From Balneolaceae bacterium (GTDB lineage Bacteria; Bacteroidota; Rhodothermia; Balneolales; Balneolaceae): DNA of 64,000 nucleotides. Where the stretch lies: assembly GCA_017640605.1 (NCBI GenBank), contig JAEPQH010000018.1, forward strand, positions 1-64,000, read 5' to 3'. Position numbers and translations under genes: made by a program. Positions within the stretch are counted from its first letter, which is position 1. Every line of letters begins with the position of its first letter. The notes beneath the pieces were generated by a model. The model was not told where the DNA came from and did no database searches. It saw only the letters and a program-made list of their open reading frames with translations. Shown piece by piece: positions 1 to 64,000 of the stretch.

Positions 1-3
1 CAT

Positions 4-146
4 GCGAGGCGATGTAACTAGACGGGTGAATGGATTGAGAGAACTTCAAGCTACCAATTTCATCAGCGTTGATTATAGCATTAGATAAAAAAGCCATTTG
101 CACCTTTAATCCGTACTGATCCTTCGGCGGTAGCCTCAGGATGACT
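4..146. repeat. Interspersed intergenic repeat, copy 1
   Basis: This stretch resembles 214-355 at an offset of about 210 bases. Shared blocks include GGCGATG.AACTAGACGG near its left end, ATCAGCGTTGATT in the middle, and CCTTTAA.CCGTA followed by GATCCTTCGGC..TA.CCTCAGGA at the right end. The right end contains an imperfect dyad (ATCCTTCGGC against GCCTCAGGAT). The middle is diverged. It has no coding capacity that I can see. The layout suits a decaying non-coding interspersed element, possibly REP-like, but I cannot count genome copies from this window. Confidence 0.7.
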
Positions 147-213
147 GGCTTGTAATAGACTGATGTCTCAAATAGCCCATCGTTTTATTTCAGTCATCCA
201 GAGCCAAAGCGTT

Positions 214-355
214 GCGCGGCGATGGAACTAGACGGATTAAAGTATTGGAAACACATTTAGCCACAACAATTATCAGCGTTGATTGAATAATCAGCATAAA
301 TATCACTTGTACCTTTAACCCGTATAGATCCTTCGGCAGTAACCTCAGGAGGACT
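214..355. repeat. Interspersed intergenic repeat, copy 2
   Basis: This is the second copy of the repeat at 4-146, in the same orientation, with the same blocks in the same order. Bases 147-213 between the copies and 356-425 after them show no gene. The 147-213 stretch includes a CAGTCATCCAGAGCCAAAGCG segment that may belong to the same element family. The whole 1-425 region is therefore a gene-free stretch downstream of the EVE gene and is dominated by this repeat. Confidence 0.7.
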
Positions 356-425
356 CGAAATAGGTATGAGATAGAATGAAGAAATATGAAACCTTTCTCC
401 TTACTTCTTCTTCCTTTCTCCTCTA

Positions 426-884
426 CTAAACCCCAGCCATTTCTTTAATCACTTTCCACTCGGCTTCGGAGACTTTGGTGATAGAATAACGACCCAAGCG
501 AAATAGCTCCATATCATCCAGTTCTTTCTTCGCTTTAAGCGCTTCTCTGCCGACCGGCTCGTCGAATTTGGCAACGAATTTCATATCCACGTTAATCCAA
601 GTGGGATCTTCTTCCGAGCTTTTCTCATCGAAATACTTTGAATCCGGATTGAATTGGAGTGCATCAGGATAAGGTTCACTAACTACTTCCATTATACCAA
701 CAATAGCCGGTGGTTTTTGATTCGAATGATAGAAAAATACACCATCGCCCGGTTTCATCTCGTCGCGCATGTAATTGCGAGCGCCATAATTTCTAACTCC
801 ATCCCAAGGAGTAGTGCCGTCACGTTCTAAATCATCGATTGAATAATTATCCGGTTCTGACTTGCATAACCAATAATTTGCCAT
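426..884 (-). CDS. EVE domain-containing protein
   Basis: This 152-residue protein is a stand-alone EVE (PUA-like) domain, close to the usual 140-160 residues of the family. It opens with NYWLCKSEPDNYSIDDL and continues with W.GVRNY.ARN..R..M..GD.VFFYHSN, the family's core signature. The C-terminal segment ELF.LGR.S...VS..EW is also typical. EVE domains bind modified bases in DNA or RNA through an aromatic pocket; the exact role of bacterial single-domain members is not settled. The ATG at 884 gives the full domain. It lies 8 bases after rfbB in the same orientation, so it is probably co-transcribed with the rhamnose genes although no functional link is evident. Confidence 0.93.
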   Translation of the reverse strand: MANYWLCKSEPDNYSIDDLERDGTTPWDGVRNYGARNYMRDEMKPGDGVFFYHSNQKPPAIVGIMEVVSEPYPDALQFNPDSKYFDEKSSEEDPTWINVDMKFVAKFDEPVGREALKAKKELDDMELFRLGRYSITKVSEAEWKVIKEMAGV

Positions 885-892
885 AACTCTAA

Positions 893-1906
893 TTAGTCTT
901 TTTTTGAAACTTCATATTTATTCACGTACCACATCACTGTTTCTTCCAACATAGAATCAAAATCAGGATTCGGTTCCCAATTTAGTTCTCGCTTTATCTT
1001 AGATGCGTCGATGGCATAACGGAAATCGTGTCCCAAACGATCCGTTACAAAGGAAATCAGGTTCTTGTAATCGCCATCAGGACCGTTACCAACTTTAGCG
1101 TTTAGTACCTCACAAATTTTGTGAACCAGATCTAGATTTTTCCATTCATTATTGCCACCTACATTGTAGGTTTCGCCGGCTTTCCCGGTTAAAAAGGCTG
1201 TTTCTAATGCAGAGCAGTGATCTTTTACAAATAACCAATCCCTAATATTTTGTCCTTTTCCATACACGGGGATTTTGTTGTGCGAAACTGCATTTCGAAT
1301 CACCGTTGGAATCAACTTTTCATCATGCTGATGAGGTCCGTAGTTATTCGAACAATTCGTGGTTACCACATTCATTCCATAGGTTTGATAATAAGAACGA
1401 ACTATCATATCGCTTCCAGCTTTCGATGCCGAATATGGCGAATTTGGAGCGTAAGGAGTGGTTTCAGTAAATAAACCGTCGTCTTCCAGCTCTCCGTAAA
1501 CCTCATCGGTTGAAACGTGGACGAAACGATTATTTTTCCAGCTTTCTTCATCATCTTTCCAAAGCTGACGACATTCTTCCAGAATATTGAAAGTACCCAC
1601 CACATTCGATTGGATAAAAGGCTCCGGACCTGTGATGGAATTATCCACATGCGATTCTGCGGCTAAGTGAATTACACCATCAGGCTGAAAGGTTTTCACG
1701 ATATCCTGAACTGCCTCGCGGTCTACCAAATCTACTTTTTTAAAGTGATAGCGTTCTGAGTCTTTAATCGGGTTTAAGAAGCTCCGATCGGAAGCATAAG
1801 TGAGTTTATCAATATTGTAGAATGTCCAATCTTTATGTTTATGAAACAGATAAAGGATTAAGTTTGATCCTATAAAACCTGCCCCTCCTGTAATAATTAC
1901 TTTCAT
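893..1906 (-). CDS. rfbB: dTDP-glucose 4,6-dehydratase (RmlB)
   Basis: This 337-residue extended short-chain dehydrogenase converts dTDP-glucose to dTDP-4-keto-6-deoxyglucose, the second step of dTDP-L-rhamnose synthesis. The NAD-binding motif TGGAGFIGSN is at residues 7-16. HLAAESHVDNS and VSTDEVYGEL (the dehydratase Asp-Glu pair) follow, and YSASKAGSD carries the catalytic Tyr and Lys. Length and motifs match the family. Its ATG overlaps the rfbC stop in an ATGA junction, so the rhamnose genes form one transcription unit read leftwards in the order rfbD, rfbC, rfbB. No rfbA (glucose-1-phosphate thymidylyltransferase) is visible in the window. Confidence 0.97.
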   Translation of the reverse strand: MKVIITGGAGFIGSNLILYLFHKHKDWTFYNIDKLTYASDRSFLNPIKDSERYHFKKVDLVDREAVQDIVKTFQPDGVIHLAAESHVDNSITGPEPFIQSNVVGTFNILEECRQLWKDDEESWKNNRFVHVSTDEVYGELEDDGLFTETTPYAPNSPYSASKAGSDMIVRSYYQTYGMNVVTTNCSNNYGPHQHDEKLIPTVIRNAVSHNKIPVYGKGQNIRDWLFVKDHCSALETAFLTGKAGETYNVGGNNEWKNLDLVHKICEVLNAKVGNGPDGDYKNLISFVTDRLGHDFRYAIDASKIKRELNWEPNPDFDSMLEETVMWYVNKYEVSKKD

Positions 1907-2451
1907 GAGAATAGTTCGTTCTTAGCTATTGATTTTAAAAGTGGTTGCACTCTGTCTTTGTCGGATAATACCGGTTTATCCACACCCCAATTAATTCGAA
2001 TATCAGGATCATCCCAACGCACTCCCCTTTCTGATGGTTGATGATAATAATCGGAACATTTATAGTAAACAACTGCTTCGTCGCTTAATACCGAAAAACC
2101 GTGGGCAAAACCAACAGGCACGTACATTTGTTTATGATTTTCGGCCGAAAGCTGGGTAGCAACATATTGCCCAAAAGTTTTTGATCCATACCGAATATCC
2201 ACAGCAACATCCAAAATAGTGCCAACAATACATTGCACAAGTTTTGCCTGCGGTTGTTCTAATTGATAATGCAATCCGCGTACGGTCCCTTTAAAGGATT
2301 TTGAGATATTATCCTGAATGAAAGATTCGGTGATACCGGATTCTTCAAGTATGCTTTCTCGGTAAGATTCAAGGAAATAACCACGTTCGTCTTCAAATAC
2401 ACGAGGCTCTATTACTTTTACCTCAGGTATACGAGTATTGATAACCTTCAT
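1903..2451 (-). CDS. rfbC: dTDP-4-dehydrorhamnose 3,5-epimerase (RmlC)
   Basis: This 182-residue cupin enzyme epimerises C3 and C5 of the dTDP-4-keto-6-deoxy sugar. Recognisable signatures are FEDERGYFLESY, GTVRGLHYQ with the catalytic His, GFAHGFSVLS, and the YYKCSDYY aromatic segment. The open frame extends upstream to 2493. I chose the ATG at 2451 because the protein then starts MKVINTRIPEV, which matches the family's length, and because this ATG overlaps the rfbD stop by one base (TAATG), a typical coupled junction. The downstream junction with rfbB is ATGA. Confidence 0.95.
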   Translation of the reverse strand: MKVINTRIPEVKVIEPRVFEDERGYFLESYRESILEESGITESFIQDNISKSFKGTVRGLHYQLEQPQAKLVQCIVGTILDVAVDIRYGSKTFGQYVATQLSAENHKQMYVPVGFAHGFSVLSDEAVVYYKCSDYYHQPSERGVRWDDPDIRINWGVDKPVLSDKDRVQPLLKSIAKNELFS

Positions 2452-3311
2452 TAATTGATCGCTTTTAGTAGTTGTTTTAAGCCTGTTTCCCAATGTAGGC
2501 TATCGGATTGAAGTGTTTGATCTGCTTTTGACGTATTCAATTTTGAGAAATGTGGTCTTTTCGCCTTTGTTTTAAATTCGTTGGAAGATACTTCTTTTAC
2601 ATTCACTTCAACACCGGATAATTCAAAAATTCGACGTGCAAATTCATACCAACTAATAATGCCCACAGATCCCAAATGAAACACACCCCGTTGGTTTTGT
2701 TCAATTAACTTTAAAGTCTGATTAACTACTTGTGTACAAAAAGTTGGTACTCCAAACTGATCGTTCACCACCGATAACGATTCTCGTTCTTTAGCCAATC
2801 GTAGCATGGTTTTCACGAAGTTGTTTCCATAAGCTCCGCATAGCCATGATACTCGTAAAATCAGGTAATCCAGTTCTGTTTTTTGGATGGATTCTTCCCC
2901 TTTCAATTTAGAAACTCCATAGTGGTTCACAGGATTAGTTTCGGCTTGCTCAGGGTACCCATTTGGAAATTTTTCTCGATCGATTGACTCACCCGAAAAC
3001 ACGTAATCGGTAGAAAAATGCACCAACTTGATATTTCTATCCCGGCAAGCATAAGCTAAGTGTTCTACCGCATTATGATTTATTAACAGTGCTAATTCCC
3101 TTTCTTCTTCGGCTTGATCTACTTTGGTGTATGCCGCACAATTGATTACTACATCCGGTGCATCATTATCAAGGGTATTTTCGAGTGCCTCAGGATCTGT
3201 AATATCCAGTGTTTTCGAATTATATGCGGTGAACGGGATTTTCATTGAATCCAAATAATGAACCCATTCCTGACCAAGTTGACCACTACATCCTGTAATT
3301 AATAATCTCAT
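2451..3311 (-). CDS. rfbD: dTDP-4-dehydrorhamnose reductase (RmlD)
   Basis: This 286-residue short-chain dehydrogenase performs the last reduction to dTDP-L-rhamnose. It has the N-terminal nucleotide-binding motif LLITGCSGQLGQ, the segment NCAAYTKVDQAE typical of RmlD, FSTDYVFSG, and YGVSKLKGE with the catalytic Tyr and Lys. It is the first gene of the leftward rfbD-rfbC-rfbB set and is divergent from the giant surface-protein gene that starts at 3622. dTDP-rhamnose would supply O-antigen or other surface polysaccharide. Confidence 0.96.
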   Translation of the reverse strand: MRLLITGCSGQLGQEWVHYLDSMKIPFTAYNSKTLDITDPEALENTLDNDAPDVVINCAAYTKVDQAEEERELALLINHNAVEHLAYACRDRNIKLVHFSTDYVFSGESIDREKFPNGYPEQAETNPVNHYGVSKLKGEESIQKTELDYLILRVSWLCGAYGNNFVKTMLRLAKERESLSVVNDQFGVPTFCTQVVNQTLKLIEQNQRGVFHLGSVGIISWYEFARRIFELSGVEVNVKEVSSNEFKTKAKRPHFSKLNTSKADQTLQSDSLHWETGLKQLLKAIN

Positions 3312-3621
3312 TGAATTATAGATATGTTGACTCTACTGATTCCGCATTAATTCACATTATTTACGCGCATTTTATGCTATGCATGTAAACAAAATTAATG
3401 GTGATCAACTTACTGAACATTTCATCATTTTGTTTTGCTTTTTCCCGGAACAGCTTCTACCAAAAAGTATGCTGTATCAGCTATTCTTCATAGATATTTT
3501 TACCGATAACCGTCGAATAAAGGAAGAATTAGAATTGATTAACCCTCATATTGAATCTAATATTTCAATGTATATTCTGTGTGATGTAAAGTGCACTATT
3601 TGCATCTCAGAACGTGATTTT
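3312..3621. other. Divergent intergenic region
   Basis: About 310 bases separate rfbD (leftward) from the giant surface protein (rightward), so promoters for both should lie here. I see no convincing TAnnTTTG box. A short dyad, ATTGAA...TTCAAT, lies in the stretch around 3550-3570. An in-frame extension of the giant gene runs back to 3379, but it lacks signal-peptide character and is better read as non-coding. Confidence 0.5.
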
Positions 3622-6600
3622 ATGAATCCAAATAACAGAATTGTGCGGTATCTGTTTGTATTAGTTTTACTAGTTCTACCGGTAGAGTTGTTTGCCCAAC
3701 TAGCCGGGTTCGAGTATCGTAAAAAATTTACGATTGATAATACATTGGTGAGTGGATCTACCGACTTAACGAACTTTCCCGTGTTAATTAGTTTAACCGA
3801 TGCCGATTTGGCTACGATTGCCAATTCTGGTTATGTAACCAATGGGAATGGATATGATATAGCGTTTACCTCCTCTGATGGAAGCACCCAATTAGATCAT
3901 GAACTGGAAGAATACACCGCCTCTACCGGAGAAATACTGGTTTGGGTTCGGTTTCCTACCCTTTCCGCTACCGTTGATACCGATTTTTATATTTACTTTG
4001 GTAACAGCTCGATATCTACCGATCAGTCAACTGCCTCTACTTGGAATTCGAATTATCAGCTTGTACTGCATATGGATGATCTTTCGGACGCTACATCCAA
4101 TGCAAACAATGCAACCAATAACGGCACGACTTCAAATACCGGTAAGCTTGGTAATGCCCGAAACTTTACATCTGCAGGCAGCGATTTCCTTTCCGTTGCG
4201 GATGATGCAACACTCGATATCACCCAAGACATTACGATTTCAGCGTGGGTAAACGCCGATAATTTTGGCACCACTCCGGATCTGGTTACCAAAGGTGATT
4301 GGGATGAATCTTACGCAACATGGGTACGTGCGGATAATACACTTCGACTTGCCGACGACGGAACTACAATCGTAACCTCCTCCGGAACTATTTCGAGCAG
4401 TACTACTGCGTATGTTACCTTTACAAATTCTGCGAGTGGAAGCGCAATCTACATCAATGGCTCGCCGAGTGGAACCGGTTCAGCCGGAACCTTCACCAAT
4501 AATAATAATCCATTAACGGTATCAAGTAGCGCGTATCCCATTAATGGTTGGATTGATGAAGTTCGTGTATCTAACACTCCACATACAGCCGATTGGATTG
4601 CCACCGAATACAATAACCAAAATAATCCGGGTACGTTTTATTCCGAATCCAATGAACCTCCGGTTTTAACTGCTATTGAGGCCACACCTCTAAGTATTGT
4701 TGCCGGTGGAGCTGCAACCATCATCACAGAAACCATTGCACTAAGCACCCCTTTCGCAGATTCTATTGAAAGTGCAACTATCCAAATAACAACTAATTAC
4801 GATAGTTCCGAGGATGTTTTAGCTTTTACTGATACCGGCTTGATTTCTGGATCTTGGGCATCGGGGAGTGGAATTCTCACTCTTTCAGGTAGAGCAAGTG
4901 TGGCTGATTATCAAGCTGCTTTACGCTCGGTGACTTATCAAAACACAGACGGTAGCTCGCCGGATCTTTCCAGTAGAACGGTTAGTTTTTCAGTGGATGA
5001 TGTGTTCTACACCAGCAACACCGAAACCCGTGATATTTATGTTACTCAAGTCTACAGCGATTTATCTACCGATATCGCAAACGTGGTATTTCATTACGAT
5101 GCCCAAGATGTTGATGGTGATCTTGATACCGGTGATCAACCCGCTGATGGCTCTTCAGTTTCTTTGTGGGGTGATCGTTCAAATGAAGCCAATAGCAATC
5201 CCGATGATATTGAAGCACTGTCGCCATCAGGTGATGAGCCAACCTTCGATTCTGATTATTTCGGTGAACGGGGTGGATTATTTTTCGACTATAATTCGGG
5301 CGATAATGGCGATAATTTTCAGATGCAAGATAGCGCTACGGTAAATACTTCTACCTTTAATGAAAAATCTTTTGCCGTGGTTTTTAGAACCGGAGATGAT
5401 GTTTCGGGACTGCAAATTATCTATGAGCAAGGAGCCGGTTCGAACGGATATCAAATTTCAATTAAAGATGGCAATCTTTATGCTTATGCATGGAGTACCA
5501 ATGCCAGCTGGTCTGATGGAGATGACATCAGTATTGATCTTGGAAGTGTAGAAACCAATGAATCTTATATAGTAATTGCAAATCATGATCAAAGTCGAAC
5601 TGCCTGGGAAGCCAAGGTAAACGACGGCGCAATCGTTCTTGATCCAAATACGGCCGGCACTATGAACTCGCACGGTGGTGATCCAACTATAGGTGAAGAA
5701 GATGGAACCAATGATCCGGTTACATTCGCATCAAATCCTTCAACCACCAACAACTTTAATGGCTACATCGGTGAGTTGGTTTCTTGGAATACTGCACTAA
5801 GCGCCGGACAAATTGCCGGTATCTACACCTATTTATGCGATAAATGGTGTAACGAAGCTCCAGTTTTAAGCGCAATTGAAGGAACTGATCTGGATTTTAC
5901 GGAGGGTGATTCTCCTACAAACATTACCTCTTCAATCGCAATAACCGACAGCGATAACACCCAGCTTGATAGCGCTAAAGTTGTAATTTCCGCAAATTAT
6001 GTAAGTACTGAAGATGTTCTCGATTTTAGTGACACTGGTAGTATCACGGGTTCTTGGGATTCATCAACAGGTACAATCACATTAGTTGGAACAACTAGCA
6101 TCGCCAATTATCAAACTGCATTACGTTCTGTTACTTTCGAAAACACAAATACCGTAAATCCGTCTACAAGCGTACGCCAAATCGATTTCTATGTGTATGA
6201 TTGGGATGATAGCAGCAATGTAGTTTCTCGAGATATTAACATTATTGCAGTGAATTCGACTCCATCACTTTCCGGGGTAACAGGTTCAACTGTTGCATAC
6301 ACTGAGGGAGACGGAACTACCACTATTCCAACCTCTGTAACCATTACCGACGTTGATGATACCAACATTGAAAGTGCAACTATCACCGTATCCAATAATT
6401 ATTTCAATGGCGAAGATGTACTCTCTTTTGTAGATACGGGTTCAATAACCAGCAGTTTTGATGAAATTACAGGCGTTTTAACCTTAACTGGATCTGCATC
6501 GCTTGCTGATTATAAAACAGCATTGGAAAATATTTTGTATGAAAACACCAGTTCTGATCCTATTGAATTAACCAGAACTATTTCGTTTCGGGTAAATGAT

Positions 6601-9600
6601 GGAGACAATAACAGTAATACACAGACAAGAGATATTAGTGTTACAGCTACCAATTCTCCCCCCGTGTTATCTAACATTGAAGCAGGTGATCTTGCATATC
6701 CAGATGCCGAAATCGAAATTACTAATACCATTGAAGTTACCGATCCTGATGATACGACCATCGACAGTGCTTTGGTACTCATCACCGGAAATTTTCAGGC
6801 AAGCGAAGACTCTCTAGTTTATTCAACACTTTTTGGTATTTCGGGAAGTTACAATACATCTACCGGCAAGTTGGTGCTTACAGGAACATCTTCTTTCAGC
6901 GATTATCAAACTGCACTCCGCTCAGTGAAATACAAAAACTACGGCACAGTACCATCAGGTCCTGAACGTGAGATTAGTTTCCTTGCCTACGACGACGACG
7001 GAGCCGAAAGCGACACTGTTAAACGCACACTTGAAGTAAACCCGATAGAATCAATTTCCGGATTAACGGTTTGGCTTCGTTCGGATGTAGGAGTTACTAC
7101 AAGTGGCAGCGAAGTAACCACATGGCAAGATCAAAGTGGAAACGGCTACGATTATACCGGAGTTGCTGATGCCGGAACCCGACCTACCTTTGTTTCCAGT
7201 TCTTCTGCACTTGGTGGTCAACCTGCTATCGAATTTGCCGGTAATGGTGATCATTTTGAGGATTCTGATGGCGACACCGACTACTTGAATGGCTTAACAG
7301 AGTTCACCTTATTTTTGGTTTACAAATCAGATGCCACTAACACCGATCGCGGACTTTGGATAGCCGATACCCCAAGTGGAGCCGATGAAATATTTACCAT
7401 TCGATATGATGCATCAGGGGCCAACACCGGTGGATCGTTCACCAATGCTGTAAAAACTGGTATTCTAGGCAATTCAGCAGCCAACCAATTAGAAAGTTTT
7501 TCGGATATCCAAACCACCAATGCACAAATAACAAGTTTACATTGGGACAGTGGCGTAACCTACGATTTATATGTTGATGGGATTTTGAATAACCCTGCAG
7601 CAGCTGGTGCGCCTCCAACTGGAACCATTTCTTCTGCTACAACCGCTATTGTTGGAAAAGGTGGAAAAGATGATCCTAGTGGTGCGAATCAAAGTTGGGA
7701 CGGTTTAATAGCAGAAGTTATTCTTTATGGTAGATACTTAGGCGATACCGAACGTGAAAGTGTGGAAGATTATCTTTCCCAAAAATACAGTTCTGCCATC
7801 CGAAAAATAACACCAGCAACCGGTGGAAGTGCCATTTCAGCGGATGATGCAAATACCACCTACACTACTTTAACTGGCCCAACTATTCAGGAAGGTCAGG
7901 CCGGTGAATTGACGAATAGCGGTACAATCATATTAACTGCTCCAACGGGCTATGAATGGAACACAGGATCAAGCCCAAGCTTAAGTGTTTCTCCGGTTTA
8001 TGGTGGCTCAACTTCATTAACTGCAACTTTTACAAGTATAACTACCGACGAAGCAACCTTCACCATTACTGCAGAATCGGCTACTAATCCCGCACAAATC
8101 GAGTTTAGTGGATTGGTAGTACGTCCAACTACGGGAGTTATCCCCAATACCGGAAATATTACCAATACCGGAACAACCGGTCAGGGTGGCGGCACTAATT
8201 ATGGTAGCCTAACCATGGTTCCGGGAGCAAGTGATTCACTTAGCTTCGTTCAACAACCTTCAATCACTAATGTTGATTCGGTGATTACACCATCCGTACG
8301 GGTTCAACTAGTTGATCAATTTGGGAATAGTGTAAAGTCATCTGGGGTAAACGTTAGCATTGCTAAGGCTTCAGGATCGGGAGCACTTACAGGAACAAGT
8401 CCTGTAAGCACAAATGTACTCGGCATCGCTGAATTCTCTGATCTCGTTCTTGATGATGTTGGTAATTATACACTCGCTGCTTCAAGCGCCGGTTTATCTT
8501 CCGATACAAGTTCCACTTTCGAGATTGTTAACGCCGGTACGCTTACCGGATTCACTGTGAAACGATTTCCTTCCGGGAACATTAGCGCAAAGCAAGCCGG
8601 ACAAACATTTAATATTGTACTCACAGCAATTGATGGTACAGGAACTACAGTAACTACCTTTAACGGAACCGTTTCGATAACATCTAGCTGTACCATGGGT
8701 ACGGGACAAGGAACAACTGCGAATTTTTCATCGGGAGTGCTTTCTTCCCATACAGTTAGCATTACAAGTGTCGGAAATTGTACCATTACAGCAACAAATT
8801 CTTCCGGTAGCCAAAATGGAGTGAGTAATACATTTACTGTAAGTCCGGGTACATCAAGCGCAGCTACTACTACGATATCCGCATCGCCGAAAATTATACT
8901 TAATAATGGATCTAGCACTTCAACCATTACTGTTCAGCTTAAAGATGCATTTGGAAATAATCTTACAAGCAGTGGAAAAACCGTTGGTTTAAGTACCACA
9001 GCAGGTAGTTTAAGTGCTGTAACTGATAATGGAAATGGAACCTTTAGCGCTACACTTACCTCATCGACTAGTGTAGAAACAGCTACTATTACCGGTACAT
9101 TAGGACCTGATGCCATTACCGATGATGCAGAGGTTGAATTTGCAGCCTTCACCCACATTTGGACAAGTCAGCTTGGCTCCCCTTCTACCGCTTCCGATTG
9201 GGACGACACTGGAAACTGGAATGTAGGAACTCTCCCAATTTCATCTTCCGTGGTTCTCATTCCTCTAAATCCATCTGATGGGAATGAGTTTCCAGTTGTG
9301 GATGTAACCAATACAACCATTGCTGAATTGGCCTTTGAGACAGACGCCGAGTTAAGTGTTAGTGGTAGTATCAATTTTGTGGTGACCGGAGATATTACCG
9401 GTGAAGGCTCAATTTTGGGATCCAATAACGACAGCCTAACCGTTGGTGGCGATCTTGATGTTGCAGACATCACATTAGGGAACGTAATTCTTGATGGGGC
9501 TACCGAACAAGAGATTGTGAGTCCAAACAGTTTTGTGGACTTAGAAATCGATAATCCAACCACTGTTAATATTTCAGAAAACCTGACTGTAACCGGAACA

Positions 9601-11154
9601 TTAACACTAACAGATGGCGAACTGTTAATTCCTAGTGGAGTCAATTTAATTTCTACGGATCAGTCATATGGCTCTGGTGAGTTACGTTTTCAGCGACGAA
9701 TTACGGGAAGTCGTGGCTGGCGAATGATTTCTTCGCCGGTATCGTCTACTTATGGTGATTTTCTTGATGGAATGCTTACTCAGGGTTATTCAGGGGCATT
9801 TTACAGCACAGGATCAAATCCGGGTGATACCTTACAACCGAATATCCTCACTTATCTCGAAGATTACCCTGGCACCGACAATCAACGATATCGAGCACCA
9901 ACCAGTTCAGGACAATCATTGACAGAAGGACAAGGGATTTGGGCATTTTTCTTTGATAACATCGCAGCTGATAGTCGATACAACGATCCTCTTCCCGATA
10001 CGCTGGATGTGAGTGGACAAGAATTTAATGGAAATGGAACGGAAGTAGATTTCGGTGTTACTTATACAACTACTGCCGATTCTGGCTGGAACTTTGTTGG
10101 AAATCCATTTGGAGCAACTATCAACTGGAATGATGCGAGTAACTGGACCAAAACCAATATTGAGTCTACCATCTATATTTGGGATCCGGCAGCAAACAGT
10201 GGAAATGGAGAGTATTTAACCTGGAACGGAACCACCGGAACATTGGGAAGTGGAAGAATTGCGCCATTTCAAGGGTTTTGGGTTAAAGCTAACGCTACTT
10301 CCCCCTCACTTAAAGTAAAGTTAGATGCGAAAACTACCGGCGGTAACTTTTTGCGAAAAGAAACTAGATCTGCAGAGCCGGTCATTGAACTTGAAGCTCA
10401 GCTTAATGGTCTGAGCAAACGAACCAATATCATGTTTAGTGATGAGGGAAGCCGACAACGGGATTCTAAAGACGGACTGCGGCTAGTTCCATTTTCAACC
10501 AATCATGTTGAATTTTATTCACTATTGAATGATCGAACCCAGCTTGCGATCAACAATCAGCCACTGGATTTCCAGAATCGAATTGAAATACCGCTGGTTG
10601 TACGAGCATTTACAGATGGAGATCCTGAATCCGGCACTTTTATCATTCGAAAAAACTCGATGCGTAATATACCGGCTGACTGGAAAATACTATTACTCGA
10701 TCATCAAACCGGTGCCACAATCGATCTGACTAACGAAAACGAATATCTGGTTTTCCATTCAACCAACAGCAAACTAATTGCAAATAAATCTCCATTAAGT
10801 CCTGATTTTAGGTTCAAAGTAAAAGAGAATACTGCAAGTGCTCGGTTTACTCTTCGCATCACTACCGAGGAAATCGAATCCCGAATTCCCGATGATTTCT
10901 ATCTTGAACAGAATTATCCTAATCCGTTCAATCCGTCAACTACTATTCAATATGGATTGGTTGCGCCTTCTCGTGTAAAGCTTGAAGTGTTCGATGTAAT
11001 TGGCCGTAAAATCCAGACTTTGGTAAATCAAGAACAATTTGAAGGTAATTATTCGGTTACTTTTGATGCCGGAAACCTAGCCTCCGGGGTGTATATCTAT
11101 CGGATTACTACTAATCAGGGCGTTCAAACGAGACGACTTACTTTAATTAAATAG
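3622..11154 (+). CDS. Giant multidomain T9SS surface protein with LamG-like and cadherin-like repeats
   Basis: This 2510-residue protein is probably exported and displayed on the cell surface. The ATG at 3622 gives a 26-residue signal peptide ending in LPVELFAQ. In order I see a DUF2341-like domain (about 28-135), a LamG-like lectin fold (about 142-340), and four cadherin-like repeats with a recurring D..DT..ES/DSA core and ..DYQTALRSV..(E/K)N motif. The repeats are interrupted by two more LamG-like domains. Then follow an ITPATGGS module (about 1396-1535), three Ig-like repeats with D.FGN motifs, a W..NWN beta-rich segment, and a long module shared with the next gene. The last ~85 residues carry YPNPFNPST and end in a TRRLTLIK tail, the T9SS type A sorting domain. 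It probably acts as an adhesin. The secretion machinery itself is not in the window. Confidence 0.9.
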   Translation: MNPNNRIVRYLFVLVLLVLPVELFAQLAGFEYRKKFTIDNTLVSGSTDLTNFPVLISLTDADLATIANSGYVTNGNGYDIAFTSSDGSTQLDHELEEYTASTGEILVWVRFPTLSATVDTDFYIYFGNSSISTDQSTASTWNSNYQLVLHMDDLSDATSNANNATNNGTTSNTGKLGNARNFTSAGSDFLSVADDATLDITQDITISAWVNADNFGTTPDLVTKGDWDESYATWVRADNTLRLADDGTTIVTSSGTISSSTTAYVTFTNSASGSAIYINGSPSGTGSAGTFTNNNNPLTVSSSAYPINGWIDEVRVSNTPHTADWIATEYNNQNNPGTFYSESNEPPVLTAIEATPLSIVAGGAATIITETIALSTPFADSIESATIQITTNYDSSEDVLAFTDTGLISGSWASGSGILTLSGRASVADYQAALRSVTYQNTDGSSPDLSSRTVSFSVDDVFYTSNTETRDIYVTQVYSDLSTDIANVVFHYDAQDVDGDLDTGDQPADGSSVSLWGDRSNEANSNPDDIEALSPSGDEPTFDSDYFGERGGLFFDYNSGDNGDNFQMQDSATVNTSTFNEKSFAVVFRTGDDVSGLQIIYEQGAGSNGYQISIKDGNLYAYAWSTNASWSDGDDISIDLGSVETNESYIVIANHDQSRTAWEAKVNDGAIVLDPNTAGTMNSHGGDPTIGEEDGTNDPVTFASNPSTTNNFNGYIGELVSWNTALSAGQIAGIYTYLCDKWCNEAPVLSAIEGTDLDFTEGDSPTNITSSIAITDSDNTQLDSAKVVISANYVSTEDVLDFSDTGSITGSWDSSTGTITLVGTTSIANYQTALRSVTFENTNTVNPSTSVRQIDFYVYDWDDSSNVVSRDINIIAVNSTPSLSGVTGSTVAYTEGDGTTTIPTSVTITDVDDTNIESATITVSNNYFNGEDVLSFVDTGSITSSFDEITGVLTLTGSASLADYKTALENILYENTSSDPIELTRTISFRVNDGDNNSNTQTRDISVTATNSPPVLSNIEAGDLAYPDAEIEITNTIEVTDPDDTTIDSALVLITGNFQASEDSLVYSTLFGISGSYNTSTGKLVLTGTSSFSDYQTALRSVKYKNYGTVPSGPEREISFLAYDDDGAESDTVKRTLEVNPIESISGLTVWLRSDVGVTTSGSEVTTWQDQSGNGYDYTGVADAGTRPTFVSSSSALGGQPAIEFAGNGDHFEDSDGDTDYLNGLTEFTLFLVYKSDATNTDRGLWIADTPSGADEIFTIRYDASGANTGGSFTNAVKTGILGNSAANQLESFSDIQTTNAQITSLHWDSGVTYDLYVDGILNNPAAAGAPPTGTISSATTAIVGKGGKDDPSGANQSWDGLIAEVILYGRYLGDTERESVEDYLSQKYSSAIRKITPATGGSAISADDANTTYTTLTGPTIQEGQAGELTNSGTIILTAPTGYEWNTGSSPSLSVSPVYGGSTSLTATFTSITTDEATFTITAESATNPAQIEFSGLVVRPTTGVIPNTGNITNTGTTGQGGGTNYGSLTMVPGASDSLSFVQQPSITNVDSVITPSVRVQLVDQFGNSVKSSGVNVSIAKASGSGALTGTSPVSTNVLGIAEFSDLVLDDVGNYTLAASSAGLSSDTSSTFEIVNAGTLTGFTVKRFPSGNISAKQAGQTFNIVLTAIDGTGTTVTTFNGTVSITSSCTMGTGQGTTANFSSGVLSSHTVSITSVGNCTITATNSSGSQNGVSNTFTVSPGTSSAATTTISASPKIILNNGSSTSTITVQLKDAFGNNLTSSGKTVGLSTTAGSLSAVTDNGNGTFSATLTSSTSVETATITGTLGPDAITDDAEVEFAAFTHIWTSQLGSPSTASDWDDTGNWNVGTLPISSSVVLIPLNPSDGNEFPVVDVTNTTIAELAFETDAELSVSGSINFVVTGDITGEGSILGSNNDSLTVGGDLDVADITLGNVILDGATEQEIVSPNSFVDLEIDNPTTVNISENLTVTGTLTLTDGELLIPSGVNLISTDQSYGSGELRFQRRITGSRGWRMISSPVSSTYGDFLDGMLTQGYSGAFYSTGSNPGDTLQPNILTYLEDYPGTDNQRYRAPTSSGQSLTEGQGIWAFFFDNIAADSRYNDPLPDTLDVSGQEFNGNGTEVDFGVTYTTTADSGWNFVGNPFGATINWNDASNWTKTNIESTIYIWDPAANSGNGEYLTWNGTTGTLGSGRIAPFQGFWVKANATSPSLKVKLDAKTTGGNFLRKETRSAEPVIELEAQLNGLSKRTNIMFSDEGSRQRDSKDGLRLVPFSTNHVEFYSLLNDRTQLAINNQPLDFQNRIEIPLVVRAFTDGDPESGTFIIRKNSMRNIPADWKILLLDHQTGATIDLTNENEYLVFHSTNSKLIANKSPLSPDFRFKVKENTASARFTLRITTEEIESRIPDDFYLEQNYPNPFNPSTTIQYGLVAPSRVKLEVFDVIGRKIQTLVNQEQFEGNYSVTFDAGNLASGVYIYRITTNQGVQTRRLTLIK

Positions 11155-11378
11155 GTCAAAACCTCGTTTACTTTATTCGGTCCTCTTCGACGTTATGCGA
11201 AATTCTGAATACTAATAAGAAGAAGCAATCTGATACTTAAAACTATTCGTAAACATCGATGAGATCGTTTATTAATATCTGTTATAACTAGTTGTTTGAG
11301 GTATTATTCTTTGTAATTTATAATTCGAAGGGTAATACAGTATTCCTATTTATTCATTTTACTTTCTAATTTATATCG

Positions 11379-14300
11379 TTGAAAACGCTCGGCAAACATA
11401 TTTTAGTTGTTTTGTTTGCAACCATTGTAGCAGCAAATAGTTTGTATGCTCAAACTATCACTCCAGCTACAGGTGGTTCCTCTATCTCTGCAGATGACTT
11501 TGGTACAGGAGCCTGGACTACTTTATCTGGACCTTCTATTCAGGAAACATCACCTGGTCAGTTAACAGCAGGTAGTTTGCGTTTGTTGGTACCGAGTGGT
11601 TTTGTCTTTGACACAGGAGGTACAGCCCCAACAGTTACAGTTACTTCACCAAAAGCCCAGCGAGTTACAGTTACTTTATCTTCCAGAAATTCAACGGAAA
11701 TCGTTTTTACTGTATCCGGAAGTAGTGGTGGCTCGCCTAAAAACAACCCTCATCAGATTACTTTTGGCAATATCAGAGTACGACCGGATCAGGGAACGCC
11801 TTTAGCCAGCGGAAACATCACCAATGTAGGAAGTGCTGCTCCAGGTGGAACTACTAGTTACGGTACATTAACCATGGTAGTAGGTGCTGATGACCAAATC
11901 AGAGTTGAGTCGGGTGCAACCTCTTCCGGAAGTCTTATTCCAACTCAAAGTATTGAGGCTGGTGATAGCTTAGTTTTATATGCGAATGTGAGAGATCAGT
12001 ATGGCAATTTCAAAAGAAATGAAACGGCAAACTGGACAACCGAAGAAGAAACCGGAGGAATAACAGATACTGATTTATCTTCTTCAAGTGGAACCACATC
12101 TACTTTCAGAGCAACTTTAACGGGTACTGCAAAAATTCAAGCTGATTTGGTATCTAATTTAGACTCTGTCCTAACCGGAACCATTACTGTTACTCCCAGC
12201 ACAGCTACAAGTCTTTTAATTGATACGCAACCCTCCGCCTCCGATACAGCAGGTAAAGTGATTGATGTGCAACCTATAGTTCATATTCTGGATGAATTTA
12301 ATAACATTGTAACCACAGATAACTTCACTGAAATTACTGCTACACTTAATAGCGGCACAGGTACACTATTAGGTGACACCGACATTACAGCTTCCGGAGG
12401 AATCGCAACATTTACCAACCTCAGTTATGAAACTGCTGAAAACATAACCCTAAATTTTGATGCCGGTGGTTTTACTACAGTCACATCTAATACTATTACC
12501 ATTCTTCCGGATACCGCTTATGGTTTATCCTTTGTAGTGCAGCCAAGTAATGGTAACAGGAATACTGCACTCTCGCCTGCCGTAGAAGTACAAATAGTAG
12601 ATGAATTTGGTAATAGTGTCAGCGAATCCGGTACCACCGTAGATTTAAGCATTAACTCAGGCAGTGGTAACATTTCGGGCGAATCTGAAGTGAGTGATGT
12701 AAATGGTAAAGCAACGTATAACTCACTTTCGTTTAACCAAACCGGGTTAAAAACTATCCTTGCCAGCTCAACAGGGCTTCAGGATTCGCCGGTTAGTAAT
12801 GCATTTACTATTGCAACTGCCGGGGAACTTGCCGGATTCGAAATAGATACCACAGGCTCGGGTGCCATCGGTACGTATGAGGCTGGAACAACCATGAATA
12901 TCCGAATTCGTGCCGTAGATGGTGTTGGTGCTTTATTGGATGGGAACATGGGAAGAGATAACTTTTCCGGCACGGTAGATTTAACTACTACCAGTGAATT
13001 TTCCGGAGCTACTACAGTAACTTCAATTGGTCCATTTGTAGATGGGGTTTTTGATCCTCATCCAATTGTTTTAACTAAAGCTGGATCAGATATCACCATA
13101 ACCGCTACGAATAGTGCAGGAAGCGAAGCCGGAAGTAGTGATTCTTTTCAAGTGATTCCAACTGTACCTTATGTGGATAGTTCCTACGTAAGTATATCAG
13201 ATACAGTTTTAGTAGCAGATGGTAGTAGTACCTCTGTAATCACAGCTTTTTTAAGAGATGAGTATGGTAATAACCTAATTTATAACCCTTCAAATACTAT
13301 TAGTATCTCTGCAACTTCGAATGGCGGGACTTTAGCTGGTATAACTGGAAATAATGATGGTACTTATACCGATACGCTTACTGCTTCATCTGTAGTCGGT
13401 GCAGATACCATTTCCGTTTTTATTGATGGGACTTTAATTCAAAATCTCAGTACCGATTCAATTATAACTTACACCTACGGTGATCTTTCAACCTTTGATA
13501 TTATTGAAGTTGGCGAAGTAAATATTCCCACTCAAACTGCAGGAACCAGTTTTAACCTTCAGATTACAGCATTGGATGCTTTCGATAATATAATCGAAAA
13601 CTTTGATGGTGCAGGAAATACAGTTGAAATTACCTCATCTGGTACAATTTCAAGTGGTAGTGGAACGACAGCAACTTTTACGAATGGTGTGTTATCCTCT
13701 CATGCTATTACCATAACCAGCGCAGGTAGTACAACTATTACTGCCCGTAAAACTGCATCTTCTGAAACCGGCACTAGTAATTCGTTTACAGTAAATCCAG
13801 CCGATGCCGATGCAACGAATACCACACTTACTGCCGGACAGCCTTTCCTACAAAATGACGGGAGCGACAACACTACCATCACTATTCAGCTAAAAGATGC
13901 CTACGGTAATAATCTAACAACAAACCCAGGTACGGTAAACATGGATATTGGAGCAGCTAATGCATCTATTGATGCAACAGCTACATATTCAGGAAGTGGA
14001 GGAAGTTATTCAGCAACCTTAACCTCAAGCACTACTACCGAAACTGTTACCGTGACAGCCGATCTAGATGGAACTACGGTATTTACCGATAATGCAGTTG
14101 TTGTTGTGAGCCAATTTAATGAATGGGAAGGTGATGCTAAGGGTAACGCGAGCAACAGAATAGATTGGGGAAACACATCCAATTGGAGTTTAAATTCACT
14201 CCCTACTACTGGTCAAGTAGTGTTAATCCCTTCAGGATTATCGAATTATCCCACTATTGATGGTGAAGATCCGGCTATCGATTTCCTGGAAATAGAAAGC

Positions 14301-16397
14301 GGCGCTAATGTTAATATATCCAGCCGCGATATTACTATTAATAATGCAATCACTGGAGATGGTAGTTTATTTGGTAACAGCAGTAATATTTATTTATCAG
14401 GAAACTCTTCGGTCGCAAATTTCATCTCTGGTTCATCCAATGTTTATTTAAATGGAAGTTCACTTCAAACCATCGACAATGATTTCACTGCCGACTCTCT
14501 CTTTATTCAAAATGATGTAGAAGCAAACGACTACCTTGAGGCCTTTTCTTCTTTTGAAATTGAGTCTGGTAATACGCTTACTATGAACTCAGGTTCTCAA
14601 CTTGTTGCCTTAGGTGATTTGAATATTGAAGGTAGCCTGATAGGAAATAGTTCCTCTTTCTCAATCAGTGGAAACTTAAACGTAGGTGGTAGTGCTACAA
14701 TAACTACCACCAACACCGACATCACACTTAACGGTACTTCCGAACAGAATATTAATGGAATTGAATCGATAAAATCGTTCACGATAGATAATTCGGCAGG
14801 GGTTGTTGTAAACAATGATATCGAAGTCACCGACACTCTGTTTCTTACATCGGGGACCATTACCATTGAATCCGGCTACAGTTTTGTAAGCAATGTGAAA
14901 CAAGGAAATACTTCGAATATTATTGCTCGCCGTATTATAAGCGGAAATGAAGGATGGCGCATGTTAAGCCCCCCTCTTGATTCAGATTACGATGACCTGC
15001 TGGATTCAACCATCACTCAAGGTTATTCAGGCAGTACTCTCGGCAATCTCGCCGCAGACAGTTTACAGCCTAATGTTCTATTCTACGACGAAAGTTACTC
15101 CGGTACTGACAATCAACGCTGGAGAGCACCGGCATCTGCCTCAACATCTTTAACCGCTGGTCGTGGAATGTTTGTGTTCTTTTTTGATGACCAGTCTGCT
15201 ACCGATGTCCGCTACGACAACCCATTGCCCGATACATTAGATATTCAAGGTGCCGAATTTGATGGAGATGGCACTGAGTTCACCTTTCCGGTTACTTATA
15301 CTGCTGCGGGGGATACAGGCTGGAATTTAATTGGTAATCCATTCCTAGCTTCCATCGACTGGGATGATGGGAATTGGACGAAAACAAATATGGATAATTC
15401 CATCTATGTTTGGTCGGATACTGCTAACTCAGGGAATGGAGACTACCTAACCTGGAATGGGTTAACGGGATCATTAGGTGATGGTAAAATTGCTCCGTTT
15501 CAAGGATTCTGGGTGAAAGCTAACGGAAACGGTGCCCCTGTTCTAAAAGTTGAAAAAACATCGAAAACTACCAATGGTATCTTTTATAAGAATGTCCGAA
15601 AAGAGCCAAGTTTTGAACTAATCTTATCGGTAGATAGCCTTGTTAAAAGAACCCATTTCTCATTCACTCATAATGGTAGATTCTCGAAAGATCCTATGGA
15701 CGCCTTCTATCTAATTCCATTTCGAACAGGCACTTTCCTCGATTTCTTTTCAATAAATCCCGACGGTAGCCAATATGCCATTAATAACCTGCCGCGCGAT
15801 TTTGGAATCCCCATTGAAATACCCATATACATTGATGCCTACAAGAACTATGAGCCAATTAATGCTGAATTTGAATTGAGTTGGAAAAACCTTGAAGACG
15901 TTCCTGATAGTTGGGAAATAGAGCTACTCGATCGTAATAAAAACAAATTACTAGACCTTAGAAATAAGGATAGATTAAAGTTTAATCTAGCAACGAATAA
16001 AAGTAAAATTCTTGCTCCTCAAACACTACTAGACTCACAGAGCCATTCCAAAATTATTAAGGACAAAGCATTTATCAACGATTCTGAGTTTTATATCCGC
16101 ATTATACCGGGCGAAGATGGATCTGACTTACCAAAATCTTTTCAGCTTTACCAAAATTATCCCAACCCATTCAATCCATCTACAAATATCACATTCGACC
16201 TTCCAATCCAAAGCGAGGTAGAATTAGTTGTATTTGATATCCTGGGCAGAAAAGTTTCTGAACTAGTTAGTGAGTTGCTAAATGCGGGTTCTTACACATA
16301 TACCTTCGATGCCCAGAGTCTCTCTTCAGGTATATATTTTGTTAGGCTAACCACATCAAGCCAAACCTTCACTAAAAAGATGACCTTTGTAAAATAA
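11379..16397 (+). CDS. Large T9SS surface protein with Ig-like repeats
   Basis: This 1672-residue protein starts at TTG 11379, which gives a clean 25-residue signal peptide ending NSLYAQ. It begins directly with the same ITPATGGS.ISADD module found internally in the preceding giant protein. About seven Ig-like (invasin/filamin-like) repeats follow, each marked by a D.(F/Y)GN loop, then a W..NWSLNSLP segment and a beta-rich stretch. A ~550-residue C-terminal region parallels the first giant, with motifs GWRM.S.P, QGYSG, TDNQR.RAP, NPLPDTLD, GW...GNPF and IAPFQGFWVKAN in the same order. The C terminus (YPNPFNPST ... KKMTFVK) is a T9SS type A sorting domain. The two genes are 224 bases apart with no obvious terminator, and probably arose by partial duplication. 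An adhesin or matrix role is inferred. Confidence 0.9.
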   Translation: MKTLGKHILVVLFATIVAANSLYAQTITPATGGSSISADDFGTGAWTTLSGPSIQETSPGQLTAGSLRLLVPSGFVFDTGGTAPTVTVTSPKAQRVTVTLSSRNSTEIVFTVSGSSGGSPKNNPHQITFGNIRVRPDQGTPLASGNITNVGSAAPGGTTSYGTLTMVVGADDQIRVESGATSSGSLIPTQSIEAGDSLVLYANVRDQYGNFKRNETANWTTEEETGGITDTDLSSSSGTTSTFRATLTGTAKIQADLVSNLDSVLTGTITVTPSTATSLLIDTQPSASDTAGKVIDVQPIVHILDEFNNIVTTDNFTEITATLNSGTGTLLGDTDITASGGIATFTNLSYETAENITLNFDAGGFTTVTSNTITILPDTAYGLSFVVQPSNGNRNTALSPAVEVQIVDEFGNSVSESGTTVDLSINSGSGNISGESEVSDVNGKATYNSLSFNQTGLKTILASSTGLQDSPVSNAFTIATAGELAGFEIDTTGSGAIGTYEAGTTMNIRIRAVDGVGALLDGNMGRDNFSGTVDLTTTSEFSGATTVTSIGPFVDGVFDPHPIVLTKAGSDITITATNSAGSEAGSSDSFQVIPTVPYVDSSYVSISDTVLVADGSSTSVITAFLRDEYGNNLIYNPSNTISISATSNGGTLAGITGNNDGTYTDTLTASSVVGADTISVFIDGTLIQNLSTDSIITYTYGDLSTFDIIEVGEVNIPTQTAGTSFNLQITALDAFDNIIENFDGAGNTVEITSSGTISSGSGTTATFTNGVLSSHAITITSAGSTTITARKTASSETGTSNSFTVNPADADATNTTLTAGQPFLQNDGSDNTTITIQLKDAYGNNLTTNPGTVNMDIGAANASIDATATYSGSGGSYSATLTSSTTTETVTVTADLDGTTVFTDNAVVVVSQFNEWEGDAKGNASNRIDWGNTSNWSLNSLPTTGQVVLIPSGLSNYPTIDGEDPAIDFLEIESGANVNISSRDITINNAITGDGSLFGNSSNIYLSGNSSVANFISGSSNVYLNGSSLQTIDNDFTADSLFIQNDVEANDYLEAFSSFEIESGNTLTMNSGSQLVALGDLNIEGSLIGNSSSFSISGNLNVGGSATITTTNTDITLNGTSEQNINGIESIKSFTIDNSAGVVVNNDIEVTDTLFLTSGTITIESGYSFVSNVKQGNTSNIIARRIISGNEGWRMLSPPLDSDYDDLLDSTITQGYSGSTLGNLAADSLQPNVLFYDESYSGTDNQRWRAPASASTSLTAGRGMFVFFFDDQSATDVRYDNPLPDTLDIQGAEFDGDGTEFTFPVTYTAAGDTGWNLIGNPFLASIDWDDGNWTKTNMDNSIYVWSDTANSGNGDYLTWNGLTGSLGDGKIAPFQGFWVKANGNGAPVLKVEKTSKTTNGIFYKNVRKEPSFELILSVDSLVKRTHFSFTHNGRFSKDPMDAFYLIPFRTGTFLDFFSINPDGSQYAINNLPRDFGIPIEIPIYIDAYKNYEPINAEFELSWKNLEDVPDSWEIELLDRNKNKLLDLRNKDRLKFNLATNKSKILAPQTLLDSQSHSKIIKDKAFINDSEFYIRIIPGEDGSDLPKSFQLYQNYPNPFNPSTNITFDLPIQSEVELVVFDILGRKVSELVSELLNAGSYTYTFDAQSLSSGIYFVRLTTSSQTFTKKMTFVK

Positions 16398-16497
16398 CGT
16401 TCTCCTTGTAACACTCTCTTCAGGTTATTCTCATTTATTAAAACTTATTAACCAATCCGATGTGTCGATAATATCGTATAACACATAAAAACCTACT

Positions 16498-16998
16498 ATG
16501 GCGGGATATACCGAACTCTTACAAACTATGCTTGCAATGGTCATCGTCTCATTTCTGGTGATTAATGCAAATCGTGCAATACTTGTTAATACAGAGACCA
16601 TGGTTGAAGGTGAATTAGAAAATCAAGTAATAGCTATAGCACAGGATTTTATTGAAGAATCGAGATCAACCACATTCGATGCAGAAACCGTGGGTGGTAA
16701 CGTACCGGTTAATATTCCTGATGGATTTTCGAGCATCGGTCCTGGCAGCGGTGAAACCTCGAGAGCCGATTTTAACGACTTTGATGATTATGATGGCTGG
16801 ACTGAGACGATCATAGCCTCCGGTGGTATTGAATATGAAGTGAGTATTGAGGTTTCATACTTCAAAAACGGTGCACCAACCAACACTAAATCTACCTTAA
16901 AACAAATGACGGTAACCGTTTCTTCGGATGATCTTACCAACAATGGCACCACAAAAACTTATACATTTAAATTTTTAAGAAGCTTTTACGCAGATTGA
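16498..16998 (+). CDS. PilV-like minor pilin protein, leaderless (cassette 1)
   Basis: This 166-residue protein has one N-terminal hydrophobic helix (about residues 7-25) followed by an amphipathic helix and a soluble beta-rich domain, the architecture of type IV minor pilins. It lacks the basic leader and G/F cleavage site of classical prepilins and starts MAGYTELLQTML. If the initiator Met is removed, Glu falls at position 5, where mature type IV pilins carry their conserved Glu5. The position in a trio with PilW-like and PilX-like proteins supports a PilV-like role. It is paralogous to the protein at 18834-19253. The PilW-like gene follows after one base. A short dyad CGATA.TATCG lies upstream at 16466-16476. 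Confidence 0.75.
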   Translation: MAGYTELLQTMLAMVIVSFLVINANRAILVNTETMVEGELENQVIAIAQDFIEESRSTTFDAETVGGNVPVNIPDGFSSIGPGSGETSRADFNDFDDYDGWTETIIASGGIEYEVSIEVSYFKNGAPTNTKSTLKQMTVTVSSDDLTNNGTTKTYTFKFLRSFYAD

Positions 16999-16999
16999 T

Positions 17000-17614
17000 A
17001 TGGATTTAGGAGTAGTAATCAGTTATATCATTGCCGGAATTCTCATCGTCATCATCGTTACAGTTGGTTACAATGTAAATTACAGTAGCAACGAATTAAC
17101 TTTGCAAGAAACCCAAAAAAGTAAAGTAGGTGCTGTAATTGAAACATTGAATTATGATTTGCCAAAAATCGGATATAATCAAAATGCTTTACCCGATACA
17201 CTAATTCTACAGGCAGACTCGACATTAATCAGCTTTTACTCAAACATTGATAATAGTGCTGATGGCTCCTTAGAATTAATTACCTGGGAGTACACAAATG
17301 CAGAAATTACAGAAACAGAAAATCCTGATGATCACTATATTACCCGAACGATTAATGGGATAACCTCTACAATAGGTGGAGGAATCACTCGATTTCGAAT
17401 CAATTATTACGACGAATTAGGTTCAACCTCTCCCCTATCTGTTCCAATTTCTGCGGTTTCTAATAAATCACTAATAGATTCAATTGTTCAAATTGAAATT
17501 ATTATAGAAAGTGGTAGCGCTATTGGCTTGCAATATCTCGGAAATACAAATAAAAATTATATGGCCACTGCTTGGACAAAGCGATACTCGCCATCTAACC
17601 TGAATATAAATTAG
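17000..17614 (+). CDS. PilW-like minor pilin protein, leaderless (cassette 1)
   Basis: This 204-residue protein starts with a hydrophobic helix right at the N terminus (MDLGVVISYIIAGILIVIIV). It continues with a long amphipathic helix ending in a LNYDLPKIGYN segment that resembles the (L..DLR.AGY) signature after the helix of PilW. No prepilin leader is present. It is paralogous to 19256-19837, sharing the helix pattern, a DYY/DHY segment followed by R/T-rich strands, and a C-terminal W.KR segment before the end. Its start is one base after the preceding stop, and the PilX-like gene follows 8 bases later, so the trio is co-translated. Confidence 0.75.
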   Translation: MDLGVVISYIIAGILIVIIVTVGYNVNYSSNELTLQETQKSKVGAVIETLNYDLPKIGYNQNALPDTLILQADSTLISFYSNIDNSADGSLELITWEYTNAEITETENPDDHYITRTINGITSTIGGGITRFRINYYDELGSTSPLSVPISAVSNKSLIDSIVQIEIIIESGSAIGLQYLGNTNKNYMATAWTKRYSPSNLNIN

Positions 17615-17622
17615 GAGTTATT

Positions 17623-18726
17623 ATGGGAAGAGGAATGATAATAATGGCTTTAGGCTCCTTTCTGGTATTAGGCTTAGTAAAAACCAGTTTATTTGATCAG
17701 AGAGAACGTATTCAAGGATTCAATTCTGATTATGCGAAAGATATTCAAGCTAAAAATGTTGCCCATACAGCCATTCAATTGGCCATGGAGCAAATTAATG
17801 AAGATCCATCATGGCACCCAACCTCAGCTAATCCCTGGGTTCAGGAAATTGATGGAGCACATGTTGAATTATTTTATGAAGTATTAGCTACTGGGGCTAC
17901 CCCAACAGATCCAGATAGCATTAGAATATTCAGTAATTCTTGGTACGGCGGCCAGGGCTCTTTAGGTAGTAATTCATATAAAGCTGATTCCGAGACCCAT
18001 TCAATTATCAGTACCTATCTAAAAACGGGTTTACATTTTGTACCCGAACCAGCAGGTGGGCTTGGCTTAGCTAGTGGAAATTTCAGATTTAATATGAGTG
18101 GAAGTGCGACTATTAGTGGTAACGACGCCAGTGGAACTTGCGCCGATATACCTGCAGTTACTGTACCTACTTTTTCTGATTATACTGAAGTTCTAGCAGG
18201 CGCAAAATTATCAAATCTAGAAAGTGATGAAGATTTGATCTCCATTGACCCTGATATTTCATACAGCCCCGTTGATGAATTAATAGCTCGTTTAAGTAAC
18301 CAACCTGGTGTTGTAGAAGTTAGCGGTAATTATAAAGGAGATTTTGGCAGCGTTGATGATCCAGGTGTGTTTTTTGTTGATTCCTATGCAAAATTGACCG
18401 GTGGTGTCCCTGAAGGGTATGGGATTTTAGTAATTCGATCAGGGGGTGAACTGGAATATGAAGGGGCATTGAGTGTAGCTGGTAATTTCACTTTCAATGG
18501 GTTAATTATTTTTGAAAATGCTTTCGACTTTACTGGTAGAGGGACTCCTGATTTGAATGGTTCCGTACTAATTGGAAATACCCCCGGAAACAATACGACA
18601 CTTGATATTGATCTTGGGGGTAGTATTCAAATTCAGTACGATTGCGAAGCTATTGATTACGCAAGAGTTGCTTCTGCTTCTCATCTTAAACAAAATAGAT
18701 ATAGCAGAGTAAGTACATTTGAATAA
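17623..18726 (+). CDS. PilX-like minor pilin protein with autotransporter-like C-terminal domain (cassette 1)
   Basis: This 367-residue protein begins MGRGMIIMALGSFLVLGL, a short basic start and hydrophobic helix. An alanine-rich helix (residues ~40-60) follows, the pattern seen at the N terminus of PilX and GspK family proteins. The C-terminal half has polymer-forming beta-strand repeats (GILVIRSGGELEYEGALSV, GNFTFNGLIIFENA, LNGSVLIG), as often found in PilX-like proteins of non-proteobacteria. A clear AGGAG ribosome binding site lies at 17613-17617, unusual for this clade and repeated before the cassette 2 homologue. The gene is paralogous to 19847-21319. Confidence 0.75.
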   Translation: MGRGMIIMALGSFLVLGLVKTSLFDQRERIQGFNSDYAKDIQAKNVAHTAIQLAMEQINEDPSWHPTSANPWVQEIDGAHVELFYEVLATGATPTDPDSIRIFSNSWYGGQGSLGSNSYKADSETHSIISTYLKTGLHFVPEPAGGLGLASGNFRFNMSGSATISGNDASGTCADIPAVTVPTFSDYTEVLAGAKLSNLESDEDLISIDPDISYSPVDELIARLSNQPGVVEVSGNYKGDFGSVDDPGVFFVDSYAKLTGGVPEGYGILVIRSGGELEYEGALSVAGNFTFNGLIIFENAFDFTGRGTPDLNGSVLIGNTPGNNTTLDIDLGGSIQIQYDCEAIDYARVASASHLKQNRYSRVSTFE

Positions 18727-18768
18727 CAAATTCTAATGTACTTATCGGTTATCTACCTACTTATTAAA

Positions 18769-18794
18769 GTAAACTAATAGCATAATAAGTTTAC
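18769..18794. promoter_or_regulatory. Inverted repeat between pilin cassettes
   Basis: GTAAACT (18769-18775) and AGTTTAC (18788-18794) form a perfect 7-base inverted repeat with a 12-base spacer, in the 107-base gap between the two pilin-like cassettes. It may be an operator or a weak RNA hairpin. It is not followed by a T-run, so it is not a standard terminator. Confidence 0.45.
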
Positions 18795-18802
18795 GAATAG
18801 TA

Positions 18803-18832
18803 GATTTATTACAATAATAAAAGTAATAAATC
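18803..18832 (+). promoter_or_regulatory. Hairpin abutting the start codon of cassette 2
   Basis: GATTTATTAC (18803-18812) and GTAATAAATC (18823-18832) form a perfect 10-base inverted repeat with a 10-base spacer. It ends one base before the ATG at 18834. In RNA it would be an AU-rich stem occupying the usual ribosome landing region. It may tune translation of cassette 2 relative to cassette 1, or bind a protein as an operator. Confidence 0.5.
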
Positions 18833-18833
18833 A

Positions 18834-19253
18834 ATGAGCAGTTACGCTGAGTTAACATATTTGATTGGAGCGATGGTTATTTTTGGGTTTCTATCCTTAA
18901 ATACCGCACGAAGTTTCAACTCAAACCGACAGGCAATTTACCAAGCCGAAGCCGAATACCGTGCAATTGCTGTTGCTCAGGACGAATTGGATAAAGTGCA
19001 ATGGATATATGATTCCGACGAATTAGATCCAAGTAGTGGTAACTATGTATACTCAAGCTACCCTATTGAAGAAGTACATAATTACGGATCGAGTGATCAA
19101 TACAGTTCTACTTTTATCATAAATGGTACTTCAGAATTAATTGAGGATACCGGTTCGATGAAAAAATACCAGGTAACGGTTTCTGTACTCAATCAGAATG
19201 TAACACCCGAAGTATTTATTACCTTAGAATACGTTAAATCCTACACCTACTAG
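18834..19253 (+). CDS. PilV-like minor pilin protein, leaderless (cassette 2)
   Basis: This 139-residue protein has the same architecture as 16498-16998. The N terminus MSSYAELTYLIGAMVIFGFL is directly hydrophobic, with Glu at position 6 (position 5 after Met removal) and a Tyr two residues before it, exactly as in the cassette 1 protein. A helix (EAEYRAIAVAQDELDKVQ) and a short beta domain ending in EYVKSY follow, comparable to the FKFLRSFY end of its paralogue. Two bases separate it from the next gene. No prepilin peptidase or assembly ATPase gene is in the window. Confidence 0.75.
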   Translation: MSSYAELTYLIGAMVIFGFLSLNTARSFNSNRQAIYQAEAEYRAIAVAQDELDKVQWIYDSDELDPSSGNYVYSSYPIEEVHNYGSSDQYSSTFIINGTSELIEDTGSMKKYQVTVSVLNQNVTPEVFITLEYVKSYTY

Positions 19254-19255
19254 CC

Positions 19256-19837
19256 ATGAATGCAGGACTAGCCATAACATTTGTGATTGGTGGATTATTC
19301 ATGATTTCGATCCTGAATTTCAACGCTCAGGTTATAAATCAAACACAGGAACTAACACTTAACACCATCAACCAATCGAATTTAGACAACTTGGTGGATG
19401 TACTTGCAAACGATTTTAACAAGATTGGTTTTAACGCCGGCACAGCGGTCCCTTTTACTACAATAGGTGATCAAAATATAATTTTTCAGGCTGATGTGTA
19501 TGATAATGACAGCTATGGATCTACAAATATACGTTGGTATTTCGACACCAGTGATGCCGTAAACAGCACCAATCCAAACGATTATTATTTAAAAAGAGTG
19601 GGTCCGATTGGCACCAACTCGTACGGAACCATTGAGTTTCCGGTAGTTTATTTCGATTTGAATTACTACACAGCGGACGGTACTCCAACAACTACGTTGG
19701 CCTCTGTTAAAAAAATCGAAGTTGAATTAATGGTTGAAACAGTAGAACCATACACAGTTAATAACGGGAATCAGCAATATCCTAGATTAATCTGGAAACG
19801 AATTTTTGTACCGAACAATATCAACTTACCATATTAA
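19256..19837 (+). CDS. PilW-like minor pilin protein, leaderless (cassette 2)
   Basis: This 193-residue paralogue of 17000-17614 has an N-terminal hydrophobic helix (MNAGLAITFVIGGLFMISIL). The amphipathic helix ends in LANDFNKIGFNAG, equivalent to LNYDLPKIGYN in cassette 1. A beta-rich domain follows with NPNDYYLKR and a C-terminal LIWKRIF segment equivalent to TAWTKRY in cassette 1. It is the middle gene of the second trio. The shared order and conserved junction spacing show that the whole trio was duplicated as a unit. Confidence 0.75.
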   Translation: MNAGLAITFVIGGLFMISILNFNAQVINQTQELTLNTINQSNLDNLVDVLANDFNKIGFNAGTAVPFTTIGDQNIIFQADVYDNDSYGSTNIRWYFDTSDAVNSTNPNDYYLKRVGPIGTNSYGTIEFPVVYFDLNYYTADGTPTTTLASVKKIEVELMVETVEPYTVNNGNQQYPRLIWKRIFVPNNINLPY

Positions 19838-19846
19838 GGAGCAGTT

Positions 19847-21319
19847 ATGGGAAGAAGTTTATTATTCTTAGTAAGCGGACTTACAATTTTAACGGGGATT
19901 GTGCAGGTAAACAACCAAGACCGTGTGGCCGAAATACCTGTTGTAACTACCGATTATTACAAGGCGCAACAAGCCAGAAATCTGTCTAAAAGTTTAATCG
20001 ACAATGCGGTTGAAACGATGAAAGACAATAACAACTGGGTAGGCAGCATCGACATAGATGAGGTAGTGGATACCAAAGCTTTACTATCACGCTCGAATGA
20101 AGGTCGAAAAAAACTAAGCCTTGGATTAATGGAACTCGACGAAGTTATTGCTATTGAACAACAAACTGAAGAATTATTGGATCAATCCGGAATCACCATT
20201 CCAATTAATTTAGAAGGCTCACTTAGCAGCTATACCCAAGACAGCCAAAACAAACCGAACAATAGTGTAGGTAGTTGGGACGAATATAAAGTACTGCTGG
20301 TAAGTTCAAGCACATACGATGATATTGAAGTGACTACCGAAGTGTTGATGCAACGAGATTCCTTTAGTAAGTATTCCTACATGACTCAATCTGAGTTAGC
20401 TGCTAATGGCTCTACCATTTGGTTTATGGATCAGGATAACATTTATGGCCCAATCCATACCAATGGGCAATTCGCGATGTCTGGTGCACCCTCTTTTTAT
20501 GGATTGGTTACGAGCCCAAATATGTGGCGAGCTCACAGTACCAACCCAACAAATCCTAACTTTTATGGTGGAGAAAACTTCAACGCACCGCTAAAAAGTG
20601 AACCTACTAGTTACGAAATTAATCGACTTGTTGCTGCTGCTAACGATGGTGGGAAAAGATACTCAGGGGATATTGATGTAGATTTTTACTATGATTCAGA
20701 TCATGGCTATGCTGATATTTCTTATGGTGGCTCACCTGGGAATGGTTGTGCTAACTGGATGTGGTGGTGTACTCCCATTCCACCAACACCCCCCACTGTT
20801 GAAACGGTGAACCTGGCCGACATTAATGGTGTGATTTCTACCGACGGTGAAATTGACGTAGAAGGTGAAGTTAGCGGGAGTGTTACTTTGCATTCAGAGG
20901 ATAGAATCGAAATTATGGGAGATATCACGTACCGCGTTAACCCCCTTGCCGATTCAACGTCTGCCGATCTACTCGGTTTGGTAAGCGAAGGAGATGTTGT
21001 AGTTGATCGATATGCCCATTCGGCTAATGGTTCGCAAGATTTAACCATTCATGCATCTATTGTAGCGCTAAATACCTCTTTTACCGTAGAAAACTATAAT
21101 TCTGGTGGTAGCAAAGGTACACTAAATATGTTAGGTGGAATCATTCAACAAAATCGTGGACCAGTTGGCACCTTCTCCGGAAGTACGGTAGTTTCCGGCT
21201 ACATCAAGAATTACCAGTACGACAACCGGTTAAAGGCAACTATTCCACCATCATTCCCAAGAGAAAGTGTTTTCTCAATTGTATACTGGAAAGACGAAGT
21301 AAACAAAAGCAATAACTAA
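19847..21319 (+). CDS. PilX-like minor pilin protein, enlarged (cassette 2)
   Basis: This 490-residue paralogue of 17623-18726 starts MGRSLLFLVSGLTILTGIV and continues with a YYKAQQARNLSKSLIDNAVE helix. It is preceded by AAGGAG at 19836-19841, the same strong ribosome binding site as in cassette 1. The middle contains FMDQDNIYGPIHTNGQFAMSG, and the C-terminal part has GEVSGSVTLHSEDRIEIMGDITY and repeated strands, a polymer-forming fold. A CANWMWWCTPIPPTPP segment (around 20748-20790) has two Cys that could form a disulphide. It probably sits at the tip or base of a pilus-like fibre, by analogy with PilX/GspK; this is inference. Confidence 0.75.
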   Translation: MGRSLLFLVSGLTILTGIVQVNNQDRVAEIPVVTTDYYKAQQARNLSKSLIDNAVETMKDNNNWVGSIDIDEVVDTKALLSRSNEGRKKLSLGLMELDEVIAIEQQTEELLDQSGITIPINLEGSLSSYTQDSQNKPNNSVGSWDEYKVLLVSSSTYDDIEVTTEVLMQRDSFSKYSYMTQSELAANGSTIWFMDQDNIYGPIHTNGQFAMSGAPSFYGLVTSPNMWRAHSTNPTNPNFYGGENFNAPLKSEPTSYEINRLVAAANDGGKRYSGDIDVDFYYDSDHGYADISYGGSPGNGCANWMWWCTPIPPTPPTVETVNLADINGVISTDGEIDVEGEVSGSVTLHSEDRIEIMGDITYRVNPLADSTSADLLGLVSEGDVVVDRYAHSANGSQDLTIHASIVALNTSFTVENYNSGGSKGTLNMLGGIIQQNRGPVGTFSGSTVVSGYIKNYQYDNRLKATIPPSFPRESVFSIVYWKDEVNKSNN

Positions 21320-21320
21320 C

Positions 21321-21716
21321 GTGCGAACACTATCTTATTTAGTATTTTTTATTACTCTTTTTATTTCAACCCCAGGCTATCTTCAAGCTCAAACTTCGAT
21401 CACGTTTAGTGTAAATCTGAAGCCACAGCTTGAAGATAGCACTTTTATACCCGGTCGAGATCAAATCAAAATTGTTGGCGATCTCTATCCAATCAACACT
21501 CCCAACCCCTATTATCTGGTAGATGAAGCACCTCGGGACAGCATCTACTCCATCACCGTACGGTTTTCATCCAGATTTAGAAATCAGATGCTCAATTACA
21601 ATTTTGAGATGACATCTAATTATGTACGCCTTACCGAAGTACTGCCACGTTCAATTCAACTACAAGGCAGAGAAATCGAGCTAGACCCTTTCTATTTCAA
21701 TGCCTTCGCGTGGTGA
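21321..21716 (+). CDS. Small secreted beta-sandwich protein
   Basis: This 131-residue protein starts at GTG 21321, one base after the PilX-like stop, so it belongs to the same transcript. It has a signal peptide (to about residue 23, ending YLQAQ). The mature part begins TSITFSVNLKPQLEDSTFIPGRD.I.IVGDLYP, resembling the short 'VTF.V.M......F....D.V.V.G' beta-sandwich domains found in many Bacteroidota secreted proteins. I do not recognise a precise family. Its role in the pilin cluster is unknown. Confidence 0.7.
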   Translation: MRTLSYLVFFITLFISTPGYLQAQTSITFSVNLKPQLEDSTFIPGRDQIKIVGDLYPINTPNPYYLVDEAPRDSIYSITVRFSSRFRNQMLNYNFEMTSNYVRLTEVLPRSIQLQGREIELDPFYFNAFAW

Positions 21717-21805
21717 AATCAGTCTTTATCCATTAGCCTTAATTAAGAAAGATTAACTGCCTTGCTGCAATCAAAATCTTAACTTTAGGTAAACTTGGAT
21801 TAATC

Positions 21806-22303
21806 ATGATAAGGCACTTTTTCACATTTATTTTCTTATTTATTTTCAGTGCTTTAGTACAAGCTCAGGATAATAATGTAACTGCCAATATTAATATTGA
21901 AGCAAATGTTATTCAGTCTATTGAGTTGATAACTGTAAATTCTATGACATTTGGTAACACTCAACCCGGTCAAGAAGTTATTTATGTGAATCCAATCACT
22001 GATTTAAATGCGGGTTACATGATTGCTTATGGTACTCCGGGAGCAGAATTCCGCTTAGATTATGAATTAAACAGACAACTAACTCGTATTGAAGGGGAAG
22101 GATTTTTAAATTTCCGCTACGAACTTTCAGCAAACTCAATTGAAGATCAAACTAGTTCAGAACTAATCGAATACGAAAATCGAAACCTAAGATTTAATTC
22201 TGAAGGCATTTATTATATATGGGTTGGCGGTGAAGTAAATCTAGAAAATGCACGTCCGGGAAACTACGAAGGCGACTTTACTATAGAAATCGATTACATC
22301 TGA
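21806..22303 (+). CDS. DUF4402 pilin-like subunit 1
   Basis: This 165-residue protein has a signal peptide ending ALVQAQ, then the N-terminal strand NVTANINIEANV. It has the DUF4402 hallmark MTFGNTQPG, where the Phe-Gly follows the first strand. The C terminus ends GNYEGDFTIEIDYI: Tyr is penultimate and Gly is 14th from the end, the signature of chaperone-usher pilus subunits recognised by PapD-type chaperones. It is the first of four such genes upstream of a chaperone and usher. A TAACTTTAG box at 21780-21788 could be a promoter remnant, but its spacing to an upstream TTG is short. Confidence 0.85.
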   Translation: MIRHFFTFIFLFIFSALVQAQDNNVTANINIEANVIQSIELITVNSMTFGNTQPGQEVIYVNPITDLNAGYMIAYGTPGAEFRLDYELNRQLTRIEGEGFLNFRYELSANSIEDQTSSELIEYENRNLRFNSEGIYYIWVGGEVNLENARPGNYEGDFTIEIDYI

Positions 22304-22304
22304 T

Positions 22305-22892
22305 ATGAGATTAGTAATTGTTACCATTTTAAGCGTATTATTTTCTTTGAGCAGCCTTGCTCAAGAGATTGATTTTGGTGACTATAGCGCACTATACTCG
22401 ATTAGTTTGACAGAACTAAGTCCTGGAATGAACCTAAATTTTGGTACTGTTGCTGATAATGAAGGACTTGTTTCGATTGACATTAATGATGCTAAAATAT
22501 ATGCAATTGAAGGAGTGAAATATCTAGATATAATAGTAGATATTACTGCAGATCAATTTTTATTACTTGACGGGAATCTATCCTATGCATCAGATCCTAC
22601 TCGGAGAATTGAACTGACAATGGCTGCTGCTTACGCTAACATGGGTATTCAAGATCCTAGCCAAGCAATTATTTTTAATGTTTTTGGAACAACAGCCAGT
22701 GCTCAGTTTCCTATCAAATATCGTGGAAACGCCCCTCCTGGCCCACCACCAACTCCTGTTTATCAAGGCTATGACCCTACTGTTTTCAATGAAACAGCGT
22801 ATCTATATATATATGCCTCAATAAATCTTCCAGGAGGTATTGTCGCAGGAAGCTATACTGGAAATATTAATGTGAGTATAAGTTATGATTAA
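22305..22892 (+). CDS. DUF4402-like pilin subunit 2
   Basis: This 195-residue secreted protein starts one base after subunit 1. The signal peptide ends SSLAQ. The domain contains LNFGTVADNEG, the equivalent of the DUF4402 FG turn, a proline-rich loop (PPGPPPTPVYQG) and a C terminus GSYTGNINVSISYD. Gly is 14th from the end and Tyr is penultimate, as expected of a chaperone-usher subunit. It is more diverged than the fourth subunit and may be a minor or tip subunit. Its end overlaps subunit 3 by eight bases. Confidence 0.8.
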   Translation: MRLVIVTILSVLFSLSSLAQEIDFGDYSALYSISLTELSPGMNLNFGTVADNEGLVSIDINDAKIYAIEGVKYLDIIVDITADQFLLLDGNLSYASDPTRRIELTMAAAYANMGIQDPSQAIIFNVFGTTASAQFPIKYRGNAPPGPPPTPVYQGYDPTVFNETAYLYIYASINLPGGIVAGSYTGNINVSISYD

Positions 22893-23415
22893 CTTGAAAC
22901 TCATCTTAGCATTATCGATCAGTATATTTTTTAGTTCAAACACTCTTGCACAGTTTATTAATCTTCAGATTAGAGTCGAACCTGAGCTAAGTGCGACGGT
23001 TGAACAAGACCTAAATTTTGGTCAGCTTGTTGTAAATTCTGGCCCTTCTATTATCGAACTCGGAGATATTAACATGGGCATCTTCAATATTCGTTCCTAC
23101 TATACTCAAAACGTTTTTGTTCAATTACAGGTTCCTGATGCTTTGACCCATATTAACCCAGCTATAAATGACGTTATCCCACTTGAATTGGGAGTAGCAT
23201 ACAACAACTCTGGGACACGAAATTTAGATGAAAGTATTATTTTATCAGAAAATTTTGGGTTTTTACCAATATACAGTGCCACTAGCACGGGTTATACTAC
23301 CAACACTGAAATCTGGCAAGAAATGTATCTATATGTTTTCGGTTCAATAATTATTGGTAATGTTAATGAAGGTGAATACAACGGTGAAGTTACCTTACTG
23401 ATAGAGTATGATTAA
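22885..23415 (+). CDS. DUF4402-like pilin subunit 3
   Basis: This 176-residue secreted protein has a signal peptide ending SNTLAQ and an N-terminal strand of alternating hydrophobics (FINLQIRVEPELSATV) suitable as a donor strand. LNFGQLVVNSG is its FG turn. The C terminus EGEYNGEVTLLIEYD again has Gly 14th from the end and Tyr penultimate. Its ATG lies within the end of subunit 2 (overlap ATGATTAA), indicating translational coupling of subunits 1-3. It is probably a minor pilin. Confidence 0.8.
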   Translation: MINLKLILALSISIFFSSNTLAQFINLQIRVEPELSATVEQDLNFGQLVVNSGPSIIELGDINMGIFNIRSYYTQNVFVQLQVPDALTHINPAINDVIPLELGVAYNNSGTRNLDESIILSENFGFLPIYSATSTGYTTNTEIWQEMYLYVFGSIIIGNVNEGEYNGEVTLLIEYD

Positions 23416-23477
23416 GCTAGTTTTTATAGACGTTTTTAATTAAAGGTTTTTAACTAGGAGAAAAAAAGAACTATCAA

Positions 23478-23485
23478 TAGCTTTG
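23478..23485 (+). promoter_or_regulatory. Candidate TAnnTTTG -7 box of the major pilin
   Basis: TAGCTTTG matches the Bacteroidota -7 consensus TAnnTTTG exactly and lies 34 bases before the ATG at 23520. I see no clear TTG at the expected -33 distance, so the call is tentative. A separate promoter would fit the terminator after this gene and the higher dose expected of a major subunit. Confidence 0.4.
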
Positions 23486-23519
23486 TATAGAATTTTAAAA
23501 CAACCAAATCCACACCACA

Positions 23520-24056
23520 ATGAAAAATTTAAAAAACCTTCTTTCGATTTTTGCTGTAGCAGGTCTGTTTGCAACTGGTGCTTTCGCACAATCAACAAGT
23601 GAGAATGCTACTGTTTCTGCTGAAGCTTCAATTGTATCAGCAATTACCGTTGCTAATAATGCTGATCTTCTTTTTGGAGATATTTTAACTTCAGAAACTC
23701 CTACAATAGCAGCTACTGCAGCTAATGCTGGATCTGTTAGTATTACTGGTGCAACTAATGGCCAAACCTTAAATATCTCAGCGGTATTTCCTGCGACTCT
23801 TACAGATGGAACTCCTGCTAATGATCTAGATCTAGGTTCCTACGACATTGCTGTCCGTACTGATGGTACCGACGATGCTACTGGGGCTACATCACCAGGA
23901 GATGAGGCGACTGCAACACAAACAGTTACTGGTTCTTTCACAGCTACAACAAACACCATGTATGTATACGTAGGTGCTCAAATCACAGACGCATCAAGCG
24001 GTGTTGCTGGTAATGATTATTCAAATGACATTACTGTGACTATTTCTTACAATTAA
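23520..24056 (+). CDS. DUF4402 pilin, probable major subunit
   Basis: This 178-residue secreted protein has a signal peptide ending ATGAFAQ, a small, Ala/Thr-rich mature domain and the donor-strand-like segment ENATVSAEASIVSAITV. LLFGDILTS is the DUF4402 turn, and the C terminus GNDYSNDITVTISYN has a penultimate Tyr; the matching Gly is 15th rather than 14th from the end. The low-complexity, compact composition, its own putative promoter and the strong terminator right after it suggest the abundant shaft subunit. It is the subunit nearest the chaperone and usher genes. Confidence 0.88.
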   Translation: MKNLKNLLSIFAVAGLFATGAFAQSTSENATVSAEASIVSAITVANNADLLFGDILTSETPTIAATAANAGSVSITGATNGQTLNISAVFPATLTDGTPANDLDLGSYDIAVRTDGTDDATGATSPGDEATATQTVTGSFTATTNTMYVYVGAQITDASSGVAGNDYSNDITVTISYN

Positions 24057-24073
24057 TTTGTAAGCTCTAATTT

Positions 24074-24113
24074 AAAAGTCTCATTGTTTCTATGACAATG
24101 AGACTTTTTTTTT
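24074..24113 (+). terminator. Rho-independent terminator after the major pilin
   Basis: AAAAGTCTCATTGT and ACAATGAGACTTTT form a perfect 14-base stem with a 7-base loop, extended by a T-run. It separates the abundant pilin transcript from the chaperone-usher-motor operon. Confidence 0.9.
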
Positions 24114-24220
24114 ATGTATTGTTTTATAAATCTTATAATACTCTATATAAAATAAAGATTGGTACAATTTTCCATTTTTTTAGTTAAGTTTTGACCACAT
24201 TGATATATCATCCTACTATA

Positions 24221-25057
24221 ATGAAGAATATTCGACTTTACGCGGTTATTGCTTTTTTTGTGCTGTCCCCTCTTTATTTAAATGCGCAAGTCACCATTGC
24301 ACCTACAAACATGTTCATTGATGGTAATGCCAGATTTGGAACATACATGGTGATAAATAATTCGAATGAAACGCAGGAAATTTCTATTGATTTCCTTTTT
24401 GCATACAGCCAAACTGACGAACAAGGCAACAGAAGTATAATACAAGATGACTCTGCAGCGGCCGAGCAATATTCAATCGCTGAATTCATTCGTGCTTTTC
24501 CTCGAAACTTCACACTAGCTTCTGGTCAAAGGCAAGTTGTACGACTGAGATTAAATCCACCAAATGACTTAGAAGATGGAACCTATTGGGCTAGAATTAA
24601 AACAGGTTCTACTCCAGAATCACCTCCATTAGAACTCCAATCAAATAATGCGGTAGCTGCACGTGTAGGTATTAGAGTTGAGCAAGTAACCGGACTTTTT
24701 TTTAAAAAAGGGAATACTACTACTGGAATAGAAGTAACAGAAATATCTACAGAGTACGATCAACTAACTGATAAGTTAAACGTTTATATTGATATAAACA
24801 GAACTGGCAACAGTCCTTTTCTCGGTTCTATTACAACATCATTAATAAATGAAAATGGTGAAATAGTTCGCGAAAGTTTTATTTCTACCTCGATTTATTT
24901 TGATGGGGTACAAAAGAGTGAATTTGATATTGCGGATATCCCAAATGGACAATATACCATAAGAGTGCAATTTGAAAGTTCACGTGCAGACATTCCTAGT
25001 TCAGATATTATCCAAATGCCTACTGTCATCGAAACAACAACATTTACCAAGCGTTGA
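24221..25057 (+). CDS. PapD-like periplasmic pilus chaperone
   Basis: This protein (278 residues from the ATG at 24221) has a signal peptide ending LYLNAQ. The upstream TTG at 24191 would add a non-signal-like extension. The N-terminal immunoglobulin-like domain shows the PapD pattern: VTIAPTNMFIDG, a Y.VINNSNETQEISIDF strand, then FPRNFTLASGQRQVVRLR and L.DGTYWARIKT. In the family this domain caps pilus subunits by donor-strand complementation and delivers them to the usher. The position of PapD Arg8 appears to be Asn here by my hand alignment, while an Arg in AARVGIRVE may replace Lys112. Its stop overlaps the usher start in TTGA, so the two are coupled. Confidence 0.88.
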   Translation: MKNIRLYAVIAFFVLSPLYLNAQVTIAPTNMFIDGNARFGTYMVINNSNETQEISIDFLFAYSQTDEQGNRSIIQDDSAAAEQYSIAEFIRAFPRNFTLASGQRQVVRLRLNPPNDLEDGTYWARIKTGSTPESPPLELQSNNAVAARVGIRVEQVTGLFFKKGNTTTGIEVTEISTEYDQLTDKLNVYIDINRTGNSPFLGSITTSLINENGEIVRESFISTSIYFDGVQKSEFDIADIPNGQYTIRVQFESSRADIPSSDIIQMPTVIETTTFTKR

Positions 25058-28050
25058 TTCTTTGGAAAACAAAAAACTTATTTATTTTTCTCTTCATTTT
25101 CGTATGCATGCAGCTTCAAAGCACGCATGTAAACGCACAAGATGAAGATTTTTTTGAAGTCTACCTAGACTTTAAGCATCGTGGTGTTATCAATAATGTT
25201 GTAATCTCCTATTACGATGGTGAACAATTCTTTTTACCATTGGTTGAGTTGTTCAATCTATTCCAAATTGAAGCTAATGTAAATGGTTTAGTGATTTCGG
25301 GCAGATATTCAATTGAACAAACCCCTTATTCAATTGACCTTTCTCGTCCTTCAATTAGTTTTAATGGGAAAACCTATGAATTAACTTCCGATCAATATTA
25401 CATTACTGAGCTTGATTACCATTTCCCGCCTAAACTTTTTAGTGAGATTTTCGGATTAAATTTCTCTGTTGATATAAATAACCTTTCCTTACGCCTAGAG
25501 ACCAATGAAGAAATACCAATCATCGCAAAGACATTAAGGGATCAAAAACGAAGGTTAGCTAACAATAATCGAGTTCAAACGGATTTTTATCCTCTTGAAT
25601 ATGATCGAGAATATAAAATTTTTGATGGTGGATTCATGGATTACTCGATGTCAAGTACTATACAACCAGACATTACAACTTTTAGTTATAATAGCGCAGT
25701 TGGTCTACAACTTGCAGGTGGTGATTTACAGGGAAGTTTCTTTGGAAATATTTCGTCTGATGTTTCTGCATTAGAAACTAACAACTTACGCTGGAGAACT
25801 ATCATAAGAAATAAACCTTGGATCAGTAATATTACAATTGGGCAATCCAATATGGACGGTGTTTTAATGAATCGATACACGGGTATCCGTTTAACTAATG
25901 ACCCTGTTGAACCAAGACGTTTATTTGATGAATTTGAAATACAAGGAACCACTTTTCCTCAATCTGAAATAGAATTGTATCTCAACAATGGTCTAATTGA
26001 TTTTCAACAAGCTGATGAGTTAGGCAATTATCGCTTTTTAACCCCTTTATACTATGGCTCCACACAGCTTGATCTTAGAATTTATGGACCTACTGGGCAA
26101 ATAGTAACTCGTTCATCTAGAGTGCAAGTTCCATTCACATTTAATCCAAAAGGGGAGTTTAATTATAGGATTAATGCCGGGGTATTAGATAATGCATTTA
26201 TTGGTAGTACAGTCCGTAACAGAATGTTTCAAGCGAATGGTTCGTATGGTGTAACTAAATGGCTTACATCAAAATTTGGGGTTGAATATTTTACCGAAGA
26301 GCTTGGGAGAGAAACTCCATATTTTACAGGTACATTATCATCCCGTATTTCTTCAAGTTATATTTTATCTGTAGAAGGTGTAACTAATGCGTATTACAGA
26401 GCTACTCTAAATGCGATTTATCCAAGCGCAGCAAGTATTAACTTTGATTATACTAATTTCTACGCCGGAGAGAGTATTTTTAATACTACTAATAATGACC
26501 AACAACTAACTAGCTCAATATTCGTACCTTTAAGATTATTCAAACTTCCATTTAATTTGAGGTTATCTAATTTTTCTCGCTCTAGAGAAGGAACTACTAC
26601 AAATAGCATCCGCTTTGATGTAAACTCACGCATAAATAAATTAAACTTAAGAGTTGGCTATTCTGATCGTTTGATTGATACTTTCAATCCATTTAATTCA
26701 ACACAAGGTAATACATTAGAAGGTTCAGCGACTTATACTATATCGCGTAATCCAAACATTCCAACTGTATTAAGAGGTACTTTTTTAAGGGCTCAACTAA
26801 GGTTCTTACCTGAACAGAATGAGCTTCAAAACGCCGAATTTCTTTTTTCGAAAAATGTATTCCAAGTTGGAAGGCTTCAAGTTTCTGTTGGTCGCAATTT
26901 TATTTCAGAATTCAATACCATAAGAGCAAACTTTGTTATTGATTTCAAAAGAATCAGAAGCAATACTACTGTTACAACTATCAGAAACAGTATTAGTACT
27001 TCACAAAACATTCGAGGGTCAGTTGGTTATGACTCGAATTTCAAAAATTTTATTCTAACAAGTAGAGATCAAGTAGGGAGGTCTGGAGCAGCTATCCAAA
27101 TTTTTGCTGATAGAAATGGAAACGGAACTTTTGATGAAGATGATGAGCTACTTCCTGAAGTTAGTATGAGAATTGGAAGAAATGGTTCACAATACATGTA
27201 TAAAAATGGGGTATTGTATTACACTCAAATGCGACCCTATTTTAGATACAATATGGAGATGAACACCTCCACTATTAAAAACCCTATGCTTGTTCCTGGT
27301 TTGGATAAATTCTCTATGATAACTGATCCTAATAGTTTTAAGCCTATAAGTATTCCCTTTAATATAAGTGGTGTTATGGAGGGAATTGTTGAACGGCAGT
27401 ACAACGACGGCCAAACTCAAGGTATTGGTGGTTTAAAAGTTTTACTCAACGAAAAAGGAGAATCAGAAACAAAAGAGTTGAGAACATTTTCGGATGGTAG
27501 TTTCTACGAATACCCTATCTCTCCAGGGCAATACAATATTAAAGTTGATCCAACACAACTCAGTTTGCTTCAAACCAGATCAGTTCCAGAGGAAATTGAT
27601 TTTGAAGTAAAAGTTACCCCCGATGGTGATTACGTGGAAGGAATTAATTTTAGATTATTACCGCTTGAAGACGCCGAATCATCCCAAGAAGATAGTCTTG
27701 CCGCGCTCACTATTGCACAGGTTACCGACGAGATAAAATCGTCGCCAGAAATATTAGAATATTCTCAGGAAGTATTTAAAGAAGTTGATAATGCTTTAAG
27801 GCTCATAATCAAAGCTCAAAACGCCTTTTATTCTAACAACATAGACTTAGCCTTCCGCTATGTTAACGAATCATTAGAACTTTTTGAAACTGCACAAGCA
27901 CACGCTTTAAAGGGAAGTTTTTATTATTTTGAAGGTAACATCGATCAGGCGCAACGACATTGGGAACAGGCACTCCGATTTAACCCCGACCTTGTAATTC
28001 CGGATATGGAAGTACTTGAAGAGAGGGTGAATAGGCGTGCATCAGATTAA
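25054..28050 (+). CDS. Outer-membrane fimbrial usher with C-terminal TPR domain
   Basis: This 998-residue protein starts at TTG 25054 and has a signal peptide ending THVNAQ. Residues ~30-170 form an N-terminal region of short strands (VYLDFKHRGVINNVVISYY). A long beta-barrel region (about 180-770) is interrupted by a plug-like domain with QGTTFPQSEIELYLNNGLI and GNYRFLTPLYYGSTQLDLRIYGP.G, a classic usher signature. A carboxypeptidase-regulatory-like domain follows (about 770-880). The last ~100 residues are TPR (NNIDLAFRYVNESLELFET.QAHALKGS.YY..GNIDQAQRHWEQAL), unusual for ushers, which are normally ~800-870 residues without TPR. It should form the outer-membrane pore for DUF4402 subunits. 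The TPR module recurs in the lipoprotein at 29904-30431. Confidence 0.88.
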   Translation: MILWKTKNLFIFLFIFVCMQLQSTHVNAQDEDFFEVYLDFKHRGVINNVVISYYDGEQFFLPLVELFNLFQIEANVNGLVISGRYSIEQTPYSIDLSRPSISFNGKTYELTSDQYYITELDYHFPPKLFSEIFGLNFSVDINNLSLRLETNEEIPIIAKTLRDQKRRLANNNRVQTDFYPLEYDREYKIFDGGFMDYSMSSTIQPDITTFSYNSAVGLQLAGGDLQGSFFGNISSDVSALETNNLRWRTIIRNKPWISNITIGQSNMDGVLMNRYTGIRLTNDPVEPRRLFDEFEIQGTTFPQSEIELYLNNGLIDFQQADELGNYRFLTPLYYGSTQLDLRIYGPTGQIVTRSSRVQVPFTFNPKGEFNYRINAGVLDNAFIGSTVRNRMFQANGSYGVTKWLTSKFGVEYFTEELGRETPYFTGTLSSRISSSYILSVEGVTNAYYRATLNAIYPSAASINFDYTNFYAGESIFNTTNNDQQLTSSIFVPLRLFKLPFNLRLSNFSRSREGTTTNSIRFDVNSRINKLNLRVGYSDRLIDTFNPFNSTQGNTLEGSATYTISRNPNIPTVLRGTFLRAQLRFLPEQNELQNAEFLFSKNVFQVGRLQVSVGRNFISEFNTIRANFVIDFKRIRSNTTVTTIRNSISTSQNIRGSVGYDSNFKNFILTSRDQVGRSGAAIQIFADRNGNGTFDEDDELLPEVSMRIGRNGSQYMYKNGVLYYTQMRPYFRYNMEMNTSTIKNPMLVPGLDKFSMITDPNSFKPISIPFNISGVMEGIVERQYNDGQTQGIGGLKVLLNEKGESETKELRTFSDGSFYEYPISPGQYNIKVDPTQLSLLQTRSVPEEIDFEVKVTPDGDYVEGINFRLLPLEDAESSQEDSLAALTIAQVTDEIKSSPEILEYSQEVFKEVDNALRLIIKAQNAFYSNNIDLAFRYVNESLELFETAQAHALKGSFYYFEGNIDQAQRHWEQALRFNPDLVIPDMEVLEERVNRRASD

Positions 28051-28051
28051 A

Positions 28052-29890
28052 ATGCACAGAATACGTCACATATTTGACTCTATGCTTGCCAAAATTTTAA
28101 CCAATTTTGGCGTGAAATTACTAGCTCTTCTATTTTTAACAACTTGTTTCCTTGCATCTACCGACATTAGCGCTCAAACAGCATTTGATCCATCAAGTTC
28201 TCAATCTCTTGAACTACGCGTTGCCAATCTGGAACAACAGTATGATTCCCAAATCATCCAAATTCTTTCAAATTACTTTAATCGAAAAAAATTTTTTATC
28301 GATGTAAATATTAATGCTGAGCTGATCGATCAAACGATAGGTACTACCAGTAATCAAGTAGTAGAATCGAGTCAACAAGAGCAGAATCTATTCATGCCGG
28401 GCCTTCCCTTCTTGCCTGAACAAAATCTTCGTCAGCCTGCTAACCGTAACCGACAGCCTGAAACTATTGTAAACGAAAATACCATAAAAACGCTGCGTAT
28501 CGTTAACATGAGCGTTAATATTTATGCAGATACTTCGGTTACTACCGCTCAGCTTGAGTTAATGCGATTTATTACAGGAATCGCAGTAAAAATCAACGAG
28601 GCTCGAGGTGATGAAATCACCATATCTCAATTAGCCATCCCAGATTATACTGAGGCCCCCGAACCTGTTACGGCTACTACTGTTGTACAACAGCCTACTG
28701 CGCCCGATTACAACTCCATCTACACTTATATTCCTGCTTTGGCATTAATGCTGCTATTTGGGCTTACACTTTTGTTTAACAAATTGATGAACAAGCCCCA
28801 GACCCAAATCCCCCTTCGGGATTATCGGGATACATTTAAAAATGATATGGGCTTGCAACAACAGTCGGCACAACCTTTTTCCAGCACTGAGCAAGTAAAG
28901 GGTGATATTGAGCAAAGTGATGAGGACATGACTACCGAAGATATTGTGAATGCATTTTTTACTAAGCCTGAGGAGATTGCCACTATTTTCAGGTATTGGT
29001 TAAGTGAAGAAGAAAACGGGGCTAAAAAAGCTGCTGAATATTTAGTGGCTGTCGACAAACATCTGCTCCGAACTTTAAAAAAGGAACTTCATCCCGAAGA
29101 TTACGACAGCCTGAGCGATGCTTTATTGGAACTCGAGGAATTAGCGCCAGAGCGGCGAGCAGAAATTGTAGAAGAGTTTGCACGAATGCTTCAACAAGGT
29201 GCTAAACAAACCGTATCTGAGAAAAAACGAAGTAAATTTTCATTATTCAAATTCCTCGATCACATTTCGGATAAGCATATTCTCACGTTACTAGAAACAG
29301 AAGACAGCCTCTCCGGTGCTTTTATACTTCAGTATATCCCGGATGATAAAGCTGCATTACTGATCGAAAAATTAGACAAAGAAATTGCCGCTAAAATCAT
29401 GTTGCATATGGCATCGTTGAATAATTTAACCAACGATCAGCAGCAAAAGATATCGTCAGAACTCTTCGACAAAGCCATGGATTTAGTGGAAGCTGAACGA
29501 AGCGAGCAATATGGTGCTGAACACCTCTATCCTATTTTAGAACGACTTCCGGTACACGAACAACAACGTTATATTGATGAGTTAAAAGCTACAGGCTCGA
29601 TAGTTGGAGCCATCCTGGAAAAGCAGTTTATTACTATCGATCGTTTACCTGAGTTAAGTGATGAAATCATTAAAAAAGCCGTTCGAACACTTAATACAGA
29701 AACATTACTAGACGCAATTGTTGGGTTACCTCCTCAAGTTGTGGATCGAATTTTATCTGCGCGACCTACGCGAGAACAACGTTTATTACGCATGGAACTT
29801 GAAGAGCTTCAAGGAACGCCCGGTCGCCAAACCGAATATGCTAAGGCTCTCTTAATGAATTCTATCCGCAAGAATGCGAATGACAAATAA
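28052..29890 (+). CDS. FliF/FliG-like single-chain rotor protein
   Basis: Residue numbers count from the possible GTG at 28037 (617 residues). The ATG at 28052, one base after the usher stop, is my chosen start; the ATG at 28082 is also possible. A signal-anchor (~17-40) precedes a region like the FliF C-terminal periplasmic RBM3 (about 66-203: LEQQYDSQIIQILSNYF, FIDVNINAEL, RIVNMSVNIYAD, then the FliF/YscJ-type ending ARGDEITISQLAIPD). A second membrane helix is at 229-249. The cytoplasmic part resembles FliG: N-like ~298-385, M-like ~400-485, C-like ~495-612. R579, E587 and R597 occupy positions like the torque-helix charges Arg281, Asp289 and Arg297 of E. coli FliG by hand alignment. It would form an inner-membrane ring turned by the adjacent MotA/MotB. 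No other flagellar gene is nearby. Confidence 0.82.
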   Translation: MHRIRHIFDSMLAKILTNFGVKLLALLFLTTCFLASTDISAQTAFDPSSSQSLELRVANLEQQYDSQIIQILSNYFNRKKFFIDVNINAELIDQTIGTTSNQVVESSQQEQNLFMPGLPFLPEQNLRQPANRNRQPETIVNENTIKTLRIVNMSVNIYADTSVTTAQLELMRFITGIAVKINEARGDEITISQLAIPDYTEAPEPVTATTVVQQPTAPDYNSIYTYIPALALMLLFGLTLLFNKLMNKPQTQIPLRDYRDTFKNDMGLQQQSAQPFSSTEQVKGDIEQSDEDMTTEDIVNAFFTKPEEIATIFRYWLSEEENGAKKAAEYLVAVDKHLLRTLKKELHPEDYDSLSDALLELEELAPERRAEIVEEFARMLQQGAKQTVSEKKRSKFSLFKFLDHISDKHILTLLETEDSLSGAFILQYIPDDKAALLIEKLDKEIAAKIMLHMASLNNLTNDQQQKISSELFDKAMDLVEAERSEQYGAEHLYPILERLPVHEQQRYIDELKATGSIVGAILEKQFITIDRLPELSDEIIKKAVRTLNTETLLDAIVGLPPQVVDRILSARPTREQRLLRMELEELQGTPGRQTEYAKALLMNSIRKNANDK

Positions 29891-29903
29891 AGTACAGGTA
29901 AAA

Positions 29904-30431
29904 ATGAAACATAGACCTGCTTTTGCGTTTTTTTTGATTCTTTCGGTACTCTTGATTCATTGTGCATCCAGCAATCAATCCATTGATCCGATAGTTGAAC
30001 AAGGCACGATCTCGCCGGAAGATTCCCTTCAACTGGCAATACAAGATAGTTTGGAACAAGCCCAGGCTAAAGAAGAAGAACTTCGTGAAGCTCTCATCGA
30101 ATTATATAAAGATGAGATCTATTCAAGATATCAAGCACAAGCGAATACCCTTACAAACTACTATATACTTGCTCAACAGCACTTTTATACCGGCGATTTT
30201 GAAAATGCGCTCTTCCTGATCAACCGCGCTGCACTTATCAAAGAAAATGCTGATGTGTTAGCCTTACGTGGTAGTATTTATCTTGGATTGGGATATATCA
30301 ATGAATTTGTGAGTCACTGGCGAAGAGCTCTTGAAATGGACCCTTCTGTTCCCATACCTTCTTCCACCTACATTATTCAGCAACTTCAGAATAATGGATT
30401 AATCGATGAAAATTTAACAAAGAGCTTTTAA
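29904..30431 (+). CDS. TPR-containing lipoprotein
   Basis: This 175-residue protein starts at ATG 29904, which gives a lipoprotein signal peptide (MKHRPAFAFF..) with lipobox LLIHC and Cys20; upstream starts at 29874 and 29880 would only lengthen the n-region. A charged coiled segment (QAKEEELREALIELYKDEI) is followed by a TPR pair: AQQHFYTGDFENALFLINRA, then LALRGSIYLGLGYI and HWRRALEMDPSVPIP. This TPR matches the C terminus of the usher at 25054-28050, including the HW..AL..(N/D)P core. It lies 13 bases after the rotor gene and 7 bases before the motA-like gene. I infer a periplasmic link between motor and usher. Confidence 0.85.
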   Translation: MKHRPAFAFFLILSVLLIHCASSNQSIDPIVEQGTISPEDSLQLAIQDSLEQAQAKEEELREALIELYKDEIYSRYQAQANTLTNYYILAQQHFYTGDFENALFLINRAALIKENADVLALRGSIYLGLGYINEFVSHWRRALEMDPSVPIPSSTYIIQQLQNNGLIDENLTKSF

Positions 30432-30438
30432 TAACTCT

Positions 30439-31236
30439 ATGCGTACATCCATACTCAATATTCTATGTTTTCTAATTTCTTCGTTGATTTTGGTTTGGGG
30501 TGCACTTCTGGTAACCGGGTATACGCAATACGATTTAATTCCCTCTCGATTCGCTTTTTTAAATCTGCCAAGTTTAGCCATCGTTTTTGGCGGAATAACT
30601 GCCAGTGTATTTATTAGCTATCCTTTCAATAGTGTAATTAAGGCGCTCGTTGAAAGCACTAAACTGTTTTCTTACAGCACCATCACCCACGAGGTGTTAG
30701 AAGAAGACATACAGCGGGTAATGGACTGGCAAAAGATGATTAAGCAAAATAAATACGAGGCAGTTACTCAGCTCAGCGAAGAATATGCTGATCGTTTCGA
30801 GGGGTATTTATTTTCGATTTTGGATACCAATTATGACACCGAAGATCTTCGGGAGCTTGGGGAGATCAATATTGAAGAAAACTACTCTCGCCAGCAAATG
30901 GTGAATCAAATTATTGCTAGTATGGGCAAGACTTCTCCTGTTTTCGGGATGTTAGGAACCCTTTTTGGCTTGATCGTAATATTATCAGGGTTTAGTGAAG
31001 TGGAGTCGTTATTGAGTGGGTTAGGTGCTGCTTTAATGACCACATTATATGGTATTCTGATTGGTAATTTTATTTTCACGCCAATGGCTAAAAAGATGAA
31101 TAATGTGGCTTCACTACGGTATTTTAGAGAGAAATTGATCCTGGAGGGAATTATTCTAATCGAAGAACAAAAAACTTCGCTACAAATTTACGATAAGCTT
31201 CAAGCACATATGCGCCGAAATAAAAACATGATTTAA
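30439..31236 (+). CDS. MotA-like stator protein
   Basis: This 265-residue protein has four predicted membrane helices. The second helix region holds LPSLAIVFGGITASVFISYPF, typical of MotA/PomA, and a cytoplasmic loop of ~95 residues follows. The third and fourth helices carry SPVFGMLGTLFGLIVIL and LIGNFIFTPMAKKM, with Pro167 and Pro215 at the positions of E. coli MotA Pro173 and Pro222. In the family MotA with MotB conducts protons or sodium and pushes the rotor's FliG. The large cytoplasmic loop and helix order favour MotA over the ExbB/TolQ branch, though both share the fold. It is followed 9 bases later by the MotB-like gene. Confidence 0.9.
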   Translation: MRTSILNILCFLISSLILVWGALLVTGYTQYDLIPSRFAFLNLPSLAIVFGGITASVFISYPFNSVIKALVESTKLFSYSTITHEVLEEDIQRVMDWQKMIKQNKYEAVTQLSEEYADRFEGYLFSILDTNYDTEDLRELGEINIEENYSRQQMVNQIIASMGKTSPVFGMLGTLFGLIVILSGFSEVESLLSGLGAALMTTLYGILIGNFIFTPMAKKMNNVASLRYFREKLILEGIILIEEQKTSLQIYDKLQAHMRRNKNMI

Positions 31237-31245
31237 GCGGCTGTT

Positions 31246-33129
31246 GTGAAGAAAAAGAAACCAATAAGAATTAAATATTCGCTTTTTCCACTACCGGATG
31301 AGGAAGCTGATGATGATGAGAGCTGGCAAGTAAGTTATCTTGATATCATTACAATCGTATTGGGGTTTCTGATTATTTTGCTTTCTGTCTCACAAATTAC
31401 GAAGTCAGAATTTTCTTCTCTTTCATCCATTTTTGGTAAACTAGCGGATGAAACTGAGTTTTTAACCACTCCCATAGGAGCCATTGAACGAGAATTATTC
31501 GGATTGTTGGAGCCCGAAATTGAAGCCGGTAATCTGGAAATCATTCGTGATTTAAATGATCTAAGAATTCGTTTTAAAAGTGACGACCTTTATGATCCGG
31601 GCAGAGCTCAATTAGATCCGGATTCTGAACAACTTCTTAATACTGTGTTGATAGCTTTGCAACAGGTTAAGTACAACGATTTCTTAATTGATGTTGAAGG
31701 ACATACCGACAATACTCCGATCTCATCGGTGGCTTACCCCTCAAATTGGGAGCTTTCAACTGCAAGAGCAGCAAACGTAGTTAAGTATTTTAATGATGCT
31801 GGAATCCCTGCCAACCGACTTAAAGCATCTGGTTATGCAGATTCTCGTCCGGTAATTGAATATGATTCTTTAGGTTTTCCATTCGCGGCCAGCAAAGAAA
31901 AAAATCGCCGAGTGGTACTAAGGCTTTATTACTCATCTGATAATTTAAATGAAGAAATTCTTACACAACCGGAAGCTGATGACGTATTGTTAATTGCCGA
32001 AACTGAATCAGGGACTCCTGAAAGTTTGAGTAATGATATTCCAGGTATTTCTGAGCTCCCTCCTCCCGATCCGAATGAAAACGTTGTGATATTAGCTGAA
32101 GAGCCAGCTTTACTTACGGTGATGGAAGAAAACCGAATCCGGAATCAGTTAGCAGCTGAACAACAAGATGAAACACCAGCAACTGACGATGTTAATTCAG
32201 ATTCAGGTCGACAACAAGCTAACGAAACTGATGAGCCTCAGAACGATCGTGAAAGTGTTACACAAGAGCCTGTTTCTCAAGCTGAAGAAGAACTAGAACC
32301 AGTTGAGCAATCAGAGCCGGAACCATCTGCTACAGAAATTCCATCATCAAGTAATGCAATGCCATCGTTGTTGCGAGTGGATGCTCGATGCCAGTATTCG
32401 GTGCAACTTGGTGAGTTTTCTGCTTTACAAACGGCATTTCAACGAGCTGATGCGATAGAATCATCAAACTTAACGGATGTGATACTCACTTATAACACCA
32501 ACGAATATTCGGTTAGAACATCTCCTACTTCTTCGTTTACGGAGGTTGTAAGCTTACGAAATGAATTATCATCAAGAATTAATGATAAAAGTGTAAGTGT
32601 TGTTCATCAGTGTTACAACAATACCATTCAGCGGCCGAAACCAGTAAAATATCTCATTCAATTTGGTGCATTTCAAACTCGTGCTAATGGCTTAGATTAC
32701 ACCATCGAATTGTTAGATCAATACGGTGTACAAGCTTATATGAATCGGGTTTCTGATACTTTTAATGTGCTTACCGGACCATATGAGTCGCGAGAAGTAG
32801 TTCTAGAACAATTACGCACTTTCAGGGAGATGGGAATTTCTTCAAATCTATTTATTCGTCACCAACCGGAAACAGCTGCTACGTATAAATATGCTTACCA
32901 AATTCAAGTTGACGAACTGAGTAACCGACAAGAGGCCAATGAACTAGCACAACAAGTACGATCGAGAACAGGCATAAATACCCGCGTAGAAGAACTAGTT
33001 AGTGGTCGATATTCTGTAATGACGGGACAATCAGTAAATCGAAATGAAACTCAAACCATTTTCAATCGATTATTGAATTCCGGCTTTTCAATAGAACCTA
33101 TTATTTTTTACTTAGAGTATATTCCTTAA
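31246..33129 (+). CDS. MotB-like stator protein with OmpA domain and SPOR-like repeats
   Basis: This 627-residue protein starts at GTG 31246. The single N-terminal helix has W.VSYLDIITIVLGFLIILLS, with Asp33 at the place of the essential Asp32 of E. coli MotB. Residues ~115-225 are an OmpA/MotB peptidoglycan-binding domain (VEGHTDNTPISS, NWELSTARAANVVKYF, LKASGYADSRPV, NRRVVLRL). An acidic, proline-rich linker (~230-375) leads to three tandem SPOR-like repeats (from ~383, ~465 and ~545; cores YSVQLGEFSAL, YLIQFGAFQTR and YQIQVDELSNR). MotB proteins are usually ~300 residues without SPOR. The repeats may bind denuded septal glycan or an accessory factor. This is the last gene of the motor operon. 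Confidence 0.9.
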   Translation: MKKKKPIRIKYSLFPLPDEEADDDESWQVSYLDIITIVLGFLIILLSVSQITKSEFSSLSSIFGKLADETEFLTTPIGAIERELFGLLEPEIEAGNLEIIRDLNDLRIRFKSDDLYDPGRAQLDPDSEQLLNTVLIALQQVKYNDFLIDVEGHTDNTPISSVAYPSNWELSTARAANVVKYFNDAGIPANRLKASGYADSRPVIEYDSLGFPFAASKEKNRRVVLRLYYSSDNLNEEILTQPEADDVLLIAETESGTPESLSNDIPGISELPPPDPNENVVILAEEPALLTVMEENRIRNQLAAEQQDETPATDDVNSDSGRQQANETDEPQNDRESVTQEPVSQAEEELEPVEQSEPEPSATEIPSSSNAMPSLLRVDARCQYSVQLGEFSALQTAFQRADAIESSNLTDVILTYNTNEYSVRTSPTSSFTEVVSLRNELSSRINDKSVSVVHQCYNNTIQRPKPVKYLIQFGAFQTRANGLDYTIELLDQYGVQAYMNRVSDTFNVLTGPYESREVVLEQLRTFREMGISSNLFIRHQPETAATYKYAYQIQVDELSNRQEANELAQQVRSRTGINTRVEELVSGRYSVMTGQSVNRNETQTIFNRLLNSGFSIEPIIFYLEYIP

Positions 33130-33145
33130 TACTCGTTTCTTAACC

Positions 33146-33176
33146 AAAAAAAGCGAGCATTACTGCCCGCTTTTTG
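33146..33176. terminator. Bidirectional terminator between motB-like and DUF4914 genes
   Basis: AAAAAGCG and CGCTTTTT form the outer stem, with inner GC pairs and an ATTACT loop. A-runs on the left and T-runs on the right fit termination from both sides, matching the convergent gene arrangement. Confidence 0.85.
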
Positions 33177-33198
33177 AACACTTCATCTATTTGCTTTC

Positions 33199-35082
33199 TT
33201 ATAGCAAAGCTTCGTAATCAGCTGTTGAACCGTTATCTAAACAGCATTCTATGATTTGCTTGCCAAGAGGATGTAGTCCTTCGCCCTGAAATTTGCTTAG
33301 GGTTTTAATGAAGAACTCGTGTAACATTTCTGCTCCAACATCATAAGCCTCTTTACCTAATTCTTCCTGATACTCCACTTTAAGCATCCACTTTGGTATT
33401 TGTATACCTTCTACTTTCATATAGTTTAGTGAATAGCCGAGTAAACTACACCTTGAAGGACTTAGTTGTTCTGCCGGGAAATTAGCTGAACCTTTTCGAG
33501 CAAGATATTCTCTACTTATCCACTGCGGCATAAAGCTTGTTTTCCATGCTCCAATGTATTGATTTGGAGTAAGTATGTACTTCACTTTTGGAGTATCAAT
33601 GATTTGCTCGAGTAACAGATTTGCTTGATTAATTCTTTTACCGGTAGCAAATGGCCAGTAACTACCTACGCCTTCACTACTTAGTCCAGCGGAGGTAATA
33701 ATGCTTGGATTTGCATGACCACGAGGTGCAACCAATCGCCATAACCAAGCCAACGATGGATTTAGTACATGCATTAATCCTACAATACCATAATTAGGTT
33801 TTTCGGCGGTACTTGGCGGTGTTCTTAACCCAATACTTCGGATATCAACATCAATGGGATTAGAATATATGCCCGGCATTGATTTTCGAGGAATTATAAC
33901 TCGTGGATTTGGGCATGGTAAACCCGGCGCATCCATTTTGTGCTCCCAAATCATTGCTCTTGAGCCGGGAACGGCTTCAACATTCAAAAATAAAAGGGGT
34001 TGATCTGGTTTTGCAGAGATTTTCTCTAACATCATATCCGTACCATATTCATCAATATGATCAACTCGTACAAACCATGATTCCTCAGCGTCTTCCAGCC
34101 ACAGTTTACCATCATTTTTTTGTAGGCTTGGGTGGCAAAGCGCCATATCATCAGTAACAGGTTCTAAATCGCAGGTTCTACGTAATTCTAAGGTTCGTTT
34201 CTCACCAGTTACGATATTTTTGCCCAATAATAATGAGCCATCGCTTTGACGGTGAGGTTGTTGAAGCATTTCACTTTTTCCGCCACCACTTGCACCTTCG
34301 TGCATGATATTTGTAATGCTATCGTATGGAGAAACTGCACGAACTGCAGAACAGTGAGCTGTAACCCAACCTTCTTTTTCTCCTTGTCCAATAAGCATGC
34401 CATAAACACCTTTTTTTGCACTAGGCCCTGGATACAGATTGTAGCTAAACATTTCGTATCTGCCGGGAACTCGGTTATGAACCACTACTTGTTTTCCGTC
34501 AAAATGAGTGTGGCGAAATATCGGTGCAGTATAGATTACAGCTTCAGGGGAGAAGTCTTCCGGTAATTCATCTGGGTCGATGATTCCTTGCAATAATCCT
34601 AACCCTAGCCCAAAAAAGCCCGCGTTAGCTGGTATCACTGCTATCGCATCGTATCCCATTCCTTTTTTCCCCGCATTAAAGTAAAATACAGCGAGATCCT
34701 GCGTTTTCAGCCAATCAAGTGTTTCGGTGCGTAAACTATCGAACGAATAATCGAATCTATCTTCAAATTTTGGCTTATCTGTAGGAAGGTCGTCTGCTAT
34801 TAACATACAGTTAGGGTCTCTCCTTCTCATGTACGATTCGGTATAATTCGCTGCTATACCATTTTTTACTCTCGCTACCTCTACTTCTAAATATCTTGTT
34901 CCATCAGGTAAATCATAACATACATTATGGGTTAATCCTCCGGAAGGAACAGATAAATCAACAAGCTCTTCTAAGTTGTGCGCCAAAGTGACACTTGGAG
35001 CTACGCTCAACACCTCTTCTAGGTCGGTATGCTTTCCACATTTTATATTGGTTGATAATGGGATTTGTTCGATGGTATCCAT
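33199..35082 (-). CDS. DUF4914 family P-loop protein
   Basis: This 627-residue protein matches my recollection of the DUF4914 family in length and segments. It has a Walker A-like motif GASGGGKS (encoded at 34273-34296) in the context NIMHEGASGGGKSEML, which resembles the kinase-1a loop of PEP carboxykinase and HPr kinase. Other conserved-looking segments are GRYEMFSYNLYPGPSAKKG, ITSAGLSSEGVGSYWPF and YILTPNQYIGAWKTSF. The substrate is unknown and I would not assign a reaction. It is transcribed alone, flanked by terminators, with nested dyads upstream. No signal peptide is present, so it is cytoplasmic. Confidence 0.8.
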   Translation of the reverse strand: MDTIEQIPLSTNIKCGKHTDLEEVLSVAPSVTLAHNLEELVDLSVPSGGLTHNVCYDLPDGTRYLEVEVARVKNGIAANYTESYMRRRDPNCMLIADDLPTDKPKFEDRFDYSFDSLRTETLDWLKTQDLAVFYFNAGKKGMGYDAIAVIPANAGFFGLGLGLLQGIIDPDELPEDFSPEAVIYTAPIFRHTHFDGKQVVVHNRVPGRYEMFSYNLYPGPSAKKGVYGMLIGQGEKEGWVTAHCSAVRAVSPYDSITNIMHEGASGGGKSEMLQQPHRQSDGSLLLGKNIVTGEKRTLELRRTCDLEPVTDDMALCHPSLQKNDGKLWLEDAEESWFVRVDHIDEYGTDMMLEKISAKPDQPLLFLNVEAVPGSRAMIWEHKMDAPGLPCPNPRVIIPRKSMPGIYSNPIDVDIRSIGLRTPPSTAEKPNYGIVGLMHVLNPSLAWLWRLVAPRGHANPSIITSAGLSSEGVGSYWPFATGKRINQANLLLEQIIDTPKVKYILTPNQYIGAWKTSFMPQWISREYLARKGSANFPAEQLSPSRCSLLGYSLNYMKVEGIQIPKWMLKVEYQEELGKEAYDVGAEMLHEFFIKTLSKFQGEGLHPLGKQIIECCLDNGSTADYEALL

Positions 35083-35109
35083 GAGTGTATTTATTTAAGT
35101 GAAGCATAT

Positions 35110-35172
35110 AATAGAGTTAATAACATATTATATAATTTCTATTATTAACCGCTAATGATCATATACTCTATT
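35110..35172. promoter_or_regulatory. Nested inverted repeats upstream of the DUF4914 gene
   Basis: AATAGAGT (35110-35117) pairs with ACTCTATT (35165-35172), and inside it GTTAATAA (35116-35123) pairs with TTATTAAC (35142-35149); both are perfect 8-base dyads. The region is very AT-rich and lies 28-90 bases before the ATG at 35082, where a promoter is expected, so it may be an operator. The rest of the 334-base gap (35083-35416) shows only AT-rich sequence and the terminator at 35355-35388. Confidence 0.5.
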
Positions 35173-35354
35173 AAGTGTTTAACTCAGTATAACATCGAAA
35201 TATGTGCGTTCTGTGAAGATTGGAGGCACTTTTTTTAAGAATAGCATCAATTAATAATGCTCAGATTAATCGAAAAAAAAGAACTCTAAGCCTAAGCTTC
35301 GGAAAAGCGCTTACATGAAGACTTAGAAAAATTTGGATTTTTTTTAAAGAACAA

Positions 35355-35388
35355 TAAAAAAACCCGGCATCAAATTGATACCGGGTTT
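35355..35388 (-). terminator. Terminator of the pyruvate dehydrogenase operon
   Basis: AAACCCGG and CCGGGTTT (35360-35388) form the base of a long stem extended by ATCA/TGAT. On the minus strand it is followed by a T-run (the A-run at 35355-35361). It lies just downstream of the E2 gene. Confidence 0.9.
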
Positions 35389-35416
35389 ATAGAATAAACT
35401 TTAGATCGTGTTTTTA

Positions 35417-36685
35417 CTATAACAACATCGATAATGGGTTTTCGATCAGGTTCCGAACTGTATTTAGGAACTGAGCAGCTTTTGCTCCATCCACTACACG
35501 GTGATCGCTTGACAAGGTAACCTTCATTCTTTTGCCTGGTACAATTTCACCATTCTCTACAACGGGAACGTCGCGAATAGCACCTACTGCTAAAATACAG
35601 GCATTTGGAGGATTAATAATAGCAGTAAACTCCTCGATACCAAACATACCTAGATTACTAATCGTGAACGTGCTTCCTTCCATTTGATCTGGTTGAAGTT
35701 TGCGATCGCGGGCCAAACCAGCTAGTTCTCTCGTTTCTGCAGAAATTTGTGCTAGTCCTTTTTTGTCGGCATGATTGATAACCGGAGTCATTAAACCTTC
35801 ATCAATTGCCACGGCAACGGCTATGTTTACATCGCCATGCTGCATAATCACGTCATCCATCCAAGAACTGTTAATATCTTGGTGACGAGTAAGTGCTACT
35901 GCACAGGCTTTAACTACAATATCGTTGAAGCTAATTCGAACGTCATTTGCATCATTCATTGCTTTTCGAGCAGCAAATGCCGCTTTCATGTCAATGTCGA
36001 TGGTCTCATAGAAGTGTGGATTCGTAAATTTACTCTCCGACAACCTGCGAGCAATTACTTTTCTCATTTGAGAAATTTTCACCTCTTTACTTTCAAGACT
36101 TTCAAAGGTTTGCTTAGGAGCAGATTTAGTATCATCCGAGGATGAAGCCGACGGTTTGGTTAGTCCACCACCTTTAGATGGACTAAACGACTCAACGTCT
36201 TTCTTCACGATTCGTCCGTCAGGACCAGAACCATCTACTTCACTAAGATTTATCCCTTTATCAGCCGCAATTTTCTTTGCGAGTGGAGAAGCTTTAACAC
36301 GCCCGTCATCGCTTTCTGAGGATGATGTAGATTCTTTCTCTTCTGTTTTTTCTTCTTCAGCTTCATTTGATGTTTTCTCTGATGCTTCAGAACTTTCGGA
36401 GCTATCAGTATCACCGGCTCCATCAAGGATGTCAGAGATATCTTCGCCTTCTTCACCGATAACAGCAATCAAGCCACCTAAAGGAACGGCATCGCCTTCG
36501 CCCGGAATAATTTTTAGGATGGTTCCGTCATCAAAAACTTCAACATCCATAGTCGCTTTGTCGGTTTCCACTTCTGCGATAATATCGCCGGCAGATACCG
36601 TATCGCCTTCTTGTACATTCCATTTCGCGATTACCCCTTCTTCCATGGTATCGCTTAACTTGGGCATTTCTATTTTAATAGCCAT
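35417..36685 (-). CDS. pdhC: Pyruvate dehydrogenase E2 (dihydrolipoamide acetyltransferase)
   Basis: This 422-residue protein has one N-terminal lipoyl domain with the lipoylated lysine K43 in ETDKATMDVE, an acidic Ser/Glu linker, and a peripheral subunit-binding domain (VKASPLAKKIAADKGINLSE, SGPDGRIVKKDV). The catalytic acyltransferase domain has VTLSSDHRVVDG, with the active-site His and Asp. It transfers acetyl groups to CoA in the pyruvate dehydrogenase complex. It is last in the leftward operon alaS, pdhA, pdhB, pdhC. An E3 (lipoamide dehydrogenase) gene is not in the window. The pairing with pyruvate-type E1 genes favours pyruvate over other 2-oxoacids as substrate. Confidence 0.95.
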   Translation of the reverse strand: MAIKIEMPKLSDTMEEGVIAKWNVQEGDTVSAGDIIAEVETDKATMDVEVFDDGTILKIIPGEGDAVPLGGLIAVIGEEGEDISDILDGAGDTDSSESSEASEKTSNEAEEEKTEEKESTSSSESDDGRVKASPLAKKIAADKGINLSEVDGSGPDGRIVKKDVESFSPSKGGGLTKPSASSSDDTKSAPKQTFESLESKEVKISQMRKVIARRLSESKFTNPHFYETIDIDMKAAFAARKAMNDANDVRISFNDIVVKACAVALTRHQDINSSWMDDVIMQHGDVNIAVAVAIDEGLMTPVINHADKKGLAQISAETRELAGLARDRKLQPDQMEGSTFTISNLGMFGIEEFTAIINPPNACILAVGAIRDVPVVENGEIVPGKRMKVTLSSDHRVVDGAKAAQFLNTVRNLIENPLSMLL

Positions 36686-36707
36686 AATGAGTGATATTTA
36701 GCTGATT

Positions 36708-37691
36708 TTAAGTTCTGTAAGTAACTTGATTAACGGCATCTATTACCTGTTTCGGGCTTGGAAACCAGGCATCAAATAGTTTCTTCGAAAATGGTGCATT
36801 TACATCCGGTAAGCATACGCGTTGCACAGGGGCATCCAAATAATCAAAAGCTTCGCGCTGGATCAAAAATCCAATCTCGGCAGCCAATCCGCCAAACGGA
36901 TGAGCTTCGTCAACCAACACACATCGGTTAGTTTTTTTGATGGATTCGATGATCAATGGTAAATCCAATGGTTTTACTGTTCTTGGATCAATAATCTCAC
37001 ACTCTATTCCATCTTTAGCCAACTGATTGGCAGCCTGTACAGCTACATGGTACATTTTACCATGCGCAACAACGGTAACATCGCTTCCTTCCCGTTTAAT
37101 CTTACCTTTTCCAATTGGAATGATAAAATCTTCAGCGTCAGAAACTTCACCTTTCATGCCATACATTTGCTCCGATTCCATAAAAATAACCGGATTATCA
37201 TCCCGAATTGCTGATTTTAGTAATCCTTTCGCATCACCAGGCTCCGATGGATAAATAACTTTTAAGCCTGGAAAATGTGCGTACATAGAATCGTAAGAAA
37301 CAGAGTGAGTTGCTCCAAGCTGTCCAGCTGATGCATTCGGTCCTCTAAATACGATCGGGCAATCTATCTGTCCGCCGGTCATGTACTTCACCTTTGTGGC
37401 GTGATTAATGATTTGATCAGCAGCAAGCACTGCAAAGTTGAAGGTCATAAATTCAACGATCGGGCGAAGTCCACGCATTGCTGCACCAACTCCTAATCCT
37501 GCAAAACCAAGCTCCGAAATCGGAGTATCGATTACACGTTTAAATCCGTATTTGTCAAGTAGTCCTTCGGTTACTTTATAAGCACCGTTATATTCGGCTA
37601 CTTCTTCTCCCATGATGAAGACGCGCTCATCGCGATCCATTTCTTCATCGATTGCATGTTTTAAAGCTTCTCTAAATTGTAATTCTGCCAT
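36708..37691 (-). CDS. pdhB: Pyruvate dehydrogenase E1 component, beta subunit
   Basis: This 327-residue transketolase-type protein shows FREALKHAIDEEMDRDERVFIMGEEVAEYNGAYKV-type motifs at its N terminus (E1 beta). Typical segments are DTPISELGFAGLGVGAAM, GGQIDCPIVFRGPNASAGQLGATHS and GLAAEIGFLIQREAFDYLDAPVQRV. With the alpha subunit it decarboxylates pyruvate using thiamine diphosphate. It is 12 bases from the alpha gene and 22 from the E2 gene, so the three are co-transcribed. Length is typical. Confidence 0.95.
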   Translation of the reverse strand: MAELQFREALKHAIDEEMDRDERVFIMGEEVAEYNGAYKVTEGLLDKYGFKRVIDTPISELGFAGLGVGAAMRGLRPIVEFMTFNFAVLAADQIINHATKVKYMTGGQIDCPIVFRGPNASAGQLGATHSVSYDSMYAHFPGLKVIYPSEPGDAKGLLKSAIRDDNPVIFMESEQMYGMKGEVSDAEDFIIPIGKGKIKREGSDVTVVAHGKMYHVAVQAANQLAKDGIECEIIDPRTVKPLDLPLIIESIKKTNRCVLVDEAHPFGGLAAEIGFLIQREAFDYLDAPVQRVCLPDVNAPFSKKLFDAWFPSPKQVIDAVNQVTYRT

Positions 37692-37703
37692 GAAATTGTG
37701 TGA

Positions 37704-38804
37704 TTAAACGTGGAAGTAAGGGTCGTCTTCTACAAACATATCTTCGTAGAGTTCTTTCTCTTCAGGGAAAGGCGATTCATCCGCAAACTCTACAGCGTCC
37801 AGCACTTCCTGCTCTACCTTATCTTCTATTTCTTTTAATTGATCTTCCTTAGCCAATTCGTTTTCAAGTAAGTAAGTTTTTAGCCGTTGAATTGGGTCAA
37901 TCTTCTGATATTCTTCGAGCTCTTCTTTGGTTCGATACTTTTGCGGATCCGACATTGAATGTCCACGGTAACGATACGTTCTGATTTCTACGAACCATGG
38001 TTCAGAGTTTTCGCGAACATCATCGGCGATTTCTTTCATCTTCTCATACACCGAGAATAGATCCATTCCGTTGATAACTGCACTCTTCATATTGTAGCCT
38101 TTAGCACGGTCTACGATTTCAGCTACTGTATGGCGCGCAGCTGCGGTGCCCATCGAATAGCCGTTATTCTCTACAACAAATATTGCAGGTAATTTCCACA
38201 ATTGAGCAAGATTCAATGTTTCATGTAATGCACCTTGATCTACCGCGCCATCACCAAAAAAGCAGGCCGAAATATTACCGTTTGCATTGTATTTATTAGC
38301 GAATGCGAATCCAGCGTTTATAGGAATATGTCCACCTACGATACCATATCCACCCCAGAATTTCTTCTCGGCATTTGCAAAGTGCATACTTCCACCTTTA
38401 CCTCGCGATGAGCCTGTTGCCTTACCAAAAAGTTCGGCCATCCCGGCTTTTGCCGAAATACCTCGGCACAGCCCCCAGCCGTGGTCGCGATAGGCTGTGA
38501 TGATATCATCCTCATCGTCCAGAGCGAATGTTGTTCCAGTTGAAATAGCTTCCTGCCCGATGTACAGGTGAAGAAAACCACCAAATTTTCCTTTTTGATA
38601 CTGCTGCATGGAGCGCTCTTCGAAACGGCGTTGCAAATACATTTGCTCGAACATCGCCAATAGCTGCTCCTCAGATAATCCTAAGTCTTTATGTGTTTTG
38701 TCGGTTGCATCGGGGAGGTCAACCCCTTTTTGTACAGCTCCTTCATTAACATCACCTATACCGGTGGGTGCAAATCGGATTTCTTCCTTTTTCTTTTTTG
38801 CCAT
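37704..38804 (-). CDS. pdhA: Pyruvate dehydrogenase E1 component, alpha subunit
   Basis: This 366-residue protein has the thiamine diphosphate motif GDGAVDQGALHETLNLAQLW ... VENNGYSMGT (GDG with NN about 26 residues later). It also has the E1-alpha segments GGFLHLYIGQEAISTG, YRDHGWGLCRG and KGGSMHF, and the phosphorylation-loop equivalent RYRGHSMSDPQKYR. It forms the E1 heterotetramer with the beta subunit. The lysine-rich N terminus (MAKKKKEEIRF) is a short extension. It follows alaS by 88 bases; whether alaS is co-transcribed is not resolved by the sequence. Confidence 0.95.
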   Translation of the reverse strand: MAKKKKEEIRFAPTGIGDVNEGAVQKGVDLPDATDKTHKDLGLSEEQLLAMFEQMYLQRRFEERSMQQYQKGKFGGFLHLYIGQEAISTGTTFALDDEDDIITAYRDHGWGLCRGISAKAGMAELFGKATGSSRGKGGSMHFANAEKKFWGGYGIVGGHIPINAGFAFANKYNANGNISACFFGDGAVDQGALHETLNLAQLWKLPAIFVVENNGYSMGTAAARHTVAEIVDRAKGYNMKSAVINGMDLFSVYEKMKEIADDVRENSEPWFVEIRTYRYRGHSMSDPQKYRTKEELEEYQKIDPIQRLKTYLLENELAKEDQLKEIEDKVEQEVLDAVEFADESPFPEEKELYEDMFVEDDPYFHV

Positions 38805-38892
38805 AAATATTTTTTTGAAAACTCTTACCCAAAACGGGGTGAGAATATATCAATTTTTTATCAGAATTCGTGATTGGGTTTGGTAAAGGACA

Positions 38893-41556
38893 TCAAAGTG
38901 ATTCCTTTACAATTTCTTTTACACTCGAAAGTGCTTCAGATAGTTTTTCGGGATTTTTACCACCAGCCGTTGCTAGGTTTGGTTGGCCACCACCACCACC
39001 GCCTACCAAGCGCCCAAGTTTTCCAACCAAGGCTCCGGCTTTCAGATTTCTCCCGGAAATCAAATCTTCGGTAACGGCAACCATTAAAAACACTTTACCG
39101 TTTTCTTCATCTTTAGAGCCGAGCACAATTATTCGGTCTTTATTCACTTTTTGTAGTGCATCGTAGCCTAATTGCTTTAAAGTGGCTACATCGGCTCCGG
39201 GTATTTCTCCTTTAGAAATTTCTATACCGTCCAAATTTTCTGTTTTTGATAAGATGTCATCAAGTAGTGCGCCCGAATTCGCCATTTGAACTTTTTCCAA
39301 TTCTTTTTCAAGGGCTTTTTTCTCGTCCATCAACTTTTTGATGTTTGAAACCGGATCGTTGGTTTGACCAAACAGTGATTTTACTTCTCTAACAATCTCT
39401 TTCTCTTCTCGCAACAATTTATCGGCAGCACCTCCACACACGGCTTCAATTCGGCGAATCCCTGCGGCAACAGAACTTTCGTGTAAAAATCTAAAGTATC
39501 CGATTTCGCCGGTTGCACCTACATGAGTACCTCCACACAGTTCAACTGAATATTCTTCATCAAAAGTAATTACTCGCACAAAATCGCCGTATTTTTCGCC
39601 AAATAGCATCATTGCGCCTTTCTCTTTGGCTTCCTCAATCGGCACATTTCTTTCCTCAAACAGTGGAATATTCTCTTGAATCTTAGCATTCACTTCAGCT
39701 TCTACTTTGTCGAGTTCTTCGCTAGTCATCGCCTCAAAGTGAGAAAAATCGAATCTAAGATGATAATCATTTACCAAAGAGCCTTTTTGCGCTACATGAT
39801 CACCAAGAACATTTCTTAATGCTGCATGAGCTAAATGTGTTGCAGAGTGATGTTTTTGAATCTCGAGGCGCTTTTTTAAATCTATGGTTGCGGTCCATAA
39901 TCCGGCTAAGTTTCCAGGTAACTCCTCGGTGTAGTGGATGTAATTCCCATTTCCTTTTTGCACATCAATAACGTGAATGAAATCGGCACCGTTAGTGAGC
40001 ATACCGGTATCGGCAACCTGACCACCACTTTCTGCATAAAATGGAGTTTTATTTAAGGTGAATGCGTATCGGTCTCCTTCTTTTCGATAAGACGTGATGA
40101 GTGCTTCCGCCTCAAACTCATCGTAGCCCACAAACTCAAACTCATCCAAGTCGATTAACACATTCCATTCATTCACTTTGCTTTGATCAACCGAAAACTT
40201 ACCCGCTGCCCGAGCCCGATCTTTTTGTTCCTGCATGCGTTGGTTAAATCCCTCTTCATCCACAGAAACACCTTTTTCTCGGGCCATTAGCTGTGTTAAA
40301 TCGATGGGAAAGCCATAGGTATCGTGCAATTTAAATGCATCGGCACCGGATAATTGTTTAGAGTTGGCAATCATCTCGTTAAAAATACCAATGCCTTGGC
40401 CAAGAGTTTTCAAAAAACTTCGTTCCTCAGCATGTATCACATTAGTGATGTATTCTTGTTGTGCGACAATCTCTGGAAATACATCACTAAACTGATCAGC
40501 GAGTACATTTACCAGCCGATACATAAATGGTTCTTTAAACCCTAGTTTATCCCAACCATACCGTATGGCACGGCGTTGAATTCGTCGAATTACGTAGCCA
40601 CGACCATCGTTTCCGGGTGAAGCCCCATCAGCAATAGAAAATGCAACTGCACGAATGTGATCTGCGATAACCCGCATCGCAATATCTTTCTCTTCATCTT
40701 TCCCATAAGAAGTTCCGGCAAGCTCAGATATCCGATTAAGTAATGGAGTGAATACATCCGAATCATAATTCGACATTTTCCCTTGAAGCACAGCACACAC
40801 TCGTTCAAAACCCATTCCGGTATCTACATGTTTTGCGGGTAACGATTTAAGGCTGCCATCCGGTTGCCGGTTAAACTGAATGAAAACTAAATTCCAGATT
40901 TCGATCACTCTCGGATCGTCCATATTAACCAAACTCGCGCCATCCACTTCTTGCCGCTCATTATCCGGTCGAAGATCGATGTGTAATTCTGAGCAGGGAC
41001 CACACGGTCCAGTATCGCCCATTTCCCAGAAATTATCTTTCTTATCAAACTTGAGAATATGTTCGTGAGCAATGGTTGTTTCCGATTTCCAGAGCTCGAT
41101 AGCCTCGTCATCGGTAGGCAAACCATCTTCCTCATCTCCTGCAAATACAGTGGCGTAAATCCGATTTGGATCCATTCCCCAAACATCCACCAATAACTCC
41201 CATGCCCAACCGATAGCTTCTTTTTTGAAATAATCGCCAAACGACCAGTTCCCTAACATCTCGAATAGGGTATGATGATAGGTATCGTGGCCAACTTCCT
41301 CCAAATCGTTATGTTTACCGCTTACCCGGATACATTTTTGCGTATCAGCAGCACGATTCCACTTTTTCCCTTCGTGATCAAGCGCTTGTTCCTCTCCTAA
41401 AAAAATAGGTTTGAACTGATTCATGCCGGCATTTGTAAATAGTAAGGTTGGATCATCTTTTGGTACAACCGGTGCACTTTTTACAATGGCATGCTTTTTA
41501 TCAGCAAAAAATTGTAGAAATTCATCTCGTATTTGGGAAGAAGTCTTTATCGACAT
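38893..41556 (-). CDS. alaS: Alanyl-tRNA synthetase
   Basis: This 887-residue class II aminoacyl-tRNA synthetase attaches alanine to tRNA-Ala. The catalytic domain starts with REEFLQFF-like (RDEFLQFFADKKHAIV) and has LFTNAGMNQFKPIFLG, DLEEVGHDTYHHTLFEMLGNWSF and GDTGPCGPCSELH. The editing domain has HHSATHLAHAAL and CGGTHVGATGEIG, providing the His and Cys zinc ligands. A C-terminal DHHA1-type domain ends with GGGGGGQPNLATAGGK. The length is standard. It is leftward and divergent from the DUF502 gene. Confidence 0.98.
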   Translation of the reverse strand: MSIKTSSQIRDEFLQFFADKKHAIVKSAPVVPKDDPTLLFTNAGMNQFKPIFLGEEQALDHEGKKWNRAADTQKCIRVSGKHNDLEEVGHDTYHHTLFEMLGNWSFGDYFKKEAIGWAWELLVDVWGMDPNRIYATVFAGDEEDGLPTDDEAIELWKSETTIAHEHILKFDKKDNFWEMGDTGPCGPCSELHIDLRPDNERQEVDGASLVNMDDPRVIEIWNLVFIQFNRQPDGSLKSLPAKHVDTGMGFERVCAVLQGKMSNYDSDVFTPLLNRISELAGTSYGKDEEKDIAMRVIADHIRAVAFSIADGASPGNDGRGYVIRRIQRRAIRYGWDKLGFKEPFMYRLVNVLADQFSDVFPEIVAQQEYITNVIHAEERSFLKTLGQGIGIFNEMIANSKQLSGADAFKLHDTYGFPIDLTQLMAREKGVSVDEEGFNQRMQEQKDRARAAGKFSVDQSKVNEWNVLIDLDEFEFVGYDEFEAEALITSYRKEGDRYAFTLNKTPFYAESGGQVADTGMLTNGADFIHVIDVQKGNGNYIHYTEELPGNLAGLWTATIDLKKRLEIQKHHSATHLAHAALRNVLGDHVAQKGSLVNDYHLRFDFSHFEAMTSEELDKVEAEVNAKIQENIPLFEERNVPIEEAKEKGAMMLFGEKYGDFVRVITFDEEYSVELCGGTHVGATGEIGYFRFLHESSVAAGIRRIEAVCGGAADKLLREEKEIVREVKSLFGQTNDPVSNIKKLMDEKKALEKELEKVQMANSGALLDDILSKTENLDGIEISKGEIPGADVATLKQLGYDALQKVNKDRIIVLGSKDEENGKVFLMVAVTEDLISGRNLKAGALVGKLGRLVGGGGGGQPNLATAGGKNPEKLSEALSSVKEIVKESL

Positions 41557-41650
41557 TACTTATGTTTATAAAAATTGGATCAAAAAAATTAAGGGTGGGA
41601 AGATAAAAAAAATCCACCTCTAACTCATTAATTAAACCCGTGAAACAGGG

Positions 41651-42226
41651 ATGAAAACTCTATTAAATAATTTCTTTAGGGGAATGCTGATTGTATTTCC
41701 CGTTGGCGCCACTATTTATCTGGTTGCCATTACTATGGATTGGTTGAATTCTATTTTTGCAGATTTATTTTTGGGATGGATCAATATTGAAATTCCCGGA
41801 CTTGGAATAATAACCGGTTTCCTGTTCATAGCTTTAATTGGGTACGTGTTTAATCGGGCATTCACCAAACCTATTGTTCATATATTCGAGCGGATCATTA
41901 CAAAAATGCCGCTCGTTAGCATGATCTACACCTCATTGAAGGATTTGACTGAAGCCTTTGTAGGCGAGCGTAAAAAATTTAATCAGCCAGCTAAAGTTAC
42001 CTTTGGTGATACCGGCGTAATCCGTTTTGGATTTATAACACAAGATTCCTTAGAACAATTTGATTTGGCAGATGAAGTAGCTGTTTACTGTCCTCATTCC
42101 TATAATTTCTCAGGTAATTTATATGTAGTGCCCAAAGAGTGTGTAACACCTGTAAAAATAGATTCTACCGATTTTATGCGATTTATTGTGTCAGGTGGTG
42201 TTACCGGTGGCTTTAAAAAGATCTAA
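41651..42226 (+). CDS. DUF502 family membrane protein
   Basis: This 191-residue protein has two N-terminal membrane helices (FRGMLIVFPVGATIYLVAITM and IITGFLFIALIGYVF) and a soluble C-terminal domain with PLVSMIYTSLKDLTEAF and F.QPAKVTFGDTGVIRFGFIT, typical of DUF502. Function is not established. The gene is convergent with the ferredoxin-NADP reductase gene, with only two bases between their stops and no terminator. Confidence 0.9.
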   Translation: MKTLLNNFFRGMLIVFPVGATIYLVAITMDWLNSIFADLFLGWINIEIPGLGIITGFLFIALIGYVFNRAFTKPIVHIFERIITKMPLVSMIYTSLKDLTEAFVGERKKFNQPAKVTFGDTGVIRFGFITQDSLEQFDLADEVAVYCPHSYNFSGNLYVVPKECVTPVKIDSTDFMRFIVSGGVTGGFKKI

Positions 42227-42228
42227 GC

Positions 42229-43152
42229 TTAATACACCTCTTCGAATGTTCGTACAGATGGTTTGATCATTTTTTTAGATTCTTCCCAACTCCATGTTGA
42301 TGGGTCTCTATCAGCTAAATCGCCTTTTAGATTGAGATAGCTAAAAAAGCCATGCTTAGCAAGGTTTTGGTAAATTCCCGTTTCCATTCCTTTCATTCCG
42401 CAGAGATAGATTAAGGTGTTATCTGCTGCTAAAATTGGAGAAAGAGTATCAGCATGATCGTCAATAGCTGTTTGCACGTAATATTTCGATCCGTCTGCTC
42501 TGCGATCTTCTCTAGAAATCATTTTGATGTAATGGAAGTTGTTGTGCTTCGCTTCCATTTCGTGTAAATACTCTGGGTAGATTACATCGGTACGATACGG
42601 ACATCCAAATACAAGGGCTACCTGATTGGTAATTCCTTGCTCAAAAAGCTCCATAATCATTCCTCTAAACGGAGCTATTCCCGTGCCTGTTGCAAAGAAA
42701 ACGTAATTAAAATCTTTGGCATTGGTTGGTAATAAATATCTTCTTCCGCTTGGGCCTGTAACTTTAACCTTATCGCCGGGCTTTAAATTACATAAGTAGT
42801 TTGAGCACACGCCAGTATAAAAAGTACCGTCTACTTCATCCATTGCACGTTTCACCGTTGTTGATACCAAATGTGGTTTTCCTTTCTCCCCTTTTGAAGG
42901 CGACGAAACCGAGTAAAGACGAAGTTTATGGGGTTTACCTCGTTCATCTTCACCGGGCGGGAGCACCCCTATAGATTGTCCCACTTTAAATTTCCCAACT
43001 AAATCGGTACCAGACAAATCGAACGTAATATGCCTGATAATATTCGGACTACTTTCTGCCGTACAAACGAAGTTTTCTACAATGGTAGCTTCGGCAGGAT
43101 TTTTGGGGGAGTATACATTCAGCTCTACAGTTGGTAATTCAAATTCAGCCAT
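42229..43152 (-). CDS. Plant-type ferredoxin-NADP+ reductase
   Basis: This 307-residue flavoprotein has the FAD-binding motifs LRLYSVSSPSKGEKG and GVCSNYLCNLKPGDKV, and the NADP-binding motif FATGTGIAPFRGMIMELF. The LIYLCGMKGMETGIYQNL segment is also typical, and the protein ends in Tyr (VRTFEEVY), the C-terminal aromatic that stacks on the flavin in plant-type enzymes. It moves electrons between NADPH and ferredoxin or flavodoxin. No signal peptide is present, so it is cytoplasmic. It stands alone in its orientation, so the electron partner is not identified here. Confidence 0.93.
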   Translation of the reverse strand: MAEFELPTVELNVYSPKNPAEATIVENFVCTAESSPNIIRHITFDLSGTDLVGKFKVGQSIGVLPPGEDERGKPHKLRLYSVSSPSKGEKGKPHLVSTTVKRAMDEVDGTFYTGVCSNYLCNLKPGDKVKVTGPSGRRYLLPTNAKDFNYVFFATGTGIAPFRGMIMELFEQGITNQVALVFGCPYRTDVIYPEYLHEMEAKHNNFHYIKMISREDRRADGSKYYVQTAIDDHADTLSPILAADNTLIYLCGMKGMETGIYQNLAKHGFFSYLNLKGDLADRDPSTWSWEESKKMIKPSVRTFEEVY

Positions 43153-43256
43153 TTGTCCGGTTTACTTAAAGAGTTAAGAAGCCTGAAAGTAGCAAATGGA
43201 AGCTATAATCGGAATGTGAATAATACGTGAACCCCTGTTTTTTTATGGAAGGGCTT

Positions 43257-43943
43257 TTATTGATTACTGATCGCGTAACGAATAAGTTCATCGATAGTTG
43301 GGCGTTCACCTCGCTCTGCAATTAGGCGTTCAGCCATATTATGTGAAACACCTACACTGCGCATGCCAATAAGTTTTTCAACCGTCATTTCTTCAAGTGT
43401 GTACCCTAAATCTAACATATTTGAGGTGAAGAAGGCTGTTACTTCATTGCGACGTGTTTCTGCTAATTGCTCAATGGTCAGATTATACCCTAGTTCTTTC
43501 ATCATTCGGGCATAAGTAGCACTAACATCAGCTCTCTGTAATTCCACTAATTGCTCTAGTGTTGGCTCGTATCCTACATCTCTAATCTGAGAAGTGTATG
43601 TGGCGGTAACCCCTTCGCTACGTAAATCAAGAAGTTCTTCTCTGGATAATTCGCCGTAACCCATGTCTTGCATCCAGTTACCCATGCCAACAATTATATC
43701 TTCACTTGGCTGATCTATTGCTTGTACAAAATCATCAATTGGATTTATTCCACTAAAAAAATCGCCTACTCTATTGCCGGTATAAAAAAGCAATGTAGCA
43801 ACGAATGCAAATAAAAGAATGTAGTTGGCTACTTTAGAATTACTCCCACCCGAAGTGCTTGTGGGAGTATTTAGAACGGTTTCGTCAACCTCTTGTTCGA
43901 GGTCTTGAAGATCATTCTTTAGATTTTTGAACTTTGTACTCAT
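43257..43943 (-). CDS. Membrane protein with tandem ~30-residue helical repeats
   Basis: This protein (228 residues from ATG 43943; a start at 43955 adds four) has a polar N terminus, one membrane helix (YILLFAFVATLLFYTGN) and about four repeats of ~30 residues. The repeat pattern is L..LR..(G/D)V.ATY...(I/M)...GY..T.EQL. Repeats of this type are found attached to M56/BlaR1-type sensors and in stand-alone proteins of Bacteroidota; their function is unknown. They may mediate protein contacts in the periplasm. The neighbours are an unrelated ferredoxin reductase and a response regulator. Confidence 0.8.
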   Translation of the reverse strand: MSTKFKNLKNDLQDLEQEVDETVLNTPTSTSGGSNSKVANYILLFAFVATLLFYTGNRVGDFFSGINPIDDFVQAIDQPSEDIIVGMGNWMQDMGYGELSREELLDLRSEGVTATYTSQIRDVGYEPTLEQLVELQRADVSATYARMMKELGYNLTIEQLAETRRNEVTAFFTSNMLDLGYTLEEMTVEKLIGMRSVGVSHNMAERLIAERGERPTIDELIRYAISNQ

Positions 43944-44006
43944 AGTATCCCGCAATTATGGCGAACTGTTACGAGACAATATATAGAAAGATGCAAAAAA
44001 GAAGTA

Positions 44007-44384
44007 TTAATTAAGCAAATCCATCGATCTGGTAAGATCAGAGATGGTGAATGGCTTAGTTATTAAATCGATGAAATCCGTTTCGCGTGCACGCTCGTAA
44101 TTAACTCGATCTGAGTTTCCTGTGAGATAAATAACCGATGTATCGATGCTATCTTTAATGGCTGACACCGCCTCGATTCCATCCATATCGCCTTTCAGTC
44201 GAATGTCCATAAGCACTAAGTCGGGCACATGCTCGGTAGCTAAACGAATAGCTTCATCACCAGAGGTAGCCTTACCAACAACTTCGTGACCAAGTTCTTT
44301 AACCATGTTTTCGATAACAAGAGAAATAATCATGTCATCTTCTACAATTAGTACTCGCTTTCTTTTTCCGTTTAAATCACTCAA
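44007..44384 (-). CDS. Single-domain response regulator
   Basis: This 125-residue CheY-like receiver domain has the acidic cluster E15-D16-D17, the phospho-acceptor Asp60 in LVLMDIRL, the Thr in IYLTGN and the Lys in ITKPF. There is no output domain, so it signals through a partner. The KGDMDGIEA insertion after Asp60 is typical of receivers paired with PAS-type histidine kinases. No kinase lies nearby, so the partner is unknown. Confidence 0.95.
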   Translation of the reverse strand: MSDLNGKRKRVLIVEDDMIISLVIENMVKELGHEVVGKATSGDEAIRLATEHVPDLVLMDIRLKGDMDGIEAVSAIKDSIDTSVIYLTGNSDRVNYERARETDFIDLITKPFTISDLTRSMDLLN

Positions 44385-44511
44385 CGTCTTATTCCTAATT
44401 TGGTCTTTGATGTTCTTTTTGAATAAAAGAGTAGCTTGAAATCTAATGTTACTTTCGAGATAATGCCAATGATCGCTCGAAATAAATTAGATACTCATTT
44501 TTATAACTTCT

Positions 44512-45363
44512 TTATTCAAAGTTTACGGCTCTGTACATTAATATTGAACCATCTACTGCATCAACATATGCGTTTATTCGTTCATAATGTTGACTTTTAA
44601 AACTTATCGGCACTACCCAAGCTTTTCTCAACTCCAAGGCTTCATTATTATTCTTAAGTGGAATAATCTCAAAATTGTCGGGTTGCCCAACCATTTCGTG
44701 GGTTATTGCCAGCAAACTATCTTGTTGTGTTACTGTAAGTAAGTTCAATTCTTCGCCGATAATACGTTCTTTGGCTTCAAGATATCCAACATCCAGCAAA
44801 CCGGGTGCATAAATTTCCGAATACCAGTTTCCCCAAATTCTATTTACACCTTTCGCATCAACAAAGACTATTATTTCAGTGTCGGCCACTTCAATAGACT
44901 GATATCTTTGATTGTCGAAAATGATTTTCCATTCAAGTGGAACGCTATTCGTTTCCGGACCTTCGCAGATTGTACAACCGTAGAGCGGAACTAATTCTTT
45001 AATGTCAAGTGCTGATAATTCATCTACATTGGTGAATCTCGAATTGAATACTACACTTTGTTTAGCCAGATTTATTAGAGGATCGGGATCATCAAGTTCA
45101 ACTTTCTCTGGCACTCTTCCCGAACAGGGGTTCACATCGTTTGGAAATAAAATCCGACTAAAACCGGTAAATCCGTATTCATTTAGCGTGGAACAGAGCT
45201 TTCCATTATTTAATTGGTGATATTCTCTGTTCAAATCATCTAACGCCAACAACGACATTGGCTCAATGGTGACAGGATAGTCAGGGATGTCGGAAGTCTC
45301 AATGACGTCACATCCAAACAATGAGAAGAGTAAGAGTATTAAATAGCCTGTCTTTGTAGTCAC
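44512..45363 (-). CDS. Putative lipoprotein of unknown function
   Basis: This 283-residue protein has a lipoprotein signal peptide with lipobox LFGC and Cys18. The mature part is acidic. Two Cys pairs (KLCSTL/NPCSGR and GCTICEGP) could form disulphides or bind metal. The last segment (AWVVPISFKSQHYERINAYVDAVDGSILMYR) resembles the end of PepSY-like folds, where a DA.DG motif follows a beta strand. I do not recognise a specific family. No gene partner is obvious. Confidence 0.8.
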   Translation of the reverse strand: MTTKTGYLILLLFSLFGCDVIETSDIPDYPVTIEPMSLLALDDLNREYHQLNNGKLCSTLNEYGFTGFSRILFPNDVNPCSGRVPEKVELDDPDPLINLAKQSVVFNSRFTNVDELSALDIKELVPLYGCTICEGPETNSVPLEWKIIFDNQRYQSIEVADTEIIVFVDAKGVNRIWGNWYSEIYAPGLLDVGYLEAKERIIGEELNLLTVTQQDSLLAITHEMVGQPDNFEIIPLKNNNEALELRKAWVVPISFKSQHYERINAYVDAVDGSILMYRAVNFE

Positions 45364-45472
45364 AGATAGTCAATCATAGCTGTTGAGCAAATATAATAAT
45401 CTGCACAACTAACTTTTATTTAAACTTATCTAATCGATGGGTGTGTTTTTGCGGAGCGATTATGTCGAAAAA

Positions 45473-45850
45473 TTATCTTTCGGTTAACCCTGTTTTGAGA
45501 TTGTAATTCGTCCAATGTCCTTTAATTAAAAGTGCACTACCGATGAGCGTAATTCCTGCTTCGCCATATTCACCAACATATTCGTGAAATAACCAGGCCA
45601 GAAAAATTATCATCACCCCAGACAATAAATAACCCGTAACTGATTTAGATTCATGCTTTCGTTGGAGAGATAAAATAACCGTTGGCGCAATTGCCAAGAA
45701 AAAAATTAAATGAGTGTAGGCATGAAATTCTTCAAATGCAGGCCATAATGGTATAAGAGCAATGGCAACCGGTACTAATAAACAGTGAATGGCACAGATG
45801 CTGGATAATCCAATTCCAAGTCTGTCCCAAAATCCTTTATTCAAAACCAA
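45473..45850 (-). CDS. MerC domain-containing membrane protein
   Basis: This 125-residue protein with four predicted helices starts with FWDRLGIGLSSICAIHCLLVPVAIAL, the MerC-type cysteine motif (CAIHC). In mercury-resistance operons MerC transports Hg2+. Chromosomal stand-alone homologues like this one have no proven function, and no merA, merR or merT lies nearby, so a mercury role should not be assumed. Confidence 0.9.
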   Translation of the reverse strand: MVLNKGFWDRLGIGLSSICAIHCLLVPVAIALIPLWPAFEEFHAYTHLIFFLAIAPTVILSLQRKHESKSVTGYLLSGVMIIFLAWLFHEYVGEYGEAGITLIGSALLIKGHWTNYNLKTGLTER

Positions 45851-45923
45851 AAATTAGTCTGTAATTATTAAGCCCGGAAGATACGCATACATTCAGAGAG
45901 ATTGTGATTTTTTTCCTGACATG

Positions 45924-45950
45924 AAAAAGCCCGAGAGTATCGGGCTTTTT
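45924..45950 (-). terminator. Terminator after the BAX inhibitor-1 gene
   Basis: AAAAAGCCCGA and TCGGGCTTTTT form a perfect 11-base stem with a 5-base loop, just downstream of the leftward gene at 45956-46648. It can work in both directions. Confidence 0.93.
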
Positions 45951-45955
45951 AAAAA

Positions 45956-46648
45956 TTATCGGCGGTTACCAAAAATTCTGAGGAGGAAAATAAACATGTT
46001 TATAAAGTCGAGATATAAGGTTAAAGCTCCCATAATGGCTCCCTTTCGACCTTCTTCGGAATCTACCTGTAACTCCAAACTCATTTTCTTAATCTTTTGA
46101 GTGTCATAGGCTGTTAATCCCACGAATATGAGTACACCGGCATAGGATATTAACCAATACAATGTTGGGTTTGCCCAAAAGATATTAACCACTGTTGCGA
46201 TAATTAGACCAATTAATGCCATGAATAACAGATTGCCCCAACTCGAAAGGTCTTTCTTTGTAAAGTAACCGTACGCACTCATCAACCCAAAAGTACCTGC
46301 AGTGATAAAAAATGTTTGCGCAACCGATGCCTGGGTGTACAAGAGTAAGAGAACAGATAAAGTTAATCCATTTAACGCCGAGTAAAGTAGAAACAAACCA
46401 ATCGCCATATTAGAACTAATACGTGCGATGGCAGAACTCATCCAAAAAACAATGCCGAGCTCCGCAATGATCAAACCGAAAAACACGATTTGATTTCCAA
46501 AAATGATATTAAGTAGTGCATCGGATTGCACGGTACGCATGGCGATAAAGCCGGTTAATGCTAAAGCAAGGCACATCCATGCATATACTTTATTGAAGAA
46601 ACTAGCCTGAATAGATTCAGCTTGTTGAGCAGTTAATTGAGCTTGCAT
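45956..46648 (-). CDS. BAX inhibitor-1/YccA family membrane protein
   Basis: This 230-residue protein has about seven hydrophobic helices. Typical family segments are F..KVYAWMCLALALTGFIAM near the N terminus, YSALNGLTLSVLLLLYT in the middle, and VGLTAYDTQKIKKM followed by GALTLYLDFINMFIFLLRIFGNRR at the C terminus. Homologues include the calcium-leak channel BsYetJ and E. coli YbhL. It sits in the inner membrane. A TAACTTTG promoter box lies upstream and a strong terminator downstream, so it is monocistronic. Confidence 0.95.
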   Translation of the reverse strand: MQAQLTAQQAESIQASFFNKVYAWMCLALALTGFIAMRTVQSDALLNIIFGNQIVFFGLIIAELGIVFWMSSAIARISSNMAIGLFLLYSALNGLTLSVLLLLYTQASVAQTFFITAGTFGLMSAYGYFTKKDLSSWGNLLFMALIGLIIATVVNIFWANPTLYWLISYAGVLIFVGLTAYDTQKIKKMSLELQVDSEEGRKGAIMGALTLYLDFINMFIFLLRIFGNRR

Positions 46649-46689
46649 TATTGGTTAAATAGAGGGTTGACGTTCAAAAATATTCATGC

Positions 46690-46697
46690 CAAAGTTA
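46690..46697 (-). promoter_or_regulatory. Candidate TAnnTTTG -7 box for the BAX inhibitor-1 gene
   Basis: On the minus strand this is TAACTTTG, an exact match to the Bacteroidota -7 consensus, about 42 bases before the ATG at 46648. No obvious TTG is seen at the expected -33 distance. Confidence 0.4.
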
Positions 46698-46728
46698 GCA
46701 AACTCGTTTGAAAAATATACTATAGTTA

Positions 46729-49341
46729 TCAGCTACCTAGCCAATAACTCAACTTGATCAAAAATATATTGATAGGCTTTTTTCTAAATGTGTCAACGGT
46801 ACCATGATAAGGTCTGAACACTCCATTTGAGTAATTGAATTCTGTTCGATCTTGTTGCCAAACCAAAAATAAAGAAGAACCCGGCCGGTATTCCCATCTT
46901 AAAACTGCGTTACCTTGCAAGGATTTGAAATCCCAATCATAATTTTCGTCTAGGGTTTCATTAAACTGCGGGTTTATCGGGTTGAAATTATAAGTTTTTC
47001 GCTCGGTAAAGGTTTTATAGTTCGAGAAATCTGCTATGTAATTATAAGGGCGAAGAAAAGTTTGCAAACTTAAATTTGGCCTGAATGTAATATCTGCCCG
47101 AATTTCTGTGTAAATGACATTCAAATTATTGTCGGAAAACACGTAATCAGGATTTCCATCCTCAGTTACATCAAAGAAATTAAAATATTGATCGGTATCT
47201 TTTGCATGTACAAAACCGGGTGCAAATCTGAGTAATACATTAGTTGCCGGCCGTAGATTTAAGCCCACATCTAATGTAAACTGATATTCTCCCGATGCAT
47301 CATTCCTATAAGATGTTGCTACGTTGCCATAAACATTTTGTGAGGCATCTGTTGTTACATTTATGTAGGTATTCCAATCTCGAGGTCGGCGCATTATTGG
47401 TCCGCCACGGGCAATTCTATCATTATAGAACTTTCCTGTTAATCCGAAGGTAGATACTACTGTCCACAAATTATTTAGTTGAAAATATCCTCCCACCGAA
47501 TAGTAATTGAATATCATATCGCCATCGAAATTCCATGCATGACTCATATCGCTCCATAATAAATAGAATTGGAAGGCATCAGAATTCACGTTTAGATACT
47601 CCAAATAGTAGTGAGGTGCGCGATAGTCAGCCCGTTCAAGAAATCCGATATCATTGATTTCATATTCAGGGCTCATTTCTGAATAAGTGAACGAATATCG
47701 CAGGCCCGAACCACTGTACTTACCAATACTAAATTCCCCGAAATAGCCCGTCATACTTGTCATAGATGAGTCAATTTCCAGCCCCTTTGAATCTATTCGG
47801 TTAAAATATCGTGCAGAAGTTTGCTGCGTTCGAAGCAGTGCGTTCTGATTTCCATTTACATTACTAAGCACGAAAACTCCACTTGCTCCCCAATTCCTGC
47901 CATTCCAATAGTATTGAGCATCTGCACCTACTTGATAAGCTGATTCGTGTAAATAATCTGTGAGGTAACTTCCAGAAAGATCTCTATTTACCGAACTTAC
48001 AAATCCTCCAATTTGCGCATCGACCTTTGATAGATCCTTTCGTACTCTCCCAACCATATAATTCGTAGCAGGTTCTGCAATCAAAGAATTTTGCTCGTTA
48101 TTATTTAGATCAACAAATTTTATGTCTTCTTGAAGGGTATAAGAATTCAAAATCCCAAGTGACAATCCATTTTGAGTTTTACCGCTCACCTTCGCGGCAC
48201 CTGCAATGGTGGTTACCGGATTTGACGACGTATAATCTAAACTAACTGGATTATCGTTTAACGAAACTGATGCAAGACCTTCCCTGATAAGAAATGGAGT
48301 TCTTCCGATACGTCGTGAATAAAAATTGATATGACTTCGGTATGAATTTGCGCTAGTAGTTCCCCCAAAATTAAAAATATCATTTCCTTCCAAAAAGAAA
48401 GGTCTACGTTCTTCAAAGAACAGCTCAAACTCGGTTAGATTCATGGTTGCTGGATCGGCTTCAACTTGACCAAAATCCGGATTTACAGTAGCTGTTAAGG
48501 TGAAATCGGAGGTTATTCCGTATTTAACATCCCCTCCCACTTTAAACTCTAAATCATTTTTTTCATAGAAAGGATTTTCTACCGGCCCAACCTGATTGTT
48601 GGTAAATCCTACCGATGAATAGGGCAGTATTTCTAATCGTGTTGGTTGTTCGAGATCTCTAATGCCCTCGAGATTTCCAAACTTTGACACTAAACCGAAT
48701 TCTTCTCGAGGGGTACGTGCCCAAAAACTAATTTCTCCCCGACGTGCAATTCTTCGCTGAAAATTTATCCCCCACGTTTGCTCGGTATTTGATGAGGTAA
48801 AGCGTAATTGAGAAAGAGGAATACGAAATTCAGCTACCCATCCATCCTCAACTATACTGCATTTCACTTCCCAAACTGCATCCCATAAAACATCTTCCTG
48901 CATGTCGTCGAAGTACATGATGTCTTTTTGAACACCTAGTGGATTAGCTGCAAAAGTAAACCCTGTTCTGTTATCGTTGTAGCTATCGATGTTCACATAT
49001 ACCCAATCGCTGGCATCACTACCATCCCGCCGAAATAGATTGGCTGTTATCGAATCGGGGTTACTATCGTATGCGTATGCCGCTACGTACAAATACTTAT
49101 TTGAATAAAGTACCCGCATCTCTGTTTTTTCAGATGCCGGTAGGCCGTCGAATGGTGTAGATTGAGTAAATCCTGTAACAAGTTCAGCCTTTTGCCAGAT
49201 CGATTCATTTATATTGCCATCGATCGATAACTCTGAATCGTTACTTATTTTAGTTGCTGTTACAGTAAATTCTTGCGCTTTTATTTCTGTATAAAAGGCT
49301 GCGATAATTAATAGCAGCCCTACTACCCTTCTGAATCTCAT
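46729..49341 (-). CDS. DUF5916 outer-membrane protein (CBM9-like plus barrel), paralogue A
   Basis: This 870-residue protein has a signal peptide ending IKAQ. It then has a CBM9-like domain (DSELSIDGNINESIWQKAELV ... FRIPLSQLRF; about 35-220) and a long region of outer-membrane barrel strands ending in Trp-containing IFLIKLSYWLGS. Recurring family motifs are NPDFGQVEADPATMNLTEFELFFEERRPFFLEG and GFLERADYRAPHY. DUF5916 proteins are common in Bacteroidota and possibly bind or pass a carbohydrate, but no function is proven. It is a close relative of the next gene, from which a terminator separates it. Confidence 0.9.
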   Translation of the reverse strand: MRFRRVVGLLLIIAAFYTEIKAQEFTVTATKISNDSELSIDGNINESIWQKAELVTGFTQSTPFDGLPASEKTEMRVLYSNKYLYVAAYAYDSNPDSITANLFRRDGSDASDWVYVNIDSYNDNRTGFTFAANPLGVQKDIMYFDDMQEDVLWDAVWEVKCSIVEDGWVAEFRIPLSQLRFTSSNTEQTWGINFQRRIARRGEISFWARTPREEFGLVSKFGNLEGIRDLEQPTRLEILPYSSVGFTNNQVGPVENPFYEKNDLEFKVGGDVKYGITSDFTLTATVNPDFGQVEADPATMNLTEFELFFEERRPFFLEGNDIFNFGGTTSANSYRSHINFYSRRIGRTPFLIREGLASVSLNDNPVSLDYTSSNPVTTIAGAAKVSGKTQNGLSLGILNSYTLQEDIKFVDLNNNEQNSLIAEPATNYMVGRVRKDLSKVDAQIGGFVSSVNRDLSGSYLTDYLHESAYQVGADAQYYWNGRNWGASGVFVLSNVNGNQNALLRTQQTSARYFNRIDSKGLEIDSSMTSMTGYFGEFSIGKYSGSGLRYSFTYSEMSPEYEINDIGFLERADYRAPHYYLEYLNVNSDAFQFYLLWSDMSHAWNFDGDMIFNYYSVGGYFQLNNLWTVVSTFGLTGKFYNDRIARGGPIMRRPRDWNTYINVTTDASQNVYGNVATSYRNDASGEYQFTLDVGLNLRPATNVLLRFAPGFVHAKDTDQYFNFFDVTEDGNPDYVFSDNNLNVIYTEIRADITFRPNLSLQTFLRPYNYIADFSNYKTFTERKTYNFNPINPQFNETLDENYDWDFKSLQGNAVLRWEYRPGSSLFLVWQQDRTEFNYSNGVFRPYHGTVDTFRKKPINIFLIKLSYWLGS

Positions 49342-49443
49342 TAACTTCGTTTACAGATGAACGTTTAGGGGCCGATTTGAACCGAATGATGCCTACGTTT
49401 TAAACAAAGAGAGATCAGTTAACGATGTGTTACATAAAAATAA

Positions 49444-49463
49444 AAAGGGACCGAAGTCCCTTT
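49444..49463 (-). terminator. Terminator between the two DUF5916 genes
   Basis: On the minus strand AAAGGGAC-TTCG-GTCCCTTT is a perfect 8-base stem with the very stable UUCG tetraloop, followed by a T-rich run. It ends transcription of the gene at 49486-52284. Confidence 0.9.
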
Positions 49464-49485
49464 CATTTAACTTAAAAATATCCGG

Positions 49486-52284
49486 TTAGGAGCTAAACCA
49501 ATAACTCAATTTTACTAAAAATATATTGCTCGGTTTTGGATCGAAAATGTCTACAATATCGCGTCCGAAATCATAGCGCCCGTCTCCTATACTCCCGGCT
49601 CTGCTTTGTTGCCACACCAGAAATAGCGTTGAACCCGGTTTATATTCCCAGCGAAAAACAGCATTACCCTGTAAGGAGCGAAATGTGAAATCTGAGCGAT
49701 TAAACTGGAAATCTGTTTGTCCATTATTATCGATATCAACTGCGAAGTTTCCATTTCCTTCTTCGCTGATTGTGCCTTCATCTTCGCCGTATGTATCAAA
49801 ACTAAATGCCCCGGGGTTGTTGAATTCTCCGAAATCAGAAAATCGGAATGAATTAATAAATGGACGAACAAAGGTTTGCAAGCTCATAGTTGGGTTAAAC
49901 GTCCAATTAAGTCTGATTTCTGTGGAAAAATTCATACTTCGGGAAGTTGCGAAAATGTAGCGTCTACCAAATGTTTGAGTAGCATCTGGTGCGTTAGGAT
50001 CTCGCGCTAAATTGGCTACAAACTGATCTTCGTCTAACTCAAATCCTACTTCAGGCTCTATGGTTAACTGAATGTTTGTAGCGGGTCGAAATGCGATATC
50101 GAACCAATAATAGTCATCGAATTCTCTGCCAATATCTCTGCGATGAAATTGACCATGGCCAAATGAGATATCTTTGGATCGATCGGAACCGAGGTTAAAA
50201 TTAAAGTTAAGGCCATCATTTACTTTCATGAGTGGTCCTCCTCGTGTAAGGCGATCAGATACCTGCCCAAACGAACCATTTACATTCATGTTAAATTGCC
50301 ATTGATTATTGAACCGTGTAAACCCACCTACATTGATGTTTTTCCAAATTGGATTACCATCAAAATTCCAACCGTATAAGTGATAACTCCAAACCTGCCA
50401 ATACTGTACATTTTTTGGGGAAGTTTCTTGCCATTGTAACGCAAAAGCCATTGCTCGGTAATCAGCTCGGTTTTGAAAACCTATATCGTTGGTTTCATAA
50501 CCCGGACTTACCTCAGAATAGGTAATTGAACCGGTAAAATGATCACCACTTGCTTTGCGCAAACTAAATTCTCCGGCGTACCCTTCTAAACTTGTTTTTG
50601 TTGGATCAACACTGAGCCCATCAGAGTCTACTCGTTGATAATAACGCTGTGGTGCATTCTGTGCTGCGGTAATCACATCAGTTGTTCCATTAATCTGACT
50701 CACAGAAAATGTACCACTTACTACATACTGCCTCTCATTCCAATTGTGCTCAAAATCTGCACCTGTGATGTAAGCTGAATTTCGAAGATAGGTTTCGAAA
50801 TAGGTATTATCGATTCGACGGTTTACTGCACTTAAATAACCCCCTACTACAGTGTTACCCTCATTGATGTCTTTTTTAACACGAGATACCAGATAATTAG
50901 TGGTAGGTTCGGCTATAAAAGTACCGCTGGTTCTACCCAAATTATTACCTTGAAATGCAGTAAAATCGCCCTCTTGTTCAAGAGTAATCGCATTTAATAA
51001 CCCAATAGACCAACCGCTTTGTGTTTTACCACTTACTTTAGCTGCAGCAGCAATACTTGTTTGATCGGGCACATCTCGATAGGTTCTTCCATATTGGCTT
51101 ACGCTATCTGCATTGTAAAAACTTCCATTATTGTAATTATTTGCCCTGCTTAAATTACCTTGTGGAGTTCGGCCAATTCTTCGGGAATAAAATGTACTTG
51201 GGTTACCGGCAGAGTTATTGGTATTCGTTCGCCCAAATCTAAAAATGTCGTTGCCTTCCAGAAAGAACGGTCGTCGTTCTGGAAAGAAAATTTCAAATTG
51301 AGATAAGTTTATCGTTGCAGGATCGGCTTCAACTTGACCAAAATCTGGATTGATGGTTGCCGTGAGGGTTAGATCGGAAGTTAATCCGTATTTAATATCG
51401 CCGCCAATATTTGCTCCCAAATCATTAGCATTGTAATAGGGATTTGCAAGATCACCCGGTTCTCTGGTTAACGAACTTGATACATACGGAGTGATTTCGA
51501 GTCTACGCGGTTCATCTAAATCCCTGATTCCCGCCAAACGCCCAAATTTTGACACCATTCCGGATTCTCGTTGGGAAGTTTCCGACCAATAATTGAATTC
51601 ATTATTTCTGGCAATTCGCCGCTGAAAATTAACACCCCATGTTTGAACCGATTGGTTAGAACTGAACCGTAATTGTGATAAGGGAATTTTCATCTCTACC
51701 GACCAGCCCTCGTTAGTGATTTTCGCCGAAGCTTCCCAAACAGCGTCCCACAAAATATCTTCTCCCTCATCATCAAAGTATAAGATATCTTTTTGTACAC
51801 CCGATGGATTAACTGCAAATGTAAAAGCAGTTCGTTTATCGTTATAGCTATCAAAACTCACGTATACCCAGTCACTTGCTTCGTTTCCATCGCGACGGAA
51901 TAAGGCCTTGGTGATGGAATCCGGATTACTTTCGTATGCCATCATACCCACAAAAATATGGGAGTCGGTATATAAAATTCTTGCCTCAGTTCGTTGGCTT
52001 GGGGTGCCTCCATCCTCAGGAAAACGCTGGGTAAAATCAGTCGCGTAGGGTGCTTCATTCCATATGTTTTCATCAAGATAACCATCCAACTGGATCATAG
52101 AATTCGATTCAATCCTAACCGCAGTCATCGATGGATTTTGAACGGTACCTCTTCGAATGTCCTCTGTTGTACTTCTTGTTTTAGTTGTTGCCTCTATGTT
52201 ATTCTCGTTGGTATTCGGGGATTGTGCATGTGTTGTATACCCGAAAACCAGACACAGTATGAGTGTAATTATTGATTTTTGCAT
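49486..52284 (-). CDS. DUF5916 outer-membrane protein (CBM9-like plus barrel), paralogue B
   Basis: This 932-residue paralogue of 46729-49341 has a signal peptide ending TTHAQ and a short linker of Asn/Thr residues before its CBM9-like domain (SNSMIQLDGYLDENIWNEAP). It then has the same motif NPDFGQVEADPATINLSQFEIFFPERRPFFLEG and the C-terminal barrel ending IFLVKLSYWFSS. The order of blocks is the same as in paralogue A, with a few insertions. Tandem duplication followed by divergence is likely. The substrate is unknown. Confidence 0.9.
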   Translation of the reverse strand: MQKSIITLILCLVFGYTTHAQSPNTNENNIEATTKTRSTTEDIRRGTVQNPSMTAVRIESNSMIQLDGYLDENIWNEAPYATDFTQRFPEDGGTPSQRTEARILYTDSHIFVGMMAYESNPDSITKALFRRDGNEASDWVYVSFDSYNDKRTAFTFAVNPSGVQKDILYFDDEGEDILWDAVWEASAKITNEGWSVEMKIPLSQLRFSSNQSVQTWGVNFQRRIARNNEFNYWSETSQRESGMVSKFGRLAGIRDLDEPRRLEITPYVSSSLTREPGDLANPYYNANDLGANIGGDIKYGLTSDLTLTATINPDFGQVEADPATINLSQFEIFFPERRPFFLEGNDIFRFGRTNTNNSAGNPSTFYSRRIGRTPQGNLSRANNYNNGSFYNADSVSQYGRTYRDVPDQTSIAAAAKVSGKTQSGWSIGLLNAITLEQEGDFTAFQGNNLGRTSGTFIAEPTTNYLVSRVKKDINEGNTVVGGYLSAVNRRIDNTYFETYLRNSAYITGADFEHNWNERQYVVSGTFSVSQINGTTDVITAAQNAPQRYYQRVDSDGLSVDPTKTSLEGYAGEFSLRKASGDHFTGSITYSEVSPGYETNDIGFQNRADYRAMAFALQWQETSPKNVQYWQVWSYHLYGWNFDGNPIWKNINVGGFTRFNNQWQFNMNVNGSFGQVSDRLTRGGPLMKVNDGLNFNFNLGSDRSKDISFGHGQFHRRDIGREFDDYYWFDIAFRPATNIQLTIEPEVGFELDEDQFVANLARDPNAPDATQTFGRRYIFATSRSMNFSTEIRLNWTFNPTMSLQTFVRPFINSFRFSDFGEFNNPGAFSFDTYGEDEGTISEEGNGNFAVDIDNNGQTDFQFNRSDFTFRSLQGNAVFRWEYKPGSTLFLVWQQSRAGSIGDGRYDFGRDIVDIFDPKPSNIFLVKLSYWFSS

Positions 52285-52404
52285 AGTACCTGACTTATAA
52301 GGGCGACCTTATCTGCTTCCTCTCGTTTTACTTAGCAGAATAGATGACCAGTTGTGATGTTTTTTTCTTTCACGTGCCTGAATGGCAATCGTTACCCTGC
52401 TTTA

Positions 52405-53205
52405 CTAGTTTTTACTTATTTCTATATCACCGTGCATGGTTTTAAACAAATACTCTGGGCCGCCTCCGTTCACAGTTCCGGTTATCCATTTATTTATTGT
52501 TACCGAATACACGCCATTTTTCTGGGTAGTTTCTTTGGATGAAGCCGTTCTATCTATTTCCATATCAAAATTGGTGTACACATCGCCGTAATCGGTTTTC
52601 ATTTTCCCATTAAATTTAGTGTCTGCGGGGAAAGAAACTTCGATATCGCCATTAAGTCCGTTAAATGACATCGGCGCATTCAGAGTAACAGTATTAAACT
52701 GCACCTCAATATCTCCATTAATGCTATTGCAGACTACCGATCCACCAATTCCTCTCATCTCAACGTCGCCGTTAGTGGCTTTAACTTCATGCTCTCCATT
52801 CACATTTTCGATCATTATATCGCCGTGCGTAAGGTTAACCATGGTTGAGAAATTGAATGGCACCCAGATCTCTAAATCAAGATCGTCGTTGTTTGGGGAA
52901 GTTCGTACAGAAACCACATTATTTTCTTCGGTTACTTCAACGCCACCACCACCGGATGATATTTTGCGTAAACCGCGCCGGTTATACGCATCTTCCAGGT
53001 CTTCGTCTTCGCCATCTATAACAATGCGCACTTCTTGTCCATCATAGCCTCGTACGTAAATATCGTCGGCATACACCGAGTTCACTTTTAATTTACCCGG
53101 AGCATTTGGGTTTGAGATGGGAATTCTTAAATCACTTTGTGCCTGAGCTGCAGCAGCAATACTTACTGCTAAAAATGCTGTTAAAAGTAGTTGTGTAATT
53201 TTCAT
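52405..53205 (-). CDS. DUF4097-type beta-helix secreted protein A
   Basis: This protein (266 residues from ATG 53205; a GTG at 53214 adds three) has a signal peptide ending AAAQAQ. The mature region has short repeated strands with NGDIEV, HGDIMIEN and NGEHEVKATNGDVEMRG motifs, a right-handed beta-helix typical of DUF4097/DUF2807-like proteins. It lies 11 bases after its paralogue in the ECF sigma operon. Such proteins are often controlled by the adjacent sigma factor in Bacteroidota; envelope function is inferred. Confidence 0.88.
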   Translation of the reverse strand: MKITQLLLTAFLAVSIAAAAQAQSDLRIPISNPNAPGKLKVNSVYADDIYVRGYDGQEVRIVIDGEDEDLEDAYNRRGLRKISSGGGGVEVTEENNVVSVRTSPNNDDLDLEIWVPFNFSTMVNLTHGDIMIENVNGEHEVKATNGDVEMRGIGGSVVCNSINGDIEVQFNTVTLNAPMSFNGLNGDIEVSFPADTKFNGKMKTDYGDVYTNFDMEIDRTASSKETTQKNGVYSVTINKWITGTVNGGGPEYLFKTMHGDIEISKN

Positions 53206-53216
53206 TGTGTTCACTT

Positions 53217-54077
53217 TTATGATTTTCTTTCTCTGATGTAGACACTTCCGTTTACAAGTTTAAAACTCATCGCCGGTCCTCCATCTCCTATTTGAATGGG
53301 TGAACTGGTTGAGATTTTGTAGCGGTTGTCTTCTTTATTGGTTGCCCTGTTCAATTGGTGCGGTAATCGCTTAATTTCTTTGTAATCAGTATATAATTCA
53401 CCGTGTAAACTCTCGAAAGTTACAATTGCTCCGAAATTTTTTGGTGAATAAATTTCGATGGTTCCATTCACCGATCCAAAGTCCATGTCGGAGGTTGGGT
53501 TTTCATCAAACCAAACTTCAATATTTCCATTTACCGTATTCGCCTCTGCCGTGGTTTTAGCATCTAACACTTTCACGGAACCGTTAATGTTCGAAGCTTT
53601 AATTCTGTTGTTCATTCCCTGTACTAACACATCTCCATTGTTAACGGTAGCAACTTCTATCTGTGCGTTTTCTGGTATCTGAATGTCTATATCAAAATTA
53701 AACCGTGGATAATCATCGTCTTTCCAATTCATATTGTATCCAATCCTGCCGTTGTCAAAATCAAAACGAACGCCCGGAGCATCTACATAAATAAATACGT
53801 ATCCATCTCTGATCGTATAGGTTAATTCAATCTCATCCGCTTCTGCAGTTGTGAGCCTACCTCTTTCTTTCCACACATTTTTCTTAGCCGAGACTCTAAT
53901 TTCGTCACCTTTATAGCCACTTACATTCAATTCGCCATTTATATTTTTTACCACAATGCGGTTAGTACTGGTGAATTCATTAGATCCAATTTCAAAGGAT
54001 ATATTCTCGTTGATTTCCTGTGCACTTACATTGATCGTAAATACAGCAAGCATTAATAAGATTGACCTGACTTTCAT
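53217..54077 (-). CDS. DUF4097-type beta-helix secreted protein B
   Basis: This 286-residue paralogue of the previous gene has a signal peptide ending INVSAQ. Its repeats include NINGELNVSGYKGDEIRVSAKK, VNNGDVLVQGMNNRIKASNINGSVKVLDAK and TVNGNIEVWF, the beta-helix turns (N/D)G.(I/V). The start overlaps the anti-sigma candidate stop (ATGA), so the operon runs sigma factor, anti-sigma candidate, protein B and protein A. Confidence 0.88.
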   Translation of the reverse strand: MKVRSILLMLAVFTINVSAQEINENISFEIGSNEFTSTNRIVVKNINGELNVSGYKGDEIRVSAKKNVWKERGRLTTAEADEIELTYTIRDGYVFIYVDAPGVRFDFDNGRIGYNMNWKDDDYPRFNFDIDIQIPENAQIEVATVNNGDVLVQGMNNRIKASNINGSVKVLDAKTTAEANTVNGNIEVWFDENPTSDMDFGSVNGTIEIYSPKNFGAIVTFESLHGELYTDYKEIKRLPHQLNRATNKEDNRYKISTSSPIQIGDGGPAMSFKLVNGSVYIRERKS

Positions 54078-54862
54078 AATAATACGGCTATAGTGTTATC
54101 GATTTTTGTTTGAGTAGAGCCTGTTAATTCGCGTTCATTTTTCAGTTTTTCAAATTCACCGGCAGCTTGCTGTAGCCCTAGCTCAACCATTACATCTGCG
54201 AGAGCTACGATCACCAAATCTGATTCTTGCCTGGTAATTGCCTTAACTAACCCTTCGCGCACCATAGTTTGATTCCCCCAACGTGCCAGCGCCTCTATGG
54301 TTTGAATGCGTACATTTTCGCTAGGATCGTTATTGAGCGTAAAAAGCAACGCGCGGATGGCTCTGTCATCAGATTCCGGTAGTTGAGCACTAATGTTAAC
54401 CGCTCGTAACCTGTCGGTTGCAGATGGACCTTCAAGCATACTTATCATCATCATTTGTTGCATGCTTTCTAGTTCGCCCGAAAGCCTTTCGAGCTGATCG
54501 CTACTATTTCCGGTGTAGTTTCCAATGAATCCACCTATCATTAGCAAAACCAGTGCGTAGGCTAGTTTTGGCGCCGTAAGTTGTTGTAACCATTTGGTAA
54601 TTATCTGAACCACATTAACCCCTTGTGAGGCTTTTTGAGCCTCCTGCTCCTGAGCCAGCATTTCGTAAAAACGATCTCGCATTTGAGTACTGGGCTCTGG
54701 GGTCGAAAGTACTTCTAATTCTTGATGCAGCTGCTCAATGGCTTTTACTTCAATAAAATCGATGTCTTCATTTTTAATTAAAAGTTCCAATTCTCTGGCT
54801 TGCTCATCAGAGAGTGTTCCTTCCAGATAATCGGCAATTAATTGTTCGTGGTATTTATTCAT
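54074..54862 (-). CDS. Candidate anti-sigma factor with HEAT repeats
   Basis: This 262-residue protein has a cytoplasmic N terminus (EQLIADYLEGTLSDEQARELELL, typical of anti-sigma helices), a single membrane helix (YALVLLMIGGFIGNYTG) and a periplasmic region. The C-terminal part has HEAT-like repeats (LLFTLNNDPSENVRIQTIEALARWG, VREGLVKAITRQESDLVIVALADVMVELG). No zinc-finger Cys/His motif is visible, unlike canonical ZAS anti-sigma factors. The order next to an ECF sigma gene, with an eight-base overlap, supports the role, but binding is inferred. Confidence 0.75.
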   Translation of the reverse strand: MNKYHEQLIADYLEGTLSDEQARELELLIKNEDIDFIEVKAIEQLHQELEVLSTPEPSTQMRDRFYEMLAQEQEAQKASQGVNVVQIITKWLQQLTAPKLAYALVLLMIGGFIGNYTGNSSDQLERLSGELESMQQMMMISMLEGPSATDRLRAVNISAQLPESDDRAIRALLFTLNNDPSENVRIQTIEALARWGNQTMVREGLVKAITRQESDLVIVALADVMVELGLQQAAGEFEKLKNERELTGSTQTKIDNTIAVLL

Positions 54863-55442
54863 TGCTGTATTCGTTAGAAAGTGTGGTTACAGTCTGTTTA
54901 AGTTCTTTCATCGCGCGAAACATTCGAACTTTTATAGCGCTTTCTGATACGCCCTGAATGTTTGCAATTTCTTGATATCGTAATCCTTCATATCTGCTCA
55001 AGATTACGACCTCTTTCTTGTCATCGTCGAGTGCATCAAGAGCTTCTTCCAATATTCTTTTACGCTGGGTTCGTACATCTAATTCACCTATACCGGCCGG
55101 ATCTTCTCCTTGAATGCGTTCTTCATCCAGAATTTCATCTTCTCTTAACCGTTTTTGTTTACGATAATGATCGATGTGGGCATTTCTGGCAATGCTGTAC
55201 ATCCATGTGGTGAATGATCCATCTCCGGTGTAGGTATCGCGATATTTGAGCATGCGCTCAAACACCGATTGAACAAGATCTTCGCTTAGTTGGGGTTGTT
55301 TGGTTTTACGATAGAAGTATCTGTGCAAGCCTGCTGAATATCTCTCATACAGCAAGCCCAGCTTTTCCAGCTGTCCTTCTTTTACTTTCATCATTAAAGC
55401 TTTGTCCGCCGTAGAACTCAAACTGCCCGAATCTAATTTCAA
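54855..55442 (-). CDS. ECF-type RNA polymerase sigma factor
   Basis: This 195-residue sigma-70 family protein has region 2 (YERYSAGLHRYFYRKT, EDLVQSVFERMLKY, F.TWMYSIARNAHIDHYRKQKR) and region 4 (LDDDKKEVVILSRYEGLRYQEIANIQGVSESAIKVRMFRAMKELK). It lacks regions 1.1 and 3, as ECF factors do. It heads the leftward operon with a candidate anti-sigma and two DUF4097 envelope proteins. A short palindrome near 55450-55460 (GTATAC core) lies upstream, but I cannot define its promoter. Confidence 0.95.
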   Translation of the reverse strand: MKLDSGSLSSTADKALMMKVKEGQLEKLGLLYERYSAGLHRYFYRKTKQPQLSEDLVQSVFERMLKYRDTYTGDGSFTTWMYSIARNAHIDHYRKQKRLREDEILDEERIQGEDPAGIGELDVRTQRKRILEEALDALDDDKKEVVILSRYEGLRYQEIANIQGVSESAIKVRMFRAMKELKQTVTTLSNEYSNE

Positions 55443-55498
55443 TGTAATTTACACTGTATACACTGAAAGGATTTTGAAAGGTTACAAACTAAATCGTT

Positions 55499-56407
55499 TT
55501 ATCTGATTCTTTTTTCAAGATCGCAGGCAGCGTATTCAACCACACCGTTTCGCTCGGCAAAACAGGGCTGCCAAGGAACTGTTTTTGTGATTGTACCTAA
55601 TAGAAAACCAACCCCATTATTTACATTAGAAACCCCTTCTGCCAGTGTGTAGATGTTTTCATCTATTGTATAAAGATTGATCCATTGTGGACCTGCAGAG
55701 GCGATAAACACTTGTCGATCTAGTACTTCGAATTCGGTATCAGGGAAATTACGAGCAATTAAGCCGATGTCTCTATTAGCATCCAGCCGAAAAAGTATTT
55801 CGTTGGAATAACCAAAAGGTGAAAACAAAGAATCTTGTATATGCGAAAATGAATACACGTACTCGCGATTAAAAAAGGTATCACGCACTCTCCAAACCGC
55901 TTGTACATCAGCTACCCGATCTACATCTCTAACAATCATTACTTCATCGCCATTATAAACGTAATATATAGGCGTAGGATAATCTGGTGGGATGGTGATT
56001 CTGGAGGAACTTGAAATTCCATCCGATCGGGTTGCAGTAATTTCATAAGTAGCCTCAGGTTCGATGGGCATGGTTGTCCAGAAATTCCACATTACCACTA
56101 ATGGATTAGGACTAAACAATGAATCGTTCATTACCACTTCTTGTCCTGTTTCAACATTTCTAATAGTAACAGTAGCATCAATTTGATCTCTGGTTGGATC
56201 AAAATCTTCTCGTACAGGCGTAATTCTTAACCATTGCGTATCAGCTGTTGCATCCAAATAGCCATACATGGAGTAGAAGTAGGAAGTATTCTCTTCCCTT
56301 GGTTCAAAAGATTCATCACAGCTGGTGGTAACTATGGCAAGTCCTGTAATGAGCAGGATAAATGTTTTAAACAAACGATGATGATATGATGATTTTTTTA
56401 AACGCAT
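55499..56407 (-). CDS. DUF4249 lipoprotein
   Basis: This 302-residue lipoprotein (lipobox TTSC, Cys30) matches DUF4249, a periplasm- or surface-facing partner of TonB receptors in Bacteroidota. It has an N-terminal strand region (YFYSMYGYLDATADTQWLRITPVRE), Ig-like strands (ATVTIRNVETGQEVVMND) and beta-rich blocks. The gene is two bases from the upstream receptor gene, so the pair is co-expressed. The ligand is unknown. Confidence 0.85.
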   Translation of the reverse strand: MRLKKSSYHHRLFKTFILLITGLAIVTTSCDESFEPREENTSYFYSMYGYLDATADTQWLRITPVREDFDPTRDQIDATVTIRNVETGQEVVMNDSLFSPNPLVVMWNFWTTMPIEPEATYEITATRSDGISSSSRITIPPDYPTPIYYVYNGDEVMIVRDVDRVADVQAVWRVRDTFFNREYVYSFSHIQDSLFSPFGYSNEILFRLDANRDIGLIARNFPDTEFEVLDRQVFIASAGPQWINLYTIDENIYTLAEGVSNVNNGVGFLLGTITKTVPWQPCFAERNGVVEYAACDLEKRIR

Positions 56408-56409
56408 AT

Positions 56410-58671
56410 TTATTGCGATCCAATTTTAAATGCCACATATGGAACCAAGGGTAACTGATCTGAACGTCGATTTGTAAATACATCATAGAAAAAGAGATTT
56501 CGGCGATCGTAAGTATTGATGGCTCCTGCTTTCACATTTAACTCAAGATTATTTTCTAGCTCAAAATCTCTCTCAATAGACACATCTAAGCGGTGATACA
56601 TGGGTAACCTACCCTGATACGGCTTGTTTAATATCACACGACGAGTTCCAACCGTGGAGCGCACATCGGGTAAGCCAGAGTCAAAGAATAACACTTCATC
56701 AAAACCGATAGGCTGAGTAAAAGGTACGCCACTACCCAGTTGCCAACGCACACCAACTAAATAATCGCCAAATAAATAGCTTCCTGTTGTATTTAACTGG
56801 TGTCTGCGGTCGTGCGGTGGATGAAAACTTTGTACCGGATCGTCGAACCAAAACCCAAAATTATCCTGCGCAGATTCATATAGAGTGATGCTATAACCAT
56901 AACCTACCATCCCATAAAACCTACCTTTTGAATATTCGAACCTTAAATCTGATCCATAAGAGTAGCCATCGGCGAGAGTGAGTTCGGTTGAAACACGAGC
57001 GACGGTAGTCCAGGTTGGAATCGAAATATTTTCAAGATCTTTATAGTATCCTTCCAGCGACCAATTGAAATTTCCGATAGATTGCTGCCAGCTCAGCAAA
57101 TAATGCGTTGCTTCCATTTGAGCACCATCGAATGGTGCTCGCATCCAAATAGTAAACACAGAACTGGCATCACGCATATCACTGATACCAACCAATGGTT
57201 GTCGATACACCCCGAATGCCGCACTTAACTCTTGGTCATCACTCCCAAACGGTCGCCACGCAGTTCTAAATCGAGGTTCAACACTAGGATCGTAAATACC
57301 TGGAATTATAGAAGCTACAACACCGGGTTGGATTTCAAGTTTATCACCCAATGGAATAGTCACCTCAAAATGTGAACCCATATTAAAAAGCCCATAGCGT
57401 TCGGTGTCGAGATCCTGAAATCTGCCTCGAATATCATAATTCATGTATCTGGTGCTTAAAAAGGCACCAAATACAAATCGGATATCATTCACATATTGTG
57501 TCATATTGATATCCATGTACACTCGTGAAACTCTTGAAAAGGAATCTTTTTGGTCTTCGTTTCGCGCGTTATTCCACATGTGCGAAAAGTTCACGTTGGT
57601 TTCGAGCAGGAGCTTAGACTCATCCGGCAAAACCTGACATTGCCCACCAAGCAGAATATTCCCCCAACGAATGGTTTCGTCTTTTTCAAAATCAAGTCGG
57701 CCACGATCGTAGGTATGCATAAACAAACTGGAGCATTGCACATCGTTCGTGTTAAAGCTGATTTTACCGTAATGACTTTCAAATTTCAGTGGCTGTTCGG
57801 GTTCAATAAAAGCTTTACTCGTTGTTTGTATCAGTGATCGCCGCATTGAAACTATCCATGAAGCCGTTTCTACTCCAAATGGACCTTCAGCTACAATATC
57901 TGTAACAAAGGGGGACACTGCTGCACTCGCTTTGTATTCAAACTTGTTGCCATTACGCATATTGATATCGAGTACTGAAGATATTCTACCATTATAATAA
58001 GGTGAAAAGCCACCGGCGTAGAAATCAGCATTGGCGATTAAATCTTGAGGAAATGGTGAAAAGAATCCTACTATATGAAAGGGCTTGTAAATTAATATTC
58101 CATCAACTAACACCATATTTTCTGATGGCGAGCCACCTCGAATAAATACCTGCCCCCCTCTGCTTCCCAACGAAACCACTCCCGGTAAGGTTTGGAGATA
58201 ACTAACTAAATCTCCGCCAACAACCGGTGTAGGAATTCTACTTAAATCTATGGGCGAAACGCGCTGCCGACCTTCTTCGCGTAATACACTTCCTGCTTGT
58301 TGTTCAACAACTACCTCACCTAGTAAATTTGCATCTACCTTAAGTGAGACACTTAGAGTTTTAACATCTCCTAATTGAAATCGAAGAGTATCAACATAGG
58401 TTTCGTACCCTAGAAAACTTACTTTAAACTCATAGATACCAGATCGAATGGAACTTAGTTGATAAAATCCATTTCTGTCGGTGGGTACGCCTTTAAACCT
58501 ATTTTCGTTATCTATTTGTTGGATGGTAACGTTTGCTCCTTCCAGCTTTTCGGAAGTTTCGTAATCAGTAACCACACCTTGTATAGAGGCCCATTGCGCG
58601 TGGGTAGAAGTGCTAAATAATGCAGCCAAAAAAATAATAAAAGTAGAGCGTACGACTTTATTCAATTGCAA
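56410..58671 (-). CDS. TonB-dependent outer-membrane receptor
   Basis: This 753-residue protein has a signal peptide ending STHAQ and an N-terminal carboxypeptidase-regulatory-like domain (IQGVVTDYETSEKLEGANVTI...). It has a plug domain with SYLQTLPGVVSLGSRGGQVFIRGGSPSENMVLVDGILIY, and a ~500-residue beta barrel ending FKIGSQ. The signature RGGSP..N..LVDG is typical of the family. It imports a ligand into the periplasm using TonB-ExbBD energy; which one is unknown. It is coupled to the DUF4249 lipoprotein. Confidence 0.92.
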   Translation of the reverse strand: MQLNKVVRSTFIIFLAALFSTSTHAQWASIQGVVTDYETSEKLEGANVTIQQIDNENRFKGVPTDRNGFYQLSSIRSGIYEFKVSFLGYETYVDTLRFQLGDVKTLSVSLKVDANLLGEVVVEQQAGSVLREEGRQRVSPIDLSRIPTPVVGGDLVSYLQTLPGVVSLGSRGGQVFIRGGSPSENMVLVDGILIYKPFHIVGFFSPFPQDLIANADFYAGGFSPYYNGRISSVLDINMRNGNKFEYKASAAVSPFVTDIVAEGPFGVETASWIVSMRRSLIQTTSKAFIEPEQPLKFESHYGKISFNTNDVQCSSLFMHTYDRGRLDFEKDETIRWGNILLGGQCQVLPDESKLLLETNVNFSHMWNNARNEDQKDSFSRVSRVYMDINMTQYVNDIRFVFGAFLSTRYMNYDIRGRFQDLDTERYGLFNMGSHFEVTIPLGDKLEIQPGVVASIIPGIYDPSVEPRFRTAWRPFGSDDQELSAAFGVYRQPLVGISDMRDASSVFTIWMRAPFDGAQMEATHYLLSWQQSIGNFNWSLEGYYKDLENISIPTWTTVARVSTELTLADGYSYGSDLRFEYSKGRFYGMVGYGYSITLYESAQDNFGFWFDDPVQSFHPPHDRRHQLNTTGSYLFGDYLVGVRWQLGSGVPFTQPIGFDEVLFFDSGLPDVRSTVGTRRVILNKPYQGRLPMYHRLDVSIERDFELENNLELNVKAGAINTYDRRNLFFYDVFTNRRSDQLPLVPYVAFKIGSQ

Positions 58672-58793
58672 ATGATGACCTTCCCGAGTTTCTCCGCCAG
58701 TCTTTCGAAAAGCGAATTACTTAGTATAACAAAACTGATTCTTGTTTATTTCGTTCTAATACAGACATTACAAACAAAATGCATAAACCCATC

Positions 58794-59588
58794 TTATTGC
58801 AAGTAACATTCCATAACCTCATCGATAAAGGTTTTGGTAGTAGCCATTGAGTGTTCTCGATTTCTGAATGAAAGCTTTTTTATGGAGAGGACCGCTCCTT
58901 TCCAATCATTGTGCAACCAAATCCCATCGCTGAGTTTATCAAATTCAGCATAGTTCACCGATTGGTTGGCGGTATTTAAAGTGGCATAAAAATATGGGGC
59001 ACCTACCATGTCATCTTTTATTGCTAAGCCAAATCCGATGCCATAATCCTGATCTATTTCAACATAGATTCCGGTATCAAAATGATGAGGCCAAATTCTG
59101 ATTTTAGCTGTTCTATTTAATTTATCTAACAGATATGCGCAGGCTTGGTTAGCCAACGTTCGCCAAAATATCCACTCATTCAGTGCAAGCCGAGAAAGTA
59201 ATGCCACAGGTTGATTCATAAACGCATATTCAGGAATTTGAAAGTGTAGAGGTTCGCGAAAGGATTTTGTATCAAGCTGAAATCGCTCTAGCGTTTCTTC
59301 TACTTGCTCTTCAATTTCTGTAATGTTTTTTTTCGCCGTCGATATTGTTTGAAGAACATCTCCGGATTCATTTTGCCAAACTAAACATACATCTGTTAAC
59401 CGAAGTACGAGTCTGATATTTATTGAATTGGTTTCGATCCAACGTCCTTCAATATTTAATGTATCAGGATTAAACCCAAGGTTTGTGTGACTGTCGTCTT
59501 CTTTTTCAGGAACAAAGCTGCGGTTTGCCTTTGCAATAATCTGGCAGAGCCGATGTAGCTGTTGATCTGCTTGTATGTAGTTATTCAT
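58794..59588 (-). CDS. Cytoplasmic protein of unknown function in the Rieske operon
   Basis: This 264-residue protein has no signal peptide or membrane helix. The central part has KIRIWPHHFDTGIYVEIDQDYGIGFGLAIKDDMVGAP.FYAT, in which WPHHFD is reminiscent of a DUF5996-like segment; similarity is weak and I do not assign a family. It is last in a leftward operon whose other members are Rieske, ferric-reductase-like and glutamate-synthase-like genes, with an eight-base overlap with its upstream neighbour. Confidence 0.75.
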   Translation of the reverse strand: MNNYIQADQQLHRLCQIIAKANRSFVPEKEDDSHTNLGFNPDTLNIEGRWIETNSINIRLVLRLTDVCLVWQNESGDVLQTISTAKKNITEIEEQVEETLERFQLDTKSFREPLHFQIPEYAFMNQPVALLSRLALNEWIFWRTLANQACAYLLDKLNRTAKIRIWPHHFDTGIYVEIDQDYGIGFGLAIKDDMVGAPYFYATLNTANQSVNYAEFDKLSDGIWLHNDWKGAVLSIKKLSFRNREHSMATTKTFIDEVMECYLQ

Positions 59589-60375
59589 TTTTGCCCGAAA
59601 TCAGTGTATTAAGTTTTGGATCAATCTCCAAGAGTGTCCAATCAAGGTGAGAATACGGGATTCCTTGCAGTGTTACTACTTGTCCTACCAGCGGCAATAA
59701 TTCCTGATTAATGTAAGCTCCATCTTTTCCACTTAGTAAGTAATATCGAAATGTGTTGGCATTATCATCTTGCACACGAAACACCGGTGGAATTCCGCCA
59801 CTTAAGCACCGAATAGCACAGCTTTTATGGATTTTTCCTTCCCCCGGTTTCATCACGCCGAAATAGCATTTAGGATCGAGAATTTCCCCTGTAAGTGTTA
59901 TAAGTTCTGAATTTTTATCAATGACGAGTGGCTGCCTGAAGTTGCCACTTCTGCTTACATAACTTTGCGCCTTATTTGTAAGTTCTAGTAATGCTACACC
60001 ATCACCATAGATCAGAGTTCCGGCTAATGTGATTTCATTCAGGTCTAATGAACCTTCCTCATTCTCAATATCCTGCATAATTGATTCCGCTCCGAATTTT
60101 CCAAAACCAACCAGCAGAACGCTTTCTGAGTTTAACGCAGCCGAATTATGAGTGAGTTGAAGCATCGGATAAGGCTTAGCGATGTAAACTCCTGTAAGCT
60201 CGGTGGTATTCCCGAACTCAAACACATGATTGTTGAAGGGTTTTTGAAAGACTACAATCAAAACAACGATTGAAACTGTAATTAAGCCAATAAACAGTAA
60301 CAGCTTTTTTATGAACTTTTTGGTGGATGGAGGCATATCATCTTGCCATCCAACGTAAAAATTATCACTACTCAT
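59581..60375 (-). CDS. Membrane-anchored protein of unknown function in the Rieske operon
   Basis: This 264-residue protein has one membrane helix (LLLFIGLITVSIVVLIVVF) after a ~26-residue N-terminal tail. Its exported domain holds a striking segment, LTGEILDPKCYFGVMKPGEGKIHKSCAIRCLSGGIPPVF, with three Cys and a small beta-barrel look, and ends with a VTLQGIPY.. strand, possibly an OB-like fold. The segment may bind a redox cofactor or metal. It overlaps the Rieske gene by ATGA and the next gene by eight bases. No function can be assigned. Confidence 0.8.
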   Translation of the reverse strand: MSSDNFYVGWQDDMPPSTKKFIKKLLLFIGLITVSIVVLIVVFQKPFNNHVFEFGNTTELTGVYIAKPYPMLQLTHNSAALNSESVLLVGFGKFGAESIMQDIENEEGSLDLNEITLAGTLIYGDGVALLELTNKAQSYVSRSGNFRQPLVIDKNSELITLTGEILDPKCYFGVMKPGEGKIHKSCAIRCLSGGIPPVFRVQDDNANTFRYYLLSGKDGAYINQELLPLVGQVVTLQGIPYSHLDWTLLEIDPKLNTLISGKNE

Positions 60376-61415
60376 TGTTGCTCCAATATCGCCGGCTCCA
60401 CGTAGGTACCTTCAGGTTTGGGAGTTGGATTAACCCATACTTTCCCGTCGATTACTTTTACGGAATAGGTGTGAAGTTTCTCGATAAAAGGTTCAGGAGC
60501 TCTTCCGTTTTCGGGTATATATTGGTAACCGTGCCAAGGACAGGTTATGCAGCCGTCCACAATTTCGCCCTCGCCCAGTGGCCCCATCTGATGTTTACAC
60601 ACATTATGTACTGCAGAAATTCGATTCAAATATCGAAATATGGCTATGTTTTGATTGTGTATAAAAACAGCTTTTGCACCACTAATTGGAATTGACTCAA
60701 CATTCAGTACTTCCACAAAGCCTTCATTAACTGCATTAGTTTTCAGTGCAGTGAGTACTTTGTTTTCCTTTATTGATGCAAAAATGTGCAGCGTAGCTAC
60801 GGCTGTAAATCCAACGAACAAAATTCCCCAATACACCGGATGATTTTCGTATTGCAGTGCCCCTGTTGCAACGTGAGCGATAACTAAACCATAGGCAAGG
60901 TAAACGCCCATATGCAAACCTTTCCAAATTTCCGGACTTAGGTTCTTTAGCCAGAAATCGTGGCTGGTAGCTGCCATCAGAAATAAAATCAGTAATGCAA
61001 TGAATCCTAAAATCTGAAATGGAAACTCACTAATTGATTGATAATTCGGATTAGATGTAAACACGCTTACAATTGGATTTACATCGCCAAGTGCATGGAA
61101 TTGAATGATAGAAAAAGCACCATGTATTAGCGCAATCAGAAACATGGATACTCCCAGATGCCTACGGTTATAAAGCAGAGGCAGAAATCGTGTGTCAAGT
61201 CTGGCAAGTGGGCCAATCATCAATATTAGATGCAGCAACACAAAAGCGGTTAATGCAGATGTACGAATTATGAGCGTTTCTGCAGTTATTTCGGGGTGAA
61301 TTACCAATTGTAAACTTGAGAACAACAAGACAATCCCACCGATGATCATCCAAAGAACGACATCGTAATTCTTCTTTTGGCGATTCCATTGTACGGCTTT
61401 GTAATTTACTCCCAT
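60372..61415 (-). CDS. Rieske protein fused to ferric-reductase-like membrane domain
   Basis: This protein (347 residues from ATG 61415) has several membrane helices (WMIIGGIVLLFSSLQLVI, ALTAFVLLHLILMIG and others) with His residues placed as in ferric-reductase-like haem-binding domains (LGVSMFLIALIHGAFSI, WKGLHMGVYLAYGLVIAHV). The C-terminal Rieske domain has CKHQMGPL and CPWHGY, the CxH and CxxH ligands of a [2Fe-2S] cluster. I chose ATG 61415 because an upstream extension to 61466 is not needed and the ATG overlaps the stop of the 28-residue gene (TGATG). It is probably an inner-membrane electron-transfer protein of unknown donor and acceptor. Confidence 0.88.
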   Translation of the reverse strand: MGVNYKAVQWNRQKKNYDVVLWMIIGGIVLLFSSLQLVIHPEITAETLIIRTSALTAFVLLHLILMIGPLARLDTRFLPLLYNRRHLGVSMFLIALIHGAFSIIQFHALGDVNPIVSVFTSNPNYQSISEFPFQILGFIALLILFLMAATSHDFWLKNLSPEIWKGLHMGVYLAYGLVIAHVATGALQYENHPVYWGILFVGFTAVATLHIFASIKENKVLTALKTNAVNEGFVEVLNVESIPISGAKAVFIHNQNIAIFRYLNRISAVHNVCKHQMGPLGEGEIVDGCITCPWHGYQYIPENGRAPEPFIEKLHTYSVKVIDGKVWVNPTPKPEGTYVEPAILEQQ

Positions 61416-61501
61416 CAGATCACCAAAATTAATAGTGCAAACACTAATAGAGTTAAAACAACCCAAATGTACAGATGTGCTTTCCGAAATGATGTATTCA
61501 T
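61415..61501 (-). CDS. 28-residue single-helix membrane peptide
   Basis: This 28-codon frame begins ATG AAT ACA on the minus strand and encodes MNTSFRKAHLYI followed by a hydrophobic helix to the end. Its ATG overlaps the stop of the 69-residue gene (ATGA) and its TGA overlaps the ATG of the Rieske gene. Both junctions fit translational coupling. The size and single helix recall small accessory subunits of membrane redox complexes such as CcoQ. It is too short for ordinary gene finders. Function is inferred only from position. Confidence 0.75.
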   Translation of the reverse strand: MNTSFRKAHLYIWVVLTLLVFALLILVI

Positions 61502-61707
61502 GAACCCGACCTCTTCCATTTTAAAGCAAAGAGTGGCCAAAAAATCAGCATTCCAGGCGAAATCAACAGTTTAAACTTCCACGTGGTGTTTTCTGCGCTT
61601 TCATCTACAGTAACCAGCCCGAATTTGAAAAATAGCATTGAAAATACGATGCCTATCACAGTATAAATCAACCAGATTTGGACGATTACTTGAATCAAGC
61701 CTTCCAT
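61498..61707 (-). CDS. Small two-helix membrane protein in the Rieske operon
   Basis: This 69-residue protein has two membrane helices (IVQIWLIYTVIGIVFSMLFF and SPGMLIFWPLFALKW) and a short charged loop. The C-terminal ISPGMLIFWPLFALKWKR motif resembles small membrane proteins found near oxidase and Rieske clusters. The start overlaps the last base of the glutamate-synthase-like gene (TAATG) and the end overlaps the 28-residue gene. I read it as a real gene because of these junctions and membrane propensity. Confidence 0.8.
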   Translation of the reverse strand: MEGLIQVIVQIWLIYTVIGIVFSMLFFKFGLVTVDESAENTTWKFKLLISPGMLIFWPLFALKWKRSGS

Positions 61708-63323
61708 TATAATACCGGTTTTATTCCGGCATAAGCAATGCCTGTGAGTCGATGCATCTCGTAGTTTAATGTGCTCAAATCTTCAAAACTGAACTCTTGC
61801 ACGTCTGCATGTCCGCACGCACGCGCGATTACTTTTATGAGCTCGTTAGTGGCATCGAAAAAATTAAGTAGTTGTTTGGCCGATGATTCAATGATTAATC
61901 GACTACGTAAATTTTCCTTCATTGTAGCAATACCTACCGGGCAATTGTTGCTGTTACAAGCTCTCATCCCTAAACAACCTATTGCCTGAATAGCCGAGTT
62001 GGAAACAGCAACAGCATCGGCGCCCAACATCATTGCTTTGGCAAAATCTTCGGCTATACGTAAGCCTCCAGTTATGATTAGCGTCACATCATTTGCTCTA
62101 CGATCGTCGAGATGTTTTCGAGCTCTTGCAAGCGCCGGAATTGTTGGTACATTGATGTTATTTCTTAAAATAGTTGGTGCAGACCCAGTTCCTCCTCCTC
62201 TTCCATCTAAGATGATATAATCTGCACCGGCTTCCAGTGCAAAGTCGATATCGGCTTCGATGCGGCTGGCGGCAATTTTAAACCCAATTGGAATTCCACC
62301 GGTTTCTTCGCGCACTTTATTTCCGAATTCACGAAAATCTTCAACTGTTTTTAGATCCGGAAAGGCTGCCGGAGAAATAGCCGTTTCTCCTACCTCAAGT
62401 CCACGTACTTCGGCAATTTCTTCGGTAACTTTGTTTCCCGGCAAGTGACCACCTGTTCCGGTCTTCGCGCCCTGACCTCCCTTAAAATGAAATGCCTGTG
62501 CCTTTTTTACTTTATCCCACGAAAATCCAAATTTTCCACTCGCAAGTTCATAAAAATAGCGGCTATTATTTTCTTGTTCCTCGGGTAGCATCCCTCCTTC
62601 TCCGCTGCAAATTCCGGTACCGGCTAATTCTGCACCTTTCGAAAGCGCAATTTTTGCTTCACGGGATAGCGCACCAAAACTCATATCAGATACAAACACA
62701 GGAAGTTCAAGTTCGAGTGGTTTTGCAGCTTTTTTGCCAATAGTTACTTTTGTGGAAACTTCATCCTCATCAAACAATGGTCTTTTTGCTAATTGTGCTG
62801 GTAAAAACTGAATATCTTCCCATTTGGGTAAGGTATTTCTATCTACGCCCATTGCTTCGGATGGACCGTGATGCCCTACATTTTTCAAACCATGCTGTGC
62901 CAGTTCTTTAATGTATTTTGTATAGGGCTCGGTGTCTTCAGGATGTGTATCGGCATATTGGCCTAAGTACTCATCCCGCTTAAAGGGCTGCGGATGATCT
63001 TTTAAATATTGATCTATTTCGTCTCCATCCACCCAAACTTTGCCACTTTCAATCCACGCATTAAATTTAAACAATGCTTCCTCATTGTTGTATTCACTTA
63101 CGCCGGTATCAAAGCGATAATCCCAGTGATGCACCCCACACATCAGATTATCACCATCAATATATCCATCGCCTAACAGCGCTCCTCTATGCAAACAGCG
63201 TCCGTAAAGCACTGAAATATTGTTATCGTATCTTACAGCTACCAAATCTAACCCATTGATTAAGAAATGGTGTGGCTTTCTATCCTCTAATTCCCCGAAG
63301 TCACATAATTTTATTTCTGTCAT
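61707..63323 (-). CDS. Rieske-glutamate synthase-like FMN fusion protein
   Basis: This 538-residue protein starts with a Rieske [2Fe-2S] domain (CLHRGALLG and CGVHHWDY, CxH and CxxH ligands; residues ~1-110). It continues into a glutamate synthase large-subunit-like FMN domain (VFVSDMSFGALSREAKIALSKGA, GEGGMLPEE, GGQGAKTGTGGHLPG, DGRGGGTGSAP). The C-terminal cysteine motif CLGMRACNSNNC has the C-x5-C-x4-C spacing of the GltS 3Fe-4S cluster. There is no glutaminase domain, so the substrate is unclear. It is the first gene of the leftward redox operon. No gltD-like partner is present. Confidence 0.92.
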   Translation of the reverse strand: MTEIKLCDFGELEDRKPHHFLINGLDLVAVRYDNNISVLYGRCLHRGALLGDGYIDGDNLMCGVHHWDYRFDTGVSEYNNEEALFKFNAWIESGKVWVDGDEIDQYLKDHPQPFKRDEYLGQYADTHPEDTEPYTKYIKELAQHGLKNVGHHGPSEAMGVDRNTLPKWEDIQFLPAQLAKRPLFDEDEVSTKVTIGKKAAKPLELELPVFVSDMSFGALSREAKIALSKGAELAGTGICSGEGGMLPEEQENNSRYFYELASGKFGFSWDKVKKAQAFHFKGGQGAKTGTGGHLPGNKVTEEIAEVRGLEVGETAISPAAFPDLKTVEDFREFGNKVREETGGIPIGFKIAASRIEADIDFALEAGADYIILDGRGGGTGSAPTILRNNINVPTIPALARARKHLDDRRANDVTLIITGGLRIAEDFAKAMMLGADAVAVSNSAIQAIGCLGMRACNSNNCPVGIATMKENLRSRLIIESSAKQLLNFFDATNELIKVIARACGHADVQEFSFEDLSTLNYEMHRLTGIAYAGIKPVL

Positions 63324-63465
63324 ACCTATTTTTTAATAATAATTGCATCAATAAAGAAAAAAAGAAGTAGAAAGTCTGTTAGTAATTCATTTATTCTTCG
63401 CATTGTCGATTTATGCTCACAATGCTATTTCTACTAAAAATTTCATCTTAAATAAATACGTTGCA

Positions 63466-64000
63466 ATGAAGGTTTGGACTTTTATACTAGGTTTTTTCGT
63501 GGTTTTCGGAGCTGCTTGTTCTCAACAAAATGAAACAGAATTGGTAAATCCGGTACTTGCCGTAACCGGAACAGTTATTGAACACAATGATTTCTCTTCT
63601 GGATTTGTAGATAGCCGCAATGTTGAAGTGTGGTTGCCCGAAGGATATGATGCTGAAGACAACCATTATCAGGTTTTGTACATGCATGATGGGCAAAACG
63701 TGTTCGATCCTTCAACCTCGTACAACGGTAATGATTGGATGGTTGATGAAGTGCTTAACAATCTCATCGAAGAAGGAATTGTTGAAAAAACCATCGTTGT
63801 GGCTATTTGGAACAGCGGAATTACCCGATTTCCTGAGTATATGCCACAAAAACCGGCCGACATCATGAATAGTGAGGAAGTTCAGAAAGCGGTTGTTCGA
63901 AATTCCGGCGTTCCGATCTTTTCTGATCAATACCTGCGCTTTATCGTGGAGGAACTAAAGCCATTTATCGACTCAACGTATCGAACAAAACCCGAACCTG
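63466..64000 (+). CDS. Esterase family lipoprotein (partial, runs off the window)
   Basis: This incomplete gene encodes at least 178 residues. The signal has lipobox GAAC with Cys18. The mature part has RNVEVWLPEGYDAE...YQVLYMHDGQNVFDPSTSYNG, the signature of the enterochelin-esterase-like alpha/beta hydrolases, and the EELKPFIDSTYRT segment before the end. The nucleophile Ser region lies beyond the window. It faces away from the redox operon, with a 142-base divergent gap. Confidence 0.85.
   Translation, partial: MKVWTFILGFFVVFGAACSQQNETELVNPVLAVTGTVIEHNDFSSGFVDSRNVEVWLPEGYDAEDNHYQVLYMHDGQNVFDPSTSYNGNDWMVDEVLNNLIEEGIVEKTIVVAIWNSGITRFPEYMPQKPADIMNSEEVQKAVVRNSGVPIFSDQYLRFIVEELKPFIDSTYRTKPEP

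Follow-up and report, generated by a model that had tools for sequence, protein, structure and literature searches.

The window, a stretch of 64,000 nucleotides at the start of contig JAEPQH010000018.1 of Balneolaceae bacterium, contains two V-W-X gene trios whose products are very probably minor pilins (GspI-GspJ-GspK type) at the tip of a machine that builds type IV pilus-like filaments from leaderless subunits. Computational analyses identified the leaderless starts of the proteins, the conserved gene order, the predicted folds, a PilB/PilC/PilT/PilQ operon in the same genome and the lack of a detectable prepilin peptidase. From these we infer the assembly of the proteins into one filament, their route of insertion, the removal of the initial Met and an acid-base pairing between subunits.

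All six frames of the trios are located on the + strand, start with ATG and lie where an earlier reading, made from the DNA letters only (the sequence-only reading), had placed them. V1 (166 aa, 16498..16998, MAGYTELL...) and V2 (139 aa, 18834..19253, MSSYAELT...) are leaderless PilV/GspI-like minor pilins; W1 (204 aa, 17000..17614, MDLGVVIS...) and W2 (193 aa, 19256..19837, MNAGLAIT...) are leaderless PilW/GspJ-like minor pilins, the folds of V1 and W1 being assigned from the V2 and W2 models. X1 (367 aa, 17623..18726, MGRGMII...) and X2 (490 aa, 19847..21319, MGRSLLF...) are leaderless and PilX/GspK-like: in other families the PilB/PilC operon includes members of the X1 subfamily, and X2 contains DUF4900 as well as a beta-helix stretch resembling bactofilin. 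A gene for a 131-aa protein without assigned role (21321..21716, + strand), with a signal-peptide-like start as judged by eye, is located directly 3' of X2 in 33 of the 41 loci described below. Tyr4 and Glu6 were present in both V proteins (MAGYTEL in V1, MSSYAEL in V2) and AGGAG preceded both X genes, as had been noticed before. The junctions of 0-3 bases described in the same reading were found between V and W (gaps of 1 and 2 bases) but not between W and X (8 and 9 bases). Its tandem duplication of the trio can be kept as an ancient paralogy only: identities of 23% between V1 and V2 and of 24% between W1 and W2 rule out a recent event. Each V, W and X subfamily of the two trios was separately conserved in other genera.

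Of the 128 genomes of the order searched with X2, 40 encoded relatives, and therefore the trios are not a chance feature. Start regions were compared at 41 loci, namely the window's own and 40 others, read as 20-kb stretches, some of which ended within the neighbourhood. These loci provided 56 V, 58 W and 61 X frames, one of 62 X frames having been set aside for lack of its start; the counts include near-copies, such as L043/L062 and L054/L072, and ignore kinship. Residue 6 was D/E in 53 of the 56 V, Gly4 occurred in 47/58 W, and all 61 X started with MG[RK]. A few W starts were mis-picked (L055, L056, L053), the true start being likely GTG or another Met. In 31/56 V, 35/58 W and 40/61 X at most five codons separated the start from the upstream in-frame stop, which is too close for a missed upstream start codon; this possibility was thus ruled out. 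An ATG, GTG or TTG further upstream in frame was seen for four of the 56 V, for four of the 58 W, three of which are mis-picked rows, and for one of the 61 X; it was not conserved in any group.

Hence the proposal that the trio proteins have no prepilin leader was borne out by their V, W and X relatives in the order, none of which showed a conserved one. V, W and X, as well as the MGQQQ pilins described below, had a hydrophobic tract but showed no conserved class III leader. The leaderless trio was also found in other families of the window's phylum (L181, L183, L187), in KSB1, in a Calditrichota MAG and in MAG SpSt-1156. A contig of the cultured Gracilimonas mengyeensis DSM 21985 (L103) carries both trios. 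The sequence-only reading had named leader-bearing homologues as evidence against itself. The relatives of the order showed no conserved leader, but one X homologue (L116), encoded in a pilus operon of Omnitrophota, comes after genes for pilins with leaders, and Peptidase_A24 is present in that genome.

V2 and W2 were modelled with AlphaFold2 (pLDDT 83.6 and 78.8, respectively) and the Foldseek hits were re-ranked with VIA-align. For the W2 model, the first ten rows (Z 10.8-11.8) comprised only GspJ/XcpW/EpsJ entries, a pseudopilus model and the Thermus pilin TTHA1219, and the next unrelated row had a Z of 4.1; the values were 11.6 for XcpW (127 residues aligned, rmsd 3.5), 11.3 for EpsJ and 11.2 for GspJ. 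The V2 model matched XcpV (Z 9.0, 84 residues aligned, rmsd 2.1), GspI (8.8) and EpsI (8.2), followed by two further pilins (7.4 and 6.6) and then by an unrelated row (5.4). Each model has one long N-terminal helix (residues 3-55 in W, 2-56 in V). Residues 2..199 of the pseudopilus-model chain 9a1f_S aligned to residues 1..193 of W; 9a1f is presumably numbered as the mature protein, and therefore the start of W corresponds roughly to the N-terminus of a mature pseudopilin. With Foldseek alone no match at E <= 0.001 was obtained for either model (best E at least 0.1), and the fold evidence is thus a re-ranking of weak hits, in which pseudopilins were separated by VIA-align only. Predicted fold and gene order together support the assignment of V as GspI/XcpV-like and of W as GspJ/XcpW-like.

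The profile link to minor pilins suggested as a check was not found in Pfam for V and W, for which the link consists of predicted fold and gene order. Pfam and NCBIfam searches with the six trio proteins yielded only noise, except for DUF4900 in X2 (E 1.1e-9), which was also present in 31/31 relatives. No pilin family was obtained from Pfam for 47 V and 46 W relatives, PDB sequences queried by X2 itself or by profiles of V, W and X yielded nothing relevant, and no Pfam pilin profile matched the MGQQQ pilins. The naming of the three proteins as PilV/PilW/PilX-like is retained, since the fold models place V with GspI and W with GspJ, and X is homologous to the pilus-operon protein of L116.

PilB and PilC, the search for which had also been recommended, are both encoded elsewhere in the window's genome (G000), in one operon with two leaderless pilins (MGQQQL...), PilT, PilM/N, PilO and PilQ. 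The operon matched the profiles T2SSE (E 2.7e-99 and 6.1e-34), T2SSF, Secretin (E 6.5e-27) and MshEN; the assembly ATPase, the polytopic platform protein and, for diderms, the secretin expected of the type IV filament superfamily are thus all encoded in this genome. The trios are located on contig C16 and the operon, which has no trio of its own, on C26. Six genomes from other families of the order (G100, G103, G105, G106, G109 and G125) carry the trio between the PilB and PilT genes of the PilB/PilC operon, and G313 and G373, outside the class, likewise have it within that operon. T2SSF was detected in 37 of the 40 X-bearing genomes of the order versus 50 of the 88 others (Fisher p 3e-5), the three X-bearing exceptions (G047, G108, G117) being drafts, 84-94% complete. 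The likely partner of the trios is the PilB/PilC operon and not the neighbouring usher-motor operon; the trios on C16 would serve the operon on C26, although in the window's family they have left it.

As for PilD, neither Peptidase_A24 nor A24_N_bact nor N_methyl was detected in G000, a genome 99.84% complete. Among the 128 genomes of the order, N_methyl was found in 16 and A24 in 10, being absent from 118 (positive controls, 12/14), and 73 of the 87 genomes with T2SSF had neither. A24 was absent from 140 of the 156 genomes of the class with an MGQQQLL pilin and present in 16; outside the class it was absent from 49/55 MGQQQLL genomes and present in 6/55, this set including G395, which was kept for its MGQQQLL pattern, probably due to chance, with no pilin or PilC match in the 3-kb locus L148. 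G155, whose A24 match was below the family cut-off, was counted as having the peptidase. Two (G541, G543) of the five non-Omnitrophota X genomes searched have A24. In G006 and G032 leader-bearing pilins occur but no A24 was found; therefore the search can miss the gene, or the gene can be lost. An artefact of draft genomes was ruled out by the completeness of G000 and by the 140 of 156 genomes without A24.

Where A24 does occur in the order, it goes together, among the matches listed, with a second, higher-scoring canonical PilC (T2SSF bits at least 99): it was present in 8 of 11 such genomes versus 2 of 117 (p 5e-9), in a post hoc test on genomes chosen by eye among those matches. A leader-bearing pilin was found beside or near the canonical PilC in 4/4 loci opened (L090, L091, L178, L179). 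The proposed skipping of prepilin peptidase is thus probably correct: a conserved leader, Peptidase_A24 and N_methyl are all missing, yet PilB, PilC, PilT, PilQ and leaderless pilins are encoded.

The neighbourhood of the trios showed a recurring order, T9SS giant - trio(s) - small subunits - chaperone - usher, with usher and chaperone in 18 of the 41 loci, a T9SS giant in 17 and a FliF/FliG fusion in 7. The sequence-only reading had taken this position as a hint of a surface structure shared with the T9SS and usher-motor proteins; the idea was not supported, the trio being found also without usher and, elsewhere, inside the PilB/PilC operon. T9SS or chaperone-usher families were matched by none of the six trio proteins in Pfam and NCBIfam; the trios are only neighbours of these systems and were ruled out as their components by homology. 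The trios of the window's family could have left pilus service and become a complex anchored in the inner membrane and belonging to a composite surface apparatus, as their recurring company and their location outside the PilB/PilC operon would allow. The other parts of such an apparatus would be a chaperone-usher fibre, the T9SS giants and FliG/MotA/MotB-like proteins. We regard this as unlikely, given that at L042, L044 and L046-L048 the 20-kb stretches contain a trio with the 131-aa gene and lack an usher, and that a full PilB/PilC/pilin operon, without its own trio, was kept in the same genome. It is somewhat less unlikely that the operon encodes a pseudopilus like that of type II secretion, with the trio as its tip: the nearest folds are T2SS pseudopilins (XcpV/XcpW and EpsI/EpsJ), but the second, PilT-like ATPase of the operon points to retraction. 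The T2SS is not known to retract.

Two further alternatives concern the proteins themselves. The trio might consist of single-helix membrane proteins with beta domains, pilin-like in composition only, as the missing sequence profile link and the weak Foldseek values would allow. This is extremely improbable in view of the GspI match for V and the GspJ match for W in the corresponding gene order, of W scores well above those of unrelated rows and of the trios inside PilB/PilC operons in other families. Alternatively, a micro-leader ending in Gly (MG in the pilins and X, MNxG in W) may be cut by an unrecognised peptidase. The Gly2 of every X, the MG start of the pilins and the Gly4 of most W agree with this, but only 14/56 V have Gly within residues 2-4, the genome has no A24 or A24_N_bact, and 2-4 residues are fewer than the 6-26 aa of the leaders described in the consulted part of PMC4471445. 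A cut of this kind is very unlikely.

The Glu at position 5, expected by the sequence-only reading to appear as in mature type IV pilins upon loss of Met, agrees with the frequent D/E6 of V but requires a Met removal that residue 2 allows in 30 of the 53 V with D/E6. Residue 2 governs the removal of Met, and Met is expected to stay before Asn; 22/56 V start with Met-Asn, and 30/56 combine D/E6 with a residue 2 that normally permits removal. In other phyla, some V proteins have lost the acid. At that position it is nearly always missing from W and is missing from X, the third in gene order, where no D/E was found within residues 3-12 of any of the 61 proteins.

For the leaderless pilus-like machine that we favour, the ribosome would start at the already mature N-terminus, and SRP/Sec or YidC would then place the first helix in the inner membrane, its N-terminus on the inside. 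Where residue 2 permits, Met would be trimmed by methionine aminopeptidase, the pilins and X beginning with Met-Gly. V, W and X would associate via their helices and cap the filament, into which PilC and PilB would draw leaderless major pilins (MGQQQL...), and PilT would retract these through PilQ; neither prepilin peptidase nor N-methylation would be needed. A contact between the conserved acid at residue 6 of V and Arg/Lys3 of X, which is conserved too, may replace that of Glu5 with the N-terminus.

More broadly, type IV filament machines probably include a whole class that is free of prepilins; in the window's family its trios would have been duplicated and moved beside a chaperone-usher locus. 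The class would span the window's phylum plus the KSB1 and Calditrichota relatives, with the translation start setting the mature N-terminus of major (MGQQQLL...) and minor pilins, and the duplicated trios might be exchangeable filament tips. If so, leader processing is not required for filament assembly, and annotation pipelines that seek prepilin signals overlook whole pilus systems. The role of the free N-terminus with Glu5 would then become testable, given a natural system that manages with Met/Gly and another charge pattern.

According to the consulted parts of PMC4471445 and PMC6668835, a class III leader, ending in Gly ahead of a hydrophobic tract, and its dedicated peptidase are defining and universal for type IV pili and T2SS. 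Among open-licence PubMed Central titles and abstract starts, no leaderless or naturally peptidase-independent type IV pilin was described, which is weak evidence of novelty. For Melioribacter roseus, the part of PMC3534657 consulted reports pilT, pilQ, pilB and pilC, with pilA and pilD not found; its authors considered the pil set probably incomplete, and leaderless pilins are not named there. By this description the M. roseus genes probably belong to the same leaderless system, which would explain genomes reported with pilB/C/Q/T but without pilA/pilD. In Cytophaga hutchinsonii (Bacteroidetes), a T4P-like secretin/ATPase/platform cluster has been described as a putative T2SS (PMC5553014, consulted in part); unlike the system described here, it is of the canonical type, encoding the Peptidase_A24 protein CHU_3197.

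The trios share with GspI-GspJ-GspK (XcpV-XcpW-XcpX) of the T2SS the gene order, the predicted folds of V and W and a large third member, X. Unlike T2SS pseudopilins, they have no leader, Gly-1 cut site or prepilin peptidase, and X2, unlike GspK, carries DUF4900 and the bactofilin-like stretch. The operon resembles that of the type IVa pilus in bringing together PilB, PilC, PilT, PilM/N-like and PilO-like proteins, PilQ and small pilins; it differs in that no PilD was found, its pilins open with MGQQQL at the start codon, its PilM/N-like protein is one chain and a cNMP-binding protein is part of it.

Both V-W-X trios (V1-W1-X1 and V2-W2-X2; PilV-, PilW- and PilX-like genes) are present in the window at 16498-21319, exactly where the sequence-only reading had placed them. 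All six frames start with ATG, immediately followed by a hydrophobic helix; V and W are separated by 1 and 2 bases and W and X by 8 and 9 bases in the two trios, and AGGAG lies upstream of both X genes. The window is positions 1-64000 of contig C16 of the genome G000, a 3.74-Mb draft, 99.84% complete. Balneolaceae MAGs are near relatives, with 85% identity for X2 in JAEPNO010000001.1.

The X2 query found matches in 40 of the 128 genomes of the order Balneolales. Forty fetched loci (up to 20 kb each) and the window gave a sample of 41 loci, in which 56 V, 58 W and 62 X frames were assigned by iterated profiles. V frames start with M-[NST]-[DG]-Y-S-[DE], residue 6 being D or E in 53/56; W frames start with MN-x-G-I (Gly4 in 47/58) and all 61 X frames having their start begin with MG[RK]. 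Sequence 5' of the V, W and X starts is not conserved and an in-frame stop is often found within five codons, so that most of these frames cannot code for a leader. DUF4900 was present in 31/31 X2 relatives and a bactofilin-like stretch in 14/31. One X2 relative (L012, G022:C11:141286-142407) has one internal TAA in the aligned span. Directly 3' of X2, a gene for a 131-aa protein of unassigned family (21321-21716, + strand) is kept in 33/41 loci, and also in loci lacking the usher.

AlphaFold2 models of W2 (pLDDT 78.8, 27 sequences) and V2 (pLDDT 83.6, 26 sequences) both showed one long N-terminal helix (residues 3-55 and 2-56, respectively) and a beta sheet. Foldseek with the two models gave no significant match; the fold evidence is a re-ranking of the first 1000 Foldseek matches. 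For W2, ranks 1-10 were XcpW, EpsJ, GspJ, Thermus TTHA1219 and a pseudopilus model (Z 10.8-11.8), rank 11 being an unrelated protein (Z 4.1). GspI-type proteins took ranks 1-3 for V2 (Z 8.2-9.0); the next two rows were a Thermus competence pilin (Z 7.4) and S. sanguinis PilA (Z 6.6), and the first unrelated row had Z 5.4. By these modelled folds, V is GspI/PilV-like and W is GspJ/PilW-like. X occupies the GspK/PilX place beside them, structural modelling having covered V2 and W2 only.

The likely main setting of the trios is a pilus operon outside the window, on contig C26 of G000 (locus L081), rather than the usher-motor operon. This operon codes for two small pilins (starts MGQQQLLLVILVTIIVG... 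and MGQQQLMLLLIV...), PilC (T2SSF), PilB (T2SSE 9.7e-99, MshEN), a PilT-like ATPase (T2SSE 3.8e-34) and a secretin (6.5e-27); PilM/N-like and PilO-like proteins were named from position and a weak PilN match (E 0.051). It also includes a gene for a cyclic-nucleotide-binding protein (L081 8932-9435, - strand, E 6.7e-12); such a gene is a repeated member of leaderless pilus operons across the order, hinting at second-messenger control. The family of the window keeps the trio apart from the PilB/PilC operon. G103, G105, G106, G109 and G125 share the arrangement pilin(s)-PilC-PilB-V-CRP-W-X-PilT-PilMN-PilO-PilQ, within the extent of the stretches, and G100 has PilB-CRP-V-W-X. Outside the class Rhodothermia the trio lies inside the leaderless operon in G313 and G373, and is divergent and adjacent in G361. 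Among 21 loci from a scan of named genomes, those of KSB1, Calditrichota, an Actinomycetota-labelled MAG and SpSt-1156 have leaderless trios; several adjoin PilQ-, PilO-, PilM/N-, PilT- or PilB-like genes. Locus L183 (8070-9432, +) has MGQQQ pilin genes three in a row; the first and second match in the residues displayed, and the major pilin may have been duplicated recently. Other families of the order also carry leaderless pilin-like genes of another, more distant kind (starts MGQVLLSLGA..., MIQADLIV..., MGKYSILL...; L053 11364-13918, -; L052 8458-10246, +).

Within the window, chaperone-like, usher-like, FliG-domain, TPR, MotA/ExbB-like and MotB-plug/OmpA/SPOR genes form one run (24191-33129, +), in which flagellar-type motor parts adjoin the usher. 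The usher-like protein ends in TPR; the FliG-like protein carries the N, M and C domains of FliG and also weakly matches the FliF C-terminus. Chaperone and usher genes were found in 18 of the 41 loci and a T9SS giant in 17. From gene proximity, this neighbourhood may form a joint apparatus with the trios.

Searches of G000 with the Peptidase_A24 and A24_N_bact profiles gave no match, nor did a search for N_methyl prepilins. In the order, Peptidase_A24 occurs in 10/128 genomes and N_methyl prepilins in 16/128; 73 of the 87 T2SSF-bearing genomes have neither. The leaderless pilin start MGQQQ[LF][LF] was found in 156/244 genomes of the class, versus 4/244 with a reversed control pattern; A24 was present in 16 of these 156 and absent from 140. 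In a phylum sample of 394 genomes the pattern occurred in 127, 55 of them outside the class, and 49/55 lacked A24. In some genomes of the order a canonical system, its pilins leader-bearing, exists separately (L090, L178, L179). Where A24 occurs, it accompanies a second PilC with a higher T2SSF score (8/11 such genomes versus 2/117 others; Fisher 5e-9, post hoc). Counter-examples are G006 and G032, two of the genomes with the canonical system, which have the higher-scoring PilC and leader-bearing neighbours yet no A24 match, and G541 and G543, which have leaderless trios and A24 together. The central proposal of pilin-like subunits that skip the peptidase is supported by the modelled folds, by gene order, by the machinery and by the lack of a peptidase, and the trios are very probably minor pilins of a leaderless type IV filament. 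In one Omnitrophota locus, an X relative lies within an operon of leader-bearing pilins (L116; GFTLVEIM..., FTLIEVM...), which suggests an origin for the family.

In such a filament the start codon would itself define the mature N-terminal end. Removal of Met is usually permitted by Gly, Ser, Thr, Ala or Val at residue 2, and not by Asn. MGQQQ pilins and X start with Met-Gly; residue 2 of V is Ser, Thr, Ala or Val in 31/56, Gly in one more and Asn in 22/56, and 51/58 W start with Met-Asn. By this rule Met could be lost from the pilins, X and the V proteins with a permissive residue, and would be retained in Met-Asn V and W. The earlier expectation of Glu exactly at position 5 therefore fits roughly half of the V proteins, and the acid of the others would stay at residue 6. 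X has Arg or Lys at position 3 in 61/61 and no acid at residues 3-12; the V acid may contact this base.

No description of leaderless pilins was found in the open-licence papers searched. In reviews, a class III signal peptide and the peptidase that cuts it are the defining features of such machines (PMC4471445, PMC6668835). MSH loci without their own peptidase are noted in genomes with one elsewhere (PMC6668835), and in Nanoarchaeota no peptidase was detected (PMC4471445). For M. roseus, pilT, pilQ, pilB and pilC are reported as present and pilA and pilD as absent (PMC3534657), a set for which leaderless pilins would account.

What the first reader, a model, noticed from the sequence alone, without database searches (positions are those of the whole stretch)
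24221..33129. Candidate motor-driven chaperone-usher system: a pilus assembly line in one operon with flagellar-type rotor and stator
Six tightly spaced plus-strand genes encode a PapD-like chaperone, an outer-membrane usher, a FliF/FliG-like rotor, a TPR lipoprotein, MotA and MotB. Junctions are a TTGA overlap, then gaps of 1, 13, 7 and 9 bases, and terminators lie before and after. Chaperone-usher pili are known to assemble without ATP or a membrane potential, and FliG-type rotors are known from flagella. I know of no described system that joins them. No flagellar export, rod, hook, FliM/N or flagellin gene is present. Inference: proton or sodium flow through MotA/MotB turns or pulls a rotor linked by TPRs to the usher and its pilus, or energises subunit export. 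It could be a new motility, adhesion or retraction machine.
Basis: partly seen in the sequence, partly recalled or inferred. Interest (0 to 1): 0.96.

Follow-up and report, generated by a model that had tools for sequence, protein, structure and literature searches.

The report
Pilus operon with a flagellar-type motor
Some marine bacteria carry a surface-pilus assembly line whose outer-membrane gate has lost its cell-wall anchor and gained, in the same operon, a complete flagellar-type motor (rotor plus ion-driven stator), while sister species keep the same pilus at the same spot without it; if the motor moves the pilus, this would be a new kind of bacterial machine.

Summary
The six genes are as described; chaperone and usher were confirmed by fold (PapD-like; FimD/PapC-like), the rotor as a FliF(RBM3)-TM-FliG(N/M/C) fusion. 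The arrangement is conserved: all 21 ushers examined with this C-terminal TPR tail are followed directly by the rotor; 16 complete cassettes were seen; 11 of 15 genomes with it lack flagellar export (FlhA). Sister species have the same pilus operon in the same chromosomal slot WITHOUT a motor; there the usher ends in a peptidoglycan-binding SPOR array. In motorised family members the homologous SPOR array sits on MotB, and the usher carries a TPR domain homologous to the motor's own TPR lipoprotein. The two architectures interchanged repeatedly (AU p=2e-33 against one origin on the usher-core tree), while SPOR tails sort by architecture: a swapped block. Best explanation: a non-flagellar FliG-MotAB motor, wall-anchored through MotB, coupled through TPRs to the usher, moving or torquing an already assembled pilus. 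Energising assembly is unlikely, since motorless sisters keep the same chaperone, usher core and pilins. A paralogous usher-free cassette occurs in this genome, Fibrobacterota and KSB1. Function is untested; I found no published description.

The parts
21806..23415 (+). three small secreted DUF4402-like proteins (21806-22303, 22305-22892, 22885-23415), probable pilus subunits
   Evidence: DUF4402 E=0.0012 and 0.031, both below the curated cut-off; none for the third; conserved beside the usher in motor and motorless loci
23520..24056 (+). probable major pilin, 178 aa, signal peptide
   Evidence: homologues in the same place in most loci; 'major pilin' is inference from its position before the hairpin
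24074..24108 (+). terminator-like hairpin between major pilin and chaperone
   Evidence: 15 pairs, T-rich tail
24221..25057 (+). PapD-like periplasmic chaperone
   Evidence: AlphaFold pLDDT 87.8; VIA-align Z 13-14 to SfaE, FimC, Caf1M, CupB2; Foldseek 1e-9 to a CFA/I-type chaperone
25054..28050 (+). outer-membrane usher with C-terminal TPR tail (about residues 888-997)
   Evidence: AlphaFold pLDDT 76; Z 21 over 557 residues to FimD; Foldseek 1e-28; TPR tail
28052..29890 (+). rotor: signal peptide, FliF RBM3-like periplasmic domain with RGD motif, one TM helix, FliG N/M/C
   Evidence: torque-helix R574 and E582 align with E. coli FliG R281 and D289
29904..30431 (+). TPR lipoprotein (lipobox LIHC), homologous to the usher's TPR tail
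30439..31236 (+). MotA-type stator subunit
   Evidence: P167 and P215 align with E. coli P173 and P222; groups with MotA, away from ExbB/TolQ
31246..33129 (+). MotB-type stator subunit: TM with D33, OmpA-like peptidoglycan-binding domain, C-terminal SPOR array
   Evidence: D33 invariant; SPOR array homologous to the SPOR tail of motorless ushers
33148..33175 (+). terminator hairpin ending the operon (palindromic, may serve both strands)

Best explanation
The operon encodes a motorised chaperone-usher pilus. Shown by sequence and fold: chaperone, usher, rotor (FliF RBM3-TM-FliG fusion), TPR lipoprotein and MotAB-type stator are co-encoded and conserved; ushers with this TPR tail and the rotor go together without exception in the sample; motorless sisters carry the wall-binding SPOR array on the usher, motorised members of the family on MotB. 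Inferred: FliFG forms an inner-membrane ring without FliM/FliN or export gear; MotAB, held to peptidoglycan by its OmpA domain and SPOR array, uses ion flow to drive that ring through the retained FliG torque helix; the motion passes through the rotor's periplasmic part and the TPR lipoprotein to the usher's TPR tail; the usher, freed from its own wall anchor, is thereby turned or pulled with its pilus. The motor acts on an already assembled pilus, as a rotary, gliding-like or tension-generating device for surface life, and does not power assembly. My probabilities: functional coupling of motor and pilus about 0.85; direct coupling through the usher TPR tail about 0.65; rotation or torque on the pilus base rather than lateral dragging about 0.45.
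For: Conserved order chaperone-usher-rotor-TPR-MotA-MotB in 16 complete cassettes; 21 of 21 ushers with this TPR tail are followed by a rotor, 0 of 19 SPOR-tailed ushers of the order (and 0 of 2 from another family) are. In 296 genomes of the phylum, 15 of 15 genomes with such a TPR-tailed usher have the rotor adjacent. 11 of these 15 lack FlhA. The usher TPR tail is specifically homologous to the motor's TPR lipoproteins: below 1e-10 the usher profile picks up those and no other TPR protein. MotB and motorless-usher SPOR arrays align over 246 columns, probability 99.9, E=1.7e-32; in four genomes the MotB tail finds only MotB or the usher. Same chromosomal slot beside pyruvate-dehydrogenase genes with or without motor. 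Usher core tree: at least 7 changes of the motor label forced by starred branches, AU p=2e-33 against one clade, whereas SPOR tails separate by architecture (90/92): the usher tail plus motor behaves as one exchanged block. R281- and D289-equivalent charges kept in every intact rotor, FliM-binding HPQ lost. MotB D33 invariant.
Against: No experiment shows a ring, rotation, coupling or a phenotype; no rotor-usher-TPR complex was predicted. The MotA residue facing FliG D288/289 (E. coli R90) falls in an alignment gap, and the column of E98 is not conserved, so rotor-stator contact is only half supported. Two cassettes of another family have MotB without SPOR (L051, L057), so the anchor exchange is a family-level feature. 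Motorless relatives elsewhere in the phylum have unrelated TPR repeats on the usher (L072, L073), so TPRs on an usher alone do not prove a motor. Gliding was not reported for Balneolaeota as of 2016 (PMC5167729).
Confidence: 0.6

Rival explanations
1. The motor energises the usher: ion flow drives plug opening, subunit translocation or regulated pilus extension, as ExbBD does for TonB-dependent receptors.
For: Stator-type ion channels energise outer-membrane transporters elsewhere (TonB-ExbBD; general knowledge); the usher tail would reach into the periplasm towards the motor.
Against: Sister species keep chaperone, usher core (40-54% identical to the window's) and pilins at the same locus with no rotor or stator, so assembly does not need the motor. 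Classical chaperone-usher assembly needs neither ATP nor membrane potential (general knowledge).
Confidence: 0.15
2. The motor is a general trans-envelope device (upkeep of outer membrane and wall, or signalling from pilus contact) and the usher is tethered to it as sensor or anchor rather than being moved.
For: A paralogous cassette (rotor, outer-membrane protein, TPR lipoprotein, MotA, MotB) has no usher or pilins in the own genome, Fibrobacterota and KSB1; SPOR and OmpA domains bind peptidoglycan (family knowledge).
Against: The usher-linked cassette is not seen away from the usher and swaps together with the usher tail.
Confidence: 0.15
3. The motor drags usher-pilus complexes sideways along the wall, as proposed for Agl/Glt gliding in Myxococcus, instead of rotating them in place.
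For: Loss of the usher's wall anchor in motorised versions would let the usher move; transport of surface adhesins is how T9SS gliding works (PMC13104615).
Against: The stator bears two kinds of wall-binding domain, which suits a fixed stator; a FliG ring is built for rotation (flagellar knowledge).
Confidence: 0.25
4. Relic or spare flagellar parts: rotor and stator serve the flagellum and sit here by chance.
For: The own genome has a true flagellum with its own FliG, FlhA and MotA on contig C21.
Against: 11 of 15 motor genomes have no FlhA; cassette MotA forms its own lineage with the B cassette; the rotor lacks the FliM-binding HPQ; strict linkage with the usher tail type.
Confidence: 0.03

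Closest known systems
Bacterial flagellar motor (FliF/FliG rotor, MotA/MotB stator)
   Same: FliF RBM3-like domain with RGD motif, FliG N/M/C domains, torque-helix R281 and D289 equivalents, MotA prolines, MotB D33 and OmpA domain
   Different: FliF and FliG parts are one polypeptide with one TM helix; FliM-binding HPQ lost; no FliM/N, export gate, rod, hook or filament in the operon; 11 of 15 genomes have no FlhA; MotB has an added SPOR array
Chaperone-usher pili (FimC/FimD, PapD/PapC, CFA/I, Csu)
   Same: PapD-like two-domain chaperone; usher with FimD/PapC-like translocation domain; small secreted putative pilins encoded upstream
   Different: Sequence similarity almost gone (about 9-15% identity over the structural matches); usher carries a TPR or a SPOR tail; a rotor and stator are co-encoded in the motorised version, unknown in any described system I could find
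T9SS/gliding GldLM-GldKN and Agl-Glt machinery
   Same: Ion-driven stator thought to move outer-membrane or surface components
   Different: Not described as using a FliG-type rotor (the 2026 review PMC13104615 never mentions FliG); no usher or pilus
TonB-ExbBD and Tol-Pal
   Same: MotA-superfamily channel acting across the periplasm on the outer membrane; peptidoglycan link
   Different: Cassette MotA falls with flagellar-type MotA, away from ExbB/TolQ-like proteins; MotB-type OmpA domain; dedicated rotor

Membership tests
Chaperone-usher pathway | PapD-like two-domain periplasmic chaperone | tested here: met
Chaperone-usher pathway | Outer-membrane usher with FimD/PapC fold | tested here: met
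   PF00577 in two homologues
Chaperone-usher pathway | Donor-strand-complemented pilins | tested here: inconclusive
   small secreted DUF4402-like proteins conserved upstream; donor-strand exchange not testable here
Bacterial flagellum | FliG-type rotor and MotAB-type stator | tested here: met
Bacterial flagellum | Type III export gate (FlhA) required for assembly | tested here: not met
   absent from 11 of 15 genomes that carry the system
Bacterial flagellum | FliM binding by FliG (EHPQR motif) | tested here: not met
   HPQ replaced in all rotors, present in the genome's own flagellar FliG
Bacterial flagellum | Rod, hook and flagellin genes in the operon | tested here: not met
   none among the genes of the operon and its flanks read
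TonB-ExbBD / Tol-Pal energisers | ExbB/TolQ-type channel subunit | tested here: not met
   cassette MotA on the flagellar side of a 100/100 branch; NCBIfam MotP 9e-30 against TolQ 0.03
T9SS / Gld gliding machinery | GldL/GldM motor with GldK/GldN | not tested
   not searched for in this genome

The most novel reading that the evidence does not exclude
A FliG-MotAB rotary motor, independent of any flagellum, spins or winds a chaperone-usher pilus through the outer membrane, giving a second kind of rotating surface appendage driven by flagellar-type parts; and it is one member of a wider, undescribed family of FliFG-TPR-MotAB motors that drive different outer-membrane partners in Balneolales, Fibrobacterota and KSB1.
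Probability: 0.35. Interest if true: 0.97.

Novelty: categorically new. Interest (0 to 1): 0.92.

Why it matters
Chaperone-usher pili are taught as unpowered fibres and FliG-MotAB as the flagellum's own motor. A conserved operon that joins them, with a natural motorless control at the same locus in sister species, would show the flagellar motor core working apart from export and filament, bear directly on how the flagellum could have been assembled from modules, and offer a tractable system (at least one carrier is a cultured strain without flagellar export) in which to test whether a pilus can be driven by ion flow. The usher-free paralogous cassette suggests a broader class of trans-envelope rotary motors.

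Tried and rejected
(1) Usher and chaperone by sequence alone: profile searches of the PDB gave only TPR or chance hits, so folds were predicted instead. (2) 'Flagellar spare parts': rejected. (3) Repeated in-place deletion fusing the usher core to MotB's SPOR tail was my first idea for the motorless forms; the SPOR tree does not support it, because MotB tails and usher tails each group together (90/92, not starred), which fits exchange of two standing alleles better; the direction of the first event stays unknown. (4) Stator ion type (H+ or Na+): not decided; best NCBIfam hits are MotP, PRK09109 and MotD models, all far below cut-off. (5) One Pfam call failed on a coordinate error, and a survey of Fibrobacterota failed because a locus is not accepted as a centre; a small follow-up there added nothing. 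(7) Literature: nine full-text searches found no description; the library lacks most subscription papers and all bioRxiv preprints, so absence is weak evidence.

Full report
WHAT IS THERE. The operon also includes, upstream, three small secreted DUF4402-like proteins (21806-23415) and a probable major pilin (23520-24056); a 15-pair terminator-like hairpin follows the pilin (24074-24108), which would let the pilin be made in excess over the downstream genes (inference). A second hairpin at 33148-33175 ends the operon.

IDENTITY OF THE PARTS. Chaperone: no sequence match in the PDB, but the AlphaFold model (pLDDT 87.8) matches SfaE, FimC, Caf1M and CupB2 at Z 13-14. Usher: almost invisible to Pfam, but two homologues match PF00577 at up to 7e-8 and the model (pLDDT 76) matches FimD and PapC at Z 18-21 over up to 562 residues, the next unrelated barrels reaching Z 14-15. 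Rotor: FliG N, M and C above Pfam cut-offs, FliG structures at 3e-30 by profile, FliF's RBM3 region by profile-profile comparison at 3.7e-9, probability 96, including the RGD motif that is invariant in all rotors. Residues aligned with E. coli FliG R281 and D289, named as stator contacts in PMC12505986, are R in every intact rotor and acidic (E) throughout; the HPQ of the FliM-binding motif is lost in all rotors but present in the genome's own flagellar FliG. MotA keeps the two channel prolines, MotB the channel aspartate D33, and MotA falls on the flagellar side of a 100/100 branch from ExbB/TolQ-like proteins. Support at the MotA face is partial: the E98 column varies and R90 falls in a gap.

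CONSERVATION. The same order was read in 16 complete cassettes from two families of the order, with partial ones at contig ends and in a third family. All 21 ushers with this TPR tail are followed directly by a rotor gene. In a sample of 296 genomes of the phylum, 15 of 15 genomes with such a TPR-tailed usher have the rotor beside it, and none of the usher homologues ending near profile position 870-917 do. 11 of the 15 have no FlhA, among them two assembled as a single contig (G034, G043). So the system is neither local nor part of a flagellum.

THE NATURAL CONTROL. In sister species, also of one and the same genus (g17: G117 and G121 against G018, G028, G107, G148, G198, G210), the same pilus operon stands in the same chromosomal slot, next to the pyruvate-dehydrogenase genes, with no motor (L060, L061). 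There the usher core continues into a SPOR array (Pfam SPOR in all seven tails tested from the order; 19 of 20 motorless ushers of the order by my profile, the exception being cut short by a stop). Motorised members of the family carry a homologous SPOR array on MotB (246 columns, probability 99.9). In four genomes searched, the MotB tail finds nothing but MotB or the usher. The motorised usher instead ends in a TPR domain whose only relatives below 1e-10 are the motor's own TPR lipoproteins.

HISTORY. On the tree of usher cores the motor label changes at least seven times by starred branches alone, and holding the family's motorised ushers as one clade is rejected (AU p = 2e-33). The SPOR tails, by contrast, split into MotB tails and usher tails (90/92). 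The simplest reading is two standing alleles of the 3' part of the locus, exchanged as a block by recombination inside the usher gene. Decayed copies exist: L054 (rotor without FliG C domain, no stator) and L063 (split usher, rotor cut after the FliF part).

A SECOND CASSETTE. The own genome has rotor, outer-membrane protein, TPR lipoprotein, MotA, MotB on contig C15 with no usher. The same five genes stand in order in Fibrobacterota and KSB1, and a rearranged version in family f38. Cassette A and B MotA proteins of Balneolales are sister groups (89/91 for the joint branch). The common core is therefore FliFG rotor + TPR lipoprotein + MotAB, with an exchangeable outer-membrane partner (the outer-membrane nature of the B partner is inferred from its sequence; it has no Pfam match).

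MECHANISM. Shown: the parts, their linkage, and the domain exchange. Inferred: the stator is wall-fixed, the usher is released from the wall and tied to the rotor through TPRs, and ion flow moves or turns the pilus base. Assembly does not need the motor, because sisters do without it. Whether the result is rotation, sliding or tension cannot be told from sequence.

NOVELTY. Full-text searches of open papers found no such system; a 2025 survey of MotAB and its non-flagellar relatives does not mention ushers or Balneolales; a 2026 gliding review does not mention FliG. A 2016 taxonomic study states that gliding was not reported for Balneolaeota (PMC5167729). I rate the composite as categorically new, with its parts all from known families; a more cautious filing would be a new variant of the chaperone-usher pilus.

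Noticed in passing
L004:11183-16236 (own genome, contig C15): Paralogous motor cassette: FliFG rotor, 361-aa putative outer-membrane protein without Pfam match, TPR lipoprotein, MotA, MotB; followed by a TonB-dependent-receptor-like gene. Same order in Fibrobacterota and KSB1 (L091-L095).
   Followed up: partly
L064:5656-10902, L065:5435-10714 (family f38): Third arrangement: unknown 375-383-aa protein, TPR protein, MotA, MotB, rotor; these genomes also have FlhA.
   Followed up: partly
window 16498-18726 and 18834-21319: Two tandem sets of three genes with hydrophobic N-termini, looking like minor-pilin (PilV/PilW/PilX-type) proteins without recognisable prepilin sites (third gene of the second set has DUF4900); the second set is conserved beside the pilus operon in several relatives, motor or not.
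   Followed up: partly
window 3379-11154 and 11379-16397: Two giant secreted repeat proteins ending in a type IX sorting-like tail, upstream of the pilus genes in many relatives.
   Followed up: no
L054:7892-12785 and L063:7857-11966: Decaying copies: TPR-tailed usher with a rotor that has lost FliG parts and no stator.
   Followed up: partly
L123 and L124 usher tails: Motorless ushers with two SPOR arrays in a row (about residues 901-1142 and 1202-1449).
   Followed up: no
L062:5586-10235, L132:2172-6647: Motorless ushers with a long spacer of several hundred residues (acidic and proline-rich in L062) between core and SPOR array, perhaps long enough to span the periplasm.
   Followed up: no
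G000 contig C21 (L001, L007, L008): The own genome also carries an ordinary flagellar set (FliF, FliG, FlhA, MotA).
   Followed up: partly

Follow-up and report, generated by a model that had tools for sequence, protein, structure and literature searches.

The window, that is, the whole stretch of 64,000 nucleotides that was analysed, carries a conserved and flagellum-independent motor cassette placed within a chaperone-usher locus, and as a genetic system this cassette is well supported. At its core lies FliFG, a predicted single-chain rotor in which the ring-building domain of FliF is followed by a transmembrane helix and the three domains of FliG, and its gene is the middle one of a conserved operon encoding chaperone, usher, FliFG, TPR lipoprotein, MotA and MotB (Table 1). 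The reading that we favour, with a probability of about 0.6, is a machine spanning the envelope, with a flagellar-type rotary motor that would drive an outer-membrane usher (pilus) platform. The original prediction was partly right and too narrow, as it missed the chaperone-usher operon around the rotor.

Table 1 Features of the usher-rotor operon in the window.
Feature	Position (nt)	Strand	Details
Three small exported pilin-like proteins	21806-23415 (21806-22303, 22305-22892, 22885-23415)	+	signal peptides
Fourth exported pilin-like protein	23520-24056	+	conserved position before chaperone
Terminator-like hairpin, 15 bp stem and T run	24074-24108	+	pattern scan; between last subunit gene and chaperone
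PapD-like periplasmic chaperone (probable)	24191-25057	+	TTG start, or ATG at 24221
Outer-membrane usher, 998 aa, with extra C-terminal TPR domain	25054-28050	+	AF2 and Foldseek
TPR tail of usher	27745-28035	+	usher aa 898-994, ~100 residues
FliFG fused rotor	28052-29890	+	612 aa from ATG; 617 aa if GTG 28037 is used
RBM3-like ring-building domain of FliFG, periplasmic	28187-28642	+	aa 46-197; profile-profile and superposition
Transmembrane helix of FliFG	28718-28789	+	aa 223-246; hydropathy and AF2 helix
FliG_N domain of FliFG	29018-29293	+	aa 323-414; Pfam E 2.9e-9
FliG_M domain of FliFG	29273-29488	+	aa 408-479; Pfam E 2.8e-8
FliG_C torque domain of FliFG	29615-29881	+	aa 522-610; Pfam E 7.7e-10; holds R574 and E582
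TPR lipoprotein	29874-30431	+	ATG at 29904 likely; lipobox-like LLIHC; TPR matches
MotA-type stator subunit, 265 aa	30439-31236	+	MotA_ExbB 7.6e-17
MotB-type stator subunit	31246-33129	+	TM with ion-site Asp, OmpA-like domain, ~260-aa SPOR tail

The FliFG reading frame is intact and closes at position 29890. Its three FliG domains exceed their Pfam gathering scores in the window protein and are found in 17/17 members of the fused-rotor family (best FliG_C 1.4e-21), which bears out the cytoplasmic FliG N, M and C blocks of the original prediction. A profile of the family retrieved FliG 1lkv from the PDB at E 1.4e-26, and TIGR00207 (fliG) matched the window protein at E 1.9e-13, short of its equivalog cut-off. 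For the FliF part, YscJ_FliF_C was the one Pfam profile of the expected FliF and FliG set that stayed, narrowly, under its gathering score in the window protein (E 0.0077); it was matched in 10 of the 17 members (best 3e-4), and TIGR00206 (fliF) gave E 4e-4 with 19 bits set against a cut-off of 129.75. Profile-profile comparison aligned the periplasmic part with residues 227-417 of flagellar FliF, corresponding to RBM3, with a probability of 93.8 and an E of 1.7e-7, while the control with an unrelated alignment reached a probability of 0.5. In the AF2 model the periplasmic domain displays an alpha-beta-beta-alpha-beta arrangement with two long strands, and a Foldseek search with the FliFG model returned 31 PDB matches at E<=1e-3, all 31 of them FliG or FliF. 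Residues 46-197 superpose on FliF RBM3 (residues 228-438) with VIA Z scores of 13.4 (1.8 Å over 99 residues, 6sd1) to 14.4, the deviation being 1.8-2.0 Å over about 100 residues. Similarly, the modelled FliG_M and FliG_C parts fit their counterparts within 1.9 Å over 79 residues and 2.3 Å over 87 residues, the latter in agreement with the FliG_C fold that had been anticipated, and the model fits MotAB-bound FliG (8ucs) within 2.5 Å over 85 residues. The LPGLPF-P and RGD motifs of the RBM3-like domain are conserved across the 17-member alignment, and RBM1 and RBM2, both part of full-length FliF, are absent from FliFG. At the level of profiles and modelled structure, the 612-residue frame is thus confirmed as a single chain of FliF RBM3, transmembrane helix and FliG N, M and C, and the RBM3-like segment and FliF-FliG-like rotor that had been proposed both hold.

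The membrane topology and the torque residues required revision. Two membrane helices had been proposed, and the one at residues 223-246 stands. The N-terminal hydrophobic stretch, previously taken for a signal-anchor, closes with AQ in nearly every member, and a cleaved signal peptide is a likelier reading of it than a further membrane anchor; such cleavage would leave FliFG with a single transmembrane helix. The alternative GTG start at 28037 lies inside the end of the usher gene, and since the original numbering was counted from it, those residue numbers are five above the present ones. Three torque-helix charges had been assigned by hand, R579, E587 and R597. The first two, here R574 and E582, align with R281 and D289 of E. 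coli FliG and are invariant in the 17 members, whereas the third was not retained, as E. coli R297 aligns with P590 and the fused groups show no conserved charge at this position. The FliG charge pairs of the fused rotor differ from those of E. coli, where the torque-helix charges are R281, D288/D289 and R297. Of the FliM-binding EHPQ motif of FliG_M the window protein keeps E417 only, the H, P and Q being lost across the fused groups.

The rotor gene is embedded in a run of pilin-like genes, hairpin, chaperone, usher, FliFG, TPR lipoprotein, MotA and MotB, with several overlaps of a few bases, and the order of the operon genes does not vary among the rotor loci with enough flank. The small exported proteins at the head of the run gave two sub-threshold DUF4402 matches (0.0012 and 0.031), and the 22885 protein has none in Pfam. 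Orthologues of the first three occupy the same position in other loci, some of them exceeding the DUF4402 cut-off, and orthologues of the fourth (L035, L050, L100) match DUF4402 at 1.5e-8 to 6e-6, the fourth protein being probably the major pilus subunit. The hairpin that follows it could possibly act as an attenuator setting the ratio of subunits to usher. The next protein is a probable PapD-like chaperone: PapD_N matches weakly in three of nine orthologues (best 0.0029) and the PDB holds no sequence match, but the gene precedes that of the usher in all loci where it was seen, the two overlapping by four bases. Chaperone and subunit identities, both drawn from weak matches, are accordingly put as probable. 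Upstream of the pilus genes, positions 16498-19837 encode several small proteins whose hydrophobic N-terminal helices resemble those of pseudopilins, and a DUF4900 protein comes next at 19847-21319. Further upstream, at 11379-16397, lies a 1672-residue exported repeat protein whose end motif resembles a type IX secretion sorting tail (YPNPFNPSTNITF...).

For the usher, profile searches of Pfam and the PDB were uninformative, and its identity came from the fold search alone. The AF2 model (pLDDT 76) matched FimD 3rfz with a Foldseek E of 1.6e-27, the top 19 matches were all ushers, and VIA gave Z scores up to 23.4. On its modelled structure the 998-residue protein is an usher of the FimD/PapC fold. 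TPR_2 is detected in the tail of all ten usher orthologues, and this tail resembles the TPR domain of the downstream lipoprotein; a TPR homologous to that of the lipoprotein occurs in all rotor loci. Elsewhere, two stop codons interrupt the frame of an usher relative, L151 (G304:C33).

The stator genes complete the operon. MotA is recognised by the MotP, MotA and PomA models with E 1e-22 to 1e-30, compared with 0.04 for exbB, and it keeps the equivalents of the E. coli gating prolines P173 and P222. Basic residues lie near the position of R90, the equivalent of E98 is a glutamine and not an acidic residue, and K264 is not conserved in the usher-linked group when aligned with E. coli. A MotA tree including ExbB and TolQ had long branches and gave no resolved placement. 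MotB matches MotB_plug (1.6e-7), OmpA (5.3e-16) and SPOR (5.5e-14), and its ion-site Asp, within SYLDIIT, is aligned in all members. The window genome also encodes, on another contig (L044, C11), a 461-residue protein with a weak MotA_ExbB match that is possibly ZorA-like.

To follow the association between rotor and usher, profiles of both were run against 102 genomes of the order. A rotor-family gene lies directly downstream of 24/24 ushers with a TPR tail and of 0/43 tailless ushers, two of which, both in G441, end at a contig edge (Fisher p 1e-18, phylogeny ignored). The combined state of TPR tail and rotor switches about nine times on the usher tree, at least seven of the switches being forced by supported branches, so that the linkage is not that of one inherited clade. 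Two sister alleles, G119 and G207, have flanking genes that are 80-93% identical and ushers that are about 80% identical over residues 1-850 and unrelated thereafter. G119 continues with a TPR tail and 4.7 kb of FliFG, TPR, MotA and MotB genes, while in G207 the usher ends in a SPOR tail and the gene that comes next in both alleles follows directly. The rotorless ushers L114, L116 and L118 (G207, G101 and G097) occupy the same chromosomal site and end in SPOR arrays. The SPOR tail of rotorless ushers (Pfam 1e-12 to 1e-16) shares homology with the MotB SPOR tail of rotor alleles across about 250 residues (E to 1e-24). The swap thus places a peptidoglycan tether on the usher where the motor is missing and on the stator where it is present, so that an usher expected to be static would carry the tether itself and one expected to be driven would leave it to the stator. 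A single recent deletion fusing the usher to the MotB tail was considered and rejected as the sole account of rotor loss, since the tails, though homologous, share only about 25% identity even where the ushers share about 80%; an equally likely alternative is that cassettes were exchanged through recombination.

Three loci without FliG_C (L035, L036 and L110) keep the usher and the TPR lipoprotein and have no adjacent MotAB, and this joint absence fits a FliG_C that works with the adjacent MotAB. A fourth candidate (G436:C252, L108), at a contig edge, was not counted. L035:9892-11430 encodes an N-terminal LysM-like stretch, RBM3, TM and FliG_M, with FliG_C missing, while L036:9857-10888 (343 aa) and L110:9814-10635 (273 aa) encode RBM3-only proteins with signal peptide and TM beside the usher. 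These RBM3-only variants suggest that the RBM ring also has a role at the usher that needs no torque.

Fused rotors occur in Balneolaceae and other Balneolales, named carriers being Balneola, Aliifodinibius, Balneolaceae and one MAG labelled Rhodothermia, and also in f40, a distant family belonging to a different class of the phylum. Two arrangements are found: system U, with chaperone, usher, FliFG, TPR, MotA and MotB, and system C, with FliFG, an outer-membrane protein, TPR, MotA and MotB. The window genome contains both, system U on contig C16 and system C on contig C15 (L024:11183-16236), where the usher is absent from the locus. In f40 (L095, L096, L097 and L098, the last ending at a contig edge) the order of system C is rotated to outer-membrane protein, TPR, MotA, MotB and FliFG, with the fused gene last. 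A CsgG-like identity, suggested by the appearance of the system C protein of 361-398 residues, was dropped; apart from a weak OMP_b-brl in one member, none of 11 members matched Pfam or the PDB, and it is therefore called a predicted outer-membrane protein only.

The original prediction placed the rotor in a cell without a flagellum, which does not apply to the window genome, as its contig C21 carries FliE-FliF-FliG-FliH-FliI and following genes, MotA, FliM, FliN and FlhA. It does apply to 14 of the 23 genomes with a fused rotor, in which profile searches detected no FlhA, no FliG besides the fused one or ones and no FliM/N. These 14 genomes are 98-100% complete, and G031 and G211 are single contigs. 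G183 likewise has neither FlhA, FliM/N nor a separate FliG, and it carries systems U and C together. Thus, the fused rotor is not a part of the flagellum but persists where flagellum, export apparatus and switch are all lacking, and the FliM/N switch, which had been predicted to be dispensable, cannot be required in these genomes. In an unrooted tree, fused and flagellar FliG are split by one branch with a support of 99-100, which fits one origin of the FliF-FliG fusion. Described members of the family are mostly non-motile with no gliding reported (PMC9909488, PMC5167729), and a study of Fodinibius/Aliifodinibius found non-motile species with incomplete flagellar gene sets (PMC9909488). Genes of the fused motor could lie behind such incomplete flagellar gene calls.

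With the flagellar rotor, composed of the FliF MS ring, the FliG C ring and MotAB, the present system has in common the RBM3 fold, FliG N, M and C, the ion-site Asp of MotB and a peptidoglycan-binding domain. In contrast to that rotor, FliFG is one chain lacking RBM1, RBM2 and the EHPQ motif and is kept in genomes without FlhA, and its locus is linked to an usher and has no FliM/N, export apparatus or rod, hook and filament genes. In non-flagellated Chlamydia, a shortened FliF is naturally fused to a FliG-like part; the protein has two RBMs and only the M region of FliG, and the other flagellar genes there are FliL and FlhA only (PMC4768692). FliFG differs in having RBM3 alone with FliG N, M and C, and in the MotAB and usher genes of its operon. 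FliF-FliG fusions have also been engineered in Salmonella and Vibrio, and in Salmonella the covalent link of MS and C rings still builds and turns the motor (PMC4768692, PMC11481574). Unlike FliFG, these fusions are artificial, contain full-length FliF and operate inside a flagellum. With chaperone-usher pili of the FimD/PapC type the locus has in common the usher fold, a probable chaperone and small exported subunits, and it differs by the TPR tail of the usher and the rotor and stator genes behind it. We know of no motor in classical chaperone-usher systems. An inner-membrane ion motor feeding an outer-membrane or surface system is also found in Agl-Glt gliding, GldLM/T9SS and other 5:2 ion motors. 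A review of these motors places FliG with the flagellar motor only and leaves ushers unmentioned (PMC9389320), FliG appears once and only as a flagellar partner in a 2025 survey of the relatives of MotAB (PMC12505986), and a search of openly licensed PMC papers found nothing joining FliG or MotAB with ushers or the Balneola clade.

In the machine that we propose, FliFG monomers would be exported and held by one transmembrane helix, their RBM3 domains would assemble them into an inner-membrane ring, and the FliG part, covalently joined to it, would form a torque ring in the cytoplasm. MotA/MotB units, which the OmpA-like domain and SPOR tail of MotB would fix to the peptidoglycan, would pass ions and push FliG_C, thereby turning the ring. 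The TPR lipoprotein, together with the usher's own TPR tail, would link the turning periplasmic ring to the usher, whose assembly product would most likely be a pilus built from the small exported proteins. That the ring assembles and generates torque, that the TPR domains form a bridge and that usher or pilus rotates are what we infer, and a rotating pilus is offered as a strong, testable hypothesis. An extended version, in which an ion-motive force rotates the usher pilus, the cassette enters and leaves usher loci to convert static tethered ushers into rotating ones and the motor also powers a second outer-membrane system, is more tentative and falls a little short of an even chance. Counting against a driven usher are the differences from E. 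coli at E98 and K264 of MotA and in the FliG charges, the weak matches behind chaperone and subunits, the mostly non-motile character of described family members and the RBM3-only variants beside ushers, which suggest that part of the role may need no torque.

The same operon order, linkage and tree switches would be explained if the motor did not spin a pilus but energised the work of the usher, with cycles of the usher or of its TPR tail that accelerate, gate or retract the secretion of subunits. System C, which pairs the same motor genes with another outer-membrane protein and has no pilin genes beside it, makes such a generic outer-membrane energiser plausible. We consider it nevertheless rather unlikely, as 43 sister ushers of the order are without such a motor and chaperone-usher assembly, to our knowledge, requires no ion or ATP input. 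The RBM3-only variants, found beside ushers without MotAB, and the MotA charge residues unlike those of E. coli would also suit a static or force-sensing FliFG scaffold linking usher and inner membrane, in which MotAB would serve as load sensor or ion leak. Since FliG_C and MotAB occur together in all full loci, and the ion-site Asp, the gating prolines and R574/E582 are conserved across distant families, this scaffold appears improbable.

Movement of outer-membrane complexes along the surface, as in Myxococcus Agl-Glt, with adhesins as the usher products, would make use of the MotAB-type motor, the peptidoglycan-binding stator, the outer-membrane partner and the adhesin-like subunits. Agl-Glt has, as far as we know, neither FliG nor an RBM ring, and the ring domains of FliFG argue for rotation about one axis and against lateral movement. 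As there is no report of gliding in Balneolaeota (PMC5167729), we regard surface motility as decidedly improbable. A flagellar remnant or accessory, a duplicated rotor feeding the flagellum of the host, might be suspected from the homology to FliG and from the flagellated window genome, yet it is contradicted by the 14 of 23 carriers devoid of FlhA, separate FliG and FliM/N, by the well-supported separation of fused and flagellar FliG and by operon partners that are an usher or another outer-membrane protein and not flagellar genes, and it is scarcely credible.

Flagellar-type rotors built from FliG and MotAB are known from flagella. The retention of the usher-linked motor in relatives lacking any flagellum points to a pilus platform powered by ion flow, a mode not previously described; if true, a second class of organelle would be run by the same motor, and the modularity of rotary motors would be open to direct test. 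FliFG would offer the smallest natural MS/C-ring for reconstitution, it bears on whether motor and export apparatus arose separately, and a single locus offers natural alleles with and without the motor. For the Balneola group itself, annotations of fliG, fliF and motAB need not mean that a flagellum is present.
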